Origin: Hyaloperonospora brassicae
Lineage: Eukaryota; Oomycota; Peronosporomycetes; Peronosporales; Peronosporaceae
NCBI GenBank assembly: GCA_947650285.1
Contig: CANTFL010000394.1
Location: 124,001-188,000, forward strand
Length of the DNA stretch: 64,000 nt
Reading direction: 5' to 3'
In this document: positions 1 to 64,000 of the stretch, piece by piece
Layout of the letters: each line of letters opens with the position of its first letter
How positions within the stretch are numbered: position 1 is the first letter of the stretch
Notes under the pieces: generated by a model
The model's input: only the letters and a program-made list of their open reading frames with translations
Told to the model about the DNA's origin: nothing
The model's database searches: none
Position numbers and translations under genes: made by a program

Positions 1-330
1 AAGGTGTTTTGATAGTTAGTTATCAGGATCTGTGAAACATTGATCGCAGACGATAGTGGACTGTAGGTGATCTGATCAAGGATGTATGGAGAGAAAAAGA
101 GAATGGAGACAATTTCAACACAGACGAACGATGATTAAAAGAAAGGGGATATAATTGTTATTGAACGAGGAAAATGGCAACTATGGGACGATCACGAAAG
201 TTCAATTTGCCGGAGATGCGGGTGATCAAAAATCCAGGATGTTTTGCGATCGCGGACCCATACGAATTACGCCACGGCTCAGCCAAATCAGCCAAAGACA
301 AGTCAGTCATCAAATTCGGGATTTTGGTTG

Positions 331-2883
331 TTTTGCATCCCCATTCACGGTACCACACCCGCTTTTCTGATGGTCGGGGAAATGCTTAAGAGGGGTCCAA
401 CAGAATATCCAAGTCGCAATGCCCTTTGATCATTTCTTAAACAAAGAAACGAAGGACTTTTTTCCACAGAGGCCCAGATTGCGATAGTAATTGCCGACGC
501 GCTTGGGAAAATGTGGCTAATTTAAGGGTCGCCTGACCTTGTCGACTTGACATGAAAAGTACCTGTGTTGATTTCTACAACGCCTGTCGGTGACGATCCT
601 ATAATGCGCGATACGTTTATACTAACTCCTTGAACCACCCGGTTCTAAAAGGAGACCGGCTCGATCGGTCCATCGAGATTTCTCAAAGTTTTTGGCGGTA
701 TAGTGTGGTTAGTTGCGCCGACTAAACCAACTGTAAAGCCCAGTGATCAGCCCGGAGTGTGGACGACTTCGGAACCTGGTATGCAGGGAACGGAAAGTAT
801 TTTGGCGTAAAAAATGCTTGAACATGATATCCACTTCCGGCTTATCGACGCTGGTATATCTGACTCCGCGTAATGACCATAGGTTTACTTGAGAGGGTGA
901 CCGGGTAACACGAGAGCTATACCCAGAAATCCACTGATATCCCGTAACACGTGTTGCTGGAAACGCGGCATATTGGCTGGGAGCCAACAGGGCGTTTACG
1001 TCCTCACGATCATCACTGGATATACGAATGCTGCTAGAAGATTTGCTCGATGGCTCGCATAGGATGTCGAGGTTGAAAACCTATAACTTCTTGGGAGAAT
1101 CAGAAGTAGTCGGAGAAGGAGCCTGCGAGTTGGAGCTGGATTCTTTAATGACGACCGTGCATGTAGATTAATTACGTCCAGTTGGAGTAGCAGCGGTTGA
1201 AGCACGTCGACAAAAATCAGATCGTGATCCTGAAAGCGCTACGCAGGTAGCGTCCTTGAAATAATTGGACGAATTCTTCGTTGTCGAGGACGAAGAGAAT
1301 TAATACTCTGGATTCGTCTGATCCTCCACCGATCCTGGCGACGCCTTCGGGGAGGGAACCGGAGCATCCTGAACCAGAGGGTGATTATCAGATACTTTTA
1401 GGCTTTCCCGGAGGGCACCGACCGAGATAGTTTGGTCGATCATCTCAGTTGATCCGATCGCTTGGACTTAGACAATCGCGCTGGCTCACCTAATTGCTCC
1501 GGAAAAGGCGATCGCGCGTGTGTTGCTATCGGTGCGTATACAGTGTACCGGGAAGACTCGGCGGTTTGCACTGACTCAGCTGATCGTTCGGGTTCATCCG
1601 CCGATGTCGGCTTGGCTGATCGAGCGGGTAGATCTTATCGGGTAAACGGAGCTGATCGCGGGGGCAACGTGTACTTTGTCGACTAGGTCAGCGGCGCCGG
1701 CTTGTCCGATTGATTGAGCAATCTTGACCTGCAGCTGAGGTCGTCCGCCTACGCCGAGTTGGATGATTGCGTGAGCGAAGTCGATCGCGTAGATGTCGAT
1801 ATGTTTTCGAGCGTACAGATCGCGTCGAGAATTTGGACGGGGTCAACGAAGACGAGGAGGCTCCTGAATCCTGAGAAAGATTGAATAGGAAACCAGATCA
1901 AAATATATCCGAGGAAGTTTACTGTCCGAAGACACTGAGCGTGAAAAAAACGCAAGCGGAACGCCGAGAGCTAGCTGAGCCAAATGATCCCGAAGCTTGT
2001 CGCGTTCAGCAACAGCGAGGTCTCGATTAATTACAACGAAATCGGGAGCGTTTTCCCGGTCTTATACCAAACGTTGAAGACGCGCATGTTCAGAGTGGTG
2101 ACTCGCGATCACTTTTCGCAAGGGGCTTAATTCGCGGTCTCGATCGGCAATTTCCGCGCAATTTCGACCAAGTAGCGCTGGAACCGATGCGATCTGTTTC
2201 TCGAGATCGTCAATCTTCTGCTGATCGCGAACAGTGGCAGCCTAATATTTCTTAGTGTCGGCGTCCTGGAGAGCCCGGATTAACTCGAGATGCGACACCC
2301 GGGACTTTGACTTCTGACAAAAAAAGTGATCACTTGCTGATAAGCTTTCTTTCGAAAGGCGCGAGCAGTGGATATGTCACGACGAACCTTCTGCCGGTCA
2401 GCGGAGATGGCTTCTGACAGGATGTCTTGAAGCGCTCGACCTCCTCTCCCAATTCGTGGATACTTGCCAGCCGATCCTCCTGGTTTTCAAGGACCACTTC
2501 ACAGTCGTCTTTGCGCTTGCAGTCGTTCTGGAAAGCAAAAACAGACGATCGAAACGCTGCTAGGCATCCCCTCGCAACTGGATGCCGACGTCGCGCACGA
2601 TGTCTAAATATTGCTATACTCGATTGCCGCGAAGTATCTCTGTCATCGATGCATCTTCAGGTGAGAAGTAACACCTCGCGATCTCCTCGTAGCCCTCCAA
2701 TTGATCGTAAAGTGCGCCTACAATGCCGGCCTTTGTCGGACGATCGACACATGCAGCGGTCATCACTCGGGTGCTGGGAAGAAGCGGGTTCGACTCGGCG
2801 AGGGGCCTTCTGGGGTCGTTAACGGGATTAGGTTCACCCTAATTGGAGGAAGGGGAGACGCCTGACGGCTCTGGCGCAGACAT
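331..2883 (-). pseudogene. Relic of a retroelement-associated coiled-coil protein gene
   Basis: No open frame survives, but the minus strand reads as a decayed long protein. It starts at an ATG at 2883-2881 (MSAPEPSGVSPSSN), passes through an acidic region containing YDQLEGYEEIARCYFSPEDA near 2.65 kb, then a heptad-rich stretch around 2.1-2.3 kb (HLELIRALQDADTKKY, DQQKIDDLEKQI) that looks like coiled coil. Near 430 it has the motif KGHCDLDILLDP. The same motif (GQCDLDIFLDP) occurs near 33.46 kb on the plus strand in the relic at 31.4-33.7 kb, so the two are copies of one gene family. I infer a retrotransposon gag-like or accessory protein. Stops and frameshifts are frequent. I do not recognise a named family. 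Confidence 0.4.
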
Positions 2884-3139
2884 GGCGAGGGTTTAAAAGT
2901 GAGATTGGTCAAGTAAAAAAATAAGTCCGCAGTCAGATCTACACTGTGTGGCGAAAAACGACGTAGGGAACGACTGTGGTAAAGCGATCAGTGAAATTTG
3001 CTGTTCGAGAACGGATCTCGCTCCAGTTATATTCGAATTACAAAAGGATTGGCGGCGCCGGTCCCACACCTGGTCATATCACGTCGACTAGACTGTTATA
3101 CAGAACCAGATATCAGATCGGGAAGGATGGGACCTACGA

Positions 3140-3440
3140 CATTGGGTTTATGTATGACGGACGAAGGGTACAAGTCAAGGAGCCTCGATTACTATCGAGA
3201 GGACGATTACGATGTCGAGCAAGAGCGATCGCGATCAAAGGAGTGTGTACCACACCATAGAATCCGCGATCAGCAACGCGACTGCGATAACAAAGGCGAT
3301 CAAGATCGTGATCGGCGATCAGGTCTGTGACCGCGATCAAGCTAGTATGGGTTACGCCACACGATTGGCGACCAGAAGGGCGACTGCGATCAGACAAGTA
3401 TATCAAGTGTGTGCCACGCAAGTACAAGTTCGCTACCGTC
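3140..3440. repeat. Degenerate GATCGCGATC-rich interspersed repeat
   Basis: The stretch is built from irregularly spaced copies of GATCGCGATC-like words alternating with GTGTG(T/C)(A/C)CCAC words. The short plus-strand frames across it (2,976-3,463) are low-complexity and look like by-products of the repeat. It lies just upstream of the start of the minus-strand coiled-coil relic, so it may be the leader or LTR-proximal part of that element. Confidence 0.35.
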
Positions 3441-4155
3441 TAGAGCGAGTGATATGTAGCTAGCGTGGTACAAGACAGGAGGATAAGGGTATGGTTGTTG
3501 GGTTTGATTGGTTAACGTTAAACAGAGTTCAATTTGCTTCAAAGTACGCGTGTCGACTTCTTCTCCGGGTGGATATTGGCCACCCGACGGAAAGGAAATG
3601 TTAACATACTTTTATCGAGTGATATCCCTGGATTGTTTGGCCAGGGATCAAGATCTATCAAGCAAAACCCCGACTGCGACTGGACGCAGATAACCCATAG
3701 TGGTTGAAGACTCAATATCTCGAGACGGCTCAAGTGGTCAGAAGGCTCGCGAATCAAGGTCTACTTATTATACAAGGCGATCTGTTACAGATCAGGGTGA
3801 CTCATATCGAGCACCCTACAAGTATACAAGTGATTTAGTGAATAATTCCACAAGATCACGCCAACCACGATCGCGGTGTAAAGATTTCCACACCGAGACC
3901 GAACCTCGACCACATCGCAAACACGGTCATATTTTCCATTGACACGAGTCCACCTGGAAGAGTGCAACCCGCCCCACCGACGGGTCCACAAGGTGAGGAA
4001 GGCTATCAAGAACACGTAATCGGAGAACCCCCTCCGTTAGTCGGTCGTTTGGGCGCCAGTGGAGAGCTGAGATCACCACTCAACCACATACGTGACCGGG
4101 TTAGAGTGATTCATGCCGTATATGACGAGAGTCGGATGTCCGCATAATGAGGACG
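3441..4155. other. No gene seen
   Basis: Only short frames without recognisable motifs. Probably old repeat sequence. Confidence 0.4.
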
Positions 4156-4159
4156 TTGT

Positions 4160-5423
4160 GTGTGCTACAATGCTGCGAAGTCTATTAACTCACTTTGAGG
4201 GTTTGATACAAGCCCTTTGTATGAGTGTGAAGCAATTGAGCTTCAGCAACCTCGTTAGCGAGGCCATTTCAACGAAAGTGCGACGAAAGGATTCGTAGTG
4301 CATCGAGGAAGCACCTGCGCTGCTTGTGGGTAGACGCACAGAGAAGACCAAGCTTGGCAAGAAGGGCGAAAATTTACAGCGCAAAAAATAAAAGAAAGTC
4401 CAGTGCTGCAGTAGTTGGACGCGCGGGCACTACGCGCGCGACTGCTGGGCGAAGAAGAGCGAGAATAGAGACGGCGACAAAAGCGAGGATCATTTAAATG
4501 TATCGTTTAATATTTCGGAAGGAAGAGAGGCGGGATTCTGGATTCTGGATATCGGCGCAATGGCTCACATGGGCAAGGACAGAGCAGCGTTCGTAGAATA
4601 CACAAATACAACGATGGCGCGTACTGTATTCAGCGTGAAGAATAATTCGCAGCTGAAAGTACTCGAAAAACGTGCGATCATCTAGCGAATTTAAAATGGG
4701 ACAGCATGGATCATCTCTCGGCTGTAAAACGCGCTACAAGTGCAGAATCTCAGCAAGAACCTGATTTCGTTGACTGCGGCAACATCACGCGGAATGACGG
4801 TCGAGATCTCTGGCGATGGATGTATTATAAAGAAGAGCGGATGGAAAGGTGCGATGGGCTCACGACGCGTCAGCTTTTTATGCTCATTGTTGATGCAATT
4901 GCCGAGTACAATGTTGTCGAGCATGAAGCTGTATTGCGGCATCGTAGCTTTGGTCATGTGTCGTTCTCGACAGTGAACAAAATAATTAAGGAAGGACGCA
5001 TTAAGAGCGAGTGCATGGACAAGAGTGTCGTGTGCGTCATATGCTCGACGGCTAAACAAGTTCGTAAAACGTTTAACAGCTGTGACGACAAGCATGCAGA
5101 GAGGGAGAGTCGTCTTGAAGACTCAGTCGTGTGCTCGGATGTTGTGGGACCGATCACACGGTAATAAAGTCAGGGTATTGCAACATCGTGCATTCATTAT
5201 GGTGAAGAAAGTTTATGTGATGATCTACCCAGCATGCAAGAAAAGCGACGTCACCAAAGCGTTCCAGAATTACTGGCACGACGCTGAGATCGAGTTTGGC
5301 GTCGATGCGAAGGTGTTGCGCAGTGATAATGATGGCGAGTATTAAAAACGAAGAGATGAACGTTTTAAAAAGAACAAAAGGATCAAGCAGGAGTTTACAA
5401 TGCCGCACGATATAGAGCAGAAA
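4160..5423 (+). pseudogene. Ty1/copia retrotransposon relic (gag to integrase), truncated
   Basis: Copia domains follow in the right order on the plus strand with shifts between frames. First comes a gag tail near 4.18-4.30 kb (LLTHFEGLIQAL...VRRKD), then a zinc knuckle from 4,404 (CCSSWTRGHYARDC, CX2C region damaged), a retropepsin motif near 4.54 kb (WILDIGAMAHM, usual form DSGA), and a GAG-pre-integrase region at 4.88-5.10 kb (HRSFGHVS, CVICSTAKQ). An integrase core follows (LRSDNDGEY at about 5,318-5,344), and a last piece (KQEFTMPHDIEQK) ends exactly where the gypsy LTR begins at 5,424. Stops and frameshifts make it inactive. The missing 3' half does not resume after copy A at 13,646. 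Confidence 0.75.
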
Positions 5424-5814
5424 TGTAACGGGGCAGCCCGTTACACGGAGTTGTCACTTTAAAGAAAGTGACAATAAAGAATATGAAGTTGAATATTCTA
5501 TGAACAATATCACCAAAGTGGTGATATTGAAGGGTAGACCAAAGAGTCTGTTCATTGGCTGATATCTTGATGATATCAACCCACCAATCGCCGCAAGACG
5601 CGCGCAATGAGTGGTGACGAGACGTCACCATACACTCAGTTATATTAGCATAATTAAGTTTAGTCAAAGAGAGAGACAGTAGTTAAAAGACTCAATTATA
5701 TAAATATAACAGTTCTGCTTTTACCTTACATACGCTTCCTCGCTTGCCTTGTGTACGTCTGTCGGGGCACCCAAAACCCTTGCGTTAAGTTGCGCAAGGG
5801 TGTGCCCCGTTACA
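5424..5814 (+). repeat. 5' LTR of gypsy copy A (391 bp)
   Basis: Starts TGTAACGGGGCA and ends TGCCCCGTTACA, a 12-bp terminal inverted repeat. Nearly identical to the LTRs of copy C. Contains perfect hairpins at 5,424-5,445, 5,451-5,474, 5,505-5,529 and 5,777-5,800. Confidence 0.9.
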
Positions 5815-5816
5815 CC

Positions 5817-5834
5817 TGGTAGCACTTTGTAGTC
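5817..5834 (+). other. Putative primer-binding site, copy A
   Basis: TGGTAGCACTTTGTAGTC begins two bases after the LTR. TGG is the complement of the tRNA CCA end. Copies B and C have the same site (TGGCAGCA... and TGGTAGCA...). The cognate tRNA was not identified; the first bases resemble initiator-Met sites. Confidence 0.55.
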
Positions 5835-5858
5835 CTTTCAACGACCACAACATCCAAC

Positions 5859-7031
5859 ATGAACATGTTGGATGATGAAAAGACCTTTCACGCCACGCGT
5901 GAAGGGTTTACCCATTTGAGCGACATCGAATGGAGTGCGGTAGAACGAATGAGTTCTACCGTAGGCGAGTTCGCCATTAGCGCCATGTTGGAGTCTCTAG
6001 ACAGAGACCAACAACATGCCGCTATATCCAAGTTCATTTAAAATGAACTTGTCGCCGAAAGGGAAAAAGTAGCCTTGCTTCACCAGCAAGGCTCTCAACA
6101 GGCCGAGCAGTTGAGAGAACTCGGTGCTCAACAGACAGAGCTGTTGAGACAGCAGCATTTCCATGCTGCTGTGGGCGGGACGGCGCATGCGCGTCGTTCC
6201 GAAGTCATGAAAGTTGACATCTCCAAGTACAGTGGAGTCCCGGAAGACTCCCTGTTACTATGGTTTGTCGAACTCGACAGAGCCTTAAGGGCTCGTCGCG
6301 TCGAAGATGAGCAAATGAAACTCACATTTGCTCAGACCCACTTAGAAGGGCGTGCCAAAACTTGGTCCCTGGGACTCGAGAGTAGCGACCCAAATTTGTT
6401 TAGGTTGCTAGATGACTTCAAGTCCCGGCTCAGACAAACGTTTGAGCCGCCACGGGCTGAGTTCAGGGCTCGTTCAGAGCTCCTGAAACTCAAGCAGGGT
6501 AAGCGTGATGTGCACGCTAACGCACAACATATACGACTCCTTGCGAGTAGTATAACTGCTAACCCAGTACATGAACACACGTTGATTACGGTGTTCATGC
6601 AAGGGCTCGCAGAAGGGCCCGTCAGGAGCCACCTGTTCCGCCTTAAGCTGAATACGCTGGAAGATGCGATATCAGCCGCGGAACAGGAAGACTTTAGCAT
6701 GAGACAGGCTCATGCTAGCTCAAACTCTTATCGTCCACCGAGACGACAAGAGATCGGAGGTCCAGAACCAATGGACCTCTGCTATGTTGAGAGCGAGAGA
6801 CCTCGCTCTTCGAACAACAAGCGATTGCACCTCTGCAATCGCTGTCAGAAGTTAGGGCACTACGCATACGAGTGTAGTGCTCCACGCCCAGTACCAAACA
6901 GTACTGAGCGAAATGGACGACCATTTGCCAGAAGGGCAATGGGCGTGGGTCCAGCGCTGTTGCGAAGCCGCAACAGCGAGACGGACCATCAAAAAATGGT
7001 CGGGGTCAGTAGGGGCGGAGCGCCCTACTGA
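5859..7031 (+). pseudogene. gag: gag, copy A (one internal stop)
   Basis: Structural protein of the gypsy particle. It starts at ATG 5,859 (MNMLDDEKTFH) and is open except for a TAA at 6,039-6,041. The same stop is present in copy C, whereas copy B has CAA there. The N-terminal third is glutamine/leucine-rich helix (QQGSQQAEQLRELGAQQTEL). A retrotransposon-gag domain follows (SLLLWFVELDRAL, FEPPRAEFRARSELLKLKQG), then a CX2CX4HX4C zinc knuckle at about 6,834-6,875 (CNRCQKLGHYAYEC). It ends in GGAPY and a TGA. The pol frame overlaps it, shifted by +1. The start codon sits in an 11-bp hairpin at 5,851-5,874. Two 1-nt differences relative to B and C near 6,930 and 6,991 cancel each other. Confidence 0.85.
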
Positions 7032-8097
7032 TCCAGCCACCTCAAGAGAATTTGCAAATCTCTTGACGAAAGTTGCTCCAGATACACAATCATTGTGTGT
7101 ATCTGCACCTGGTGATGACGTTTCGCTCATCACCTTGAAGTTGGAAGCGACAAATGATTTGTCGCTTCGTGCCCTAGTAGACTGTGGGGCGTCGAACAAC
7201 TTTGTTCGACGCCAGTCACTAGAGGGTCGTAGGCTCAAGTTCGTTGAGCGCGACATTCCCCTCACGAGGATGACGGTGCGCCTTGCAACAGGCGCATCGA
7301 TTACCGTTGCAAAACGTGTAGCGGGAGTCCACTTCACTTTAGAGGGCGAACAGTACGATGATGCCTTCATCGTACTGGATCTGGATGACAAATTTGATGT
7401 CATCCTGGGATTACCTTGGCTCAGAAAGTACGAGCCAAGGGTGAGCTGGCAGCATCGATCCGTGAAGATAACTGCGGCTTGTTCATCATATGGCCATCTG
7501 ATGAACGTCATGGAGCGTCCACAAGCGTGTGGATGTACTACGAGTGAGTGCGATGGCCTCACTTACGGTATGGTCGTTAGCACGACTGCACAAGATCACA
7601 GTGTAGTTGATCGCTACACTGTGGAGCAAGCTCCCGGCGGCTGTACAGAGGTGCAGGCGGCGTCGAAGGTCCACCACTCGAATAAGTCGAGTGGACCGGG
7701 ACATGGATGCATGCCTAGCGGGCAGCATCTTAGAGAAAAGAAACCGGTTGCCCACAAGCGGCAACACGGATATCCTAGGTCGACTGGAGAGTCGACTGTA
7801 GAGGATCGGTGCCTGACTGTGGTTGCACAGCCACAGTCAGAAGACGTCGAGGGAATAAGTCCCCACGTTGTTGAGGAAGGACTTCCTCAAGAGTCGCTTG
7901 CTGAGGGATCAGGCCCTCAGCAACCTGTGGAAGCAAGTTCCCAGGAAGAAACCGAGACGTTGAACGTATTGGTTAACGATGGATCAAGCGTAGGCGCTTA
8001 TACGCTTGATCTGATTGTGCCTCCGAAGTCAACTTCGGAGATAACTCAATTGCCAACGCTAGAACCGAAACGGTTCTTAAGTGATCTGAGCAGTTAA
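6877..8097 (+). pseudogene. pol: pol N-terminal part: retropepsin and linker, copy A
   Basis: This frame overlaps the end of gag and is open to a TAA at 8,095-8,097. The true pol reading probably begins by frameshift near the gag stop (SVGAERPTDPATS), as the region before that lies opposite gag. The aspartic protease motif is ALVDCGASNNFV with the catalytic Asp codon at 7,180-7,182. DCGA in place of the usual DTGA or DSGA is seen in all three copies. A long Ser/Thr/Glu-rich linker to RT follows. The TAA replaces a Glu codon (GAA in copy B), so the frame continues into the RT frame directly downstream. Very dense short hairpins occur here (see 7,081-7,213). Confidence 0.85.
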
Positions 8098-8100
8098 AAA

Positions 8101-9786
8101 TTGATGCAGATCTGTGTACTCGTCACGGAAGATGAGTATGTGGCCGATATTTGGTCGGCAACAGTATTTGCTGAGAACGAACGGGTTCTCAGCAGCTCAT
8201 CGATGGAAGAAAGTGTCCTCGATGAGAAGACTCGGATTGAGCGATACACGTCTCAATCCTGGAAATCGCTTCAGGCAAATCCTTTGTATAAGGATTTGAT
8301 CGAATTCAGCGATGTGTTCCCTGAATCTGTACCTTGCGAGTTGCCTAAGGACAAAGGCACTCGACACGAGATCGAGCTCAGACCGGGCTCGAAGTACTGT
8401 GTCATGAAGCAGTGGCCACTGCCTCGTGAACAAGTACTAGCGATCGACAAGTTCTTTGCCGATCGCTCAGCTGCGGGCCATTTGAGGGAATCAACATCCC
8501 CTCACAGCTCTCCGACCTTATGTGTGCGAAAGTCCACAGGAGGGTGGCGGATAGTGCACGCATTCAACAAGTCGAATGCTGCAACAGTACCGGCTCAGAC
8601 GCCGATACCGAGGAAGGACGTAATCAAAGATGGTATGTCAAAGGGTACCATCTTTTCGTCCATGGATCTGATGGATGGATTCTATCAGATCCTCATGCGT
8701 GAACGGGACATCCCGTTCACGGCAGTGAGTACCCCCAGCGGGATGCTGTGGGAGTGGCTAGTGATGCCACAGGGGCTGAGCAATGCCCCTGCAACATTCA
8801 ACAGATGTGTCACAAATCTATTGAGACCGGTGCGAGACTTCGCACCGAGTTGCTTCGACGATGTGTTCGTCCATAGCTGGGCTAAAGACGGAAAGACGGA
8901 CGTCGAAGTTCATAGAACTCACGTTCGTCAGGTTCTTCAACTTATGCGCAAGTATAAGTTGTACGCCAACCTCAAGAAGTGTATATTCGCGGCTAGCGAA
9001 ATACCACTTCTTGGGTGCGTTGTGGGTAAACACGGCGTGCGCCCTGATCCCGAAAAGATCAAGGCGATCACCGACTGGCTAGTGCCAGTCGATGTTAAGG
9101 GACTAAGGAAGTTCCTTGTGCTAGCGGCGTACTTGCACAAGTACTCGCGCAACTACGCCGAGATGACTGTTCATCTTTCTTGCTTGCTCAAGAAAAATGT
9201 CAAGTGGTCATGGAACGCTGAGTGCCAGCGTTCATTTGAAGGTATCAAGCAAAGCTTGGTGCAATCGCCGATACTAGCGTTTGCAGATCAGGACAGACCA
9301 TTTCATGTGGTCTGTGACGCAAGCGATTTCGCAATCGGCTGTGCGTTAATGCAGTTCGATGCAGATGGCGCGGAGCGCGTCATCTGTTATCAGTCGCGTC
9401 AGCTGCAAGCAGCTGAGCGTAATTACCCAGTGCATGACAAGGAACTCCTTGCCATGAAATACGCACTGGCTAAGTTTCGCGTCTATCTCTTGGGAGATAG
9501 ACCGATCATCGTTTATACGGACCATGCGTCATTACGCACGGCCGTAAACAGCCCACACCTCTCGCAAAGAATGGCGAGGTGGCTGTCATTCTTCGCGGAG
9601 TACAACTTCTCCGTGAAGTATAAGCCAGGACGACTCAATGTCGTCGCTGATGCGCTTTCTCGCCGACCCGATTTCGAGTCAGACGCGCAATCCAACAGTG
9701 AGGATGACCCACTGATTCAACACTTACAGTCAGTGTTCCATCGTCAAGTTTACTTGACGACGTGCGAAATCCTACGCAGAACATAA
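8101..9786 (+). pseudogene. pol: Reverse transcriptase and RNase H, copy A (open, part of broken pol)
   Basis: Same frame as the protease segment and open for 561 codons, the longest intact pol piece in the window. RT copies element RNA into DNA and RNase H removes the RNA. Visible RT motifs are KSTGGWRIVHAFNKSNA, FSSMDLMDGFYQILM, MPQGLSNAPATFNR and the catalytic FDD box at 8,851-8,862 (CFDDVFVHS; copies B and C have YFDD). RNase H is recognisable from FHVVCDASDFAIGCALMQ (first catalytic Asp at about 9,315), then ERNYPVHDKELLAMKYALAKF and VYTDHASLRT. The tail KYKPGRLNVVADALSRRPDF is the normal connection to integrase. After that the last 35 or so residues differ from B and C, marking the frameshift or chimeric junction near 9.68 kb. 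Confidence 0.9.
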
Positions 9787-9793
9787 GAACCTC

Positions 9794-11870
9794 TTGCTAT
9801 TGATGGATCATCTGGTGAAATTAACCCGTAAATCTTGGAAAGATTTATTGGCTTTGTACCGATCCTTGTCGGATCGGTATACAACACGCAACGAACTGCT
9901 GTACTATACAGCTGTTGCCGACGACACGTCTCGTGTCGTCGTAACCGCTCATCATGATTTGCGTTTACGCATCTTGTATGAGTGTCACGATGCCCCAACA
10001 GGTGGTCATCGTAGTCGAGAAAAGACTTACCTTACGGTAAGTCGTGACTTATACTGGACCCGCCAGTATCATTTTGTCCGCAAGTAAGTTCGTGCTTGCG
10101 AGGTTTATCAACGGGTAAATCCCAGTCCTTCATCCCGTGCACCCTTAAAGCCTCTACCTGTACCGAAAGAGTGCTAGTAGTCCGTTTCAATGGACTTCGT
10201 CTTCGGTTTCCCCGAAGATGCTCACGAGAATGATAGTATTCTTGTGTTCGTTGACCGGTTCAGCAAGATGGTCCATCTTGCTGCTGTCCCCGGGTCGATC
10301 ACGGCACAAAGCTGTGCTCGTGTCTTTATCGACACAATATATTGACTCCACGGGTTACCCCGTGAACTCGTGTTAAACTGTGACCCTCTGTTCACGGCAG
10401 ACTTTGGCAATCCGTGTTCCGTTCACTCGGAACACGGCTAAAAGTGTGGACATCTGATAATCCCACAATAGATGGTCAGACGGAACATATTAATCGTGTC
10501 CTCAAAGAGATCTTTTGTGGATACGTCCACTCGTTTTCAAGTTGGATCGAATTTCAACCCATGGTGGAATTCGTCATCAATAATTCGGTGCATGCTTCTA
10601 CACAACACACACCGTTCTTCTTGAATGGCTTACGCAATCCACGTCTGCCCACCCTTTAAAAGTATGACTCTTGGATAAAGGGGGGTACTCTCTCGAGCAA
10701 AAACCGTTCTGGCTTTTGCTCATCACGTCCGACGCAAACGTCGTCACGTATGATGCCGATGTCGATTAAGTCGACGTCGATGAAGAAGACCATCTCATTG
10801 ATAGCGACAACGCTATTATTGACTCGGATGATGATGACGATGCTGGTATATTCAGCATTGCCAACGATTATTCCAGCGAGGATGACGACATCCTCGCCGA
10901 TGAACAGAAAGAGGAAAGCACTCTTTCTGCAACTCGCACAAGGCGAACTGAACAAAACAATGCCGAGTCAACAGAAAGATTTCTGCTGGTTCGTGAAGCA
11001 GTGGTCCGTTTTGTACAGAATTCCATCGCTTACACGGTGAACCGTCAGAAACGGAACGCTGACAAGAATGGAAGGGCGAATATATATTCATTTGTCAAAT
11101 ATGACCTAGTCCTACTATCTACAGTAAACTTACCTGGACATGCACTCACTAATGTCGGCAGCAGTAAACTACTGCCGAAATACATTGGTTCCATTCGTGT
11201 ATTGCACCACAAAGGCAATGCATATACGATTGAGTTGCCTCGCAGAATGCGCACGCATCCTACTTTCATTTTGGTCGTCTCCGCCCGTACTGTCAGTACG
11301 AGCCCTCTTCCGACGATGAAGATAACCCCCACGTTCAATAACCTCCATCAGGATCTTACGTTCGCTCTCCAGACGATCATTCTGGATGCGTAATGAATAG
11401 ATATCTCCGTTCAGCCGATAGATCTCCATGCGTGCCGTCCCCAGCTCCTCAACGATGGAGCGGATATCGCGCTCGACATGCAGTTGCGCGACCGCGTACC
11501 CATTACGGTCCCTCGCACTCTCGGCTTCGCGATCCTTGCGATGCTTCCGTACAGTGTCGGTCAGACCGCAACGCTTGTCCCTCTCGTGCTCTAAATCCTC
11601 GCGCAATTTAACAATTGCACGATCCATCTTGTTCAGGTCGAGATGGTGAGCAAAACGACCTGGAGGAGGTTTTTCCTCATCCTACACCTCCTTTGATTCA
11701 CTCCCACGGTGGTCAACGCTTACTGGTCGAGCGTATCTTGAACCACCGTGACGATTCAGGATCAAGGACGAGATACCTTTTCCAGTGGCGAGGGTATTAA
11801 CCCTCTTGAAACAGCTGGGAGCGGGGCTCCCAGCTGATGTTGGATGTGCCCGGTCTCGTCGAGAACTGCG
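9794..11870 (+). pseudogene. pol: Integrase and chromodomain, copy A (broken)
   Basis: Integrates the cDNA; the chromodomain would steer insertion to marked chromatin. Zinc-binding and core segments are present but split by several stops and shifts. 9,794-10,087 reads ALYRSLSDRYTTRNELLYYT and YECHDAPTGGHRSREKTYL. The core starts near 10,188 (SMDFVFGFPEDA), and 10,414-10,659 holds DGQTEHINRVLKEIF and NNSVHASTQHTPFFLNG. An acidic spacer follows at 10.74-10.93 kb. The C-terminal domain lies at 11,001-11,393 (NLPGHALTNVGSSKLLPKYIG). The chromodomain is at about 11,715-11,870 ([26 protein letters not shown], then stops). Its 3' part lies opposite the antisense gene. Confidence 0.8.
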
Positions 11871-13048
11871 ACGAGGCACATCCGACGGTGGAGGGACATC
11901 GTCGTACGAACGCCCGCCGCGTTCGTAAAGGGGTTGTAGATTTTCAATCCCTTGACGCATCTCGGACGAGATGCGCGCCATCCAGTAGGGTTGATTAGGG
12001 AGGTACTCCCCACTAGGGGTGCGAACTTAGTTGTCAACACAACTCAAACAATTTTCTCTTCACAAGAAGCAATGTAAACCTGCCTCTCGAGACAATCAGT
12101 GCAATTTGTACCGAGAACAGGTATGAGACTTCAGCTCAAACTTGTTGCGAGTAACTTCGAGTTTGTCCAGCCAAACCTTGCAGCCAACATTCAAAATGTC
12201 GCCGATGAACGAATTCCACGCCTGCACCAAAGAGAGCTCGTCTCTCTTTCGGCTGCCGCGGTACCATCGATGTATAAAGAAGACATCGATGTAGAAGTCA
12301 TGCTCAGTGCGATAATGGTTCGCACTGGGGTCAAGATCATGGATCCTTGGCGAGTCAAAGATTAGGATTCGACAACTCCCAGTGGTAAACCCATACCACC
12401 CTTTCAGCTTGCTCACGGAAGGCATCCATGGCTTGTTTTCAGGAGCAGATCGTAACGCCTCACGATCCTGCTACTCTTGCGTGGTGCCAACGTAAGCACT
12501 GGCACCACGATCGCCGCAATACCTCGTATTACTGCGTCTATGGCTGCGGTGACTCCGCGAAGAGTCATCGGCATCGTCATGAAGGCTTACGTCCTCATGT
12601 TGCGCACTCGCCTCGTATGAACACGAGCGGGATCGGTTCGATCCCGGTGACAAGTTCCCGAAATCGTCGGATGAACCGAACATCTCTACCGCAATTCAGG
12701 ATCGAGACTGCCGCCAGGTGCAGCAGTCTTTATTTCCACAACCGTACGGTCGGGCTTTGCGGACGACTTGGAGTCGAACGGGGGATTCGACTCACTCGAA
12801 TAGATTACCTCTAAATCGGGTTCGACGTCCATGGGACTTCCACCCGCGGCCAAAGCTGCGGGTGAAGAAGCTGCACGTAAATGACCACGTGCGACTGCAA
12901 CTATGGGTGAAGCAGGTTGCTTATTAGCAGCAGCAGGCGCATTATCGCCTGCTGGCGAGTATTGAGTGGCATGCCCTCCGGCTAAAGGGATGCGTGCAGC
13001 CGCTTCGTTCGCAGCCTTGCTCGCGGAGCGCATGTGCCGACTCGTCAT
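11169..13048 (-). pseudogene. Antisense accessory gene of the gypsy family, copy A (decayed)
   Basis: This gene runs from near the 3' LTR back toward pol, on the strand opposite gag-pol. It starts at ATG 13,048-13,046 (MTSRHMRSASKAANEAAARI). It is homologous along its length to the antisense frames of copies B and C: PDLEVIYSSES against PDVEVIYSGES in C, HDFYIDVFFIHRWYRGSRKR against EDFYLDVFLRHRWYNSNQKR, and a C-terminal coiled coil (MDRAIVKLREDLEHERDKR and IYSLRIQNDRLESERKILME). At least four shifts or stops break it. The 3' part overlaps the chromodomain and integrase tail of pol on the other strand. Function unknown. The charged coiled-coil tail and low-complexity N-terminus suggest a structural or nucleic-acid-associated role, which is inference. 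Confidence 0.7.
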
Positions 13049-13164
13049 GCGCTTTAAAGTCGAAATGAGAAGGGAAAGACCAACAAGTGCTCCCCGGCTT
13101 CAGAGCGACACGACGGTGGTCTCTCTGTCACCAATGAATCAATCACTCACTATAGAAACTAATG

Positions 13165-13180
13165 GTTGAGGGAGGGGTGA
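13165..13180 (+). other. Polypurine tract, copy A
   Basis: GAGGGAGGGGTGA directly precedes the 3' LTR, the usual primer for plus-strand DNA synthesis. Copy C has the equivalent G-run and copy B a shorter one. Confidence 0.75.
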
Positions 13181-13645
13181 TATAACGGGGTGAGCCCGTT
13201 ACAGAAAAATTGGTGCAAAGTACCAATTTTGGATATCATCTATTTTAATAATATTCAATCAACGTCGCTCGAGAAAAGCGATGTCGTCGGAATATCACCT
13301 CTAAGGGTAATATCCGTGCAGGGGTCCACTTCTTGGATGATGTACCGTGTACATCAACCAATTTAACCACCAATCGCTGCTGGACGCGCGCAATGGGTGG
13401 TGGACAGAAGACCCATATAGGAGACAGTAGTTTGATATATTTAGATTAAGACGAAAGATGATTTAGCAAGAAACATAAATATAATATATAACAGTTCTAC
13501 TTTTTCCTCAAGACAGAGCTTTCGGGTTCTGTATTGTCTTGGTCGCGCTTCCTCACGCCACGTGTACGTGACGTCGGGCGTACGCACCCTTGTTATTAAT
13601 ACAAGGCCTTGCTCAGTCATCTGAGCAAGAGCGTGCCCCGTTACA
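13181..13645 (+). repeat. 3' LTR of copy A, different subfamily (465 bp)
   Basis: Starts TATAACGGGG (TG changed to TA) and ends TGCCCCGTTACA. It shares only islands with the 5' LTR (the CCACCAATCGCTGCT...ACGCGCGCAATG block and the ends). Perfect hairpins lie at 13,206-13,230 (arm AAAATTGGT) and 13,608-13,629 (arm CTTGCTCAG). Confidence 0.85.
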
Positions 13646-13707
13646 GTCATCATCTTCATTAATCCAAGGTATCTTCTTCAGCGTCTTCTCCGCTGTCATC
13701 ACCAAGC

Positions 13708-15906
13708 TTATGTAGCTACCTGCAAAAATTGGTATCGCGTGTTGCTCTGATCCGGCAGTCGAGCTGATTTTGAATTTAAAAGAATGGCAGTCCCGGTCTC
13801 GGCCTTGTTTTGTTTTAAGCGAGTGCGTGAGCGACCGTGAACGCGCTTGGCCGCCTTGTGATTGCGCTTGCCTCCGCTTGCTCCGGCCGGGTTCTTGTGC
13901 AAAGCATAGAGAGGACTATTTATGCATCCGTAGCACGAGTCGGCACATAACGTCCACAAGTCCGACGATTTAAACTTGATATTATTGAAGTCGTCCTCAT
14001 ATGTTCCTTTTTGGCGCATAACAAAAGTGGCCGATTTGCTCAACATTCATCGACGCATGTTCTCACCCCTATTTGAAAGACGGGTGATTGCCGCTTTTTA
14101 CTGCTAGTTGAGCGAGGCTCTTTAAGATTGCAGAAATTCTTCTTTAAACTTTGCTGCGATTGAGAATCGCATCTTGTAAATAATCGATCGGTTACAAGTG
14201 TAAGACCATGGGCTTCCAAAAATTGGTCTCGAAGCGCTGGTAAAAAAGTGATCAATTGGTCTATTTTCATTTTCATTTAAAAGAGAAGCGTCCATTACGG
14301 TGCGATTTAGCGTTTTTACGTGGCACCTGATCGCCACGAAGCACGCATGAACGGCTACAAATATTGCCTCGGATCCCTCCAGTCACGTCAGATAGGATAT
14401 AATCATCACAATAAGATTGTCTATTGCATAAACATCCTTCCAATACACTGGGTCTGTCATCAAAGCTTTGATCTCGTTGCTTATCTCGATGTCGACATCG
14501 GCGTTTAGAATCTCACATGTCAGAGTGGCACACGCAGTCTTAGCTGTACTATCACGCTGCGTGGATTAAAATACTGTGCTTCATCGGGTCTTCGGACAAA
14601 GAATTAGCACGTACGTCTTGTCATATCTCTCCATACAGAGCTTGTCGAACAATTGCTGAAGAAGATGAGACGATTTGATATTCTTTACTATAAACAAAAT
14701 CTGCTTCAAAACGTGCCTACTCCATCAAAATTCTTTAAAAGAGCCATGCAGAGCTTATGAATTGCATGAGGCGCACAACCGTAAGCGAATGCATACTCCT
14801 TCGTCTTCAAGCAATCTCTGCGCAGATTGACCATTACACTCGGAGAATCGCTGCAAAAGCCAAATTATTGGGGGTGAATATTGCTTTTGGTCTTGGTGCA
14901 TTTCCGTGTTTGTTCTGACTGGTTCATCACATCTACGCCGAATTCATTGTTTATTCCATAAAAGTTTGATAGCAAGAAACCAGGGGCCGGCTTGCAAATA
15001 GAACCGAGAAGCCGCAGCTTGCAGGAAAGCAGTTTCTCAAGCAAGTCATCTGCGCTTTCTCTGCGCAGCTCCATCGTGAAATGCTCAAGGAAAAGTGGCT
15101 TAGGTCCGCAAGCCATCATGTTAATGACTTTTTTCCCTTCACATTTGTGGCACCGTCTAGTGAAAATCCAATGAGCGAAAAATTGCCGAGTTCGAGCATA
15201 ACATCGTTCATATCTCTCCATGTTCTGCTCTTAAAGCTTGTCTCCATCTGCGGCTCTATATGGAAGATTTAAAGATCCGCTCAGCTCCTGAAAAAACGTT
15301 GCCCATTCCAGGTGCTCGAAAGCAACGAAAGGCATGGCCGTCCGATGAACAGCGCGGGCGAACAGCTGGTGCAGCTTCCTCATTTCGCCTTTCGTCATCA
15401 TTCTAGATGCTGACGTCCGCCGGTAAAAAACAGTGAAGCATTCTGTGGCTCGAGCACAGTCCCCACACTGCCGCCAGCATCCGCCGACAAAAGCATCGCC
15501 GACGATAACTTTGGCGCCGACTTTGCCGACTTTGCCGACTTTCGTGACGGTTGAAATTCTCATCGAGCTGGCCTATGGAGCGGGGACGCTTTTTGCAGTT
15601 AGCCCAACGATCGTGCATGCGTCCAACTGCCGCAACCACGGCATCATCGCACGCCGAGCACTTGCAGTAACTCGAATTCGCGTCGCCCGGCTTTTAAGAC
15701 ATTCCAAATATAATCCAAGTACCATCTTTTGTCTTACCCATGTATACACTCAACTCAAAGAGTTCTTCTTGGCTGGTCTTTTGATCCTCTCCGAATTGGT
15801 TAGAGTAAGGGGGCTGTTGTTGGACTTCGTACAATTCGATCAACCCTTTATGTCGCCAAGAAGAAGACGAGACACCGTTCGACTTTCTCTTTCTTAAGGA
15901 AAACAA
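13708..15906 (-). pseudogene. hAT-like (DUF659) transposase relic 1
   Basis: Minus-strand pieces in consistent order suggest a transposase of the hAT-like DUF659 group. There is an N-terminal piece with possible BED-type Cys residues near 15.63 kb (YCKCSACDDAVV), then MRKLHQLFARAVHRTAMPF and FVAFEHLEWATFFQELSG (15.25-15.37 kb). A DUF659-like stretch covers 14,865-15,221 (KVINMMACGPKPLFLEHFTM). A central piece near 14.48 kb reads ISNEIKALMTDPVYWKDVYA. Near the C-terminus is KRVHGRSRTRLKQNKAETGT (about 13.8 kb), resembling the hAT C-terminal HxxxRNRL region. Multiple stops and frameshifts. A homologous but separate relic lies at 56.3-58.5 kb. Terminal inverted repeats were not found by eye. Confidence 0.6.
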
Positions 15907-16270
15907 GGTGGCGAATAGATTCAGGGTGAAATTATATTATACCACTGCACAATGTACGACTTTTACGACAGTGTGATACCGTAGTATGATACCGCGGGTA
16001 TTATACCGCAATTTATACTTACACACCCATAATCTGGAGTTAATTACAGTTACAACGGCTCGCCCGACCGCATACCATGATCCCTCCAAACCACAACATT
16101 GTGTAAACTAGACCTTTACACCTCTCTTAAATTCAGGGACTCGTCAAAAATCGGCTATAATTAGACTTGCAAGTCACTAAAACCGGTTCGGTACCGGTCT
16201 TACCCGACTAGAGCCTGCCCGTTGCCAAACCTACATTTTGTATCACGACTGGGAGTGACACACTGACCTG
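15907..16270. other. Intergenic, no gene seen
   Basis: AT-rich spacer between the hAT relic and the host gene island. No convincing frame or repeat. Confidence 0.5.
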
Positions 16271-16277
16271 TCATTTT
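16271..16277 (+). promoter_or_regulatory. Possible oomycete initiator (Inr) element
   Basis: TCATTTT fits the oomycete Inr consensus YCAYTYY and is followed by GAATTCCCC, a loose match to the downstream flanking region. It lies 53 bp upstream of the ATG of the 45-codon gene. Confidence 0.4.
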
Positions 16278-16329
16278 TGAATTCCCCCGAAAAGTAACTT
16301 ACCGCGGCTGTATTCAAGCGTTCACCAGG

Positions 16330-16467
16330 ATGTTTATGCTCAAGAAGAAGAAACCGCAGGTGGACAGTATCAAGCTGATGAAGGTGATGGCGTGGGACCT
16401 TTCCAAGATTGCGCTTGTCTTCGTCGGTATCCGCGCTGCTTCTGTCTTTCTAAACCAGGAGAGCTAA
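16330..16467 (+). CDS. Hypothetical small single-pass membrane protein (45 aa)
   Basis: A short complete frame (ATG at 16,330, TAA at 16,465-16,467). The protein begins with a lysine-rich segment (MFMLKKKKPQVDS) followed by one hydrophobic helix at about residues 22-41 (WDLSKIALVFVGIRAASVFL) and a short polar tail. The layout resembles small tail-anchored or mitochondrial membrane subunits, but I do not recognise the family. Support for a real gene is its place in the host gene island, the Inr-like element 53 bp upstream, and a clean convergent arrangement with RPAC1, which ends 246 bp downstream. It could still be a chance frame, or the last exon of a longer gene. Confidence 0.45.
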   Translation: MFMLKKKKPQVDSIKLMKVMAWDLSKIALVFVGIRAASVFLNQES

Positions 16468-16712
16468 GAGGGTGTGCAGAGGAACGAACGATGAGAGCGT
16501 AAGGTCTGGACGCTGCTTTTCCTCTGGCCGACTGTTGTGACCTCACGTTCAAGCCAAAGGCGACGATAAAGATAAACACGGTCATACTTAATTCAAGTGA
16601 TAGGCGTAAGTTATCTTTCACACGTAAAGACTGACGACTGGTGGGTGGTCTGGTGATCCGATAACAAAGGAAACGTTGGGGCTCCAAGTGTATTATCATC
16701 CATCCATACTTG

Positions 16713-17889
16713 CTACTCGTCTTCTTCCTCATCTTCTCCAACCCGTTCTTCGTCGGCCAACGTAAATGACTCTAATGCAATATTGCACTTCTCTTCCAGC
16801 ACACCGAGAGCCTCAAGCAACAGCTCTTCAGGCTTGATCATGCCCACAGACTCGATGCTGAAGATAAAGTGGTCGCTTTGACGTCCAAGACGAATTTTTT
16901 CGTTCCATCTGGGCTCGCTGATACAATTCCGGCACATTGTGCACGAGCGCTGGTCCTTCACCACGGCGTTCGGAACACCACTGAGGTCTTCAATATCAAA
17001 AACTCCCACTTGGCACTCACCCACTAAACGCTTCGCATCAATACCCTCCACCTTCTCCAGTAGCTCAACCTGCGGCATCAAGCGGTACGAAGCGGTGGCC
17101 ACGGGTGAGAATTTTGCATGGTCCTTGCCCACACCCTTGCGGCAATGAGCCTCTAGTGCGATGCTTTGACCTGGACGTAGCTTTGCGATCAGTATGTCCT
17201 CGCTCACGGGCCGGATCAACCCAAAGCGCTCTTCTTGGTTTCCCTGCGGAACCCACTCAAGGTCACGCGAGTACACTACACAAAAAAGCGAGCATGTAGA
17301 CCCGTTAGCTCTAGTATCACGCATGGAAATTGCAAGTGCCACAACAAAGGACCTATATACACACCGGAAGAGCATAAGGCTTTCGTTGGATCCTTCGGAT
17401 GATCAGGATCAAATTTACACGTGACATCAAGCTTGAAGACAATTGTGTTTTCGTCCGTAGCTTCAGCCTCTTCGTTAGCTGAAAAGGCTTGAAATTCGCG
17501 TGGATCCACGTTGAGCGGTACAAGGCCAAGTCGATGGGCTAACACTTCGTCCTGTATGATCGACGAGTTGTTCCAGATATATACGTGCTCAATGGCCATA
17601 GTTGGTACCTCGGCCAGTAGGATACGACGCAACGCGTTGGCGATGGCGGCGTCGACGCCAATCAGGTCGAACACGATCTCGTCATCGGACAAGCTCTGGA
17701 TGTTGACTTTCACCTGGCGCTTGAATTGTTCCGGAAAGCTGTAGCTGGTTTCGCTTTCCACATCAGGCTACTCGTAGGCAGTGCAAGCAATCAGGAAGGG
17801 ATGAAAACTGTGAGTGCTACAGATGATATATAGCTTACCTGGTGCGGTGCGTCTTGGCCAACGTGGATAAATTTTTTAGACTTGCCCAT
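16713..17889 (-). CDS. RPAC1: DNA-directed RNA polymerases I and III subunit RPAC1 (AC40)
   Basis: Alpha-like subunit that pairs with AC19 to nucleate assembly of RNA polymerases I and III in the nucleus. Three exons are proposed: 17,839-17,889 ([17 protein letters not shown]), 17,365-17,767 and 16,713-17,275. Introns are 17,768-17,838 (GTAAGC...TAG, 71 bp) and 17,276-17,364 (GTGTGT...TAG, 89 bp). They join to an uninterrupted 338-aa protein, close to the human POLR1C length. The alpha-type dimerisation motif [13 protein letters not shown] is at about 62-74, and [14 protein letters not shown], typical of RPAC1 more than RPB3, at about 201-214. Cysteines C263, C266 and C269 follow, and an acidic C-terminus (GEDEEEDE) ends the protein. 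A frame beginning at GTG 17,761 is not the start: an in-frame TAG lies just upstream, and exon 1 supplies the ATG. No hairpin chain of the retroelement type is seen. Confidence 0.93.
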
Positions 17890-18353
17890 GTTCAATCCAG
17901 CGGGCAATTGCCGGTGTGCGGCGAGACAGGTGCTCGGGCTGAGACTACGATGCGAGTGAAACGACACAAACGGTCACCAACCATTTGTCGTCAAGTCCTC
18001 TCAAATATGATACAGGCAAAAGCTCAATTTTAGAGCAGTGCCGATTTGGCGTTTGGTCCCTTTTTTGCGGGTTCATTTCCCCCCGCGCCCTTCAGGCATC
18101 ACTGTCGCGCTCCTTGGAGCCCACACATAAACAGCTGAACCATCAAAAACAATCAGACCCAGGCATCCAAGTATCGTGTGCACTGTCTCTTTTGTCCGGT
18201 GTCATCTACTAACTTGCTCAAGGAACAAGGGCAACTACGTCATGGCTCATTCTGCCATGAACAAGTAGCAACCTGTAGCTGAAAAGTGTATGAACTCTGC
18301 CTTCTTGTACTACCACTAGGCGTACGACATGCGCCATCCGCAGCCCCACGATC
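17890..18353. other. Intergenic between RPAC1 and cytochrome c1
   Basis: Promoter region of RPAC1 (minus strand) and 3' flank of cytochrome c1. A TCATTTC at 18,073 on the plus strand matches the Inr consensus, but no plus-strand gene follows it. Confidence 0.5.
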
Positions 18354-19258
18354 TTACTTGGTGTACGTAATTTTACGGGTCTTAAGTGGCGCCCATTTCA
18401 GGCGCTTGTAGTAGCCAGTTAAACCGCACAGTGCCGCCAGGACAATCGTTGCCTGCATACCTTGCTTCTTCCGCACATCATGCTCGGGCTCGGCAGCCCA
18501 AGCAAGAAAAACCGACACGTCCTTAGCCATCTGCGAGGTCGTGCATGGCGTGCCATCTTCGTACTCGATCTGGCCGTCCTGCAACTGGCGCTCCATGGCA
18601 ATCGCACCACCGCCGAAGTACGGGTTGTAGTGCAGGCCATCCAGCAGCTCCATTCCCTCAGGCGGGTCGACATAACCCGTCAGAAGCGCGAACAGGTAGT
18701 CAGCACCGGCATGACGAGCCTTAACCATCAGCGAGAGATCAGGCGGTATAGCGCCATTATTAGCAGCAGCAGCAGCCTCGTCATTAGGGTACGGCCGCGG
18801 AAGCGGGTCCGACAGCTTGCCTGGTCGCTCAAACATCTCGCCCACGTCGTTCGGGCCGTCCATAACGTCCGTGTCAGCCGCAATGGCCTTCAGTTCGTCT
18901 TCAGTGTGAGTCACGCCCACCAAGTTGCGGAAGCAAATGCGGTCCAGACTGTGGCATGACGCGCAAACCTCACGGTAAACCTGATACCCACGACGCACGC
19001 TAGCGTAGTCGAACGAGGACAGTGGGCCCTGGTAGTCGAATCCGTAGTGCAGTGCTTCAATCTGATCACTGCTGAGAGCCGTCGTACCTGTCAGCACCGA
19101 TCCGCCCAACAGCGTTCCAGCACCCACCTGTAGCAAACGAAAGTGAACGGATTGGACGCATAAAACTAGTTAAGCGACTGGCAGCATATAGCACGGGTTT
19201 CCTAGTACATGTTGCCGACCTTGGCAGCACGTTGCAGCAACTTGGCGCGGTTAAACAT
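18354..19258 (-). CDS. CYC1: Cytochrome c1, heme protein of complex III
   Basis: Carries electrons from the Rieske protein to cytochrome c in the mitochondrial cytochrome bc1 complex; anchored in the inner membrane facing the intermembrane space. Two exons are proposed: 19,220-19,258 (MFNRAKLLQRAAK) and 18,354-19,127, separated by a 92-bp intron (AAG|GTCGGC...GCTACAG|GTG), giving 270 aa. The N-terminus is basic and amphipathic, then hydrophobic (VGAGTLLGGSVLTG), a bipartite presequence. The covalent heme site CASCH is at about 68-72 and the axial methionine at about M191 (GGGAIAM). The family block YNPYFGGG is present, and a C-terminal membrane anchor lies at about 238-253 before a basic tail. 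The donor GTCGGC is not ideal; the frame fits it best. Divergent to KISH with 234 bp between start codons. Confidence 0.93.
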
Positions 19259-19492
19259 AGAGGGCAGATAGCGCTTCGTTGCTTGGTCTCTCTCTATGTG
19301 CGTGTGAAGCAGCGAAGGTCCCCTCAGCCGCACATCGATTGACACGTCGCCTCTCCTAAATTGGCTTGAACATAGTATAGACATACGGGGTCATATATCG
19401 TGTGTGGGCAACACCATTGTTCTGATCAAAGGATGAGGCGGATCCACAGAATTGGTACAGCGAGTGACTCCCGATTCTTTCCAACGAACAAA
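19259..19492. promoter_or_regulatory. Shared divergent promoter region, CYC1 and KISH
   Basis: 234 bp between two divergent start codons must hold both promoters and 5' UTRs. No exact initiator consensus was seen on either strand. Confidence 0.45.
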
Positions 19493-19823
19493 ATGGTAAG
19501 GAGTACGCCGAGTCCTACACGGCTGCGTACGATCAGAGATAGATGGTCGATCGTAAGCAACGTCTAACATACGCAAACGTGTTTCTCTCTAGTCGGCTCT
19601 GTTTAGCCTCCAGGGACTACTCACTGTCATCTTGCTCTTCATCTGTACCTGCACATACATCAAGATGAAGTTTCCTACGCTCTTTGACCGGGGACAGCTG
19701 CCAGGAAAGCACGAGGGTCTTGGTGGGCTTTGTTGGAAGGCTTCGCGCATCGGAGAGCGTAAAAGCCAGTATGTTGCTGGCGCCCTCGCTCTCATGGCTG
19801 TTCACACGCTGTTCCTTTCCTAG
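19493..19823 (+). CDS. KISH / TMEM167 family small membrane protein (77 aa)
   Basis: Homologue of the KISH (DUF1242; TMEM167A/B) family, small Golgi-associated two-pass membrane proteins linked to secretion. Exon 1 contributes only the ATG at 19,493-19,495, followed directly by GTAAGG. The intron runs 19,496-19,592 and ends TCTCTCTAG. Exon 2 (19,593-19,823) encodes SALFSLQGLLTVILLFICTC, then a loop (LFDRGQLPGKHEG), the family block CWKASRIGERKSQYVA, and a second hydrophobic segment ending VHTLFLS. Length and both membrane segments match the family (about 72-77 aa). Without the single-codon exon the gene has no ATG start in the right place, so it is easily missed. Convergent with the phosphate carrier. 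Confidence 0.9.
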
Positions 19824-20324
19824 ATCGGTGAGTGAGCTGCAACTCAGTACGACAACCTGTTGTGTGACTGCCAAGCAGCCTCATTCAAGCTCCAAGCGAC
19901 ATCGGGTTTACCTTTATTTTTGTGATAAGTCGCTAGAGCAGTAGAACATGCTTTGAATATCGTGTGTTCACTTGAAGCCAAGAGCCTGGCAGTTTGTGTA
20001 CGTATATGGCTTGCTAGCACTTGCTGTGCCCAACAAACATGGGTCCGGATCAAAAAGAGAGATCACTATCAAGTCGGAGAAAGAGCGAGTTTCATTTCCA
20101 GTTGTCCTATTGCAAAACAAAGTACATGATACCATCACCTCCTCAAACACGGTTACGGGACGCTGAAGCAGTAGCGCACTCCTCGACTACCCCCGTCAGG
20201 CTTCTCTCGGCACCGTCGGGTTAGCGCGTTGGTCATCCTGTCTCAGTTGCAGCGCTTCTCACGAGAACCGATCTTGAAGTCAAAGCAATCACATAGCCAA
20301 GAGTCTCAGCCGACACTTGAGAAC
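19824..20324. other. Convergent intergenic region KISH / phosphate carrier
   Basis: Holds the 3' flanks of two convergent genes. No frame with recognisable features. Confidence 0.5.
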
Positions 20325-21362
20325 TTAGTTCTTCTTGGGAGCGGCACCTCCACTCGTGCCCATGCCCATCACCGTCTTGAACGTGTCGTAGATCCACCAC
20401 TGAGCACCGGTCAGCGTACCGATCATAATGATACGCGTGCCCAGGCCCTTTGTAGCCAGGTTGACGAGGCCAGTTTCGCTGGCGATCTGACCAAACCCTT
20501 TTCCTTTGTTCTCGGCCTTACCCATGAGGGACACAACCGAGTCGGCCGGGTGCGACACAATGGCACAAATGACACCAGCCAGATAGCCCGAGGCAAAAGT
20601 CACACCGAGTTGCGTGCTCTTGGGGTACGTGCTCTTGGGCTCCGTAAACACGTACGTGTAAAAGGCCTCGACCACCTTTTCGAAAAAAAAGAATTTGGCC
20701 ATCGTGTACGGGATCTGACGGGACCACAGGGGCACAAGCGAGCCGAAGGGGAAGCGGGTCTCGGCTGAGTTGGCCTTCATCGCGGCCACAGCGGCGCCAA
20801 ACTCAACAGGGAATGTGCCGGCCGGCGAGGTCTGCACCTTCACCTTGACCATCTCCATAGGGCAGAGGGCCATATCGGCAAAGAACTCTGCCGAGGCGGA
20901 ACCAGCCAGGTAAATGGCTCCACGATACTTGTAGGCGTTTTCCTCTCCAGCCATTGTGCTGTACGTGTCCTTGAAGAACTCATAAAAGCCAAACTTGCAC
21001 AAACCCTGGGCCGAGTAGCCGATGGCAGTGGGGACCCAGCCCTTGAACAAAGCGCCTGCGCCCTCTTCCGAGGCGATGGTCTTGAGGCCCGGAAGCAGAC
21101 CGCTGAACTTGGTCGGGTTGACTTGCATGTTGCACTTGACTACATCAAGCGGGGTGATGCCCGTGTGCGTGAGGCCACACGAAAGGACACCGCCGATCAT
21201 GCATTTGCCGTAGTAGGCGTTGTCGTGGATAGGGTCGTGCGAAAGACGAGCATCCCACTTCGAGGCAGAGGTGGCCAGTACCGAGGCTGAGCGGACAGTA
21301 GGGGCAGCAGCTGATGGTGCGGCGGGGTGTAAGCTCGCGATGATGGGAAAGAAAGCGCTCAT
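20325..21362 (-). CDS. Mitochondrial phosphate carrier protein (SLC25A3 / PiC)
   Basis: Imports phosphate with protons into the mitochondrial matrix for ATP synthesis. The gene is a single exon; the ATG at 21,362-21,360 gives 345 aa (MSAFFPIIASLHPAAPS). The frame is open further upstream but has no other ATG. Three Solcar repeats are visible with their carrier signatures: PLDVVKC (P71, D73), PMEMVKV (P168, E170) and PADSVVS (P272, D274). The phosphate-carrier hallmark GGVLSCGLTHTGITPLDVVK at 57-76 separates it from other SLC25 members. An N-terminal extension of about 45 residues, rich in Ala/Ser with Arg and Lys, may be a presequence. The protein ends APKKN. No defects seen. Confidence 0.95.
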   Translation of the reverse strand: MSAFFPIIASLHPAAPSAAAPTVRSASVLATSASKWDARLSHDPIHDNAYYGKCMIGGVLSCGLTHTGITPLDVVKCNMQVNPTKFSGLLPGLKTIASEEGAGALFKGWVPTAIGYSAQGLCKFGFYEFFKDTYSTMAGEENAYKYRGAIYLAGSASAEFFADMALCPMEMVKVKVQTSPAGTFPVEFGAAVAAMKANSAETRFPFGSLVPLWSRQIPYTMAKFFFFEKVVEAFYTYVFTEPKSTYPKSTQLGVTFASGYLAGVICAIVSHPADSVVSLMGKAENKGKGFGQIASETGLVNLATKGLGTRIIMIGTLTGAQWWIYDTFKTVMGMGTSGGAAPKKN

Positions 21363-22103
21363 GGTCGAAGGGACGTGCGAAGTCGACGGCTGGTTGGCGA
21401 ATGACGAGTTGTGGAATATTTCATAGGCTCTGGATTGAACGGCTGTCAAGTCAAGTGATGCTGAAGTAAGCAGTAAGTGGCAGATGTTGAAACCGTAGGA
21501 GAGTTTTACGGATAACGGAATCTGATCTATACTTATGGAAATATGGCCAAACCTACTCTATGCGACCAAGTCACTTAACCGAAATAGAAAATTATAGACC
21601 GTAAACACGAGGATACCTATTGCGAACGTCGTCATCGCTTCGGTGGTCACGCAAGCCGATCCAATAGGCCGTGCAAGTGAATAGTAAAGGGTCAAACAGC
21701 CAATCAGGTGCCATCCCACAATGACCACGCAAGTCAATCAAACGGGCCGCCTCCGAGCGGTCTGTAAGGTTATAAAGAAAGGTACACGTCTCGTGCTACA
21801 ACAGCATTGCTGGACATTCCCGACAGCGTTTTATATTCACCAGCGCTTCGATCAATGTTGCCAGAACGAAGAGCGACACGTCTTTCTCTTGTTCCATGTC
21901 AACACGGCTACTTAACGAACAAAGTGATGCAAAATGCATACGATATACGATAAATTTTGTCGAGCAACAGTAATCTAATGGAAAAATGAATAGGGCGGGT
22001 TCGATCACATCAAAACTCGTCTTTGAGTTACAGCTGGTGGGCCGTCCAATCGTAATTCTTGGCGACAACTTTTCGTATTACATGTTAAGAAATTGTTGTA
22101 TTC
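21363..22103. other. Intergenic, edge of the gene island
   Basis: Promoter side of the phosphate carrier, then featureless sequence up to the left LTR of copy B. The pentamer before the LTR is TATTC. Confidence 0.5.
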
Positions 22104-22516
22104 TGCAACGAAATAGCCCGTTACATAAAAGTTACCATTGTGCGAAATGGCAATAAAGAATATTACGTTGAATTTTATTTTAACAATATCACGAAGCACA
22201 GTAATATTGTTGGGATGGCCGAAGGCTCTACTCATTGGTTGATATTGCGACTATATCAACCCACCAATCGCTGCTAGACGCGCGCAATGGGTGGTGAGTA
22301 GTCGTCGTAATACATGGTTTGGTATTAATATTGTTGAGACCAGGCAAGAAGTTAGAGACCTATAAGACTTACTATATTAATACAGTTTTACTTGTCCTCT
22401 GTACAAAACTAAGTTGTTTAGCGCCTAGTCTTCCTCTGAGCGCGTACGGTGTACGTACGTTAACATGGAACTTACTACGCACTGCTGTCAGTGCGTAGTC
22501 CCAGTGCCCCGTTACA
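22104..22516 (+). repeat. 5' LTR of copy B
   Basis: Starts TGCAACG and ends GCCCCGTTACA. A perfect 11-bp hairpin lies at 22,474-22,499 (arm ACTACGCACTG), with another at about 22,241-22,263 (GTTGATAT/ATATCAAC). The putative primer-binding site TGGCAGCACTTTGTAG begins at 22,519. Confidence 0.88.
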
Positions 22517-22566
22517 CCTGGCAGCACTTTGTAGTCCGTTTAGCGATCACAATTGTCTCATCCAAC

Positions 22567-23600
22567 ATTAACACGTTGGTTGATAAAGAAAGCTTACACA
22601 CCACGCGTGAAGACTTTGGTCATTTGGGTGACACCAAATGGAGTGCAGTACAACAAATGATTTCTCCCGTTAGCGAAACCTGAATAAGCGCCATGTTGGA
22701 GTCTCTTGACCAAGATTAAAAACATGCTGCTATAGCCAAGTTCACTCAAATTGAACTTGTCACCGAAAGAGAGGAAGTAGCCTTGCCTTAACCAGTCAGG
22801 CTCTCTACAGGCCGAGAGGTTGAGAAACCTCGGTGCTCAATAGACAGAGCTGTCGAGACAGCAGCAATACAATGCTGCTGCGAGCGGGACGACACACACA
22901 CGTCGTCCCGAAACCTTGAAGGTTGATGTCTCCAAGTACAGAGGAGTCGAGGAAGCTTCCCTGTTGTTATGGTCCGTCGAACGAGACAGAGCGATAAAGG
23001 CACGTCGTATTGACGATGAGCAAATGAAACTCACATTTGCTCAAATTCACTTGGTATGACGTGCCAAGACTTGGGCCTTGGGGCTCGAGATGAGCGACCC
23101 ATTTTCATTTGAGTCGCTGGAAGACCTTGAGATTCGGCTCAACAAGATGTTTGAACCGCCACGGGCTGAGTTCAGGGCTCGATCAGAGCTTCTGAAACTC
23201 AAGCAGGGTAAGTGTGATGTGAGCGCTTATGCTCAGCACATATGACTCCTTGCGAGTAATATAACTGCTAACCCAGTACATGAACACACTTTTATTACTG
23301 TGTTCATGCAAGGGCTCGCAGATGGGCCCGTCAGAAACCACCTGTTCCGCTTAGAGTTGAATACGCTTGAACAAGCAATCTCAGCTGCAGAACAGGAGGA
23401 CTTTAGCATGAGACAGGATCTTGCTAGCCCGAGCTTTTATCACCCATACGACGACAGGAGACTGGAGGTCCAGAACCAATGGACCTCTGTTACGTTGAGA
23501 GCGAGGTACCTCGCTCTTCGTTTAACAGGCGATTGCAGAAGTACAATCGCTTTTAGAATCTAGATTACTACGCCTATGACTGTAGTGCCCCACGCCCGGA
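22567..23600 (+). pseudogene. gag: gag, copy B (decayed)
   Basis: Aligns with gag of A and C but the start ATG is now ATT, and stops and shifts are scattered through it. Where A and C have the TAA (FI*NEL), B reads FTQIEL with a CAA codon, so the stop is not ancestral to the family. The clearest stretch is 23,300-23,420 (FMQGLADGPVRNHLFRLELN). The zinc knuckle near 23.55 kb is destroyed. Confidence 0.75.
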
Positions 23601-23752
23601 TCCAAATACGCACTGAGTGAAGCGACCGACTGTTTGCCAGAAAGGGCAACGGACGCAGGTCCGACACTGTTGCGAAATCGCAACAGCAAAACGGACCATC
23701 AAAAATGGCCGGGGTCAGTATGGGCGGAGCACCCTACTGATACAGCAACCTT

Positions 23753-26340
23753 ATGGGAATTTGCAAATGTCTTGACAAACGTTTCTCCCGACACACATAT
23801 ACTGAATGTCTCTGCTCTGGTGATGAGGTGTCCTTCATCACCTCGACGTTAGAAGTGACAAAGGACTTGTCACTTCGTGCTTTATTTGACTGTGGGGCGT
23901 CGAACAATTTTGTTCGTCGTCAGTCACTAGAGGGTCGTAGGCTAAAGTTTGTTGAGCGCGACATCTCCCTAACGAGGATGACGGTGCGTCTAGCCACGGG
24001 CGCATCGATAGACGTTGATAAATGTGTAGTAGGCATTCGCCACATGTTAGAGAGAAAACAGTGCGATGATGACTTCATCGTACTGGATCTGGGTGACAAA
24101 TTCGCAGTCATCCTGGGATTACCTTGGATCAGACGCTACGTGCCAAGCGTGAGCTGGCAGCATCGATACATGAAGACGCCTGCCGCTTGTTCGTCGGATG
24201 GACATCTGATGAACGTTTTGGAGCATCCACAAGCGTGTAAATGTACTGCTAGTGAGTGCGATGACCTCATTTGCGGTACGGCAGTTGATACGACTGCACA
24301 AGACTTCATTGTAGCTGATCACTAAATATTAGAGCAATTCCCCGGCGGCTGTACAGAAGTACGGGCAGCGCCGAGGGTCCAATACTCGAATAAGTCAAGT
24401 GTTCCGGGACATGGATGCATGCCTAGTTTGGCAACATCTAAGGTTGAGCAAACCGATTTCCCAGAAATGGCAACACGGGTATCCTAAACCGGCTGGAAAG
24501 TTGACCGTATATGACCTGGCTCTGGTAGTGCAACCACAGTCAGAAGACGACGGGGAAGTAAGTCCCCGCGTACTTGAGGAAGAAGTTTCTCAAGCGGTAA
24601 TTGCAGAGAGAACAAGCTATCATCAACCTGAGTGGACAATCCGCAGCAGCCTGTAGACCAAGTTCCCAGTAATAAACCGATACATTGAACGTCTTACTCG
24701 ATGACGGATCAAGCGCAGGCGCTGATACGCTTTATCGTATTGCACTATCGAATTTAAGATCGGAGATCACTTAATTGCCAACGTTAGAGCCGAAACGGTT
24801 CTTACGTGATCTGCGCAGTGAAAAATTGAAGCAGATCTGTGTAATCGTCGCCGATGAAGAGTACGTCACCGATATTTGGTCGGCAAAAGTATTTGGTGAG
24901 AACAAACGGGTTCTTAGCAGTTCATCGATAGACAAAATTGCCCTCGATTAGAACGACTCGGATTGAACGATACACGTCTCAAATCTGGGAGTCTCTTCAG
25001 GCAACTCCTTTGTATAAGGATTTGATCGAAGTCAAGGATGTATTCCCTGAATCCGTCCATTACGAGTTGCCAAATGATAAAGACACTCGACACGAGATCG
25101 AGCTCAAACCGGACTCAAATTACTGTTTCGTGAAGTAGTGGTCACTGCCTCGTGAACAAGTACTAGTAATCGACAAGCTCTTTGCCTATTGCTTGGCTGC
25201 GGGACATATGAGGGAATCAACTTCCCCTCACAGGTCGCCGACATTCTGTGTGCGAAGGGCGACAGGAGGGTGGCGGATTGTGCACGCTTTCAACAAGTTA
25301 AATGCTGCAACAATACCGGCGTCTGAGCCGATACCGAGAAAGGACGTTATCATAGATCGTATGTCAAAGAGTACCATCTTCTCGTCCATGGATATGATGG
25401 ATGGATTCGATCAAATACTCATGCGTGAACGGGACATACCGTACACAGATGTGAGTACCCCCCAGCGGTATGCTGTGGGAGTGTCTAGTGATACCACAGG
25501 GGCTGAGTAACGGCCCTGTAGCGCTCAACCGATGTGTCAAAAATCTGTTGAGACCGGTGCGTGATTTCGCACCGAGTTATTTTGACGACGTGTTCGTCTA
25601 TAGCCCGGCTATGGACCGGAAGACAGACGTTGAAGTTTACAGAACTGACGTTCGTCAGGTTCTTCAACTCATGCGCAACCATAAGTTGTACGTCAACCTC
25701 AAGAAGTTTATATTCGCGGCTAGCGAAATACCACTTCTTGGGTGCATCGTGGGTAAACACGGTGTAATCCCTGGTCCCGAAAAGATCAAGGCGATCACCG
25801 ACTGGCCAGTCCCAGTCGATGTCAAGGGACTAAGGAAGTTCCTTGGTCTTGTGGCGTACTTGCACAAGTACTCGCGCAACTACGCCGAGATGACTGTTCA
25901 TCTTTCTTGCTTGCTCAAGAAAAATGTCAAGTGGTCATGGAACGCTGACTGCCATCGTTCCTTTGAAAGTATCAAGCAGAGCTTGATGCAATCGCCGATA
26001 CTCGAGATTGCAGATCAGGACAGACCTTTTCATGTGGTCTGTGACGCCAGCGATTTTGCTATCGGCTGTACGTTGATGCAGTATATCACAGACAGCGCAG
26101 AGCGCGTCGTCTGTTCTCGATCGCGTCAGCTGCAACCAGCTGAACGCAAGTACCCAGTGTATGACAAGGACACTCCTTGCCATGAAGTACACACTGGCTA
26201 AGTTCCGCGTCTATCTCCTCGGAGATAGACCGTTCATTGTCTATATGGACCATGCGTCACTGCGCACGGCCGTAAACAGTCCTCACCTCTCGCAAAGAAT
26301 GGCGAGGTGACTGTCTTTCTTCGCGGAGTACAACTTCTCC
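23753..26340 (+). pseudogene. pol: pol: retropepsin, RT and RNase H, copy B
   Basis: The retropepsin motif ALFDCGASNNFV lies at about 23,878-23,915, and its frame is open to 24,325. RT motifs are TGGWRIVHAFNKLNA near 25.27 kb, SSMDMMDGFDQILM near 25.40 kb, a shift near 25.47 kb, and YFDDVFVYS at about 25,579. RNase H reads FHVVCDASDFAIGCTLMQ near 26.05 kb, then a shift at about 26.17 kb. A TGA in RMAR*LSFF near 26.31 kb is shared with copy C, while copy A has Trp. No functional enzyme can be made. Confidence 0.8.
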
Positions 26341-28600
26341 GTGAAGTACAAACCAGGACGAGTGAATGTCGTCGCTGATGCGTTATCACGTCAGCCCGAT
26401 TTCAAGCCGACTACACCAGTCAATAGTGAGTCCTTGCCCACTAATGCGGAGCTGTCAGTCAGCGTGCCGTCGTCGCCTTTACTCGACGACGTGCGGAAGG
26501 CATACGCAGGAAATACGAATCTACTCCGTATGATGGGTCATCTTTCAAACCCATCCCGGAAATTCTTGTCGGATTTTCCGGCTCTATACCGCTCCTCTTT
26601 GGGTCGGTACGCGATTCGCAATGGCCTGCTGTAATACACAGAAGTTGCTGACGACACCTCTCGTGTCGTCGTTTCCGATCATGATGATTTGCGTTTGCGC
26701 ATCATGTTCGAGTGTCACGATGAGCCGTCAGGCGGGCATCGTGGTAGGGAGAAGACTTACCTCACAGTAAGTCGTGACTTTTACTGGCCCCGCCAGTATC
26801 AGTTTGTCCGCAAGTACATTCGTTCTTGCGAGGTCTTCCAACGAGTGAAGCCTTTTCCTTCATCCCACGCACCGTTACAACCTCTGCCGGTACCGGCAGA
26901 ATGCTTGGCGTCCGCTTCCATGGACTTCGTCTTCGGGTTTCTTAAAGACGCTCACAAGAATAATGGTATTTTTGTGTTTGTCGATAGTTTCAGCAAGATG
27001 GGGCATCATGCTGCGGTCCCCGAGTCGATCACGGCTCGAGGCTGTGCGCGTGTCTTCATCGACACGATATTTCGACTCCACGGATTATCCCGTGAACTCG
27101 TATCCGATCGAGACACTCGATTCACGGCGGAGTTTTGGCACTCGGTGTTCCGCACTTTGGGAACACGGTTGAAGATGTCAACATCTGACCATCCCGAAAC
27201 GGATTGTTAGACAGAACGTGCGCATTGCGTCCTCGAAGAAATACTTCGAGAATACGTCCTTTCGTTCTCGAGTTGGAGTGAGTTTTTGCTGATGGTTGAA
27301 TTTGCCATCAACAACTCCGTGCATGCGTCAACGACGTATACACCGTTCTACGTGAATGGCTATCGCCACCCGCGTAACCCCGCCCTGATACAGAGTGACT
27401 CTGGATTAAGGGGGGAGGGAATCGCTCGAGCAAATACCGTTTTGGCTCTTGCTCATCACGTATCACCGCACACGCCGATACGTTCGATGTCGATGTCAAT
27501 AATATCGACATCGACGAAGTTGATCTTAGCAGTAGCAATGACGCTGCTGCTACTTCAGACAATGATGACAATGCTGGAATATTCAGCATCGTCAACGATT
27601 ATTCCAGCGAGAAAGTGGACAACCTCGTTGAAGAAGAGAAGATTTTCTTAGCTGTGCGCACGAAGCTCACTAAAAGGCACAACAACGAGTCAGCAGAGAA
27701 CTTCCTGCTGACTCGATAGGCGGTAGTCCGTTTCGTTCAGGATTCCATCGCAAATGAGGTGGACCGCCAGAAACGGAACGCAGACAAGAATGAAATAGCA
27801 AATGTTCTTTCATGTAAGGTTAGCGACCTATTACTACTGTCTACAGTAAACTTACCAGGACATACAGTCACTAGTGTCGGCAGTAGTAAACTACTGCCGA
27901 AATACATTGGTCCCTTTCGTGTATTGCACCACAAAGGCAATGCATACACGATTGAGTTGCCTCGTAGGAGGCGCACAATCCTACTTTTTATTTTGGTCGT
28001 CTCCGCCCATACTATGGGTACGAGGCCTCTTTAGAGAGCGGAGATGACCAGCACATTCAGGAATCTTCAACAGATTCTTGTGATCACGGACCAAACACTC
28101 AATTTGGTCCTTCAGCAACGCAGTCTCGCGACGAGCCGCCTCTAGCCCGTCGCGAAAATGGCGCCTCTCGCGTTCGTCCTCAAGCTGAGCGAACGCGAAA
28201 TCCGATAGGTCTCTCTCCCGATCGGCACGGAGACGTCGCACGGTCGACAAAAAGTCGTGTCGACGGTCGTGTTCGTGGTCCTCGTCCTCCCTCAACTCGG
28301 TCAGCACGCGTTCATAGCGGCCGCCAATTTCCTGTAGGCCAGGCGGCTGAGCCGGAACTGGTCTTCCTACCTCCACCAGAGTCACTGGTGGACTCTCACG
28401 GTGGTCGACGCTTTCACGTGGGCGTATTATGAGCCGCCGCGTGAAGAACGGGGAGCGGACTAGTTACCTTGTTCACTCGCGGAAATATCCACCATCATAT
28501 GATAGCTGGGAGCCTCGGTCCCAGCTGATGGATAATGTTAAGGGTATCGTCCGACAGTATGACGAGACGCATCTGATGGGTTATCGGGCTTATCAATCAG
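26341..28600 (+). pseudogene. pol: Integrase and chromodomain, copy B
   Basis: 26,341-26,634 gives KYKPGRVNVVADALSRQPDF and the linker. 26,689-27,210 holds the zinc-binding and core domains (GGHRGREKTYLTVSRDFYWP, ASMDFVFGF, LVSDRDTRF). The C-terminal domain is at 27,759-28,010, and the chromodomain at about 28,440-28,570 (RTSYLVHSRKYPPSYDSWEP). Several stops and shifts separate these parts. Confidence 0.78.
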
Positions 28601-29568
28601 CACGCGCTTCCAGCGCCTGTGGACGGATTGCAAATTTGCAATCCGTCCCGCATCTCAGCCAAAATGTGAGCCTTCCCCTAGGGCGAACTTAGAGAAAGGA
28701 CTTTTATTTGAGCACGCTACGAGGTGTTCATACAAATCGCACGAGGGTCACTCCATGTGAGGCAAGAAATGCCTGTCCTACGTGATAAGCGATGCAGCCA
28801 TTAACTTTGCATTGGTTGGCCTTCGATTCTTAAACTTAAGGCGTACGACCTCAAGTTTTTAAAGCAACGCTTTACGTCCAAAACTCGTGACGTTTGGACG
28901 AACGCGTTCCACGCTGCCAAAAGCAAGTCCTGATCACGCTTTTAGTTACTATTGTACCATCGATATTTAAGAAAAGCATCGAGGTAAAATTCTTCTTCAG
29001 CGCGATACTTGCTCGCGCTGGAGGACAAGCCACGCATCTTGCTCGCATCGAATAATGAAGATCGATGGTGCTGGCTTGTCTCGTGGGACAATACATTGAT
29101 GATCCATTCGGGCAAGCGCCATATCTTATGCTGACTACGCTTCAACTTGGTACCGTCGTCGATACCACGGTTCTTAGAGTGACGGCGACTCGCGCCATCT
29201 CCAACACGCTCGTTTGAAGACGCAAAAGTTGACTGTGGTGATGATCAACCATAATTACCACCGTTATTATCATCACTTCCGAACAGACTATGACGCAGGT
29301 CGCGAGTCCGTTCGTTCGGCAGAACTTATGATTAAAAAAGCACCGTGGGTGATCGGAATGCCTCTGAACCCTTTATCGAGTCAGACGTGTCTGAATCGAC
29401 AGATTAGACCACCTCACTTTGTAGTTATCGAGAGCACGTGGTGTGCTACCACGTATGCCTGTGTCAACAGGTACCGCGGGAAGAGACGAGTAGTAGACGA
29501 AGAGTCGTCTGACACAGAGGCTGACGCAGCAATAGGCTGTGTCTTTTTGAGCCACCCCGCATAGACAT
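27981..29568 (-). pseudogene. Antisense accessory gene, copy B (decayed)
   Basis: Opposite strand to gag-pol, starting at an ATG at 29,568-29,566 with MSMRGGS, matching MSMRGDS in copy C. 28,942-29,145 retains WRLPEWIINVLSHETSQHH and YRAEEEFYLDAFLKYRWYNSN-like sequence, close to copy C over the same stretch. The coiled-coil C-terminus is open at 27,981-28,385 (DFAFAQLEDERERRHFRDGL, ETALLKDQIECL). The N-terminal third is badly broken. Amino-acid similarity holds even though the DNA has drifted. Confidence 0.68.
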
Positions 29569-29695
29569 GTTAACTATGCGCGGTAAGGTCAGGTATAATT
29601 GGTTCTGACCAAACGAGTGCTCTCCGTCCCAAGGTGTCCAACATGTGGCCACCAAATTTCGATAGACACACGGTGACTATCAGCTAGGGGGTTGA

Positions 29696-30108
29696 TCTAA
29701 CAGGGTAGCCCGTTACATGAAAGTTACCATTGTGTGAAATGGCAATAAAGAATATTACGTTGAATTTTATTTTTACAATATCACGAAGCACAGTAATATT
29801 GTTGGGATGGCCGAAGGGTCTACTCATTGGTTGATATTGCGACTATATCAACCCACCAATCGCTGCTAGACGCGCGCAATGGGTGGTGAGTAGTCGTCGT
29901 AATACATGGTTTGGTATTAATATTGAAAAGACCAGGCGAGAAGTAAGAGACCTATAAGACTTACTATATTAATACAGTTTTACTTGTCCTCTGTACAAAA
30001 CTAAGTTGTTTAGCGCCTAGTCTTCCTCTGAGCGCGTACGGTGTACGCACGGTAACATGGAACTTACTACGCACTGACAGCAGTGCATAGTCCCAGTGAT
30101 CCTTTACA
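29696..30108 (+). repeat. 3' LTR of copy B
   Basis: 413 bp like the 5' LTR. It begins TCTAACAGGG (TG lost) after a short G-run (AGGGGGTTGA, 29,686-29,695) and ends TCCTTTACA. Confidence 0.85.
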
Positions 30109-30950
30109 TGTTCACTACCTTTTTGTTTGTAACGACCCCTTAGAAAAGTGGTACACACAATTATATAAGTTTGGTATGGAGAATATTAAAATATGCCTCA
30201 GACGATTATACGCCTAAATAGTTATAAAGTGCCCATTCTTACCACAAAAATAAAAAATGCCTTTTGGTCTAGTATACTTGTTGTGGAGCGAGGTCTCAAA
30301 AATGCGTGATGAGCCCACAGCACTCGCTGTGACGGACTGCTGGCTTACGGTGAGGTACTTCGATGCCGCGTACAGACCTTGTCTCACCTTTTGTCCCCGT
30401 CGGCTGGCGGGTTGCACTCTTCGGTAGACTCGGACGGAGACGGAGATGTGTTCGCTTTGACAGAGGTAGACCTTATGCCCCGACTGGGTAATGTTCATTC
30501 AGTAGCCCGGTAGGTGACCACTCAATCGACCTGGTCGAGAGTGATCTTGCGACCAAATTCTTCAGGTGGATTGTCGTTCCTGGCCTTTCGTACTATCACA
30601 GGGGTTTTTACTTCCTGGCCTTTTCGTGCTTTTTAACCGCTATATTGGGAGGCCGCTTTCGATAGCGCATAATGAGGGGTGCTTGCTAGTCGAAGAACCC
30701 ATAGGCCAAATATCTCATGGAGTCCTGCTTGCAATTGGTCTCACCACGCAACTGTCTTCAACGGGGGGCACAGTTAATTCCTTCCCCGGAACAGGCGGAT
30801 AGACGTTACAAGTTCTCTCTATAGTCCCGACGACGCTCTACGTAGATCGCAAATTGAGTAGTATTCAATATATTTCTATCCTTAAGCTTCTCTACTCCAT
30901 ATTTTCCCGAAGCACTGACTCTTTATGTGACTGGTCAGGAGTAGCCGGAC
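30109..30950. other. Uncertain; possibly LTR/leader of the second gypsy family
   Basis: No recognisable coding signal. Because a minisatellite and a retroelement gene follow at once, it may be the outer LTR of that element. I could not define ends. Confidence 0.25.
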
Positions 30951-30959
30951 GATGAAGGA

Positions 30960-31085
30960 CCGAGCCTACCCGCGAGTGTCCCAGGTCCACCCGCGAAAGA
31001 CCCAGGTCTACCGAGGAGAGCCCAGGCCTACCGAGGAGAGACCATGTCTACCAGTGAGGGACTCAGGTCTTCCGATGGGGAACCG
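30960..31085 (+). repeat. Minisatellite, unit about 20 bp around CCCAGGTCTACCG
   Basis: Six or so imperfect tandem units of the type GAGAGACCCAGGTCTACCG, differing by point changes. The same unit recurs at 33,832-33,925. Confidence 0.7.
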
Positions 31086-31361
31086 GATATATCATGAGAG
31101 ATTTGGTCTAATAACGAGATGCCGCGTTAGTCTTATGTCAGTACCGCCTAACCGGTACCTTGGTAACGTTCTTCCTCTTGGTTTGTCCTGTGGGCCTCTC
31201 TCACATGCAGGATCAAACTCTTTCGAGGTCCCTTCTTCTTCGGATACCCCCGTCCCTGAGGGTGACCTCTTGTCCCTTCACCGGGCCGACCTCGGGGTAT
31301 ATTATTTATCGGACGCACTCTACCACAGCCTATCCCTATTCTAGCTCAGCTGTACAGCGGT

Positions 31362-33695
31362 TTGATCACGAGCATTTATTTTCCACGTAAATCTCTTATG
31401 TCTTTTTCTGCTAAATACATCCGTTGTAAGCATTTGTTCACTCGTGTCCATGCAGCGATGTCTTTGCCCGGGTCTGCCCCCTCGCCTAACGCCGTGCTAC
31501 CGCACCCCTCAGTGTTACCGCTAATTCCGTCCGATATTACGGAGGTGTCGGTCGCCCTCACGTCTATGGTAACTTTATCCCGTCCTGGCGATGAGTTGGC
31601 CGTTGACACTTCCCCAACTTCGTAAATTCTTGCCGACCCAAGCGCGAGGACCCCTGCGTCGTAGTTTCGTCATTTCTCCCAGACCGCGGGCCAGTCGCAT
31701 TCGCGACACCTTGTATTCAACCGGATGCGACCATGAAGACCTAATCGGTGATCTCGACGGTCACGAACCCAGCAACCCCGTCGGTAAGCTCGCCGGCGGC
31801 GACCACAGCGACCCCGTCTGTGAGCTCCGCGGCGAAGGCTACAGCGCCCCCGTCTATGAGCTTGACGCCTACCTCCTCTACCACAAAGGTCTCTATTTTG
31901 TGCGCGGCCACTCCGACCGTTCCAGTCGCTCTTCCATCTGCCTCTGGGGCTGGTTCTGCCTCCATTGATCCACTTCGCTGGACATAAAATCAACGTTGGT
32001 TGAGATGAACCGTCGTATCTGACCTTGCGAAGACCGACTAACGACCATTCTAGCTCGCGCGGCCAACCGGGTCAGCCTGATTGAGCGTCTCGAGAGCCAG
32101 CTGCACGACCGCCTCCTCCTCATCCGTCGAAAAACTGAGATTATTTAGCGAGAGAGTGCAGTAATTGAACACTTGCGCTTAAAAAATTGGACATCGCTAG
32201 TCCTAGTATCCCTCCTTGTTGCACGTATGAAGATCCAGGAATTATAGTCTGATCCTCTCGAGGTGCCTTCCTTGGGAAAGAGGTCTCCGGCCGATGCTCG
32301 CTACGACCCGACGTCCACTCTCCGAAAACGATCTCTGCGGGCGTCATCCCGTGTACTGGCAGAATCTCGCAACTCTCCTAGATCTGCCGCGTCTGATTGG
32401 CCAGTCAACTTTACGCTTAGACCCGGACTCGTCGGTGGTGATTTGTCTCCGGTCACGCTATTCTGTCAAGCGACCTCTTGAGCAGCGACATCGAGGTAGT
32501 TGGGACGATCCTGGTGAAGTCGAGGGCCCTTTAGTCGGCGACTCACCAACGGCATCCAAGCTTCCAAGTACCTCATCATCTACCAAGTACGTTCCTCGTT
32601 CTACTACGACGTCGCTTATTATTTCATCGAGCGTCTCAACCTGCATGAGATTTGCGAAGTCTGACCGTTAGCCCGCCATCATATTTTTTCGAAAAATTAC
32701 AAGCTCCCCAGTTCTCACGCGATCCACTATGTCCAACCTTCCAGCGACCACGTCCATTAATCCAGCCGTTGTCTTACCGCCTTTGGCCTCTGTTACGGTT
32801 TCAGTCGCTCTGCTTGAAACGTCGTTTAAGCGAGCGATATCGGGACTGTCCGATCTTGACAGCGAGTCGAATCCGGGCATAAAGAGTACTCCGACGCCAT
32901 TGGTTGACGCGTTCGGACTCTCAACCTTTATTCACTCTCGAGTCGACCGCCGTAATTCCTCGTCTTTAATGCCCGAAGACTTGCAACCCCGAAGAAGTGG
33001 CGCCATGGTCGGAAGTCCTCTTCAGCTCGTGGTTCATTGTGACGATGGTCCCGAATGAATTACTCGACCGTCTGAAGTTATTCTGGGTCTGGTTTGGTCC
33101 ACCGGACGGTGACGTCGATCGACCCCTCGCGTGAAAGTTCTCGCTTGTCAATATATCGATGATCAAGACCCTGTTGGCCGCCGAGCCTTGGGTTGCCGCC
33201 AGAGTATCGCTTTCCTCCGTATCGTTCCGACGGGTGGGATGGTTTGCCGACTTGTTCGCCGCCTACGAGCCGTTTTATGAAGCTCGAAGTCAGACACTCT
33301 GGGAGGCAACCCACTGTCTGTTAATTTCGAAGGAGCAAGCGCGGACCAATGCCTTCCTCGCCTCCTACTACAACACCCCGAAGAAATATCAATATCGAGC
33401 GATCTAAGCGTGGAGGACCATCGGACGGTCTAATTAATCAAGGGATGGACAAGGGTCAATGCGACCTCGACATTTTCCTGGACCCATTCTTCCGCCACCT
33501 CTCGCATCCCGTTTAGTAGTGTACTGGTATTCTGGGCGTGAGGAAGGGTCGAACCCGTTCAAAATTCTTGACGCTCTCCGGATCTCCGACTCTGCGTTAC
33601 CGTGGCTCACGCAGTATCGGCTGTGTTCAAAGTCTCATTCTGGTACCTTAGTCCCTCGCATAATGAACAGGTTCGCTCCATATCATCAGACATAA
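31362..33695 (+). pseudogene. Retroelement-associated protein gene relic, second gypsy family (plus strand)
   Basis: Plus-strand frames can be followed with interruptions. The start may be MSLPGSAPSPNAVLPHPSVL near 31.46 kb. A Ser/Thr/Pro/Ala-rich stretch follows (about 31.75-31.97 kb), then a possible coiled coil (NRVSLIERLESQLHDRLLLI, about 32.07-32.13 kb) and 32,729-33,058 (SGLSDLDSESNPGIKSTPTP). A C-terminal block at 33.16-33.69 kb includes FYEARSQTLWEATH, GQCDLDIFLDPF and GREEGSNPFKILDALRISDS. The last block resembles the relic at 331-2,883, so both come from one family. It points toward the integrase relic at 34.3-35.4 kb, which lies on the other strand: the same head-to-head layout as the antisense gene of copies A-C, though the proteins show no obvious similarity. 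Function unknown. Confidence 0.45.
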
Positions 33696-33831
33696 TTTAC
33701 TTAAATACATTGTTTTCTTTCATTCATCTCTTCATTATTCATGCCGGCACCTCCTATCCTCTTTTTTGATAGTTCTTCTTCCACATCCAGTTAGTTCCGA
33801 TATAACTTGGCTTCACCCGACTTGGGCTCGC

Positions 33832-33925
33832 CTCGGGAACATAGGTCTACCGATCGGGAACCAAGTCTACTAGTAGGGGACCCAGGTCTACCGGCGAGGA
33901 AATAGATCTACCATAAAGAGACCAC
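33832..33925 (+). repeat. Minisatellite, second array of the CCCAGGTCTACCG unit
   Basis: Four to five units (AACATAGGTCTACCG, GGACCCAGGTCTACCG, AATAGATCTACC) matching the array at 30,960-31,085. Together the arrays bracket the plus-strand gene relic. Confidence 0.65.
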
Positions 33926-34299
33926 ATTCTTACTCGTGTGAGACTAGGGTCAACCTACTGGGCCTTCGAAACCCATATCGAATACTCGTGGCTTTGCATT
34001 GCCTTGAAATGATGAAGCCTATTCTGCTTGAGTTAGAGTTCCCGCGGTAAAATTACACAATTCAAATCCAATTCACCTACCCATGACGATTTTTTGTATC
34101 CTTTCCAGCGAACAAGAATTTTTCGCTGCTTTCGTCCGTATCATGCCTTCTTACTGGTATGACTCTCTAAAATCCCTTAAACTTCAAATCCGACTTCTTC
34201 CACTTCTCGCGCCCAATTATCCTCTGTCAACAATCATTCGTCGAAATTTACCCGGTCCGCTTGGTTCACTGTCATCGGGTGGTTCGAGGATCCTGGACT

Positions 34300-35440
34300 T
34301 CTTGACTCTCTTGAGCTCGGACATATGTACGATCGGGAACAACCTGTACATCGTAATCCTGGTCTCAAGTCGTACCGCATGGTCTCCTACAGGTTTTATA
34401 ACGTGGAAAGGTCCATGCCAAAGTTGGGCCAGTTTTCTAGTATGTCCTTCATTTACTCAGGTCAGGTAGAGCCGCACTTGAGTTTCTGGTTGGATCTATG
34501 GGTAGACCGCTCCTTCGTTGTTCCATTGCACTCGAGTCCGACTTGCTACTCGTAGATTCTCGTTCACCTGCTTCCTCGCTCGCTGGTGCTATAAATGGTA
34601 CTTCCACCTCCGGGGTTCAGACTCTCGACGTGCACGTTCACAACGAGTAGTGTGGCTTCTAGGTTGGACTCGGGGTGCCGACCGTCAACCAAGTATAATG
34701 TAGTTTCCTTCCCCACTCGACCATGGGCGGTACGAATTGCAAACGTCAATCGTTCTGCGAAGATTTCATAATCTCACTAGCCTACAACAGCGACATACAA
34801 CCTGACCGGTCTGGCTAAAGTCTGCACCATCCTTTAGGCCGTGTCATTGGCTTGAGGTCGATCGGCCATGGTCGCTCGTTGCCGTTGGCCTACCATTCGG
34901 TTGAACGCACGAAAGAAGTCCGAAATAAATCCCGGTTTGCGATCATGACGAATTGCTTCATTGTCACCAAAATGACGGAACACACACTCCTCGTAACCCT
35001 CGGCCACCTTCTAGGATGTCCGCGACGCACTTGCTATGTCCATGACATACCCCGTATATATCAGACCAAATTTGCAACTCTGTCCTTCCTTTGTGTGACC
35101 TTAGTAGATATGGAATGTGGTCTATCGCGATAACCTGGAAGGAGTAGGTACCTTAAACATTCCCAGGACTCTTTCCTTGTAAGGTAATTTCACCTTTCCC
35201 AGTCTCGCAATCGGTGCAGGACTCGACATACCTCTGCACGCTTCAAAAAAACACTTCTCCAGTGACACGGCCGTCGAATCCATTTATGATGACGCCCGAC
35301 CCCTTGGTGGTCTCTTCCGGACTCGTGAGGTAGCGATGGAGGAAGCCGGTTTGTATACATTTCAGTACCACCGATTTGACCATTCTGTCTTGATCTTCTA
35401 CTTCGACTTTAAGTCTATGGCATGACACCAACAATCCTTA
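34300..35440 (-). pseudogene. Integrase relic of a second Ty3/gypsy family
   Basis: Read on the minus strand, an integrase core is easily recognised despite stops: a DHIPYLLRSHKG block near 35.08 kb, KVAEGYEECVFRHFG, IRHDRKPGFISDFFRAFNRM, VGQRQRATMADRPQAN, and FAERLTFAIRTAHGRVGKET with LYLVDGRHPESNLEA near 34.7 kb. This matches the common oomycete gypsy integrase type and is unlike the integrase of copies A-C. 35,243-35,434 may be the zinc-binding region, and 34.3-34.5 kb the C-terminal domain. RT and RNase H are not seen; 35.44-35.95 kb holds nothing recognisable. Confidence 0.7.
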
Positions 35441-35955
35441 TTCTCTTATCTCGTAATCCCTGGAAATATTTTGGTACACACTGGCCGAGTCTATAGACAG
35501 GTTTCAACGATCTCTTTTCAGACATGACTTCAGATCTCGTATCCAAATATCTTCTTTTTGCGCCTTCTGAATTCGTTCCACTCTGAGTCTTTGTATCACT
35601 TCCCCTTGCATGGTCTCCCCCGAAATCTTAATAAGAGACCTCGAACTGGTCACTGCAAATAATTTTGCCGAAGGAACCTAATCTTTAGATACCAGCAACT
35701 TTGGCAATTGGTTTATTGCTGCTAGACCTACTCTCCCTTGGCCGGCGTCGACATTACCCCTTTCTGCTGGTGTAAAGCCGTGCTGTTTAGCTGATCTGCA
35801 CTCTGGTTCCAGTCCCGCCTGACATGTAAAATGATGTGGGAGGGCCACGACTTGAGTTATAGAGCCCTTGCACGTAGCGGCAATGGACCTGAGGCTCTAC
35901 ACTTAATACCTTCACGCATCTATCGTACCACTAAATTCGAGTTTGCAGCATCAGA

Positions 35956-36530
35956 CATATATTACCGGGCTGATACATATGCGTCGATCCAAAACTTGAA
36001 GGTCAACATCTTTAGGCACGGGTACTCGAGAAAGACTTCCTTTTAGGATGATCCGTCGATATTTACGTCGACATGAAGGGATTGTCGCGTTATGACGAGG
36101 ACCTGCAGGTTGCATTCGGCCATTCAAATCTGGCAGAAATGGCCATAACTAAGATTTCGGAGCTCAAGATTTGCTCCATACAAAAACTGTAACATCAGAC
36201 GTCTTTATGAGTCAACGAATACAAAACATTTGACTGTCACAAGCTCAGTTCAGGGATCGATCAGAGATATAGAAAAAACTTAAGTATCATAAGCGTATTT
36301 TTAACGCTTACGCCCTGCGAATGTGGCATATTTCGAGTTATGTGATTGCCAATGTGGTCCACGAACACACGTTGGTTTTGTTGTTTATGTAATTTTTGAA
36401 AGGTGTCCCCGTAGATACAGATGTGTTCCTCTTGAAACTAGATACAGTGAAATAAGCGACATTATGGCAAAACAGGAGGACTTCAGCCCAAAACAAGCTC
36501 ATATTGAATCTGAAACGGGGTGAATATGTA
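35956..36530 (+). pseudogene. gag: gag fragment of the first gypsy family (old)
   Basis: Base-level similarity to gag of A-C survives in pieces: the AAGGT(C/T)(A/G)ACATCT..AAG.AC.. block near 36.0 kb, GCTCAGTTCAGGGATCGATC near 36.25 kb, GAACACACGTTGG near 36.36 kb, and AAACAGGAGGACTTCAGC near 36.47 kb. No frame remains. Confidence 0.55.
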
Positions 36531-36589
36531 ATATAGCATAACTATAAATAAGAAATGATTATATAAAATTAATTTTGATGCACTTCAAG

Positions 36590-36770
36590 ACATATTGGTA
36601 TGCTTGTGGTGACAATAGGGTGTACTCATTATTCGATACCGGCCGTGATATCAACTCACTGGTTGCTGCTCGGCACGCGCGATGAGTGGTGATCAGACTT
36701 TACGATACATATTTTTACATATTGAAATATATTATAAGGATAATTTATGAAGCTAATTTACGACTTCTGC
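36590..36770 (+). repeat. LTR-like fragment of the first gypsy family
   Basis: Contains ATATCAACTCACTGGTTGCT and ACGCGCGATGAGTGGTGA, matching the conserved central block of the family LTR. Both ends are eroded. Confidence 0.5.
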
Positions 36771-36889
36771 ATTTTTCAGTATCACCAGCGATTTTGTACA
36801 GCCAGGTTAAGGACGCCCTCGCTTATGGATGTGTTTTTCTTTGTAGAAAGAACAAAGCATACCATCTGGGGAATATGCCGTCGCGAAAA

Positions 36890-37640
36890 GCAGAGGACCA
36901 ATTCGTTAAATACTACACTGATGACGCGGTGGATTGCTAAATCGGACTCGAAAAAATGTGAGTGCAAACGTTTTTTTACGTAGACTTTGTCATAATGTTA
37001 CTGTAAATCCATTTGAGCATGCAGTGGCTAACGCGGAGAGTAGTTATGTACTAATTTAATACATCGAACCATTTCTGTGGCATTTCGCTTTATTAGATGT
37101 ATACGGGATTGAGCCTACACCAACGATACGTATGCATCCTAAGTTTGACGCGGGGACCTTTTGCCCGTACTGTCAGTAAGACGCCTCTTCCGGCGGTGGA
37201 CATAGCCATTTTGCTAATTAATATCCATTATAGTCATCCGTTAACGCTATTAGATCCTAGCCTGGTATCTTAGGGAAGCGATTGATGTACGAGCTGGTAG
37301 ATCTCGTGTGTAGAGCAACCGTCATTTTGTCTTCAAGAAAAACGTGTAACTGTAGAAATCATACTCAAACAATTTTTTGCGATGCCCCTGCGCAGTCCTG
37401 GCCAGGGTCAGGAGCCCGTACCGACCATGATTTAGATCGTCGATTTACTCGAGCTCTAAGCTATTCAATTTTTGAAAATTTATCTTAATCACCTGATAAA
37501 TCAGACCACGTCTTCCTACCAGCATCATGTATGCTAATGGATTTGCGTCAAGATTGCTAGTGAATTGTTTGTTGAGATACCGCGGTGTGAAGGTACGTCG
37601 GACGAGTTACCTCTTTCTGATGGCGCGGTCATACGCTTTT
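36890..37640 (+). pseudogene. Integrase C-terminus and chromodomain fragment of the first family (old)
   Basis: Similarity to pol of A-C resumes here. Near 36.93 kb is GCGGTGGATTGC..AAT (compare the VDRQKRNADKN region), near 37.01 kb the ACTGTAAATC region, near 37.11 kb ATACGGGATTGAGCCTAC (TIELP) and CGTACTGTCAGTA. Near 37.58 kb GTCGGACGAGTTACCTC (RTSYL of the chromodomain) follows. Most of pol between gag and this point is missing. Sequence from 37.65 to 38.0 kb shows nothing. Confidence 0.5.
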
Positions 37641-37996
37641 GTACAAACTTATTAATCCTCCCCCTACTTAATTGATGACGTCATTGTTATTTTCCAACAC
37701 CATGATAAATCTCACCAATGGTTGATTATTAACATCGATAAACGATTTTAATGCTCTCGTTGAAGACTAGTACTGCCAGCAAAAGTCTAGCAGTATTCGT
37801 CATGTGGAAGACAAAAAATATAATTTAAAGTAATAAAAGTGCGATATTTACAGCGCACTGGGTTGTGTAAGTCCCTCCAACCCTACTTCGATTGCGCAGG
37901 GTTTGTCAAGAGTTGCATCAACGCCAATAAATTTTCATTATAGGAAAGTGTTTTACGCGCTTCACTTCAGCTTCACCCTTGCGTTTATATTTAACC

Positions 37997-38001
37997 GTCA
38001 A
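37997..38001. repeat. Target site duplication of copy C, left (GTCAA)
   Basis: GTCAA directly before the LTR; repeated exactly at 45,958-45,962. Confidence 0.9.
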
Positions 38002-38393
38002 TGTAACGGGGCACACCCTTGCGTAACTTAACGCAAGGGATTTGGGTGCCCCGACGGACGTACACGTGGCGAGCGAGGAAGCGTAGGTAGGGTAAAAGTA
38101 GAACTGGTATATTAATAGAATTAAGTCTTTAAACTACTGTCTCTTCGTTTGACTTAATTCAATCATACTAATATAACTGCATGTATGGTGACGTCTCGTC
38201 ACCACTCATTGCGCGCGTCTTGCGGCGATTGGTGGGTTGATATCATCACGATATAAACCAATGAACAGACCCTTTGGTCGACCCTTCAATATCACCACTT
38301 TGGTGATATTGTTTAAAGAAAAATCCATCTTTATATTCTTTATTGTCACTTTCCTTAAAGTGACAATTTCATGTAACGGGCTGCCCCGTTACA
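38002..38393 (-). repeat. 3' LTR of copy C (392 bp)
   Basis: TGTAACGGGGCA...CCCCGTTACA on the plus strand. Matches the 5' LTR of copy C and of copy A. Confidence 0.93.
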
Positions 38394-38410
38394 TCACCCC
38401 CCCCCTCAAC
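38394..38410 (-). other. Polypurine tract, copy C
   Basis: On the minus strand GTTGAGGGGGGGGGGTGA lies directly before the 3' LTR. Confidence 0.8.
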
Positions 38411-38526
38411 TGATAGTCACCGTGTGACTATCGAAAATATGGAGGCCACCCGTTGGCCACCATTGGGATAGGGAGCACTTGTTGGGTCCGTTTCATTCAC
38501 TTTCCGCTTGACCTCGCATAGTTAAC

Positions 38527-40116
38527 ATGTCTATGCGAGGTGACTCAAGACCCACACAGCCTGGTGCTGTGCAAGCCTCTGCGGCAGACGCTTCGTCGTC
38601 TGCAGCAACAGGTGCTGCAGGTGCACGCGGAACCTCACCGCGTGCGCACGATGACCCTGATGTAGAGGTCATCTACTCTGGCGAGTCAGACGTGTCTGAC
38701 TCGGGCAATGGTCCCGAGGCGTCTCGCTCACCGGCGACGCCTCAGTATTCGCCAATGCCACTGCCGAACGAGCGGACTCGTTAGTTGCATCACAGTCGGT
38801 TCGGCAGTGATGATGATGATCAGGGTGGTGAGGAATTCTATTCCTCACCACCACCGGCTCGTGCGTCTTCGCACGACTGTGATGACGATGGCGCGAGCCG
38901 TCGTCAATCTGGGAGCCGTGGTACCGACAAGGGTACCACTGTGAAGCGTGATGAGTTGAAGCCGTGGCGTTTGCCCGAACAGCTCATCAATAGCCTGTCT
39001 CACGAGATAGGCCAACACCGTTGAATACCCTTATTCGATGCAACCGAGCTTCACGGCTTGAGTTCCAGCGCGAAGAACTTTCGCGCTGAAGAAGATTTTT
39101 ATCTCGATGTCTTTCTTAGACATCGATGGTACAACAGCAACCAAAAGCGTGACAAAACATCGCTTTTGGCTGCGTGGAACGCATTCGTCCAAAACGTGAA
39201 GAATTTTGGACGAGAAGGGTGGCTCAAGAAACTTGAGGCGACACGCCTCAGGTTCGAACGGCGAACGCCAACCGGTGCTAGGTACCGGTTGCATTGTTTA
39301 TCTAGTGAGGCAGGCATTCCTTGCCTCACATGGGGAGACCCTTGTGCGAGTTGTGTTGACAACTCGCAGCGTGCACATAGGGATGTGTACTCCCTAAATT
39401 CGCCCTGGGGAAGGGCACACATCTCGGCTGAGATGCGTGACGCGATTGCAAACTTGCAATCCGTCTACAAGCGCCTAGGGCGCGTGTTTACCGATGGGCC
39501 ACAGGACTCATCGGATGGGTCTCGTCATACTGGCGGACGAGACCTTCAACATCCATCAACAGCTGATAGCGGGGCTCCCAGCTGTTCCAAGAGGGTGGAT
39601 ACCCCCGCCACTGGACGAGGTAGCTCGTCCTTGATCCTGAATCGTCACGGTGATTCAAGATACGCTCCACTAGAAAGCGTTGATCACCGTGCGCATCCAC
39701 CAAAGGATGTGGTGGAGGAGGAAAGACCTCCTCCAGATGATTCGGTTCACCATCTCGACCCTTACGAGATGGATCGCGCAATCGATGAATTGCGCGATGA
39801 CTTGAAGCACGAGTGCGACCGGCGCTACGCTTTGACTGATACCGTGCGGAAGAACCGCAAGGATCACGAGGCTGATTGGGCGAGGGATCGCGCCGATTAT
39901 GCCACGGCGCAGCTTCAGGTCGAGCGGGATGTCTGCTCCCTATTCGGCGAGCTGGCGACAGCTCGCGGGGAGATATCTCGGTTGAGTACCGAGGTATCAT
40001 ATCTGCGCGACCAGACGGATCGTCTGGAGCGCGAACGCAAGAACTTGATGGATGTTCTTGAACGTGGAGGCTATCTTCATCGGAAGAAGAAGGCTCGTAC
40101 TGACAGTACGACCTAA
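38527..40116 (+). pseudogene. Antisense accessory gene of the gypsy family, copy C (two in-frame stops)
   Basis: One frame of 529 codons plus stop on the strand opposite gag-pol, broken only by TAG at 38,782-38,784 and TGA at 39,022-39,024. The ATG at 38,527 gives MSMRGDSRPTQPGAVQASA, an Ala/Ser-rich N-terminus with an acidic patch (DDPDVEVIYSGESDVSDSG). Next is a conserved central block (KPWRLPEQLINSLSHEIGQH; RAEEDFYLDVFLRHRWYNSN; LLAAWNAFVQNVKNFGREGW). A linker follows, then a C-terminal coiled coil (EMDRAIDELRDDLKHECDRR; RLSTEVSYLRDQTDRLERER) and a basic tail (HRKKKARTD). All parts recur in copies A and B. I know no family for it. It starts about 130 bp inside the 3' LTR, so antisense transcription from that LTR could express it (inference). 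Its last 629 nt overlap the chromodomain frame of pol. Confidence 0.8.
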
Positions 40117-40720
40117 GCCTCCCCACGTAAAATATAGGATGCGTGCGCATCCTACGTGGCAATTCGAGTGTGTATGCATTGCCCTTGCGATGCAACACTC
40201 GAAATGGCCCAATGTATTTCGGCAGTAGTTTACTACTGCCGACACTAGTGACTGCATGTCCAGGTAAGTTTACCGTAGACAGTAGTACTAGGTCGTTAAC
40301 CTTAAATGAAAGAACATTTGCTCTTCCATTCTTGTCTGCGTTCCGTTTCTGACGGTCCACCGCATTTGCGATGGAGTCCTGAACGAAACGGACTACCGCT
40401 TCTCGAGTCAGCAGGAAGTTCTCTGCTGACTCATTGCTTTGTCTGGCAGTGCGCTTCGTGCGCACTGCTAAGAGATTGCTCTCTTCTTCAGCGAGGTTGT
40501 CTTCTTCCTCGCTGACATAATCGTTGGCGATGCTGAATATACCAGCATCGTCATCATCATCCGAATCAATAATAGCGTCGCCACTATTATTGAGATGATC
40601 TTCTTCATCGATGTCGACTTGATCGACATCGGCATCATACGTGACGACGTTAGCGTCGACACGTGATGAGCAAGAGCCAAAACGGTTTTTGCTCGAGCGA
40701 GTCCCTCCCCCCTTATCCAA
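39488..40720 (-). pseudogene. pol: Integrase C-terminal domain and chromodomain, copy C
   Basis: Open for 410 codons as the last part of pol. It contains an acidic spacer (VDIDEEDHLNNSGDAIIDSD), the integrase C-terminal domain (VLLSTVNLPGHAVTSVGSSK; YIGPFRVLHRKGNAYTLELP), a low-complexity linker, and a complete chromodomain at about 39,510-39,680 ([34 protein letters not shown]). The Tyr/Trp/Trp cage-type aromatics are present. It is separated from the preceding integrase core by a stop near 40.86 kb. The chromodomain lies opposite the antisense gene. Confidence 0.88.
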
Positions 40721-40857
40721 GAGTCACACTCTATAAGGGTGGGCACTCGTGGATGGCGTAGGCCATTCACGTAAAACGGTGTGTGCTGTGTTGAAGCATG
40801 CACCGCGAATTCCACCATGGGTAGGAATTCGCTCCAACTCGGAAACGAGTGGACAAG

Positions 40858-41769
40858 TCATCGAGGGATCTCTTCGAGGACAAGGTACGCACGTTCCGTC
40901 TGACCATCTGTTTCTGGATGGTCAGAAGTGGACATCTTCAACCGTGTTCCGAGAGTACGGAACACGGTTTGCCAAAATGCCGCCGTGAACCGAGGGTCAC
41001 GGTCGGATACGAGTTCACGGGGTAACCCGTGGAGTCTAAAGATCGTATCTAGAAAGACACGAGCACAACCTTGAGCCTTGATCGACTCGGGTACAGCTGC
41101 AAGATGGACCATCTTGCTGAATCGGTCAACAAACACAAGAATACCATTATTCTTGTGAGCGTCTTCGGGAAAACCGAAGACGAAGTCCATTGAAACGGAC
41201 TGCCGGCACTCTGTCGGAACAGGCAGAGGCTGCAATGGCGCACGGGATGAAGGACTAGGCTTCACCCGTTGACAAACTTCGCAAGCACGTATGTACTTGC
41301 GGACACAATGATACTGGCGGGGCCAGTAAAAGTCGCGACTTACCGTGAGGTAAGTCTTTTCTCTACCACGATGGCCGCCTGTTGGGGCATCGTGACACTC
41401 ATACATGATGCGTAAACGCAAATCATGATGAGCGGTTACGACGACACGAGACGTGTCGTCGGCAACAGCTGTATAGTACAGCAATCCGTTGCGTGCACTA
41501 TACCGATCCGATAAGGATCGGTACAAAGCTGGTAAATCCCTCATGGATTTACTGGATGGATTCACCAGATAATCCATCAATCGTAGAATATCTTTATCTT
41601 CCGCGTATGCCTTTCGTACGTCGTCGAGTAAAGGCGACGACGGCACGCTGACTGACAGCTCCGCATTAGTGGGCAAGGACTCACTATTGACTGGTGTAGT
41701 CGGCTTGAAATCGGGCTGACGTGATAACGCATCAGCGACGACATTCACTCGTCCTGGTTTGTACATCAC
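40858..41769 (-). pseudogene. pol: Integrase zinc-binding and core domains, copy C
   Basis: 303 codons open. It starts in the RNase H/integrase linker (KPGRVNVVADALSRQPDF), then the zinc-binding region (YECHDAPTGGHRGREKTYLT, ACEVCQRVKP), and the catalytic core: SMDFVFGFPED (first Asp), LVSDRDPRFTAAFW (second Asp), DGQTERAYLVLEEI (Glu). It ends at a TGA where A and B continue. Confidence 0.88.
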
Positions 41770-41799
41770 GGATAAACTGTACTCCGCGAAGAAAGACAG

Positions 41800-42828
41800 T
41801 CACCTCGCCATTCTTTGCGAGAGGTGAGGACTGTTTACGGCCGTGCGCAGTGACGCATGGTCCATATAGACAATGAACGGTCTATCTCCGAGGAGATAGA
41901 CGCGGAACTTAGCCAGTGCGTACTTCATGGCAAGGAGTTCCTTGTCATACACTGGGTACTTGCGTTCAGCTGGTTGCAGCTGACGCGATCGAGAACAGAC
42001 GACGCGCTCTGCGCTGTCTGTGATATACTGCATCAACGTACAGCCGATTGCGAAATCGCTGGCGTCACAGACCACATGAAATGGTCTGTCCTGATCTGCA
42101 ATCGCCAAGATTGGCGATTGCATCAAGCTTTGCTTGATACCTTCAAAGGAACGATGGCACTCAGCGTTCCATGACCACTTGACATTTTTCTTGAGCAAGC
42201 AAGAAAGATGAACAGTCATCTCGGCGTAGTTGCGCGAGTACTTGTGCAAGTACGCCGCAATACCAAGGAACTTCCTTAGTCCCTTGACATCGACTGGCAC
42301 TGGCCAGTCGGTGATCGCCTTGATCTTTTCGGGATCAGGGCGTACGCCGTGTTTACCCACGATGCACCCAAGAAGTGGTATTTCGCTAGCCGCGAATATA
42401 CACTTCTTGAGGTTGACGTACAACTTATGCTTGCGCATGAGTTGAAGAACCTGACGAACGTGAGTTCTGTGAACTTCAACGTCTGTCTTCCGGTCCATAG
42501 CCGGGCTATGGACGAACACGTCGTCAAAATAACTCGGTGCAAAATCACGCACCGGTCTCAACAGATTTGTGACACATCTTTTGAATGTTGCAGAGGCGTT
42601 ACTCAGACCTTGTGGCATCACTAGCTACTCCCACAGCATCCCGCTGGGGGTACTCACATCCGTGTACGGTATGTCCCGTTCACGCATGAGTATCTGATCG
42701 AATCCATCCATCAGATCCATGGACGAGAAGATGGTACTCTTTGACATACGATCTATGATTACGTCCTTCCTCGGTATCGGCGTCTGAGCTGGTACCGTTG
42801 CAGCATTCAATTTGTTGAAAGCGTGCAC
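41800..42828 (-). pseudogene. pol: RT C-terminal part and RNase H, copy C
   Basis: Two adjoining pieces of one frame. 42,625-42,828 holds the palm start (FSSMDLMDGFDQILM) up to a Trp-to-TAG stop after SGMLWE. 41,800-42,621 holds MPQGLSNASATFKRCV, the catalytic YFDDVFVHS near 42.53 kb, the thumb, and RNase H (FHVVCDASDFAIGCTLMQ; KYPVYDKELLAMKYALAKF), ending at a TGA (RMAR*) shared with copy B. Confidence 0.88.
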
Positions 42829-44318
42829 TATCCGCCATCCTCCTGTGGCCTTCGTACACAGAAGGTCGGAGACCTGTGAGGGAAAGTTGATTCCCTCACA
42901 TGGCCCGCTGCTAAGCGATCGGCAAAGAACTTGTCGATCGCTAGTACTTGTTCACGAGACAGTGGCCACTGCTTCATGACACAGTATTTCGAGCCCGGTT
43001 TGAGCTCGATCTCGTGTCGAGTGCCTTTGTCCTTAGGCAACACGCAAGGTACGGATTCAGGGAACACATCCCTGAATTCAATCAAATCCTTATACAAAGG
43101 ATTTGCCTGAAGTGACTCCCAGGATTGGGACGTGTATCGCTCAATCCGAGTCTTCTCATCGAGGACACTTTCGTCCATCGATGAGCTGCTGAGAACCCGT
43201 TCGTTCTCAGCAAATACTGTTGCCGACCGAATGTCGGTCACATACCCATCCTCCGTGACGAGTATGCAGATCTGCTTGACTTTGCCACTACGCAGATCAC
43301 GCAAGAACCGTTTCGGTTCTAGCGTTGGCAATTGAGTTATCTCCGAAGTCAACTTCGGAGGCACAATCAGATCAAGCGTATAAGCGCCTACGCTTGATCC
43401 GTCATTAACCAAGACGTTCAACGTCTCGGTTTCTTCCTGGGAACTTTCTTCCACAGGTTGCTGAGGGCCTGATCCCTCAGCAAGCGATTCTTGAGGAATT
43501 CCTTCCTCAAGTACGTGGGGACTTATTCCCTCGACGTCTTCCGACTGTGGCTGTGCAACCACAGTCAGGAACCGATCCTCTACGGTCGACTCTCCAGTCG
43601 ACCTAGGATATCCGTGTTGCCGCTTGTGGGCAACCGGTTTCTTTCTTCTAAGATGCTGCCCGCTAGGCATGCATCCATGTCCCGGTCCACTCGACTTATT
43701 CGAGTGGTGGACCTTCGGCGCAGCCTGTACATCTGTACAGCCGCCGGGAGCTTGCTCCACAGTGTAGTGATCAACTACACTGTGATCTTGTGCAGTCGTG
43801 CTAACGACCGTACCGCAAGTGAGGCCATCGCACTCACTCGCAGTACATCCAAACGCTTGTGGACGCTCCAAGATGTTCATCAGATGGCCATATGATGAAC
43901 AAGCGGCAGGCATCTTCACGGATCGATGCTGCCAGCTCACCCTTGGCTCGTACTTTCTGAGCCAAGGTAATCCCAGGATGACATCAAATTTGTCATCCAG
44001 ATCTAGTACGATAAAGTCATCATCGTACTGTTCACCCTCTAACGTGTAGTGGACTCCCGCTACACGTTTTGCAACGGTAATCGATGCGCCTGTTGCAAGG
44101 CGCACCGTCATCCTCGTGAGGGGAATGTCGCGCTCAACGAACTTGAGCCTACGACCCTCTAGTGACTGGCGTCGAACAAAGTTGTTCGACGCCCCACAGT
44201 CTACTAGGGCACGAAGCGACAAATCATTTGTCGCTTCCAACTTCAAGGTAATGAGCGAAACGTCATCACCAGGTGCAGATACACACAATGATTGTGTATC
44301 TGGAGCAACTTTCGTCAA
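42828..44318 (-). pseudogene. pol: Retropepsin, linker and RT N-terminus, copy C
   Basis: 496 codons open, from just after the gag overlap to a 1-nt deletion near 42.84 kb (RRPQEDGG in place of R.STGGWRIV). The retropepsin motif ALVDCGASNNFV is near 44.20 kb. The position that is TAA in copy A is an open GGC codon here (LRSGKVKQIC). Nearly identical to copy A overall. Confidence 0.88.
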
Positions 44319-44368
44319 GAGATTTGCAAATTCTCTTGAGGTGGCTGGATCAGTAGGGCGCTCCGCCC

Positions 44369-45522
44369 CTACTGACCCCGACCAATTTTTGATGGTCCAT
44401 CTCGCTGTTGCGGCTTCGCAACAGCGCTGGACCCACTCCCATTGCCCTTTCTGTCAAATGAATGTCCATTTCGCTCAGTACTGTTTGGTACTGGGCGTGG
44501 AGCACTACAATCGTATGCGTAGTGCCCTAACTTCTGACAGAGATTGCACTTCTGCAATCGCTTGTTGTTTGAAGAGCGAGGTCTCTCTCTCTCAACATAG
44601 CAGAGATCCATTGGTCTGGACCTCCGATCTCTTGTCGTCTCGGTGGACGATAAGAGTTTGAGCTAGCATGAGCCTGTCTCATGCTAAAGTCTTCCTGTTC
44701 CGCGGCTGATATCGCATCTTCCAGCGTATTCAGCTCAAGGCGGAACAGATGGCTCCTGACGGGCCCCTCTGCGAGCCCTTGCATGAACACCGTAATCAAC
44801 GTGTGTTCATGAACTGGGTTAGCAGTTATACTACTCGCAAGGAGTCGTATATGTTGTGCGTTAGCGTGCACATCACGCTTACCCTGCTTGAGTTTCAGGA
44901 GCTCTGAACGAGCCCTGAACTCAGCACGTGGCGGCTCAAACGTTTGTCTGAGCCGGGAATTGAAGTCATCTAGCGACCTAAACACATTTGGGTCGCTACT
45001 CTCGAGCCCCAGGGACCAAGTTTTGGCACGCCCTGCCAAGTGGTTTTGAGCAATTGTGAGTTTCATTTGCTCATCTTCGACGCGACGAGCCCTTAGGGCT
45101 CTGTCGAGTTCGACAAACCATAGTAACAGGGAGTCCTCCGGGACTCCACTGTACTTGGAGATGTCAACCTTCATGACCTCGGGACGACGCGCATGCGCCG
45201 TCCCGCCCACAGCAGCATGGTATTGCTGCTGTCTCAACAGCTCCGTCTGTTGAGCACCGAGTTCTCTCAACTGCTCGGCCTGTTGAGATCCTTGCTGGTG
45301 AAGCAAGGCTACTTTCTCCCTTCCGACGACAAGTTCATTTTAAATGAACTTGGATATAGCGGCATGTTGTTGGTCTCTGTCTAGAGACTCCAACATGGCG
45401 CTAATGGCGAACTCGCCTACGGTAGAACTCATTCGTTCTACCGCACTCCATTCGATGTCGCTCAAATGGGTAAACCCTTCACGCGTGGCGTGAAAGGTCT
45501 TTTCATCATCCAACATGTTCAT
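44369..45522 (-). pseudogene. gag: gag, copy C (stop and one frameshift)
   Basis: Begins at ATG 45,522 (MNMLDDEKTFH). It has the same TAA as copy A at 45,342-45,340, then runs open to a 1-nt deletion near 44.62 kb (GGPDQWIS against GGPEPMDL in A). After this the zinc knuckle continues in the next frame at 44,369-44,611 (CNLCQKLGHYAYDC). The gag domain (LLLWFVELDRALRARRVEDE) is well kept. Confidence 0.85.
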
Positions 45523-45566
45523 GTTGGATGTTGTGGTCGTTGAAAGGACTACAAAGTGCTACCAGG

Positions 45567-45957
45567 TGTAACGGGGCACACCCTTGCGCAACTTAACGCA
45601 AGGGTTTTGGGTGCCCCGACAGACGTACACAAGGCAAGCGAGGAAGCGTATGTAAGGTAAAAGCAGAACTGTTATATTTATATAATTGAGTCTTTTAACT
45701 ACTGTCTCTCTCTTTGACTAAACTTAATTATGCTAATATAACTGAGTGTATGGTGACGTCTCGTCACCACTCATTGCGCGCGTCTTTCGGGGATTTGTGG
45801 GTTGATATCATCAAGATATCAACCAATGAGCAGACGCTTTGGTCGACCTATCAATATCACCACTTTGGTGATATTGTTCAAAGAATATTCAGCTTCATAT
45901 TCTTTATTGTAACTTTCCTTAAAGTGACAATTCCATGTACCGGGCTACCCCGTTACA
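45567..45957 (-). repeat. 5' LTR of copy C (391 bp)
   Basis: Pairs with 38,002-38,393. The putative primer-binding site (TGGTAGCACTTTGTAG on the minus strand) is at about 45,549-45,564, two bases from the LTR. The right target duplication GTCAA is at 45,958-45,962. Confidence 0.93.
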
Positions 45958-45962
45958 GTCAA

Positions 45963-47150
45963 CGTATGGACTGTACATCAGAAAAGTACTCGTGTCCAAT
46001 GTGATAGTTTTTCGTATTGAAATTTGGTCCATATAATCTTTTAAATATAAAATGAATTATTAAATTTGATTTCGTGATTAGCCTTGACTACCGATCAAGT
46101 AACAGCAGTGGAAAGGAACATTATTTCACTCAGGAAAGAGACTGATAAAGATGATGTCTATATTTCCTTTGTAGTGTGTATATATATAAATACATACATC
46201 ATGTTCGTTGCGGGCAATACTACCGCGTCGGATTCGGAGTATAGAACTTAGCTATCGCCAACAGACAGCCTGCTTTTCTGTACCTGCTATTTACGTCGAG
46301 ACCGTTCAATGCAACTGCCTCGATTCAAAATACGATCCATCAGACACCTAAAAGAGTTCGAAAATATATGCATTCACAGTGTCAGGTCGACTTCTACATT
46401 GACAGGACTCTCTATTCATCTCCTCGGCAGCATCGGCTTCACAGAAGTCTCATTGATACGTTTTAAGTCGGATGCTATATCAGAATCACCGGGATAGGTG
46501 ACCTTCAGTTCGGGTCCCTCTTTTTATAGTACTTTCACCGGGACCGATGCAGCGATGCACTAGATTCACATGGTGCATTTTTATGTGCATTAATATTTAT
46601 TTAACGCTGTAGATCACTCCGTATCTGATAAGGCAAATTATTATCGGCAGATAGGTCTCAGATGCCAATTCAACAGCTGCACAATTCTATTAAGCCGCTT
46701 TCTTGGCAATTTTTGATGCACTACGCAGGGAATGTCTAACTATAAGAAAAAAACCCGACAATAGTTTGGGCTAAATAAAATATGCTTCTTTTGCTTGCAA
46801 AGGTTGAACAATACTACATCGTCACCGGTCAGATATCAATTAGTTTTGAAGGATTGCGACTAGTGATATTTCAGAAGCACGATATATGGTGAAAGACCGC
46901 GACTTTTTACTAAGGCACGCGATCATCGTAACGTACGAGTAACTAAAAGAAACCTACGCGGAAAAACATGTAAGTAACGGACACAGAGGCATTAGGATTA
47001 TGAGCATAAATAGATTTAATTCTTAATCCACAACCTCAGGCTCATCTTGCAAATTACAGGTCATGAATCCAAGCGATAAAGACTCCACTGCCCAACAGCG
47101 AACACCGGCTCGCGACGTCGCCAGGACGGACATATAGAGAGTGCTAGTCG
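45963..47150. other. AT-rich sequence, no gene seen
   Basis: No recognisable domain. The frame at 46,309-46,497 has no family features. Confidence 0.4.
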
Positions 47151-47179
47151 AATTTCGATGCAAACTGTGATCTAATAAA

Positions 47180-47860
47180 CCGACTTAAAGGACTCCTCGA
47201 TTAAATGGCGAAGCAACGAAGCTCAGTTCGTGGTGAAGCATTTGATTATTGCCGTGACGAAGCTGCGCCCACTCCACCTTTCGAACAATTTTCAATAGGT
47301 GAAGCTCGTTCACGACTTCATCAGAGAGTTGATTTGTCGGATGAGAAGAGGCTGACTCGATGAGCGTATTAAGAATGCCGCGCCGCTTGTAGCGCCATTA
47401 ATGTCGCCGCATATTCAGCCGACGCAACAAGTGAACCTAAATTGGCCGCCGAGACCTCCACAGCGTTTCTCGCCACGTGAATATCATGAGTTGAAGATAC
47501 CAAACCCCTAAGACCCAAACTGACCCGGCTTCGTCAAGTTTACGGGTAAGGGTACCTGCTGAGGTGTGGTTGCAGACTTCAAGGCGTGGGATATGCGATT
47601 CCTTCGACGACACGGTACATCCCAGCTGATAAGCGGATGCGATTTTTAAAAAGAGTTTATAATTCTCATTCTATTATAAAGCTGGATGGAGCGGCACTCA
47701 GCTATTATAAGAAGATGAAGCCGGTGTAATCCTCTATGTCGAACACACTTGAACACGTTATAAGCAGCATGTTGATGCTGTACATGGCAACGATTCCCCT
47801 ACAAAAATATTTGTGCTAATGATGAGCGAGAAGAATCAACGCAAGACATGGACCAAGCAT
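47180..47860 (+). pseudogene. Copia-type gag relic
   Basis: On the plus strand PQRFSPREYHELKIPNP near 47.47 kb is followed by FTGKGTC, VADFKAWDMRFLRRHGTSQL and later GNDSPTKIFVLMMSEKNQRK. The FTGK..Y.GL..GF.SWG..FLRQ pattern is that of oomycete copia gag proteins; compare FDGSELYQGLGSGFSDWGRM in the copia at 53.86 kb. Stops and shifts abound. No LTRs assigned. Confidence 0.45.
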
Positions 47861-48140
47861 TACTAGTACCGTGTGTACGTATCAGAGCGGTTGACTACTC
47901 GAAAAAGGCTCGCTGGAATTTTTATGCAAATCATGGCCTTCGCATACTAAGACCTCAATGCTAGCTCGGCTTAATGCGAAACGACGTGAGTGCCTTGTAC
48001 GAGCCGCAGGACTTTTTGCATTTGCCATTCATATTGAGACCGGCACGAAGAACACCAAAAGCGGGAATGGATGAAATTTAGCTGTTCTCTTAGGCCGCGT
48101 GCTATGTGGTCGTTACCTCAACTGTGGACGAAGGGACTAA

Positions 48141-48400
48141 TGTAACGGGGTAGCCCGTTACATGAAATTACCGTTGTGAGAAATGGCAATAAAGAATGTG
48201 ACGTAAAACTTCATTTTATAACATCAGTAAGTAGAGTGATATTGTTGAGATGACCCAACAGTCTACTCATTAGTTATTATTGCGATAATATTTACCCACC
48301 AAGTGATGCTAGACGTGCGCTATGGGTGGTGAATAGACGTTATTATACGTTCAGTTTCATTAATATAACTAAGTTTGGACAGATCAGAGAGCAAGATATA
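48141..48400 (+). repeat. Partial gypsy LTR of the first family
   Basis: Starts TGTAACGGGGTAGCCCGTTACA and continues through the AATGGCAATAAAGAATGTGA and CCACCAAGTGATGCTAGACG blocks. The 3' half of the LTR is missing. Confidence 0.75.
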
Positions 48401-49265
48401 TGTGACAGGCCACCGATGTTTTTACTGACACTATAAAAGTACCCACAATGACCACCGTATCGACATATGCCTTGTAAATTCCCGTACACTAAACGTGCAA
48501 AGGTAGGTAAGTCTACTGAGCAAGTTAAGCGGAGAAAGGGTAGTAGTATGGGTTTTTGTTTTTAGATCCAAACTACTCTTCAAGGTTCTTCATGACGTAT
48601 AGATTCGCAAAATAAAATCATCAAACGGAGCTACTGCTCGCCAGCTACAGCTCGCATCTTGCAGCAAATGGTGGTTCGCTCGGTAAATATATTTGTCTCT
48701 ATCAAACAACAAGTGAAGCGGGGCTGAAATTTCAAGGTAGATATTCCTTTAAAAATTGCTGAACAAATAAAAAATGGTAGAATTTTGTCACTTTAGACAT
48801 TATTCAGATAGAACCATTTTTGCTGTCAATAATATGGGGCAGGGTCACACCGTTTGGTCACCCCCTCCTCAACCATCAGCAATTTAGTGACTATTTGTTG
48901 TTTCGTTTATTGAGCCTGAAATGGTAGCTGGGAACTAGTATTCATACGAACTTATGATCCTAGTTACCTCTCTGTACATTACCTACATTTTCTTCTGCGT
49001 CGGTTTATTGAAGTTACCCGTCCTGTACAATGGTCGAAAACCTTTATCAGCCACGCTCTTTTACGTCAAAAATCGTGATTTTTCAACACCACGAGTCGCA
49101 TTCATTCAATATCTTTAGTCGTATAATCTAAACACTCCTTCTTATAGGACCATACTTACCTGTATTTATCGCAAGTCCGTTCAGCTGGCTAATTAGTGGT
49201 GCTGGGATGTTCGTAGTCAGTTTCCGCACTAATACTCTTAGATTCGCAGTATGGCCTTTACGGGT
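48401..49265. other. No gene seen
   Basis: AT-rich, no recognisable frame or repeat. Confidence 0.4.
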
Positions 49266-49269
49266 CTTC

Positions 49270-49600
49270 AATATCTAAAAATTATACAAATTTGAATCGC
49301 ACATCGATGTGCTCCGCCCGACCGGAGGTGACCTCGGCCTTGATCGGAGCGAAGGCTGCTTGATTGTCGACGTGCAATATTCAACTAGGCTTAAGCAACA
49401 CGTCAATCTCCTATAGCAGTTCAATATTAACAATATTAACCGCAGCGTTTCGTGAAGACGTCACAAACTCAGCTTACATTGCTAGAAGAGAGACATACTT
49501 ATGCTTCTTGTATTCACTCGAGCAGTAGAAACCAAGTTTTAAAAGCATCCGCGGCGCCATGACTAAGGAGATGGACAATAGTCGACTTGACTCAAGGAAA
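49270..49600 (-). pseudogene. Copia RNase H fragment
   Basis: Minus strand: EYKKHKYVSLLAM, AEFVTSSRNAAVNIVNIELL, then ILHVDNQAAFAPIKAEVTSG and RAEHIDVRFKFV, ending near 49,285. This is the classic RNase H end of copia pol, from an element different from the one at 49,683-54,761. Confidence 0.65.
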
Positions 49601-49677
49601 TTGGTATATGTGCGTGTTGAAAAAAAGAGGTAAAACTTTTCAGCGTACAAGCTGCCTTCTTGGCGGCGTTGCAAGAA

Positions 49678-49682
49678 GACTT
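49678..49682. repeat. Target site duplication, copia element, left (GACTT)
   Basis: GACTT precedes the left LTR and recurs at 54,762-54,766. Confidence 0.85.
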
Positions 49683-49957
49683 TGTTATTTTCCGGCGGTA
49701 ACTTGCGCAGTAGGTGGTAGAATGGGAACTGAAAAACGTGCTAGAAGACTTAGCCTGCAGAACTCGATTCGGAACGTTACCCAAAACTCTCTCATGCCTC
49801 ATTCTATCAATCGCCTCTTTCCATTAGTCGCCTCTTGCCATCAGTCGTGGCTGTCTGGTGCGTCGCTTCATTTTTTCTTCGTCATGCATCAAGACGTGGA
49901 CACTCACTGGCTCTATGTGTAGTGTCTAAGCTCATGCAACACCATCGATCTTTAGCA
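49683..49957 (-). repeat. 3' LTR of the copia element (275 bp)
   Basis: Begins TGTTATTTTCCGGCGG and ends TTTAGCA. Holds about three copies of the 17-bp unit (ATCAGTCGCCTCTTGCC) at about 49,805-49,846. Confidence 0.85.
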
Positions 49958-50086
49958 CTCTTCTTGTCGACGACTTTCAAGCTTCATCCACGACCTTGCT
50001 ACGCGATGTGCAGTAGCGTCCGCAACTCGACCAACCTGCTCGCGTCAAATGCTTTTGTTAGACGTCAGCGGTTATAAGCTCGCTCC

Positions 50087-51577
50087 TCACGTAGACAGGC
50101 GCCACAATGCCACGTCGTGCTTGGTTGCACAAGTACTTGACACCAACATCGATAAGCTTCGCTTTCGTCGATGTAGGCCCCCTCTTATCTGCAAAATTGC
50201 CGCCTGGTTGTCAATGTGCGTCGTGAACAACAGTATCGCATCACGCCGATCCTGGTTAGTGTCTAGCGTATGCCGAGCAGCTCGCGTCCGGCTTTTGAAG
50301 CCGCGACGAGCTCTGACTCCATTGTGCTCAGCGATACGCCGACTTGATTCTTTGACCACCAGCTTACCACCATGTCATTGAGTAGCACCACACAGCCGCT
50401 CAAAGACTTCGGATACGACTTGTCTTATGCATAGTCGGCGTTGCTGTAGCTTACGAGCGTTGTATGTGCGCCCGCTTGCGCTATCGCTATCATCCGGATC
50501 TTAAGTGCACGTGTGCCGCTAAAATAGCGTACAATGCGCTTCGCGAGCTTCCAGTCTTGCGTGCGCGGCGCGTGCGTCTGCCACCTGACCTTTTGTACCG
50601 CAAAAGCGATGTCGGGTATCGTGCATCTGGCGACCCAGAGCAACAAACACACAAGCTACTGAAACTTGCGGACGTTAGACTGCCCTGGCGCACTCGTGAT
50701 CGGCAGCAGATCGCTCTCCACGCTTACTGCGTCGCAATAGTCTGCTTTTATTGGCGCGCGCCGCATTTGCCTTAAGCGTCCCGTGTTGCTGTAGGATGTC
50801 GAGAAACGCCTCCTCCTAATTCAGCAGGTACTCGCGATCGTTGGTGTGCTTCAAACGCATGCCCAGAAACTTTGTCACCGGCCCAGGGTTCTTGATTTAT
50901 AAGCACCGTAGGCTTGCAAAGACCGCTTCGACTTCTTCGCTTGTCGTTTTGGTCACCAGAAGATCATCGACATAGACGCCGACGATCACCACGCCGGCCT
51001 CATCGCGCCTATAGTACAAGCACATGTTGATGATGCAGCGCGTAAATTCCGCCTCTTGAAGACGTATGTGGAGCATCTAGCTCCATAGCCGTCTCGCCTG
51101 GTTTAACCCATACACTCCCTTCTCGAGCTCGAGCACGACTTCGTCGTCGCTGTCCACTCTGAGTTCCTTTAGCTTGTCCTTGCCGATCGTCAAGCACTTT
51201 GATACATGCATCAGGATCTTCAGATACTGCCCTTTCTCTTCCTTTACATAGGCATTCGGCACGTAACCATATTTGGCGGGAACGCCCCAAGTTGCAGCGA
51301 GAGCAAGGGTTATTTTCACCGTCATCATATCCATGACGTCGGCGAACGTGATCGCGTAATCCACGCCAATCCTTCGCTCATTTCTGCATTCCACTAAACG
51401 TGCCTTGTTTTGCTCCAGCTTGCCATCAGCAGTGGTCTTTGTGTTATAGACCCATTTGCTGTGCAACACGTTGCTGCGGCTCAGGTGTCGCGACAGGGTC
51501 CATACGTCGTTCGCCTCGAGAGCGGCGATCTCCTCGCTCATAGCATACTGCCACTCCTGACTCTTCACGATGTTCAT
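50087..51577 (-). pseudogene. pol: Copia RT and RNase H
   Basis: 51,077-51,577 is the RT start (WQYAMSEEIAALEANDVWTL, LHSKWVYNTKTTADGKLEQN, KARLV). The catalytic YVDD is intact at 50,962-50,973 (VGVYVDDLLV). RNase H follows at 50,425-50,652 (IPDIAFAVQKVR, DWKLAKRIVRYFSGTRALKI, SYSNADYA) and 50,087-50,359 (ESSRRIAEHNGVRARR, THIDNQAAILQIRGG). Several stops and shifts. Confidence 0.8.
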
Positions 51578-51824
51578 GGCTTCAGCATAGTGACAAGGAT
51601 CTTGTTCAAAGACGTGAGCGGCCGTGCCGCCCGTGCTTGGTGATTCGACCTGGCTCGACGCAGCCTTCTTCGTGGCTCCTCGCGTCGCATGCGGCTGGCG
51701 AGTCCTCAGAATCTTTTGCTTCGACTTGCTGGTCTACTGCAGCTTCAGATGCTCTTGCGCGCCTTCGTCAGCGTCTGCTCGATTATCGTCATCGAGCTCG
51801 AGTTGAAGCTGCCGGTTATGTGCT

Positions 51825-52762
51825 TCAGTCAGTGTCTCGACGTTCGGCACGTGCTGAGTGGTGATTACCTTCTTGTCCTTCTTGGGATATACTCGAAACC
51901 CCTCGTCTTATTGCCGCATCCGAGGATAGAGCCGACCGGCGCGCAATGCGCGAAGTTGTTTTTGAAGGGTTGTGGTACATGGTGCAGTAGAACCCGAAGA
52001 CGACGATGTATCTCAAGTTCGGCTCTTGTCCCGTCAAAACCTCGAGTGGCGATGCGCGCTTCGGTTTAGAGTTGGTGGGACTTCTGTTAAGGATGCAGGT
52101 CGAGTGCTCTGCTGCATCACCCCAAAACGTGAGAGGTAGCCCACACGCGAAGATCATCGCTCTTGTTATGTTTAGTATCGTTCGATGCATCTGTTCTGCT
52201 TTGCCGTTGGAAAATTGATTATTTACCTCACTCACTTGCCTCGCGACGCCTGTGGATTCGCAGAAGAGGTCTACGTTCTGGTACTCCCTACCTCCGTCAG
52301 TCCTGAGGACGGCAATACGACACTCGAACTGTCGTTCGAAGAACGCAAAAAAATGTTCAAACTTTCTCTCGGCGGCGTCTTTCGTTGGCGCCAAGAAAAC
52401 GCGACAATATCTTTCTTACAATCAGTAAAATTGATCAGATACTGGTTTTGCCATCGATCAGCAGGCATTAGAGGTCCTTTGAGATCAGAACAAATAATAC
52501 CGCCGATGCGATCGATTGGAGCGTTTCGACCCGAATCTTTCTGACTCTGCTTGTTCTCGGTTTGTTTGTTCTGCGCGCAGGCGGTACACGTCATGCCCTT
52601 ATGGTCCGTGAGCTCAATGCCCGACGACGGGTTCTCAGCGATCTTCTCGATCGTGTCGAAATAGAGATGTCCCAAGCGCTGGTGGAAGTGAAGCAGCGAT
52701 CCTCGGTGCATCACTGGTGACGTGTCGGCCGCAAGCTCCTCCTGAAGCGCAGCCATGATCAC
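51825..52762 (-). pseudogene. pol: Copia GAG-pre-integrase and integrase
   Basis: 52,271-52,762 carries the pre-integrase histidine/cysteine region (LLHFHQRLGHLYFDTIEKIA; MTCTACAQNK) and the start of the core (ICSDLKGPL). 51,825-52,394 continues with VLRTDGGREYQNVDLF (Asp) and QFSNGKAEQMHRTI (Glu), then LPLTFWGDAAEHSTCILNRS. One shift separates the frames. Confidence 0.82.
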
Positions 52763-52888
52763 GTCGACTGGATCTTACGTTCTCGCGAGCATGCCGACTG
52801 TTCTGACGACGAAGACGCTGTTCCGGATCACCACGTCAAACACAGCGAGTGCGTCAATGCGACGCAATACGATGCGTTTCCCATTCAT

Positions 52889-53737
52889 TTACGAGAGCGT
52901 ATACCCGCTCGCATCGATATTTCTGTAGCTCACGATGTTGCGCGCGAGGCTCGACGCAAAGTGCACGTTTGTGAGCAGTACAGTGCTCTCCTTGCCGTCA
53001 GCAATGACAAAGAGCCGCACGTCGCCGAATGTTTTCAGCACAAGCTTCGCGTCATGGGCGAGGGAGACCTCGTCGCTGCAGTACTTCGCATTCAGCAGCA
53101 TTCGCTCATCATTGACGAGATGAAGGCTAGCTCCGCTGTACAAGATCCAGTCGTTTTGTACGTTGCTGCTGCTGTCTTGCACGGCCAGAATTACCTCGTC
53201 ATCAACGCCGCTATCATCGTCGTTTTCCTTGACTTTCTTCTTTGATCTGCAGTCGACCGTTAGCTGACCTTTCTTTACGCATTTAAACCACGTGCGAGTC
53301 TCCTTCGTCGTCTCAGTGTCCGATACCGCTGCGACGACCTCACGACCGAGGGTCCGTCCCGCCTTGTTCTCAATCTCGACAACTTGTGCAAATCGCGCCA
53401 GATCTTCCGCTTGGAACAAGTGGTTGTACCTCCCGTTGTTGTACCTTGCCACCAAAACGGTGCTGAGTTCACTCGACGCGTAGTGGACGATATTGTACAG
53501 TACTTGTACCTCGGCGCCACCACCGCACGCGTCGCAAACAGCGACCAAGAAAAGAGAGTGTTTTGGCCATGGCCGCTTCAGAACCTTTCGTGTGTTGAAA
53601 AGCTTCATACTTTGCGACGCCGTGATTGGCGTCTTGAATGTGTTCAACAGCCGAACTATCGCGTGATCAAGTGTCGCTTCCTTGAGCCACCAGTTGTCTA
53701 CTTGTTTTTGGTAATGGCGTTCAGCCGTGCTCGCCAA
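52889..53737 (-). pseudogene. Copia gag C-terminus, zinc knuckle and retropepsin
   Basis: 282 codons open. The gag end (LNTFKTPITASQSMKLF) runs into a damaged zinc knuckle (WFKCVKKGQLTVDC: first Cys replaced, His missing), then the retropepsin motif at about 53,132-53,152 reads DWILYSGASLH. The catalytic Asp of DSGA has become Tyr, so the protease is dead. The N-terminal part of gag continues at 53,740-54,432. Confidence 0.8.
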
Positions 53738-53739
53738 TA

Positions 53740-54432
53740 TTGTCTCATTAGATCAACTTTGACGGCTTCCGCCCACGCGAAGCCATACGTTTGCTGCGCT
53801 ATCGAGACTTGTCGGAGGAACATTCTTCCCCAATCCGAGAATCCTGAGCCGAGGCCTTGGTACAGCTCACTCCCATCGAACTTTCTAATGGCGAGCTAGC
53901 GTTGTCGTGCGTCCGGCGTGCGCATTGACATTCCTTGTATCGGCGCTGGTTGCACTGGCGGTGCTGGCACGTGCTCATACTCATGAGCCGGCGTAGACTC
54001 ATAGAGCGGCGCTTGTTGCCGAGCTTGCTGCTATCTGCCGCCTCGTTGCGGCCCGAACGGTTCGAAGAGCGATCTCCTTAACTGCGCCACGAGCTCGTCC
54101 GCGTGCTGGTCGAGGCGCGTCGTAGCCAAGTCCATCCCATGTGTTAGAGCGCCGCCCATGCCGCGACCAAGGTCCGATGCGTAGAAACTCGTATTGATCG
54201 CTCCTCGCAGCCGCTCTTTTTCGTCGACCTGCATCTTCGACGTCTCGAGCGCCTGCATGCAATCCGCGAGAGGCTGGAGCATCGTGAAGACCCTTTCATC
54301 TGTGCCCGCACCCCTTTCGTGGGCTTGGGAGTTGCCGACGACAGCTGGAATTTGCACGTCTCTTTTGCGGCCGGGTGCTGCAGAAGCTCGGGTCGAGTCG
54401 TCGACTATTGGAAAGCCCAAAATTGGGTTCAT
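53740..54432 (-). pseudogene. gag: Copia gag N-terminal part
   Basis: Starts at ATG 54,432-54,430 (MNPILGFPIVDDSTRASAAP), only four bases inside the LTR and within the tRNA-like primer-binding site. It is open to a stop at about 54,031. After the break it resumes as IRKFDGSELYQGLGSGFSDW and FLRQVSIAQQTYGFAWAEAV, the conserved oomycete copia gag block. Confidence 0.78.
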
Positions 54433-54435
54433 AAC
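54424..54435 (-). other. Primer-binding site of the copia element (initiator-Met half-tRNA type)
   Basis: On the minus strand GTTATGAACCCA begins at the LTR edge. It resembles the complement of the initiator-tRNA anticodon arm (GGGCUCAUAACC), the half-tRNA priming known from Drosophila copia. Identity of the primer is inferred. Confidence 0.5.
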
Positions 54436-54761
54436 CTTTATTTTTTGGCGGTAACTTGACCCGTAGATGGTAGAATGGGAACTAAAAAACGTATTAGACG
54501 ACTTAGCCTGCAGAACTCGATTCGAAACGTTACTTAAAACTTTCTTGTGACTCCTTTTATCAGTCGCCTTTTGCCATCAGTTGTCTCTAGCCACCAGTCG
54601 CCTCATTCCATCAGTTGCCTCCTGTCGTCAGTCGCCTCTTTCCGTCAGTCGTGGCTGTCTGGTGCGTCGCTTCATCTTTCCTTTATCATACATCAAGACG
54701 TGGACACTCACTGACTCTCTGTGCAGCGTCTAAGCTCATGCAACCTTATCGATCTTCAACA
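54436..54761 (-). repeat. 5' LTR of the copia element (326 bp)
   Basis: Ends CTTCAACA on the plus strand. The 17-bp unit is expanded to about six copies at about 54,559-54,656. Right target duplication GACTT at 54,762-54,766. Confidence 0.82.
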
Positions 54762-54789
54762 GACTTTTCATCGCCGTATGATTTTATAA

Positions 54790-55546
54790 TTCTGCTGGAG
54801 AGAGCTGAGGCCACTACTCTAAATCATAAGCTGGTATGCGGGACACGTTGTCACTGTAGTGACCCGCAAACGACATTGCCGTCTTTCTACCATTCCTTTC
54901 ACCGTCATCACGCCACCACTAATCAACTTTCTGTCAGTTTCGTCTGCAGAGTAGTCCGCATCGCTGAATTCTTCTACCAGCACGCCGCCGTACTTAATTG
55001 CGTCATCTTTTTTACATTATAAAATTGAGTCCCTCGTGCCCGTAAATTACTCGACTTTCTTCTTTGCCGTACGCCAATCCAATTTATTTGGCGCTTGAGA
55101 ACGCCGAGTCACTCAGTGCAATAAAAATGCGATGTCTAGGCGTGTGCATCAGACGTTTTTATAGCAAACTGCCCACCAAAAGTTATAAAATCTGCGTCGG
55201 AAATTTATGTGGATGGCCGATGCCACCAGAAGGCGGCAAGTACATTCATCACCATTGTATACTCCGTTTATCTTCACCCTGGCTACAACGAAATCTTTAA
55301 GTCCAAATTTGTCGAGCATCTCGTCGATGGTGTTTACTTGATCTCTTTCCCATTCGTTCTTGTCACTGTAATCGAACGGTATTCCAAGGAACTTAGTCAC
55401 CATGCCAAGATCATCTAACTCCACGACTTGCACGCTCTCAAATAAGTCGTCACCCTTCTTCACATAAATTCCAGTCGCCAGCACGTCGTCCACGTAGATG
55501 CACACAAGAGTCTTACCGTCGGTGTCAGTTTTTATGTATTTAGAAC
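54790..55546 (-). pseudogene. Copia RT/RNase H fragment, interrupted by a gypsy LTR
   Basis: Minus strand. The RT end has the catalytic box CIYVDDVLATG near 55.49 kb, then ELDDLGMVTKFLGIPFDYSD; RNase H follows at 55.15-54.8 kb (GVLVEEFSDADYSADETDRK, SGGVMTVKGM). The frame is cut at 55,547 by the solo LTR and I could not find its continuation beyond 55,988. A different copia lineage from 49,683-54,761. Confidence 0.72.
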
Positions 55547-55988
55547 TGTCACGGGGTAGCCCGTTACATGATATTGCCACTAAGGATAAAGTGACAATAA
55601 AGAATATTACGTTGAATATTCTTTCAACAATATCACAGAGCATGATGATATTGTTGAGATGACTGAAGGGTCTACTCATTGGATGATATTGTGATGACAT
55701 CAACCCACCAATCGCTGCTAGACGCGCGCAATGGGTGGTGAGTAGACGTCATCATACGTTTCGTTAGATTAATATAATTAAATCAAGATAAACAGAGACA
55801 TAAGGTTGATAGGACTTAATCATACTAAATAACTGCTTGACTTTTACCAGAGACTAGAGTGCTCACTTAGTCTCCTTTCCTTCCTCTGTGTTGGTGCAAC
55901 ACTTAGCAGGGCACTGACTATCACTGTTGTCAGTGGAAGTGAACTCCGTACTGGTTGACCAGTACGTAGTCGTCGGTGCCCCGTTACA
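55547..55988 (+). repeat. Solo gypsy LTR (442 bp)
   Basis: TGTCACGGGGTAGCCCGTTACA at the start and GGTGCCCCGTTACA at the end, with no internal region on either side. The central family block is present. A perfect hairpin lies at 55,947-55,966 (arm CGTACTGG, loop TTGA). No clear target duplication (AGAAC / CATTG). Confidence 0.88.
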
Positions 55989-56299
55989 CATTGTGCATTG
56001 TGTAAGATATGGATCTTACATGATGTGCAATATGCTTACATTTTGTTATTCGACACATTAGACATAATTCGTCTCTGTACGTTTACACATATAGTGATGA
56101 CCGCTTCCAATATCTGTGTCTTTTAGCAACAACAACGGATAAGCAGCATAGTTTACGAATGAAAATAAGTGATCAATGATGCAGATGACCAGGCCTCTTT
56201 AGATTATCTTTTCAAAAATGATCTGCCTAATAAAAATGAAATCAGGCACCAAATACAAAATAGGCAGATAAGGCGTTATGATAAAAATGAGTTTTGCAA
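55989..56299. other. No gene seen
   Basis: AT-rich spacer. Confidence 0.4.
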
Positions 56300-58520
56300 A
56301 CGCGCCTTACTGTTTTAAACGCATCAGAATGTCGTACTGCTTGCACTGCAAGAATCCTTCAAGAGAAAAGTCAGTCAGTGACTTGTTAAAAGCAAATTTA
56401 CGGAACTTTAGGATGAAGAAGTCACTCTCAACCGGTGCCGTATTATAACCGGCGACGTCGGGCCGCCCACAAAGCGGACAATCTGGTTGGAGCGGCCGCA
56501 TGTACCCTGTTTAGCCCATGCGCTGTCGAATGAACACGTGTGGTCGCAGGCATCGATTGCCGACTGCAGTGATATGTCGGTGCGATAAGCAGTGCAGAGC
56601 GCCCGAATTGGGCACCGGTCTTGTCGATGTCGGCTGGCTTCCACGAAGCGTCTAGTCGATCCTTATGCTGCCCGACAAGCAACGCGATGTCGCTACCTGG
56701 AGGCAGACCAGATCAAACGGATGAGTCGGTGGTGCGAAATAGTTGAGGCCGTCTTGGCGGCTATCCCGTAGCGCAACGCATCCGAGAAACCCTCCGACAA
56801 TGCCAAATATAAACGACGCGATATCTTATAGTAGCGTCGCGCGCGTCTGATCGTCGAGAGCGGCTAGCCGCATCATTTTGACATGCCCGAGGTTTTAAAC
56901 GAACGCAGTTGTGTTGAAGTACCTGGCCGCGCAATCGAATCGAATAGCGTGCAGGTTGGCGCCCAGGTCAGGAAAAACTCCGATACGCCTTTCCATGCCG
57001 ATGGTGGGCATCAACTCGACTACCAACTGCTGTATTATAAATTATCGTTGGCTTAGTGTCAGGTAGTGTCCTAGCGGCCGCATCACCACCGTGTGGATAG
57101 CGCTTTTGATGCATCGATGCAGTGACCGATCAGAGGACCCACTATAAAATGATTGTTGGCCCACTGCCACGATGTGCAGCAGTTATATCTTCGTAGTACG
57201 CCATAATATCGTGTAGATATTCTGTAATACAGGATGTGGCGGAGAACATGGCGTTCCAACGCGCAACCAACGTCTCGGGACAAACTGAGCCCATTTCAGC
57301 AGCAAGAGTCTGCTGCCTCCGTAAATTTGAAATAATTTCGACGAGCGTCGACCACCACCGATCCTGATCGAGTTTATGATGCGCTGTTGGCAGCGGAATG
57401 TCGAGCTGTTCCAGCAGACACCATGCGCAATAAAACCTTCCAAGATAGCATGCTGCAGGCAAGCGATGACACCAGATATCGCGCCTGTAATGTTTGGCGC
57501 TCCATCCGAGGAGGCGCTGATCAACTGCTACTTCCAGTTAGGGATGCGGGCGTCGAACAGCTTGCAGAGCATCTCAAAATGAGCGACATCGGTGTGCGAA
57601 CTGAATAATGAGACGGATATGACGTGCAAGTTAGAGAGCTCGCGTTGCCAAACAAACCGAACTCGAATGTCAACATCGGATGTGCCTTTAATAGTAGATG
57701 CGTCCAGAGTGATCAAAAATGCCCAGACCGATCTGAGAACGCTGGCAATAGTTTATTGGTTGGCGGTAAATTACACGCGGACAAACGCGACAACCTTGGA
57801 TCGATTCATGCTGGCAAGATTGAACACATTGGCCACCTACTTGGCAGCTTGAATTGCCAGGGTGGTCTGCTTCATGCTGATACCGATGCCGATGGCTTAT
57901 ATATCTAGCCCATATTCCATAGGCGTCTTAATGGTAACCGCGTAGTTACCTGATGGCTATTCACGGGTGGAAATGCGCATCGCATTATTGAACGTGAGCG
58001 CTTTTAACGTCCTCGGAATCCCACAGCATTTCTCCAATGACGACGTCAATGACCAGTTATCAATACGGTAGGTGATGTGGTCTCTCTCCAGATTCATATT
58101 CGATATGTTGGTATTGACAAACGGGATATCAACGTCGAAGAAGGCAGACTTGTCAGAGTCGAAGTTGATTTAATATTCCGCCAAATAGGCCGAGTGCTGC
58201 AGAGCGAGGTGCGACCTATAGTTTCCGGACGGAACTGAAAGACAAACGTCTTCTTGCAAACGGTATTCCGCATTTATCCCCAACTTTTCCTCGACACCGT
58301 ACGCGACGCACAATATGCAGGCGATGAGGTTGATCATGTCGTTTTTAGTGTCCTTGTCGACAACTTTAAGACCATATTCCAGCTTGTGTTTATCAGTAGT
58401 CGACGTATCGCGCGCGGCGGCAGCCTTTCCACGCTTCGCATGTGGAACCATAGTCTGTCCAAGAAACTTTAACGCGTGGGTAGTAATCTCAGGCACAATA
58501 CTGCTACCATGGAATTCGAT
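56300..58520 (-). pseudogene. hAT-like transposase relic 2
   Basis: The minus strand reads in order through an oomycete hAT-like transposase. The N-terminal piece is 58,170-58,496 (EITTHALKFLGQTMVPHAKR, ending LALQHSAYLAEY). Next is a block at about 57.53-57.72 kb (ITLDASTIKGTSDVDIRVRF, ELSNLHVISVSLFSSHTDVA), then 57.18-57.52 kb (ISASSDGAPNITGAISGVIA, a core signature) and KLFQIYG / LAAEMGSVCPETLVARWNAM with YLHDIMAYYED. The C-terminal part at 56.3-56.7 kb is weaker. Many stops and shifts. Probably the same superfamily as the relic at 13.7-15.9 kb. Confidence 0.62.
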
Positions 58521-59765
58521 ACGGCATCGGTGGACATTAGGCGTTTTACTATATATGTATTAGGTATATTAGGCTTTTATGAATAATATTCTAATCAAAA
58601 GAGGCCTGCAAATGACAAATTGGACACCTTTAAACTACAAAAAGATCAAGCTCTGATATTTGAACTGATGGATATCTTATTCTAAGTCGAAAACAATGCG
58701 CCTTCGGGGTACACTATAGCTATATGCACACAAATGTAAGTGAATGAAATTCTACGCAGGTGTGTGCATAAGCCAATACTTTACATATATAGTTCAAGTT
58801 TCGATTGAAAGTTTGGTGTCAAACTCTTATTGAAATTCATCGTGTGACACATTTTTATTTTTCATTGTGTGTTGTATTAATATTCATTTCTTACATTGTT
58901 GCATTATTTTTTGTGTTTATTTCATGTATGTTATTGTTCGGAATGAAGTATAAGTATACAAATGAAAACAAAAATTTTTTATATAACAGTTACGCTGTGA
59001 ATGAATGCACCAATAAATGCATACAAACGTGACTTATAACTAAACTTCAGAGCATTTATGAAAAGATAATTATTCGCAGTCAATGTTCAGGCATCTTCGT
59101 AGTTTCATTAAGGAGACTGAGCATGTTTAGTGATTTGGTGGTATAATCTATGTTTCGAAGATTCTTAGTCACTTATTTTAAATAAAGGAAAAGTTGGTAA
59201 GTCGAGCTTTTACTTGTTATGTACCGATATAATGATTCAGTCACTAATAATTCTATATTTAAGAAATAATTAAATTCAGCAAGACTTGTGGTCGGTGGTT
59301 GATGAGATTTGTTCGTTTCGTGTAGTTCAAACTAAAATTGGGTCAATGAGAATATCGTCTTAAAAATTATATTCTCCAATATGTACCTCGCAAGCCTAAT
59401 ATTATTGGAGTGTAAACTGCATTGGGTAATGTTGACACCTCTCTACTTACTGGTTAGTGACACTGAATCTGGGACCGGGAGGGGTACCTGGATCGATACC
59501 CACGGGGGGCGGGTACGGTTACAGGCGCCGGAGATAGACAAACATATTAGACGAGCAAACAGCCAATGGGTGACCGCCCTACCAACCCGCACCTTAGGTA
59601 TGTATTACTTTGGGTCGACGGGAAGCCCTACTGGCATCGAAGTCCCACAGTGGAATACGGGGTGAGGACCCTTTCAGAAATTATAACAGTGTCACTGCAC
59701 TCGTAGCCCACACCGGGGTGATTTGAAGGACTACGCCGCGTAAAAACGTACTTTTTAGTGCAGTC
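58521..59765. other. AT-rich sequence, no gene seen
   Basis: Low-complexity AT-rich DNA. The frame at 58,805-59,032 is hydrophobic by composition only. 59,480-59,660 is locally GC-rich but without a recognisable motif. Confidence 0.4.
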
Positions 59766-62700
59766 CATCATATCAAGTAACTTAGCCATTAATTGCTGCT
59801 AGACACGCAACAATTGGCGTTCAACGAAATAATGATTTGGAGTTTGCAGTTGATCCATTTGACTAGATGGAAATGTGCTATAGAGGATTTGACTGCATTG
59901 AACACAATTATGCTCTTACCTTTCTATGTATGCGTCTGTATAGAAGATAGACCTTCCTCTGCACATGCCGTGGACGTAGGGCTGCTAGGCACGTTCCGTC
60001 ACTGTTTTAGTGTAGGCGGCTTTTTATGTGCGGTTACAAGCGCAGAGTGCCCCGTTTAAATGGCAGTCCTTTGTGATCTGTCCAACGACTACGTACTTTT
60101 CATCGAACACGAAGGAAACAGTATCGCTTTCATGCCAAGCGTAAAGTATTTGCGCGTTTGAGTGACATCAAATGGGCCATCCGGTTTGATATGAAAGGAG
60201 ATAAGTACATGCTGCAATACCAAGTTCTTCCAGCATAAATTTGACGCGTAGAGATATAAGGTAACCTTTTTTACCATTAAGGTGCTCCTTAGTCAGAGCT
60301 TTTAAGTGAATAGGATATCCAACACTTTTAATTGTTGAGTCAGCAGTAATGTTAGACTGCACCTTGCGGGTCAACGCACGCGCGTTGACCTGAAAGCGTA
60401 GTAAAAATATCTTCGATTACCAGAAATAACCTTTATTGAGATGTCATGTCGCGTTGAAAGCCATCAAAGAGACCTTCAGATCCGTAATAAAGATATTATT
60501 GAAAACTCAAGAAAATGTATCTCCGGTTACTAGGAAGATAATCCAATGAGATTCCATATCAATTGGAATGCCACCATAAAGATCATCGCATCCTCGATAT
60601 ATAAAATTGCTTCATTTACTTTGTCATGATAGACCGAACATAGCAATATAACTTAGGTCTTAAGGCTTAAGCATCACGAACCATTTACGATTGAGTAAAA
60701 AGAGTAATTCTCAACCCTATCTCGGACCAACGTTTTAGTCGCCGCAAACCAAATATATTTATAGTTTGAGCTCTTGATACTGAAGTAGCTTAATAGTGGC
60801 GTGCATGCTCACGTTCAGACCATTCGCCACCTTACACCCAATACGATTCATATATACGAGTTAATGACAAGGTTTTTTCAATGTATATAGTCTATCTTAT
60901 TAAATACTTACTTGTTTTATTAAGTAATAGATACGGAAGAATAAGCATTCTGAGTGGTGGAACAGAATGTATTTATTCTGGATTAGCCTAGCATCAAATT
61001 TAGGTCCTATCGTCTCCTGATGCTACATGTGGGCGGAGTTCAAAACAACTAGTTCAATCCTTCGTGACGAATAGAGAAATTGTCACTCCTATATGTTAAA
61101 GATTTTGTGCATTCAATCATTCAAATCACAGGTTACTACGCCTACATACGTATTGAACGAATCGAATGCTGCCAGAAATAATACGTAGCGAACTTCCGTC
61201 GACCAATACGGGGCCAAGAAGCGATTCCGAAGCTGATACGATGTCACAATAAGGTAGCGGATCCATCAAACATGGTCGAGGGCAGCAGAGTGGATCACCT
61301 TGCTGATCTAACGACGTCAAGACTATGTAGGCTTCTTGACGAAGGTAAATCTTAACATACCGAATCAACGTGTTGTTGCCCCCTGGTGAAAAAATGTCCC
61401 TCACCGTCTTGTAGATAATATTGACCAAAGGCATGCCACGTTGAGCCCTAACTAACTGTTACACGTCAAGCAATGTATTTCGACGCCGATCGCTGGAGGA
61501 CCTTAGTCTACTGCTTGTTGAGCGCGAGACCCTTCAAGCGAGGACATCATTGCGCCATACAGCATGCTTATCAGTAATAGCAGATAGACAATCATTCATG
61601 CTTTAGTATACGCTTAGTGATTAGCGCTACATTGTGATAATACTTTCCTAGATTCTGATGATAAATATGATGTCATCATTGACCTTTAATAGCCCAAGCA
61701 GTAGGAGGCATGGACCAGCTGGTAGCGCATATCTAAACCGATGCCATATATGGAGCGTTTATAAGCCAAACAATGCTTTATGACTGATACGGTGGTCTCT
61801 TCTGCGGTACAACATTAAGATCGAGCACACAAGACCCCACTTTAGCTAACCGCTACACTTCGGCAAGCTACTAGTTGATGTGATAATTTTCGCATGGACT
61901 AAGGTTCAGCACACGAATGATTTTATACGGCCGGGCCATCGAGGCATTCTGAAAGAAAGAACACTGATTGAAAAAAGATATCATTTTTCAGAAGCGGCAC
62001 CAAGGGAAGTCTGGGTCTACGGAAGAGTCTACCATAATGTGACTGGCTGCGGTAATTCTATCACATCACTAAGACGTTAAGGGAATGCGTCACGATGTGA
62101 TCGCATAAGAAATCCTTAAAGCAAATTATACGAGTGAAATACTATCCTGTTATTTGAGTAAATTTGTTATCGTGACAACAATGAAACATTGCAAGTCACA
62201 ATAAGTGACAGACCTGGTGTAGTCGCTTTAAAGCTTGATCTGACAGAGTCTCAAAATTTCAATGTGGAGATACTGTAGTTCGTAACGATTGAAATAAAAC
62301 AGGACAGGATAGATCTGCGTCGCGACAAGATTCAAACGAACGACGCATTTGTCTAAGAGGATATGTACGCAGTCAATAATTTGTCGGCATTAGCTTATGG
62401 AACACTTACGTGTTCCATAAGGATCATTGGACAAAATTGTTCTTGATGAAGATACTTATGCCTATCTAAAAAACCTTTGCGCACTGGGTATACAAGTAAA
62501 TTTTATCAATACAAGTTACTTTAAAATAAGGAGATGCATTTTATCAGGCCTTGTGATTTGCAAAGAAAAAATACACCAGACTAGATATCGAAAAACAAAA
62601 TCTGGGCTTTAAAGAGTAAGTAATCAAGTCTTATTAACGTCCTCAACGTTAAGTTAAAAGATACACAACTTAGATTTAAAAACTAGAGACAAACCACTCC

Positions 62701-64000
62701 CATCTTTTCTAACATTGTTGTGTCAATTATCCGAGTATGCTGGCGAATAGTGCACGAATTCAATTATCATATACTGTGCTATATCAGTACATAAACGGCT
62801 ATCGATGAAGGACGTCATCCTCGACAAAATATAAAAAAACAATCTTTTTGTCCATCCCTCTGATACATTACTTCAATCCGATCCTCCTCCATGAACGGAA
62901 CATCCCGTAACTGTCAATTTCTCCCCTTAAGCAAATACTCAAGAAGTAGCGAGTGAGGTCATGAGGGATGTGAACGAATCTGTTTGACCTATAGGATATA
63001 TAACATCACATTTTAAGAACGGTGTGCAATTTTGCTTCAAGCTACTTCTACGAGATATTCGTCCCTAGACATCCTATAAGCAAAAACACGGATTGGTGAT
63101 TTATCGACTTCATGTCTGCAAGATTCTTGCAATCGTTTGAGCATTTATACCATTTTTCCGCCGATCACGAAAACAGAAGAAGCTAGGTCCGTGCACATAT
63201 ATTGAATAAATCTTTAATATAAGTTCAACCCTTTTTTGGTGTAGCTTCGGTAGAAATGACGTACTCCCTGATTAAGCGATTACGATGATCACCATCTCGT
63301 CAGTGGCAAATGATGTTGAGTTTAATACACTTTTTTCGGCAAGTAGGCGCACTTGCAAGATTTCTCCTTAACTGCGACAAACTGACCGCTTTACTTATAA
63401 CTCGCAAAATGCATCAAAAAGATAAATGTTATAATGCTGAACATCAGTACTCTGGGCAAAGTATTATAAATATATCAATTTATTTGCCTTTGTCAGAAAT
63501 ATAAAACCGAACCAGACCATTCCATATGGTATGTAACGCCAGAAATTAATAAATTCGGGAACGCGTTGATGCAATACTGTACAGAAGATGCAAAGCGCTA
63601 GATTTGGTGTCATTCGGGCTTGACGCAAACCATAAGAGTCTAGGTACGTATATTATATCAAGAAAAGTAGCTTGACATGAAGTATGCGTCGGCTTATTAT
63701 CTTCCATACTTTCGAATATCGACATTTATCGTTTATAAACTATTTGTGATCAAGCACGACCGTCAGTAGCAGCCACATTTCGCAAATAATGACGATATAG
63801 CGTTCGTTCTTTGCCAGCATAAGCTATTAACAAAGCATGGTACAGAACGACTAAACGTTATCGTAGATGCACTTTTGCGCCAACCGTTTTTTCTAGTCAA
63901 ATACGCGTTCAAACAATGGGGACAAGCCGACCTTTTTAACGCAACTTCGCAGCGACCCGTTGTGTAGTATACCTGACGACATGTTACAAAGGTGAACGCG
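59766..64000 (+). mobile_element. Ty3/gypsy relic copy D (very old), continuing past the window
   Basis: LTR-like words at 59,780-59,815 (ATTGCTGCTAGACACGC) and an LTR end at about 60,045-60,056 (AGTGCCCCGTTTAAA) lead into a leader like that of A-C. At 60,155-60,180 is GTTTGAGTGACATCAAATGG (gag LSDIEW). RT is recognisable at 62,795-62,930 (TTTTTGTCCAT...GATCCTCCTCCATGAACGGAA). The RNase H/integrase junction is at about 63,850-63,885 (RLNVIVDALLRQP). The distance from LTR end to that motif (about 3.83 kb) nearly equals copy A (about 3.85 kb), so decay was mostly by substitution. No frame survives. Confidence 0.6.

What the first reader, a model, noticed from the sequence alone, without database searches (positions are those of the whole stretch)
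5851..9957. The gypsy element's genes are a near-continuous chain of short perfect hairpins
Reading copy A, perfect inverted repeats follow one another about every 25-30 nt. Verified examples: 5,851-5,861/5,864-5,874 (11 bp, 2-nt loop); 7,081-7,088/7,096-7,103; 7,111-7,118/7,127-7,134; 7,144-7,154/7,158-7,168 (11 bp, 3-nt loop); 7,188-7,199/7,202-7,213 (12 bp, 2-nt loop); 7,351-7,360/7,368-7,377; 7,384-7,390/7,398-7,404; 7,414-7,422/7,432-7,440; 9,857-9,865/9,871-9,879; 9,919-9,927/9,933-9,941. A random sequence should give a perfect 8-bp stem with loop 2-10 about once per 7-8 kb (my estimate, 9/4^8), yet four occur within 7,081-7,213. The stems lie in conserved protein-coding sequence. The host genes at 16.3-21.4 kb and the copia elements do not show such density. 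I know of no description of such an element. Causes could be selection on RNA or ssDNA structure, or a template-switching process that makes palindromes.
Basis: seen in the sequence. Interest (0 to 1): 0.92.

Follow-up and report, generated by a model that had tools for sequence, protein, structure and literature searches.

The report
Retrotransposons written in family-specific hairpins
A group of jumping genes in a downy-mildew-like microbe is packed, even inside its protein genes, with short perfectly matching hairpins whose size differs between element families, for a reason not yet settled.

Summary
All ten hairpins exist. Perfect stems of at least 8 bp (loop 2-12) number 69, 27 and 87 in gypsy copies A, B and C, against about 1 in shuffles. 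Synonymous-codon shuffles give 0.17-0.49 per ORF against 5-20 observed in A and C; four host frames have none, four copia ORFs 0-2. Young copies of the family carry about 13 per kb.

Three further families of the same oomycete Ty3 clade also carry arrays: 8- to 9-bp stems in two, but 5-bp stems with a 3-nt loop in the third. Positions differ between family 1 and families 2-3. Nine loci of other element clades show no local excess.

Sense and antisense are equally structured, and G-U is no commoner than A-C inside stems, though commoner among changes between groups; sense-RNA stability is therefore unlikely to be the main target. In the active lineage, changes make hairpins and avoid breaking them. 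Selection for strand-blind hairpins is favoured narrowly over palindrome writing by reverse transcriptase. The cause is open.

The parts
5424..13507 (+). Copy A of family F1, a Ty3/gypsy element; 69 perfect stems >=8 bp (loop 2-12) in 5424-13000; right end decayed
5424..5815 (+). 5' LTR of copy A; starts with hairpin TGTAACGGG-GCAG-CCCGTTACA (5424-5445); 5 stems >=8 (loop 0-13)
6075..7031 (+). gag ORF of copy A (Retrotrans_gag; zinc knuckle below cut-off); 10 hairpins vs 0.20 in codon shuffles
8101..9786 (+). RT-RNaseH ORF of copy A; 14 hairpins vs 0.26 in codon shuffles
5851..5874 (+). example hairpin, 11 bp, 2-nt loop
7144..7168 (+). example hairpin GAAGCGACAAA-TGA-TTTGTCGCTTC; in B it is GAAGTGACAA-AGGAC-TTGTCACTTC, a double compensatory change
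7188..7213 (+). example hairpin, 12 bp, 2-nt loop
22114..30108 (+). Copy B of F1, older relative (79-82% to A and C); 27 stems >=8; LTRs 22114-22516 and 29706-30108, 95.3% identical
38002..45957 (-). Copy C of F1, both LTRs and 5-bp target-site duplication TTGAC (45958-45962 and 37997-38001); 87 stems >=8
45566..45957 (-). 5' LTR of copy C; 5 stems >=8
38002..38393 (-). 3' LTR of copy C, 89.0% identical to the 5' LTR over 392 columns; 5 stems >=8
39488..40720 (-). ORF of copy C with SH3_Tf2-1 domain and chromodomain; 13 hairpins vs 0.49 in codon shuffles
40858..41769 (-). integrase ORF of copy C (H2C2 zinc-binding domain, rve core); 11 hairpins vs 0.34 in codon shuffles
42828..44318 (-). protease-containing ORF of copy C; 20 hairpins vs 0.47 in codon shuffles

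Best explanation
These are members of an oomycete Ty3/gypsy clade (with a chromodomain in copy C) whose sequence, LTRs, genes and non-coding parts alike, is under selection to fold into many small Watson-Crick hairpins of a size that differs between families. Shown: the excess, the different geometry of F4, independent positions between family 1 and families 2-3, equal structure on both strands, no surplus of G-U over A-C inside stems, and an excess of hairpin-making and deficit of hairpin-breaking changes in the active lineage. Inferred: because the agent seems blind to strand, the hairpins act where the sequence is single-stranded DNA (the cDNA made by reverse transcription) or in both RNA strands, and a family-specific partner, such as the element's own reverse transcriptase or nucleocapsid, sets the stem and loop size. 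What the hairpins do for the element is not shown.
For: Excess over codon shuffles. Geometry: F1 stems mostly 8-11 with loops 2-10; F2 31 of 52 stems of 8 bp, loop mode 4 nt; F3 8-9 bp; F4 5 bp with a 3-nt loop, 84 vs 6.8 expected. F2 shares a centre with F1 in 1 of 20 hairpins (1.6 expected; second copy 2 of 21), F3 in 3 of 15 (1.1 expected; second copy 2 of 13). Interior single mismatches G-U vs A-C: F1 young copy 41 vs 37, copy C 44 vs 51, F2 5 vs 14, F3 12 vs 8, F4 5 vs 7, the last without excess over shuffles (sliding windows, so long stems count more than once). Folding z sense/antisense: F1 -30.3/-29.0, F2 -5.3/-6.7, F3 -2.2/-3.6, F4 -7.5/-7.9. Active-lineage changes, three classes, 110 sites: 16 gains vs 4.4 by a matched null, 11 losses vs 32.7. 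Double compensatory changes 7, where my own estimate from stem divergence is about 1; all 7 are transitions, but four read by eye sit in one hairpin. Stems of F2-F4 are GC-rich, 66, 60 and 61% against 54, 53 and 51%.
Against: Among changes between groups of copies G-U outnumbers A-C 41:25, between F2 and F3 16:10 and 11:6, and among losses in singletons 12:7, which hints at some wobble tolerance in the sense strand; in the active lineage the count is 7:12. F1 stems are no more GC-rich or stable than random stems of the same geometry, so selection would have to count base pairs rather than energy. F3's folding z is hardly beyond that of a host gene (cytochrome c1 -2.2/-1.4). Shared polymorphisms of young F1 copies hit the 3' arm 20 times and the 5' arm 3 times; selection alone predicts no arm bias. 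The active/inactive split is not clean: singletons also break fewer hairpins than the null (30 vs 48.6) and changes private to A make more (14 vs 4.9) and break fewer (25 vs 38.4); only A2, C and the A/A2 branch look neutral. No function is demonstrated, and roughly 100 selected hairpins per element is a heavy demand.
Confidence: 0.38

Rival explanations
1. Palindromes are written, not selected: the element's reverse transcriptase repeatedly switches template onto its own nascent strand over a short, enzyme-specific distance, making and mending perfect inverted repeats; purifying selection on the proteins only filters them.
For: Near all-or-none pairing in F4 (84 perfect vs 7.4, interior one-mismatch forms at chance), strand symmetry, no stability preference in F1, stem and loop lengths that differ between families as if set by an enzyme, hairpins in coding, LTR and non-coding parts alike, 3'-arm bias of shared polymorphisms 20:3. 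Template switching is a published source of perfect hairpins (PMC8794818, abstract and opening text read).
Against: The 16 recent gains fall in 15 hairpins, so they are single-base changes rather than clusters; the one hairpin with two gains was completed by changes on both arms. The protein does not show one overwritten arm: mean difference between arms 0.208 vs 0.205 null in F1 (32 hairpins), 0.165 vs 0.217 in F2 (19), 0.212 vs 0.216 in F3 (12), 0.327 vs 0.286, sd 0.039, in F4 (39). Compensatory doubles are 7 of 7 transitions in F1 and 6 transitions to 1 transversion in F2 against F3, although point changes outside stems are 93:79. Fixed differences show no arm bias.
Confidence: 0.33
2. Escape from small RNAs: small RNAs cut from either strand are self-complementary and bind targets poorly, so copies dense in hairpins are silenced less.
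For: Strand blindness fits, since small RNAs come from both strands. Hairpin spans in F1-F3 average 21-23 nt, and Phytophthora makes 21- and 25-nt small RNAs, the latter mainly from transposable elements (PMC3804510, passages read). Stem and loop lengths are negatively correlated in F2 and F3, as if span were fixed.
Against: F4 hairpins span about 13 nt. Only 37-45% of F1 lies in hairpins. Other Ty3 and copia elements of the same genome that were tested have no such excess.
Confidence: 0.13
3. Ordinary genome-wide ordered RNA structure on the sense transcript, as in some RNA viruses, for packaging, stability or translation.
For: Folding energy far below codon shuffles in F1, F2 and F4; covariation in stems by transitions only; G-U outnumbers A-C among changes between groups, 41:25.
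Against: Equal antisense structure; G-U no commoner than A-C inside stems; active-lineage changes 7 G-U to 12 A-C; no loop motif seen, stems not GC-rich in F1; pairing mainly local, with loops of 0-13 nt.
Confidence: 0.13
4. Assembly or analysis artefact, or a base-composition effect.
For: None found.
Against: Many copies on different contigs, long open reading frames, composition and codon controls, clean controls in neighbouring genes and other elements, and a different geometry in F4.
Confidence: 0.01

Closest known systems
Ty3/gypsy (Metaviridae) chromoviruses of oomycetes
   Same: gag, protease, RT-RNaseH, integrase, chromodomain, LTRs, 5-bp target duplication; the named proteins among the best matches come from Peronospora, Phytophthora and other oomycetes
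   Different: No description of arrays of small perfect hairpins was found in the ten searches of the held library
Genome-scale ordered RNA structure (GORS) of RNA viruses
   Same: Folding energy far below sequence-scrambled controls over long stretches
   Different: Here structure is equal on both strands, mainly local, and of a size that differs between families; GORS features are from recall, one search listing seen
Template-switch mutation hairpins (Monttinen and Loytynoja 2022, PMC8794818; abstract and opening text read)
   Same: Perfect reverse-complement arms; compensatory changes; no need for wobble pairs
   Different: There mutations of DNA replication in RNA genes are described; here about 70-90 hairpins per element (copies A and C) with a preferred geometry and no one-arm overwriting signature found
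Ty3 genomic RNA structure in yeast (PMC11381356; abstract and section list read)
   Same: Same kind of retroelement; short 5' palindromes are proposed to hold the RNA dimer
   Different: A mapped fold with functional motifs; no array of uniform hairpins is mentioned in the abstract

Membership tests
Ty3/gypsy LTR retrotransposon, chromovirus branch | Gag with zinc knuckle, aspartic protease, RT and RNase H, integrase, chromodomain | tested here: met
   Pfam matches in copies A and C taken together; the zinc knuckle scores below its cut-off
Ty3/gypsy LTR retrotransposon, chromovirus branch | Two LTRs bounded by TG..CA, polypurine tract before the 3' LTR, 5-bp target duplication | tested here: met
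   Copy C: LTRs 89.0% alike, GAGGGGGGGGG tract, TTGAC on both sides
Genome-scale ordered RNA structure | Folding energy lower than order-scrambled controls over long stretches | tested here: met
   z sense -30.3 F1, -5.3 F2, -7.5 F4; F3 only -2.2, the same as a host gene
Genome-scale ordered RNA structure | Structure belongs to the RNA strand, with sense more structured than antisense (criterion from recall) | tested here: not met
   Equal z on both strands
Genome-scale ordered RNA structure | G-U pairs used in stems (criterion from recall) | tested here: inconclusive
   G-U no commoner than A-C inside stems, but 41:25 among changes between groups
Template-switch hairpins | Perfect reverse-complement arms close together | tested here: met
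Template-switch hairpins | Clustered changes confined to one arm at creation | tested here: inconclusive
   Single-base gains and no asymmetry against proteins, but a 3'-arm bias of shared polymorphisms
Packaging-signal hairpins with a shared loop motif (from recall) | Conserved loop sequence | tested here: not met
   No dominant loop sequence in F1 or F4; the commonest F4 triloop is 6 of 65; F2 and F3 loops listed only
Small-RNA precursor inverted repeat (from recall) | Stem long enough for Dicer, over about 20 bp | tested here: not met
   Longest perfect local stems 13-14 bp

The most novel reading that the evidence does not exclude
Hairpin geometry is a self-recognition code: each retrotransposon family fills its genome with Watson-Crick hairpins of its own stem and loop size, and its own reverse transcriptase or nucleocapsid preferentially handles nucleic acid of that geometry, so that related families sharing one cell do not copy each other.
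Probability: 0.17. Interest if true: 0.96.

Novelty: categorically new. Interest (0 to 1): 0.88.

Why it matters
A protein-coding mobile element that also obeys a second, geometric rule over much of its length, with a different size in at least one sister family, is not covered by any description found in the searches made. If selected, it shows a strand-blind structural code in a retroelement, perhaps in its cDNA; if written by the reverse transcriptase, it shows a mutational process that can reshape a whole element into palindromes. Either way, four families in one genome, plus protein relatives in many sequenced oomycetes, make the question directly testable.

Tried and rejected
Chance or composition: rejected by shuffles and codon shuffles. 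Sense-RNA stability: weakened, not excluded. Loop motif: none dominant in F1 or F4; F2 stems do start with GTCG in 10 of 70 (0.5 expected), unexplained. One arm overwritten, seen through protein conservation: not found overall; F3 5' arms average 0.651 and 3' arms 0.519, but on 12 hairpins. A composition hint of direction (F1 5' arms 56% purine) was not followed by an arm difference in F1 conservation. Energy threshold: weak only; stem length and GC correlate negatively in copy C (p 0.008) and F4 (p 0.005) but not in the young copy, F2 or F3. Related loci in viral contigs and genome contigs: none with the patterns used, so DNA of relatives in other species could not be checked.

Rows and flaws: one search held one copy (L019) in the wrong orientation, so its rows for that copy are void; orientation was corrected. 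L055 begins with about 0.4 kb of F1 sequence, which supplies 4 of its 16 hairpins; rows labelled F3b include them. F2 and F3 counts include LTR hairpins seen at both ends of one copy. Controls used 4 of the 8 loci L001-L008; one search used the same 4 plus L043, L044, L045, L047, L048. L049 was tested only. In one search the four L001-L008 loci have a slight excess of 5-bp stems (150 vs 119.5). The loci were picked by hand from the 150 RT matches listed and the 78. The tree used 82 of 128 rows.

Papers: PMC8794818 abstract and opening text; PMC11381356 abstract and section list; PMC3804510 passages found by search terms; all others only as search listings.
Full report
WHAT WAS CHECKED. Copies A, B and C belong to one Ty3/gypsy family: gag, protease, RT-RNaseH, integrase and, in copy C, a chromodomain are matched; copy C has two LTRs, a polypurine tract and a 5-bp target duplication TTGAC. 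Perfect stems of at least 8 bp with loops of 2-12 number 69 in A, 27 in B and 87 in C, where local shuffles give about 1. With the protein and codon usage held fixed, 5-20 per ORF in A and C stand against 0.17-0.49 expected; four host reading frames (an RNA polymerase subunit twice, cytochrome c1, a mitochondrial carrier) have 0 and four copia ORFs 0, 0, 2, 0. B gives 2, 0 and 1 in three ORFs.

HOST AND COPY NUMBER. The window lies in a 100.56-Mb genome in 898 contigs. The mitochondrial carrier in the window is 94% identical to proteins of Peronospora effusa and Phytophthora rubi, so the host is taken to be a peronosporalean oomycete. The RT search listed 78 scored matches of 93-100% identity out of 7431 candidates, a lower bound. 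Twenty-eight young copies held as loci (L011-L038) differ from one another by 1.1-1.2% on average and carry 59-63 stems per 4.6 kb, about 13 per kb, against 9.6 per kb in the same stretch of A.

GEOMETRY. Stems are mainly local: the excess lies at loops of 0-13 nt and vanishes at 16-19; a weaker excess returns at 20-49 nt (C 13, B 13, A 10, young copy 5, where about 2.7, 2.7, 2.6 and 1.6 would be expected from the per-loop chance figure printed by the call), not followed up. In F1 the stem length peaks at 8-10 bp and falls after 11. Total span averages 23 nt in F1, 21 in F2, 22 in F3; stem and loop length are negatively correlated in F2 and F3 (p 0.002 and 0.02) and in copy A (p 0.03), not clearly in C or the young copy.

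FOUR FAMILIES. Stretches chosen by hand around RT matches gave three more families, 54-59% identical to F1 over the longer stretches compared and 66-69% over the RT core. F2 (L040, L050, L051, L058, L060) has 5-8 stems per kb, 31 of 52 exactly 8 bp, with a 4-nt loop as the commonest. F3 (L042, L046, L052-L055, L061) has 2.5-5.3 per kb, mostly 8-9 bp. F2 and F3 are thus alike in size. F4 (L041, L056, L057, L067-L069) has almost no stem of 8 bp but 163 stems of 5 bp where 54 are expected and 63 of 6 bp where 13 are expected, with the loop centred on 3 nt: 62 stems of 5-6 bp against 4.0. Counting every 5-bp stem with a 3-nt loop gives 84 against 6.8; F1 and F2 also exceed chance here (33 and 19 against 7.8 and 4.5; 27 against 7.8), F3 has 14 against 7.8, while seven control sets range from 1 against 5.1 (host genes) to 12 against 7.8 and 20 against 14.7. 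Codon shuffles confirm F4: 12 vs 0.95, 11 vs 0.75, 7 vs 0.8 and 5 vs 0.6 in four copies, the first two 99% identical. Nine retroelement loci outside the clade (L001, L003, L004, L005, L043, L044, L045, L047, L048) show no local excess; L043 folds slightly below its shuffles (z -2.3/-2.4). At the apparent LTR start, just after the purine tract, A reads TGTAACGGG-GCAG-CCCGTTACA, F2 the same geometry with one G-T mismatch, and F4 a 7-bp stem with a 3-nt loop (read by eye).

INDEPENDENT POSITIONS. Mapped through the protein, 1 of 20 hairpins of F2 L040 (2 of 21 in L058) and 3 of 15 of F3 L042 (2 of 13 in L046) share a centre with an F1 hairpin (1.6, 1.6, 1.1 and 1.1 expected); F4 had 0 of 3 at this stem length. 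F2 and F3 share 5. Within F1, 34 of the 43 mappable hairpins of the older relative L039 are shared with the young copy (3.4 expected). So what is inherited over long times is the tendency, not the individual hairpins.

WHAT THE AGENT SEEMS NOT TO SEE. Inside stems G-U is not favoured: interior single mismatches G-U vs A-C are 41 vs 37 in the young F1 copy, 44 vs 51 in C, 5 vs 14 in F2, 12 vs 8 in F3, and in F4 5 vs 7 with no excess over shuffles (sliding windows, so long stems count more than once). Among changes between groups, however, G-U outnumbers A-C 41:25 and, between F2 and F3, 16:10 and 11:6. Folding z-scores are the same on both strands, -30.3/-29.0 for F1. F1 stems have the GC content and energy of random stems of the same size; stems of F2, F3 and F4 are GC-rich. 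No loop sequence dominates in F1 or F4. Closing pairs prefer G-C in F2 and F3 (24:6, 16:6) but C-G in F4 (36:9).

HOW THEY EVOLVE. Changes were polarised with copies C, A, A2, B and B2. In the active lineage (fixed on the young branch, shared among young copies, fixed on the young+C branch; 110 sites) 16 changes complete a hairpin where a matched null gives 4.4, and 11 break one where the null gives 32.7. Changes private to C and A2, and the A/A2 branch, are near the null; but singletons of young copies break fewer hairpins than the null (30 vs 48.6), doubletons too (2 vs 7.3), and changes private to A make more (14 vs 4.9), so the contrast is not clean. Between the young+C group and B+B2, 7 pairs changed on both sides and kept pairing, all by transitions; four such pairs sit in one hairpin, read by eye (alignment column 4620), so they are not independent. 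F4 stems diverge less than spacers in 6 of 6 comparisons (three pairs, both ways), part of which follows from choosing stems that are intact in one copy. Shared polymorphisms in stems fall 20 in the 3' arm and 3 in the 5' arm (p 0.0003); singletons 23 and 18; fixed differences show no bias.

READING. Selection for Watson-Crick hairpins, acting on ssDNA or both RNA strands, is the best single reading, at 0.38. Palindrome writing by the reverse transcriptase is close behind at 0.33: it explains the pairing without wobble, the family-specific sizes and the 3'-arm bias, but predicts one-arm clusters and an overwritten arm, which were not seen. Small-RNA escape (0.13) fits the spans of F1-F3 but not F4. 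Sense-RNA structure (0.13) fails on the strand test and is mixed on wobble.

PLACE AMONG KNOWN THINGS. The elements are ordinary Ty3/gypsy elements by their genes. In the RT tree (82 of 128 rows) F4, F2/F3 and F1 fall in three clades that each include proteins of other oomycetes, with their order unresolved, so the property may be old and widespread; this could not be tested on DNA. Ten searches of the held library found no description of it; subscription papers are mostly not held.

Noticed in passing
young F1 copies L011-L038: Polymorphisms shared by at least 3 copies that fall in stems lie 20 in the 3' arm and 3 in the 5' arm (20 and 2 with stems >=8); in singletons 23 and 18. A directional effect of copying, or chance over about 15 tests.
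   Followed up: partly
L040, L050, L051 (family F2): 10 of 70 F2 stems begin with GTCG (ending CGAC) where 0.5 are expected; in F3 the only listed outer motif is GCGC, 4 of 49 (0.3 expected).
   Followed up: partly
copies A, B, C, loops of 20-49 nt: A weaker second excess of stems >=8 bp at loops of 20-49 nt (10-13 per copy where about 2.7 are expected).
   Followed up: no
window 48140-48391 and 55545-55848: Further LTR copies of the same family (70-83% alike), the second overlapping an ORF with a copia RT match (55149-55703), suggesting nested insertions.
   Followed up: no
window 6852-7562 (-) and 39058-40116 (+): Long open frames antisense to the gypsy genes (236 and 352 aa), perhaps a by-product of so much self-complementarity.
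   Followed up: no
window 36001-37000, 46001-49000, 58001-64000: Stretches of about 37-46% GC, lower than the roughly 50% of most of the rest.
   Followed up: no
G000:C202, 72057-73739: A near relative of copy A (98% DNA over the RT ORF) lies about 60 kb away on the same contig.
   Followed up: partly
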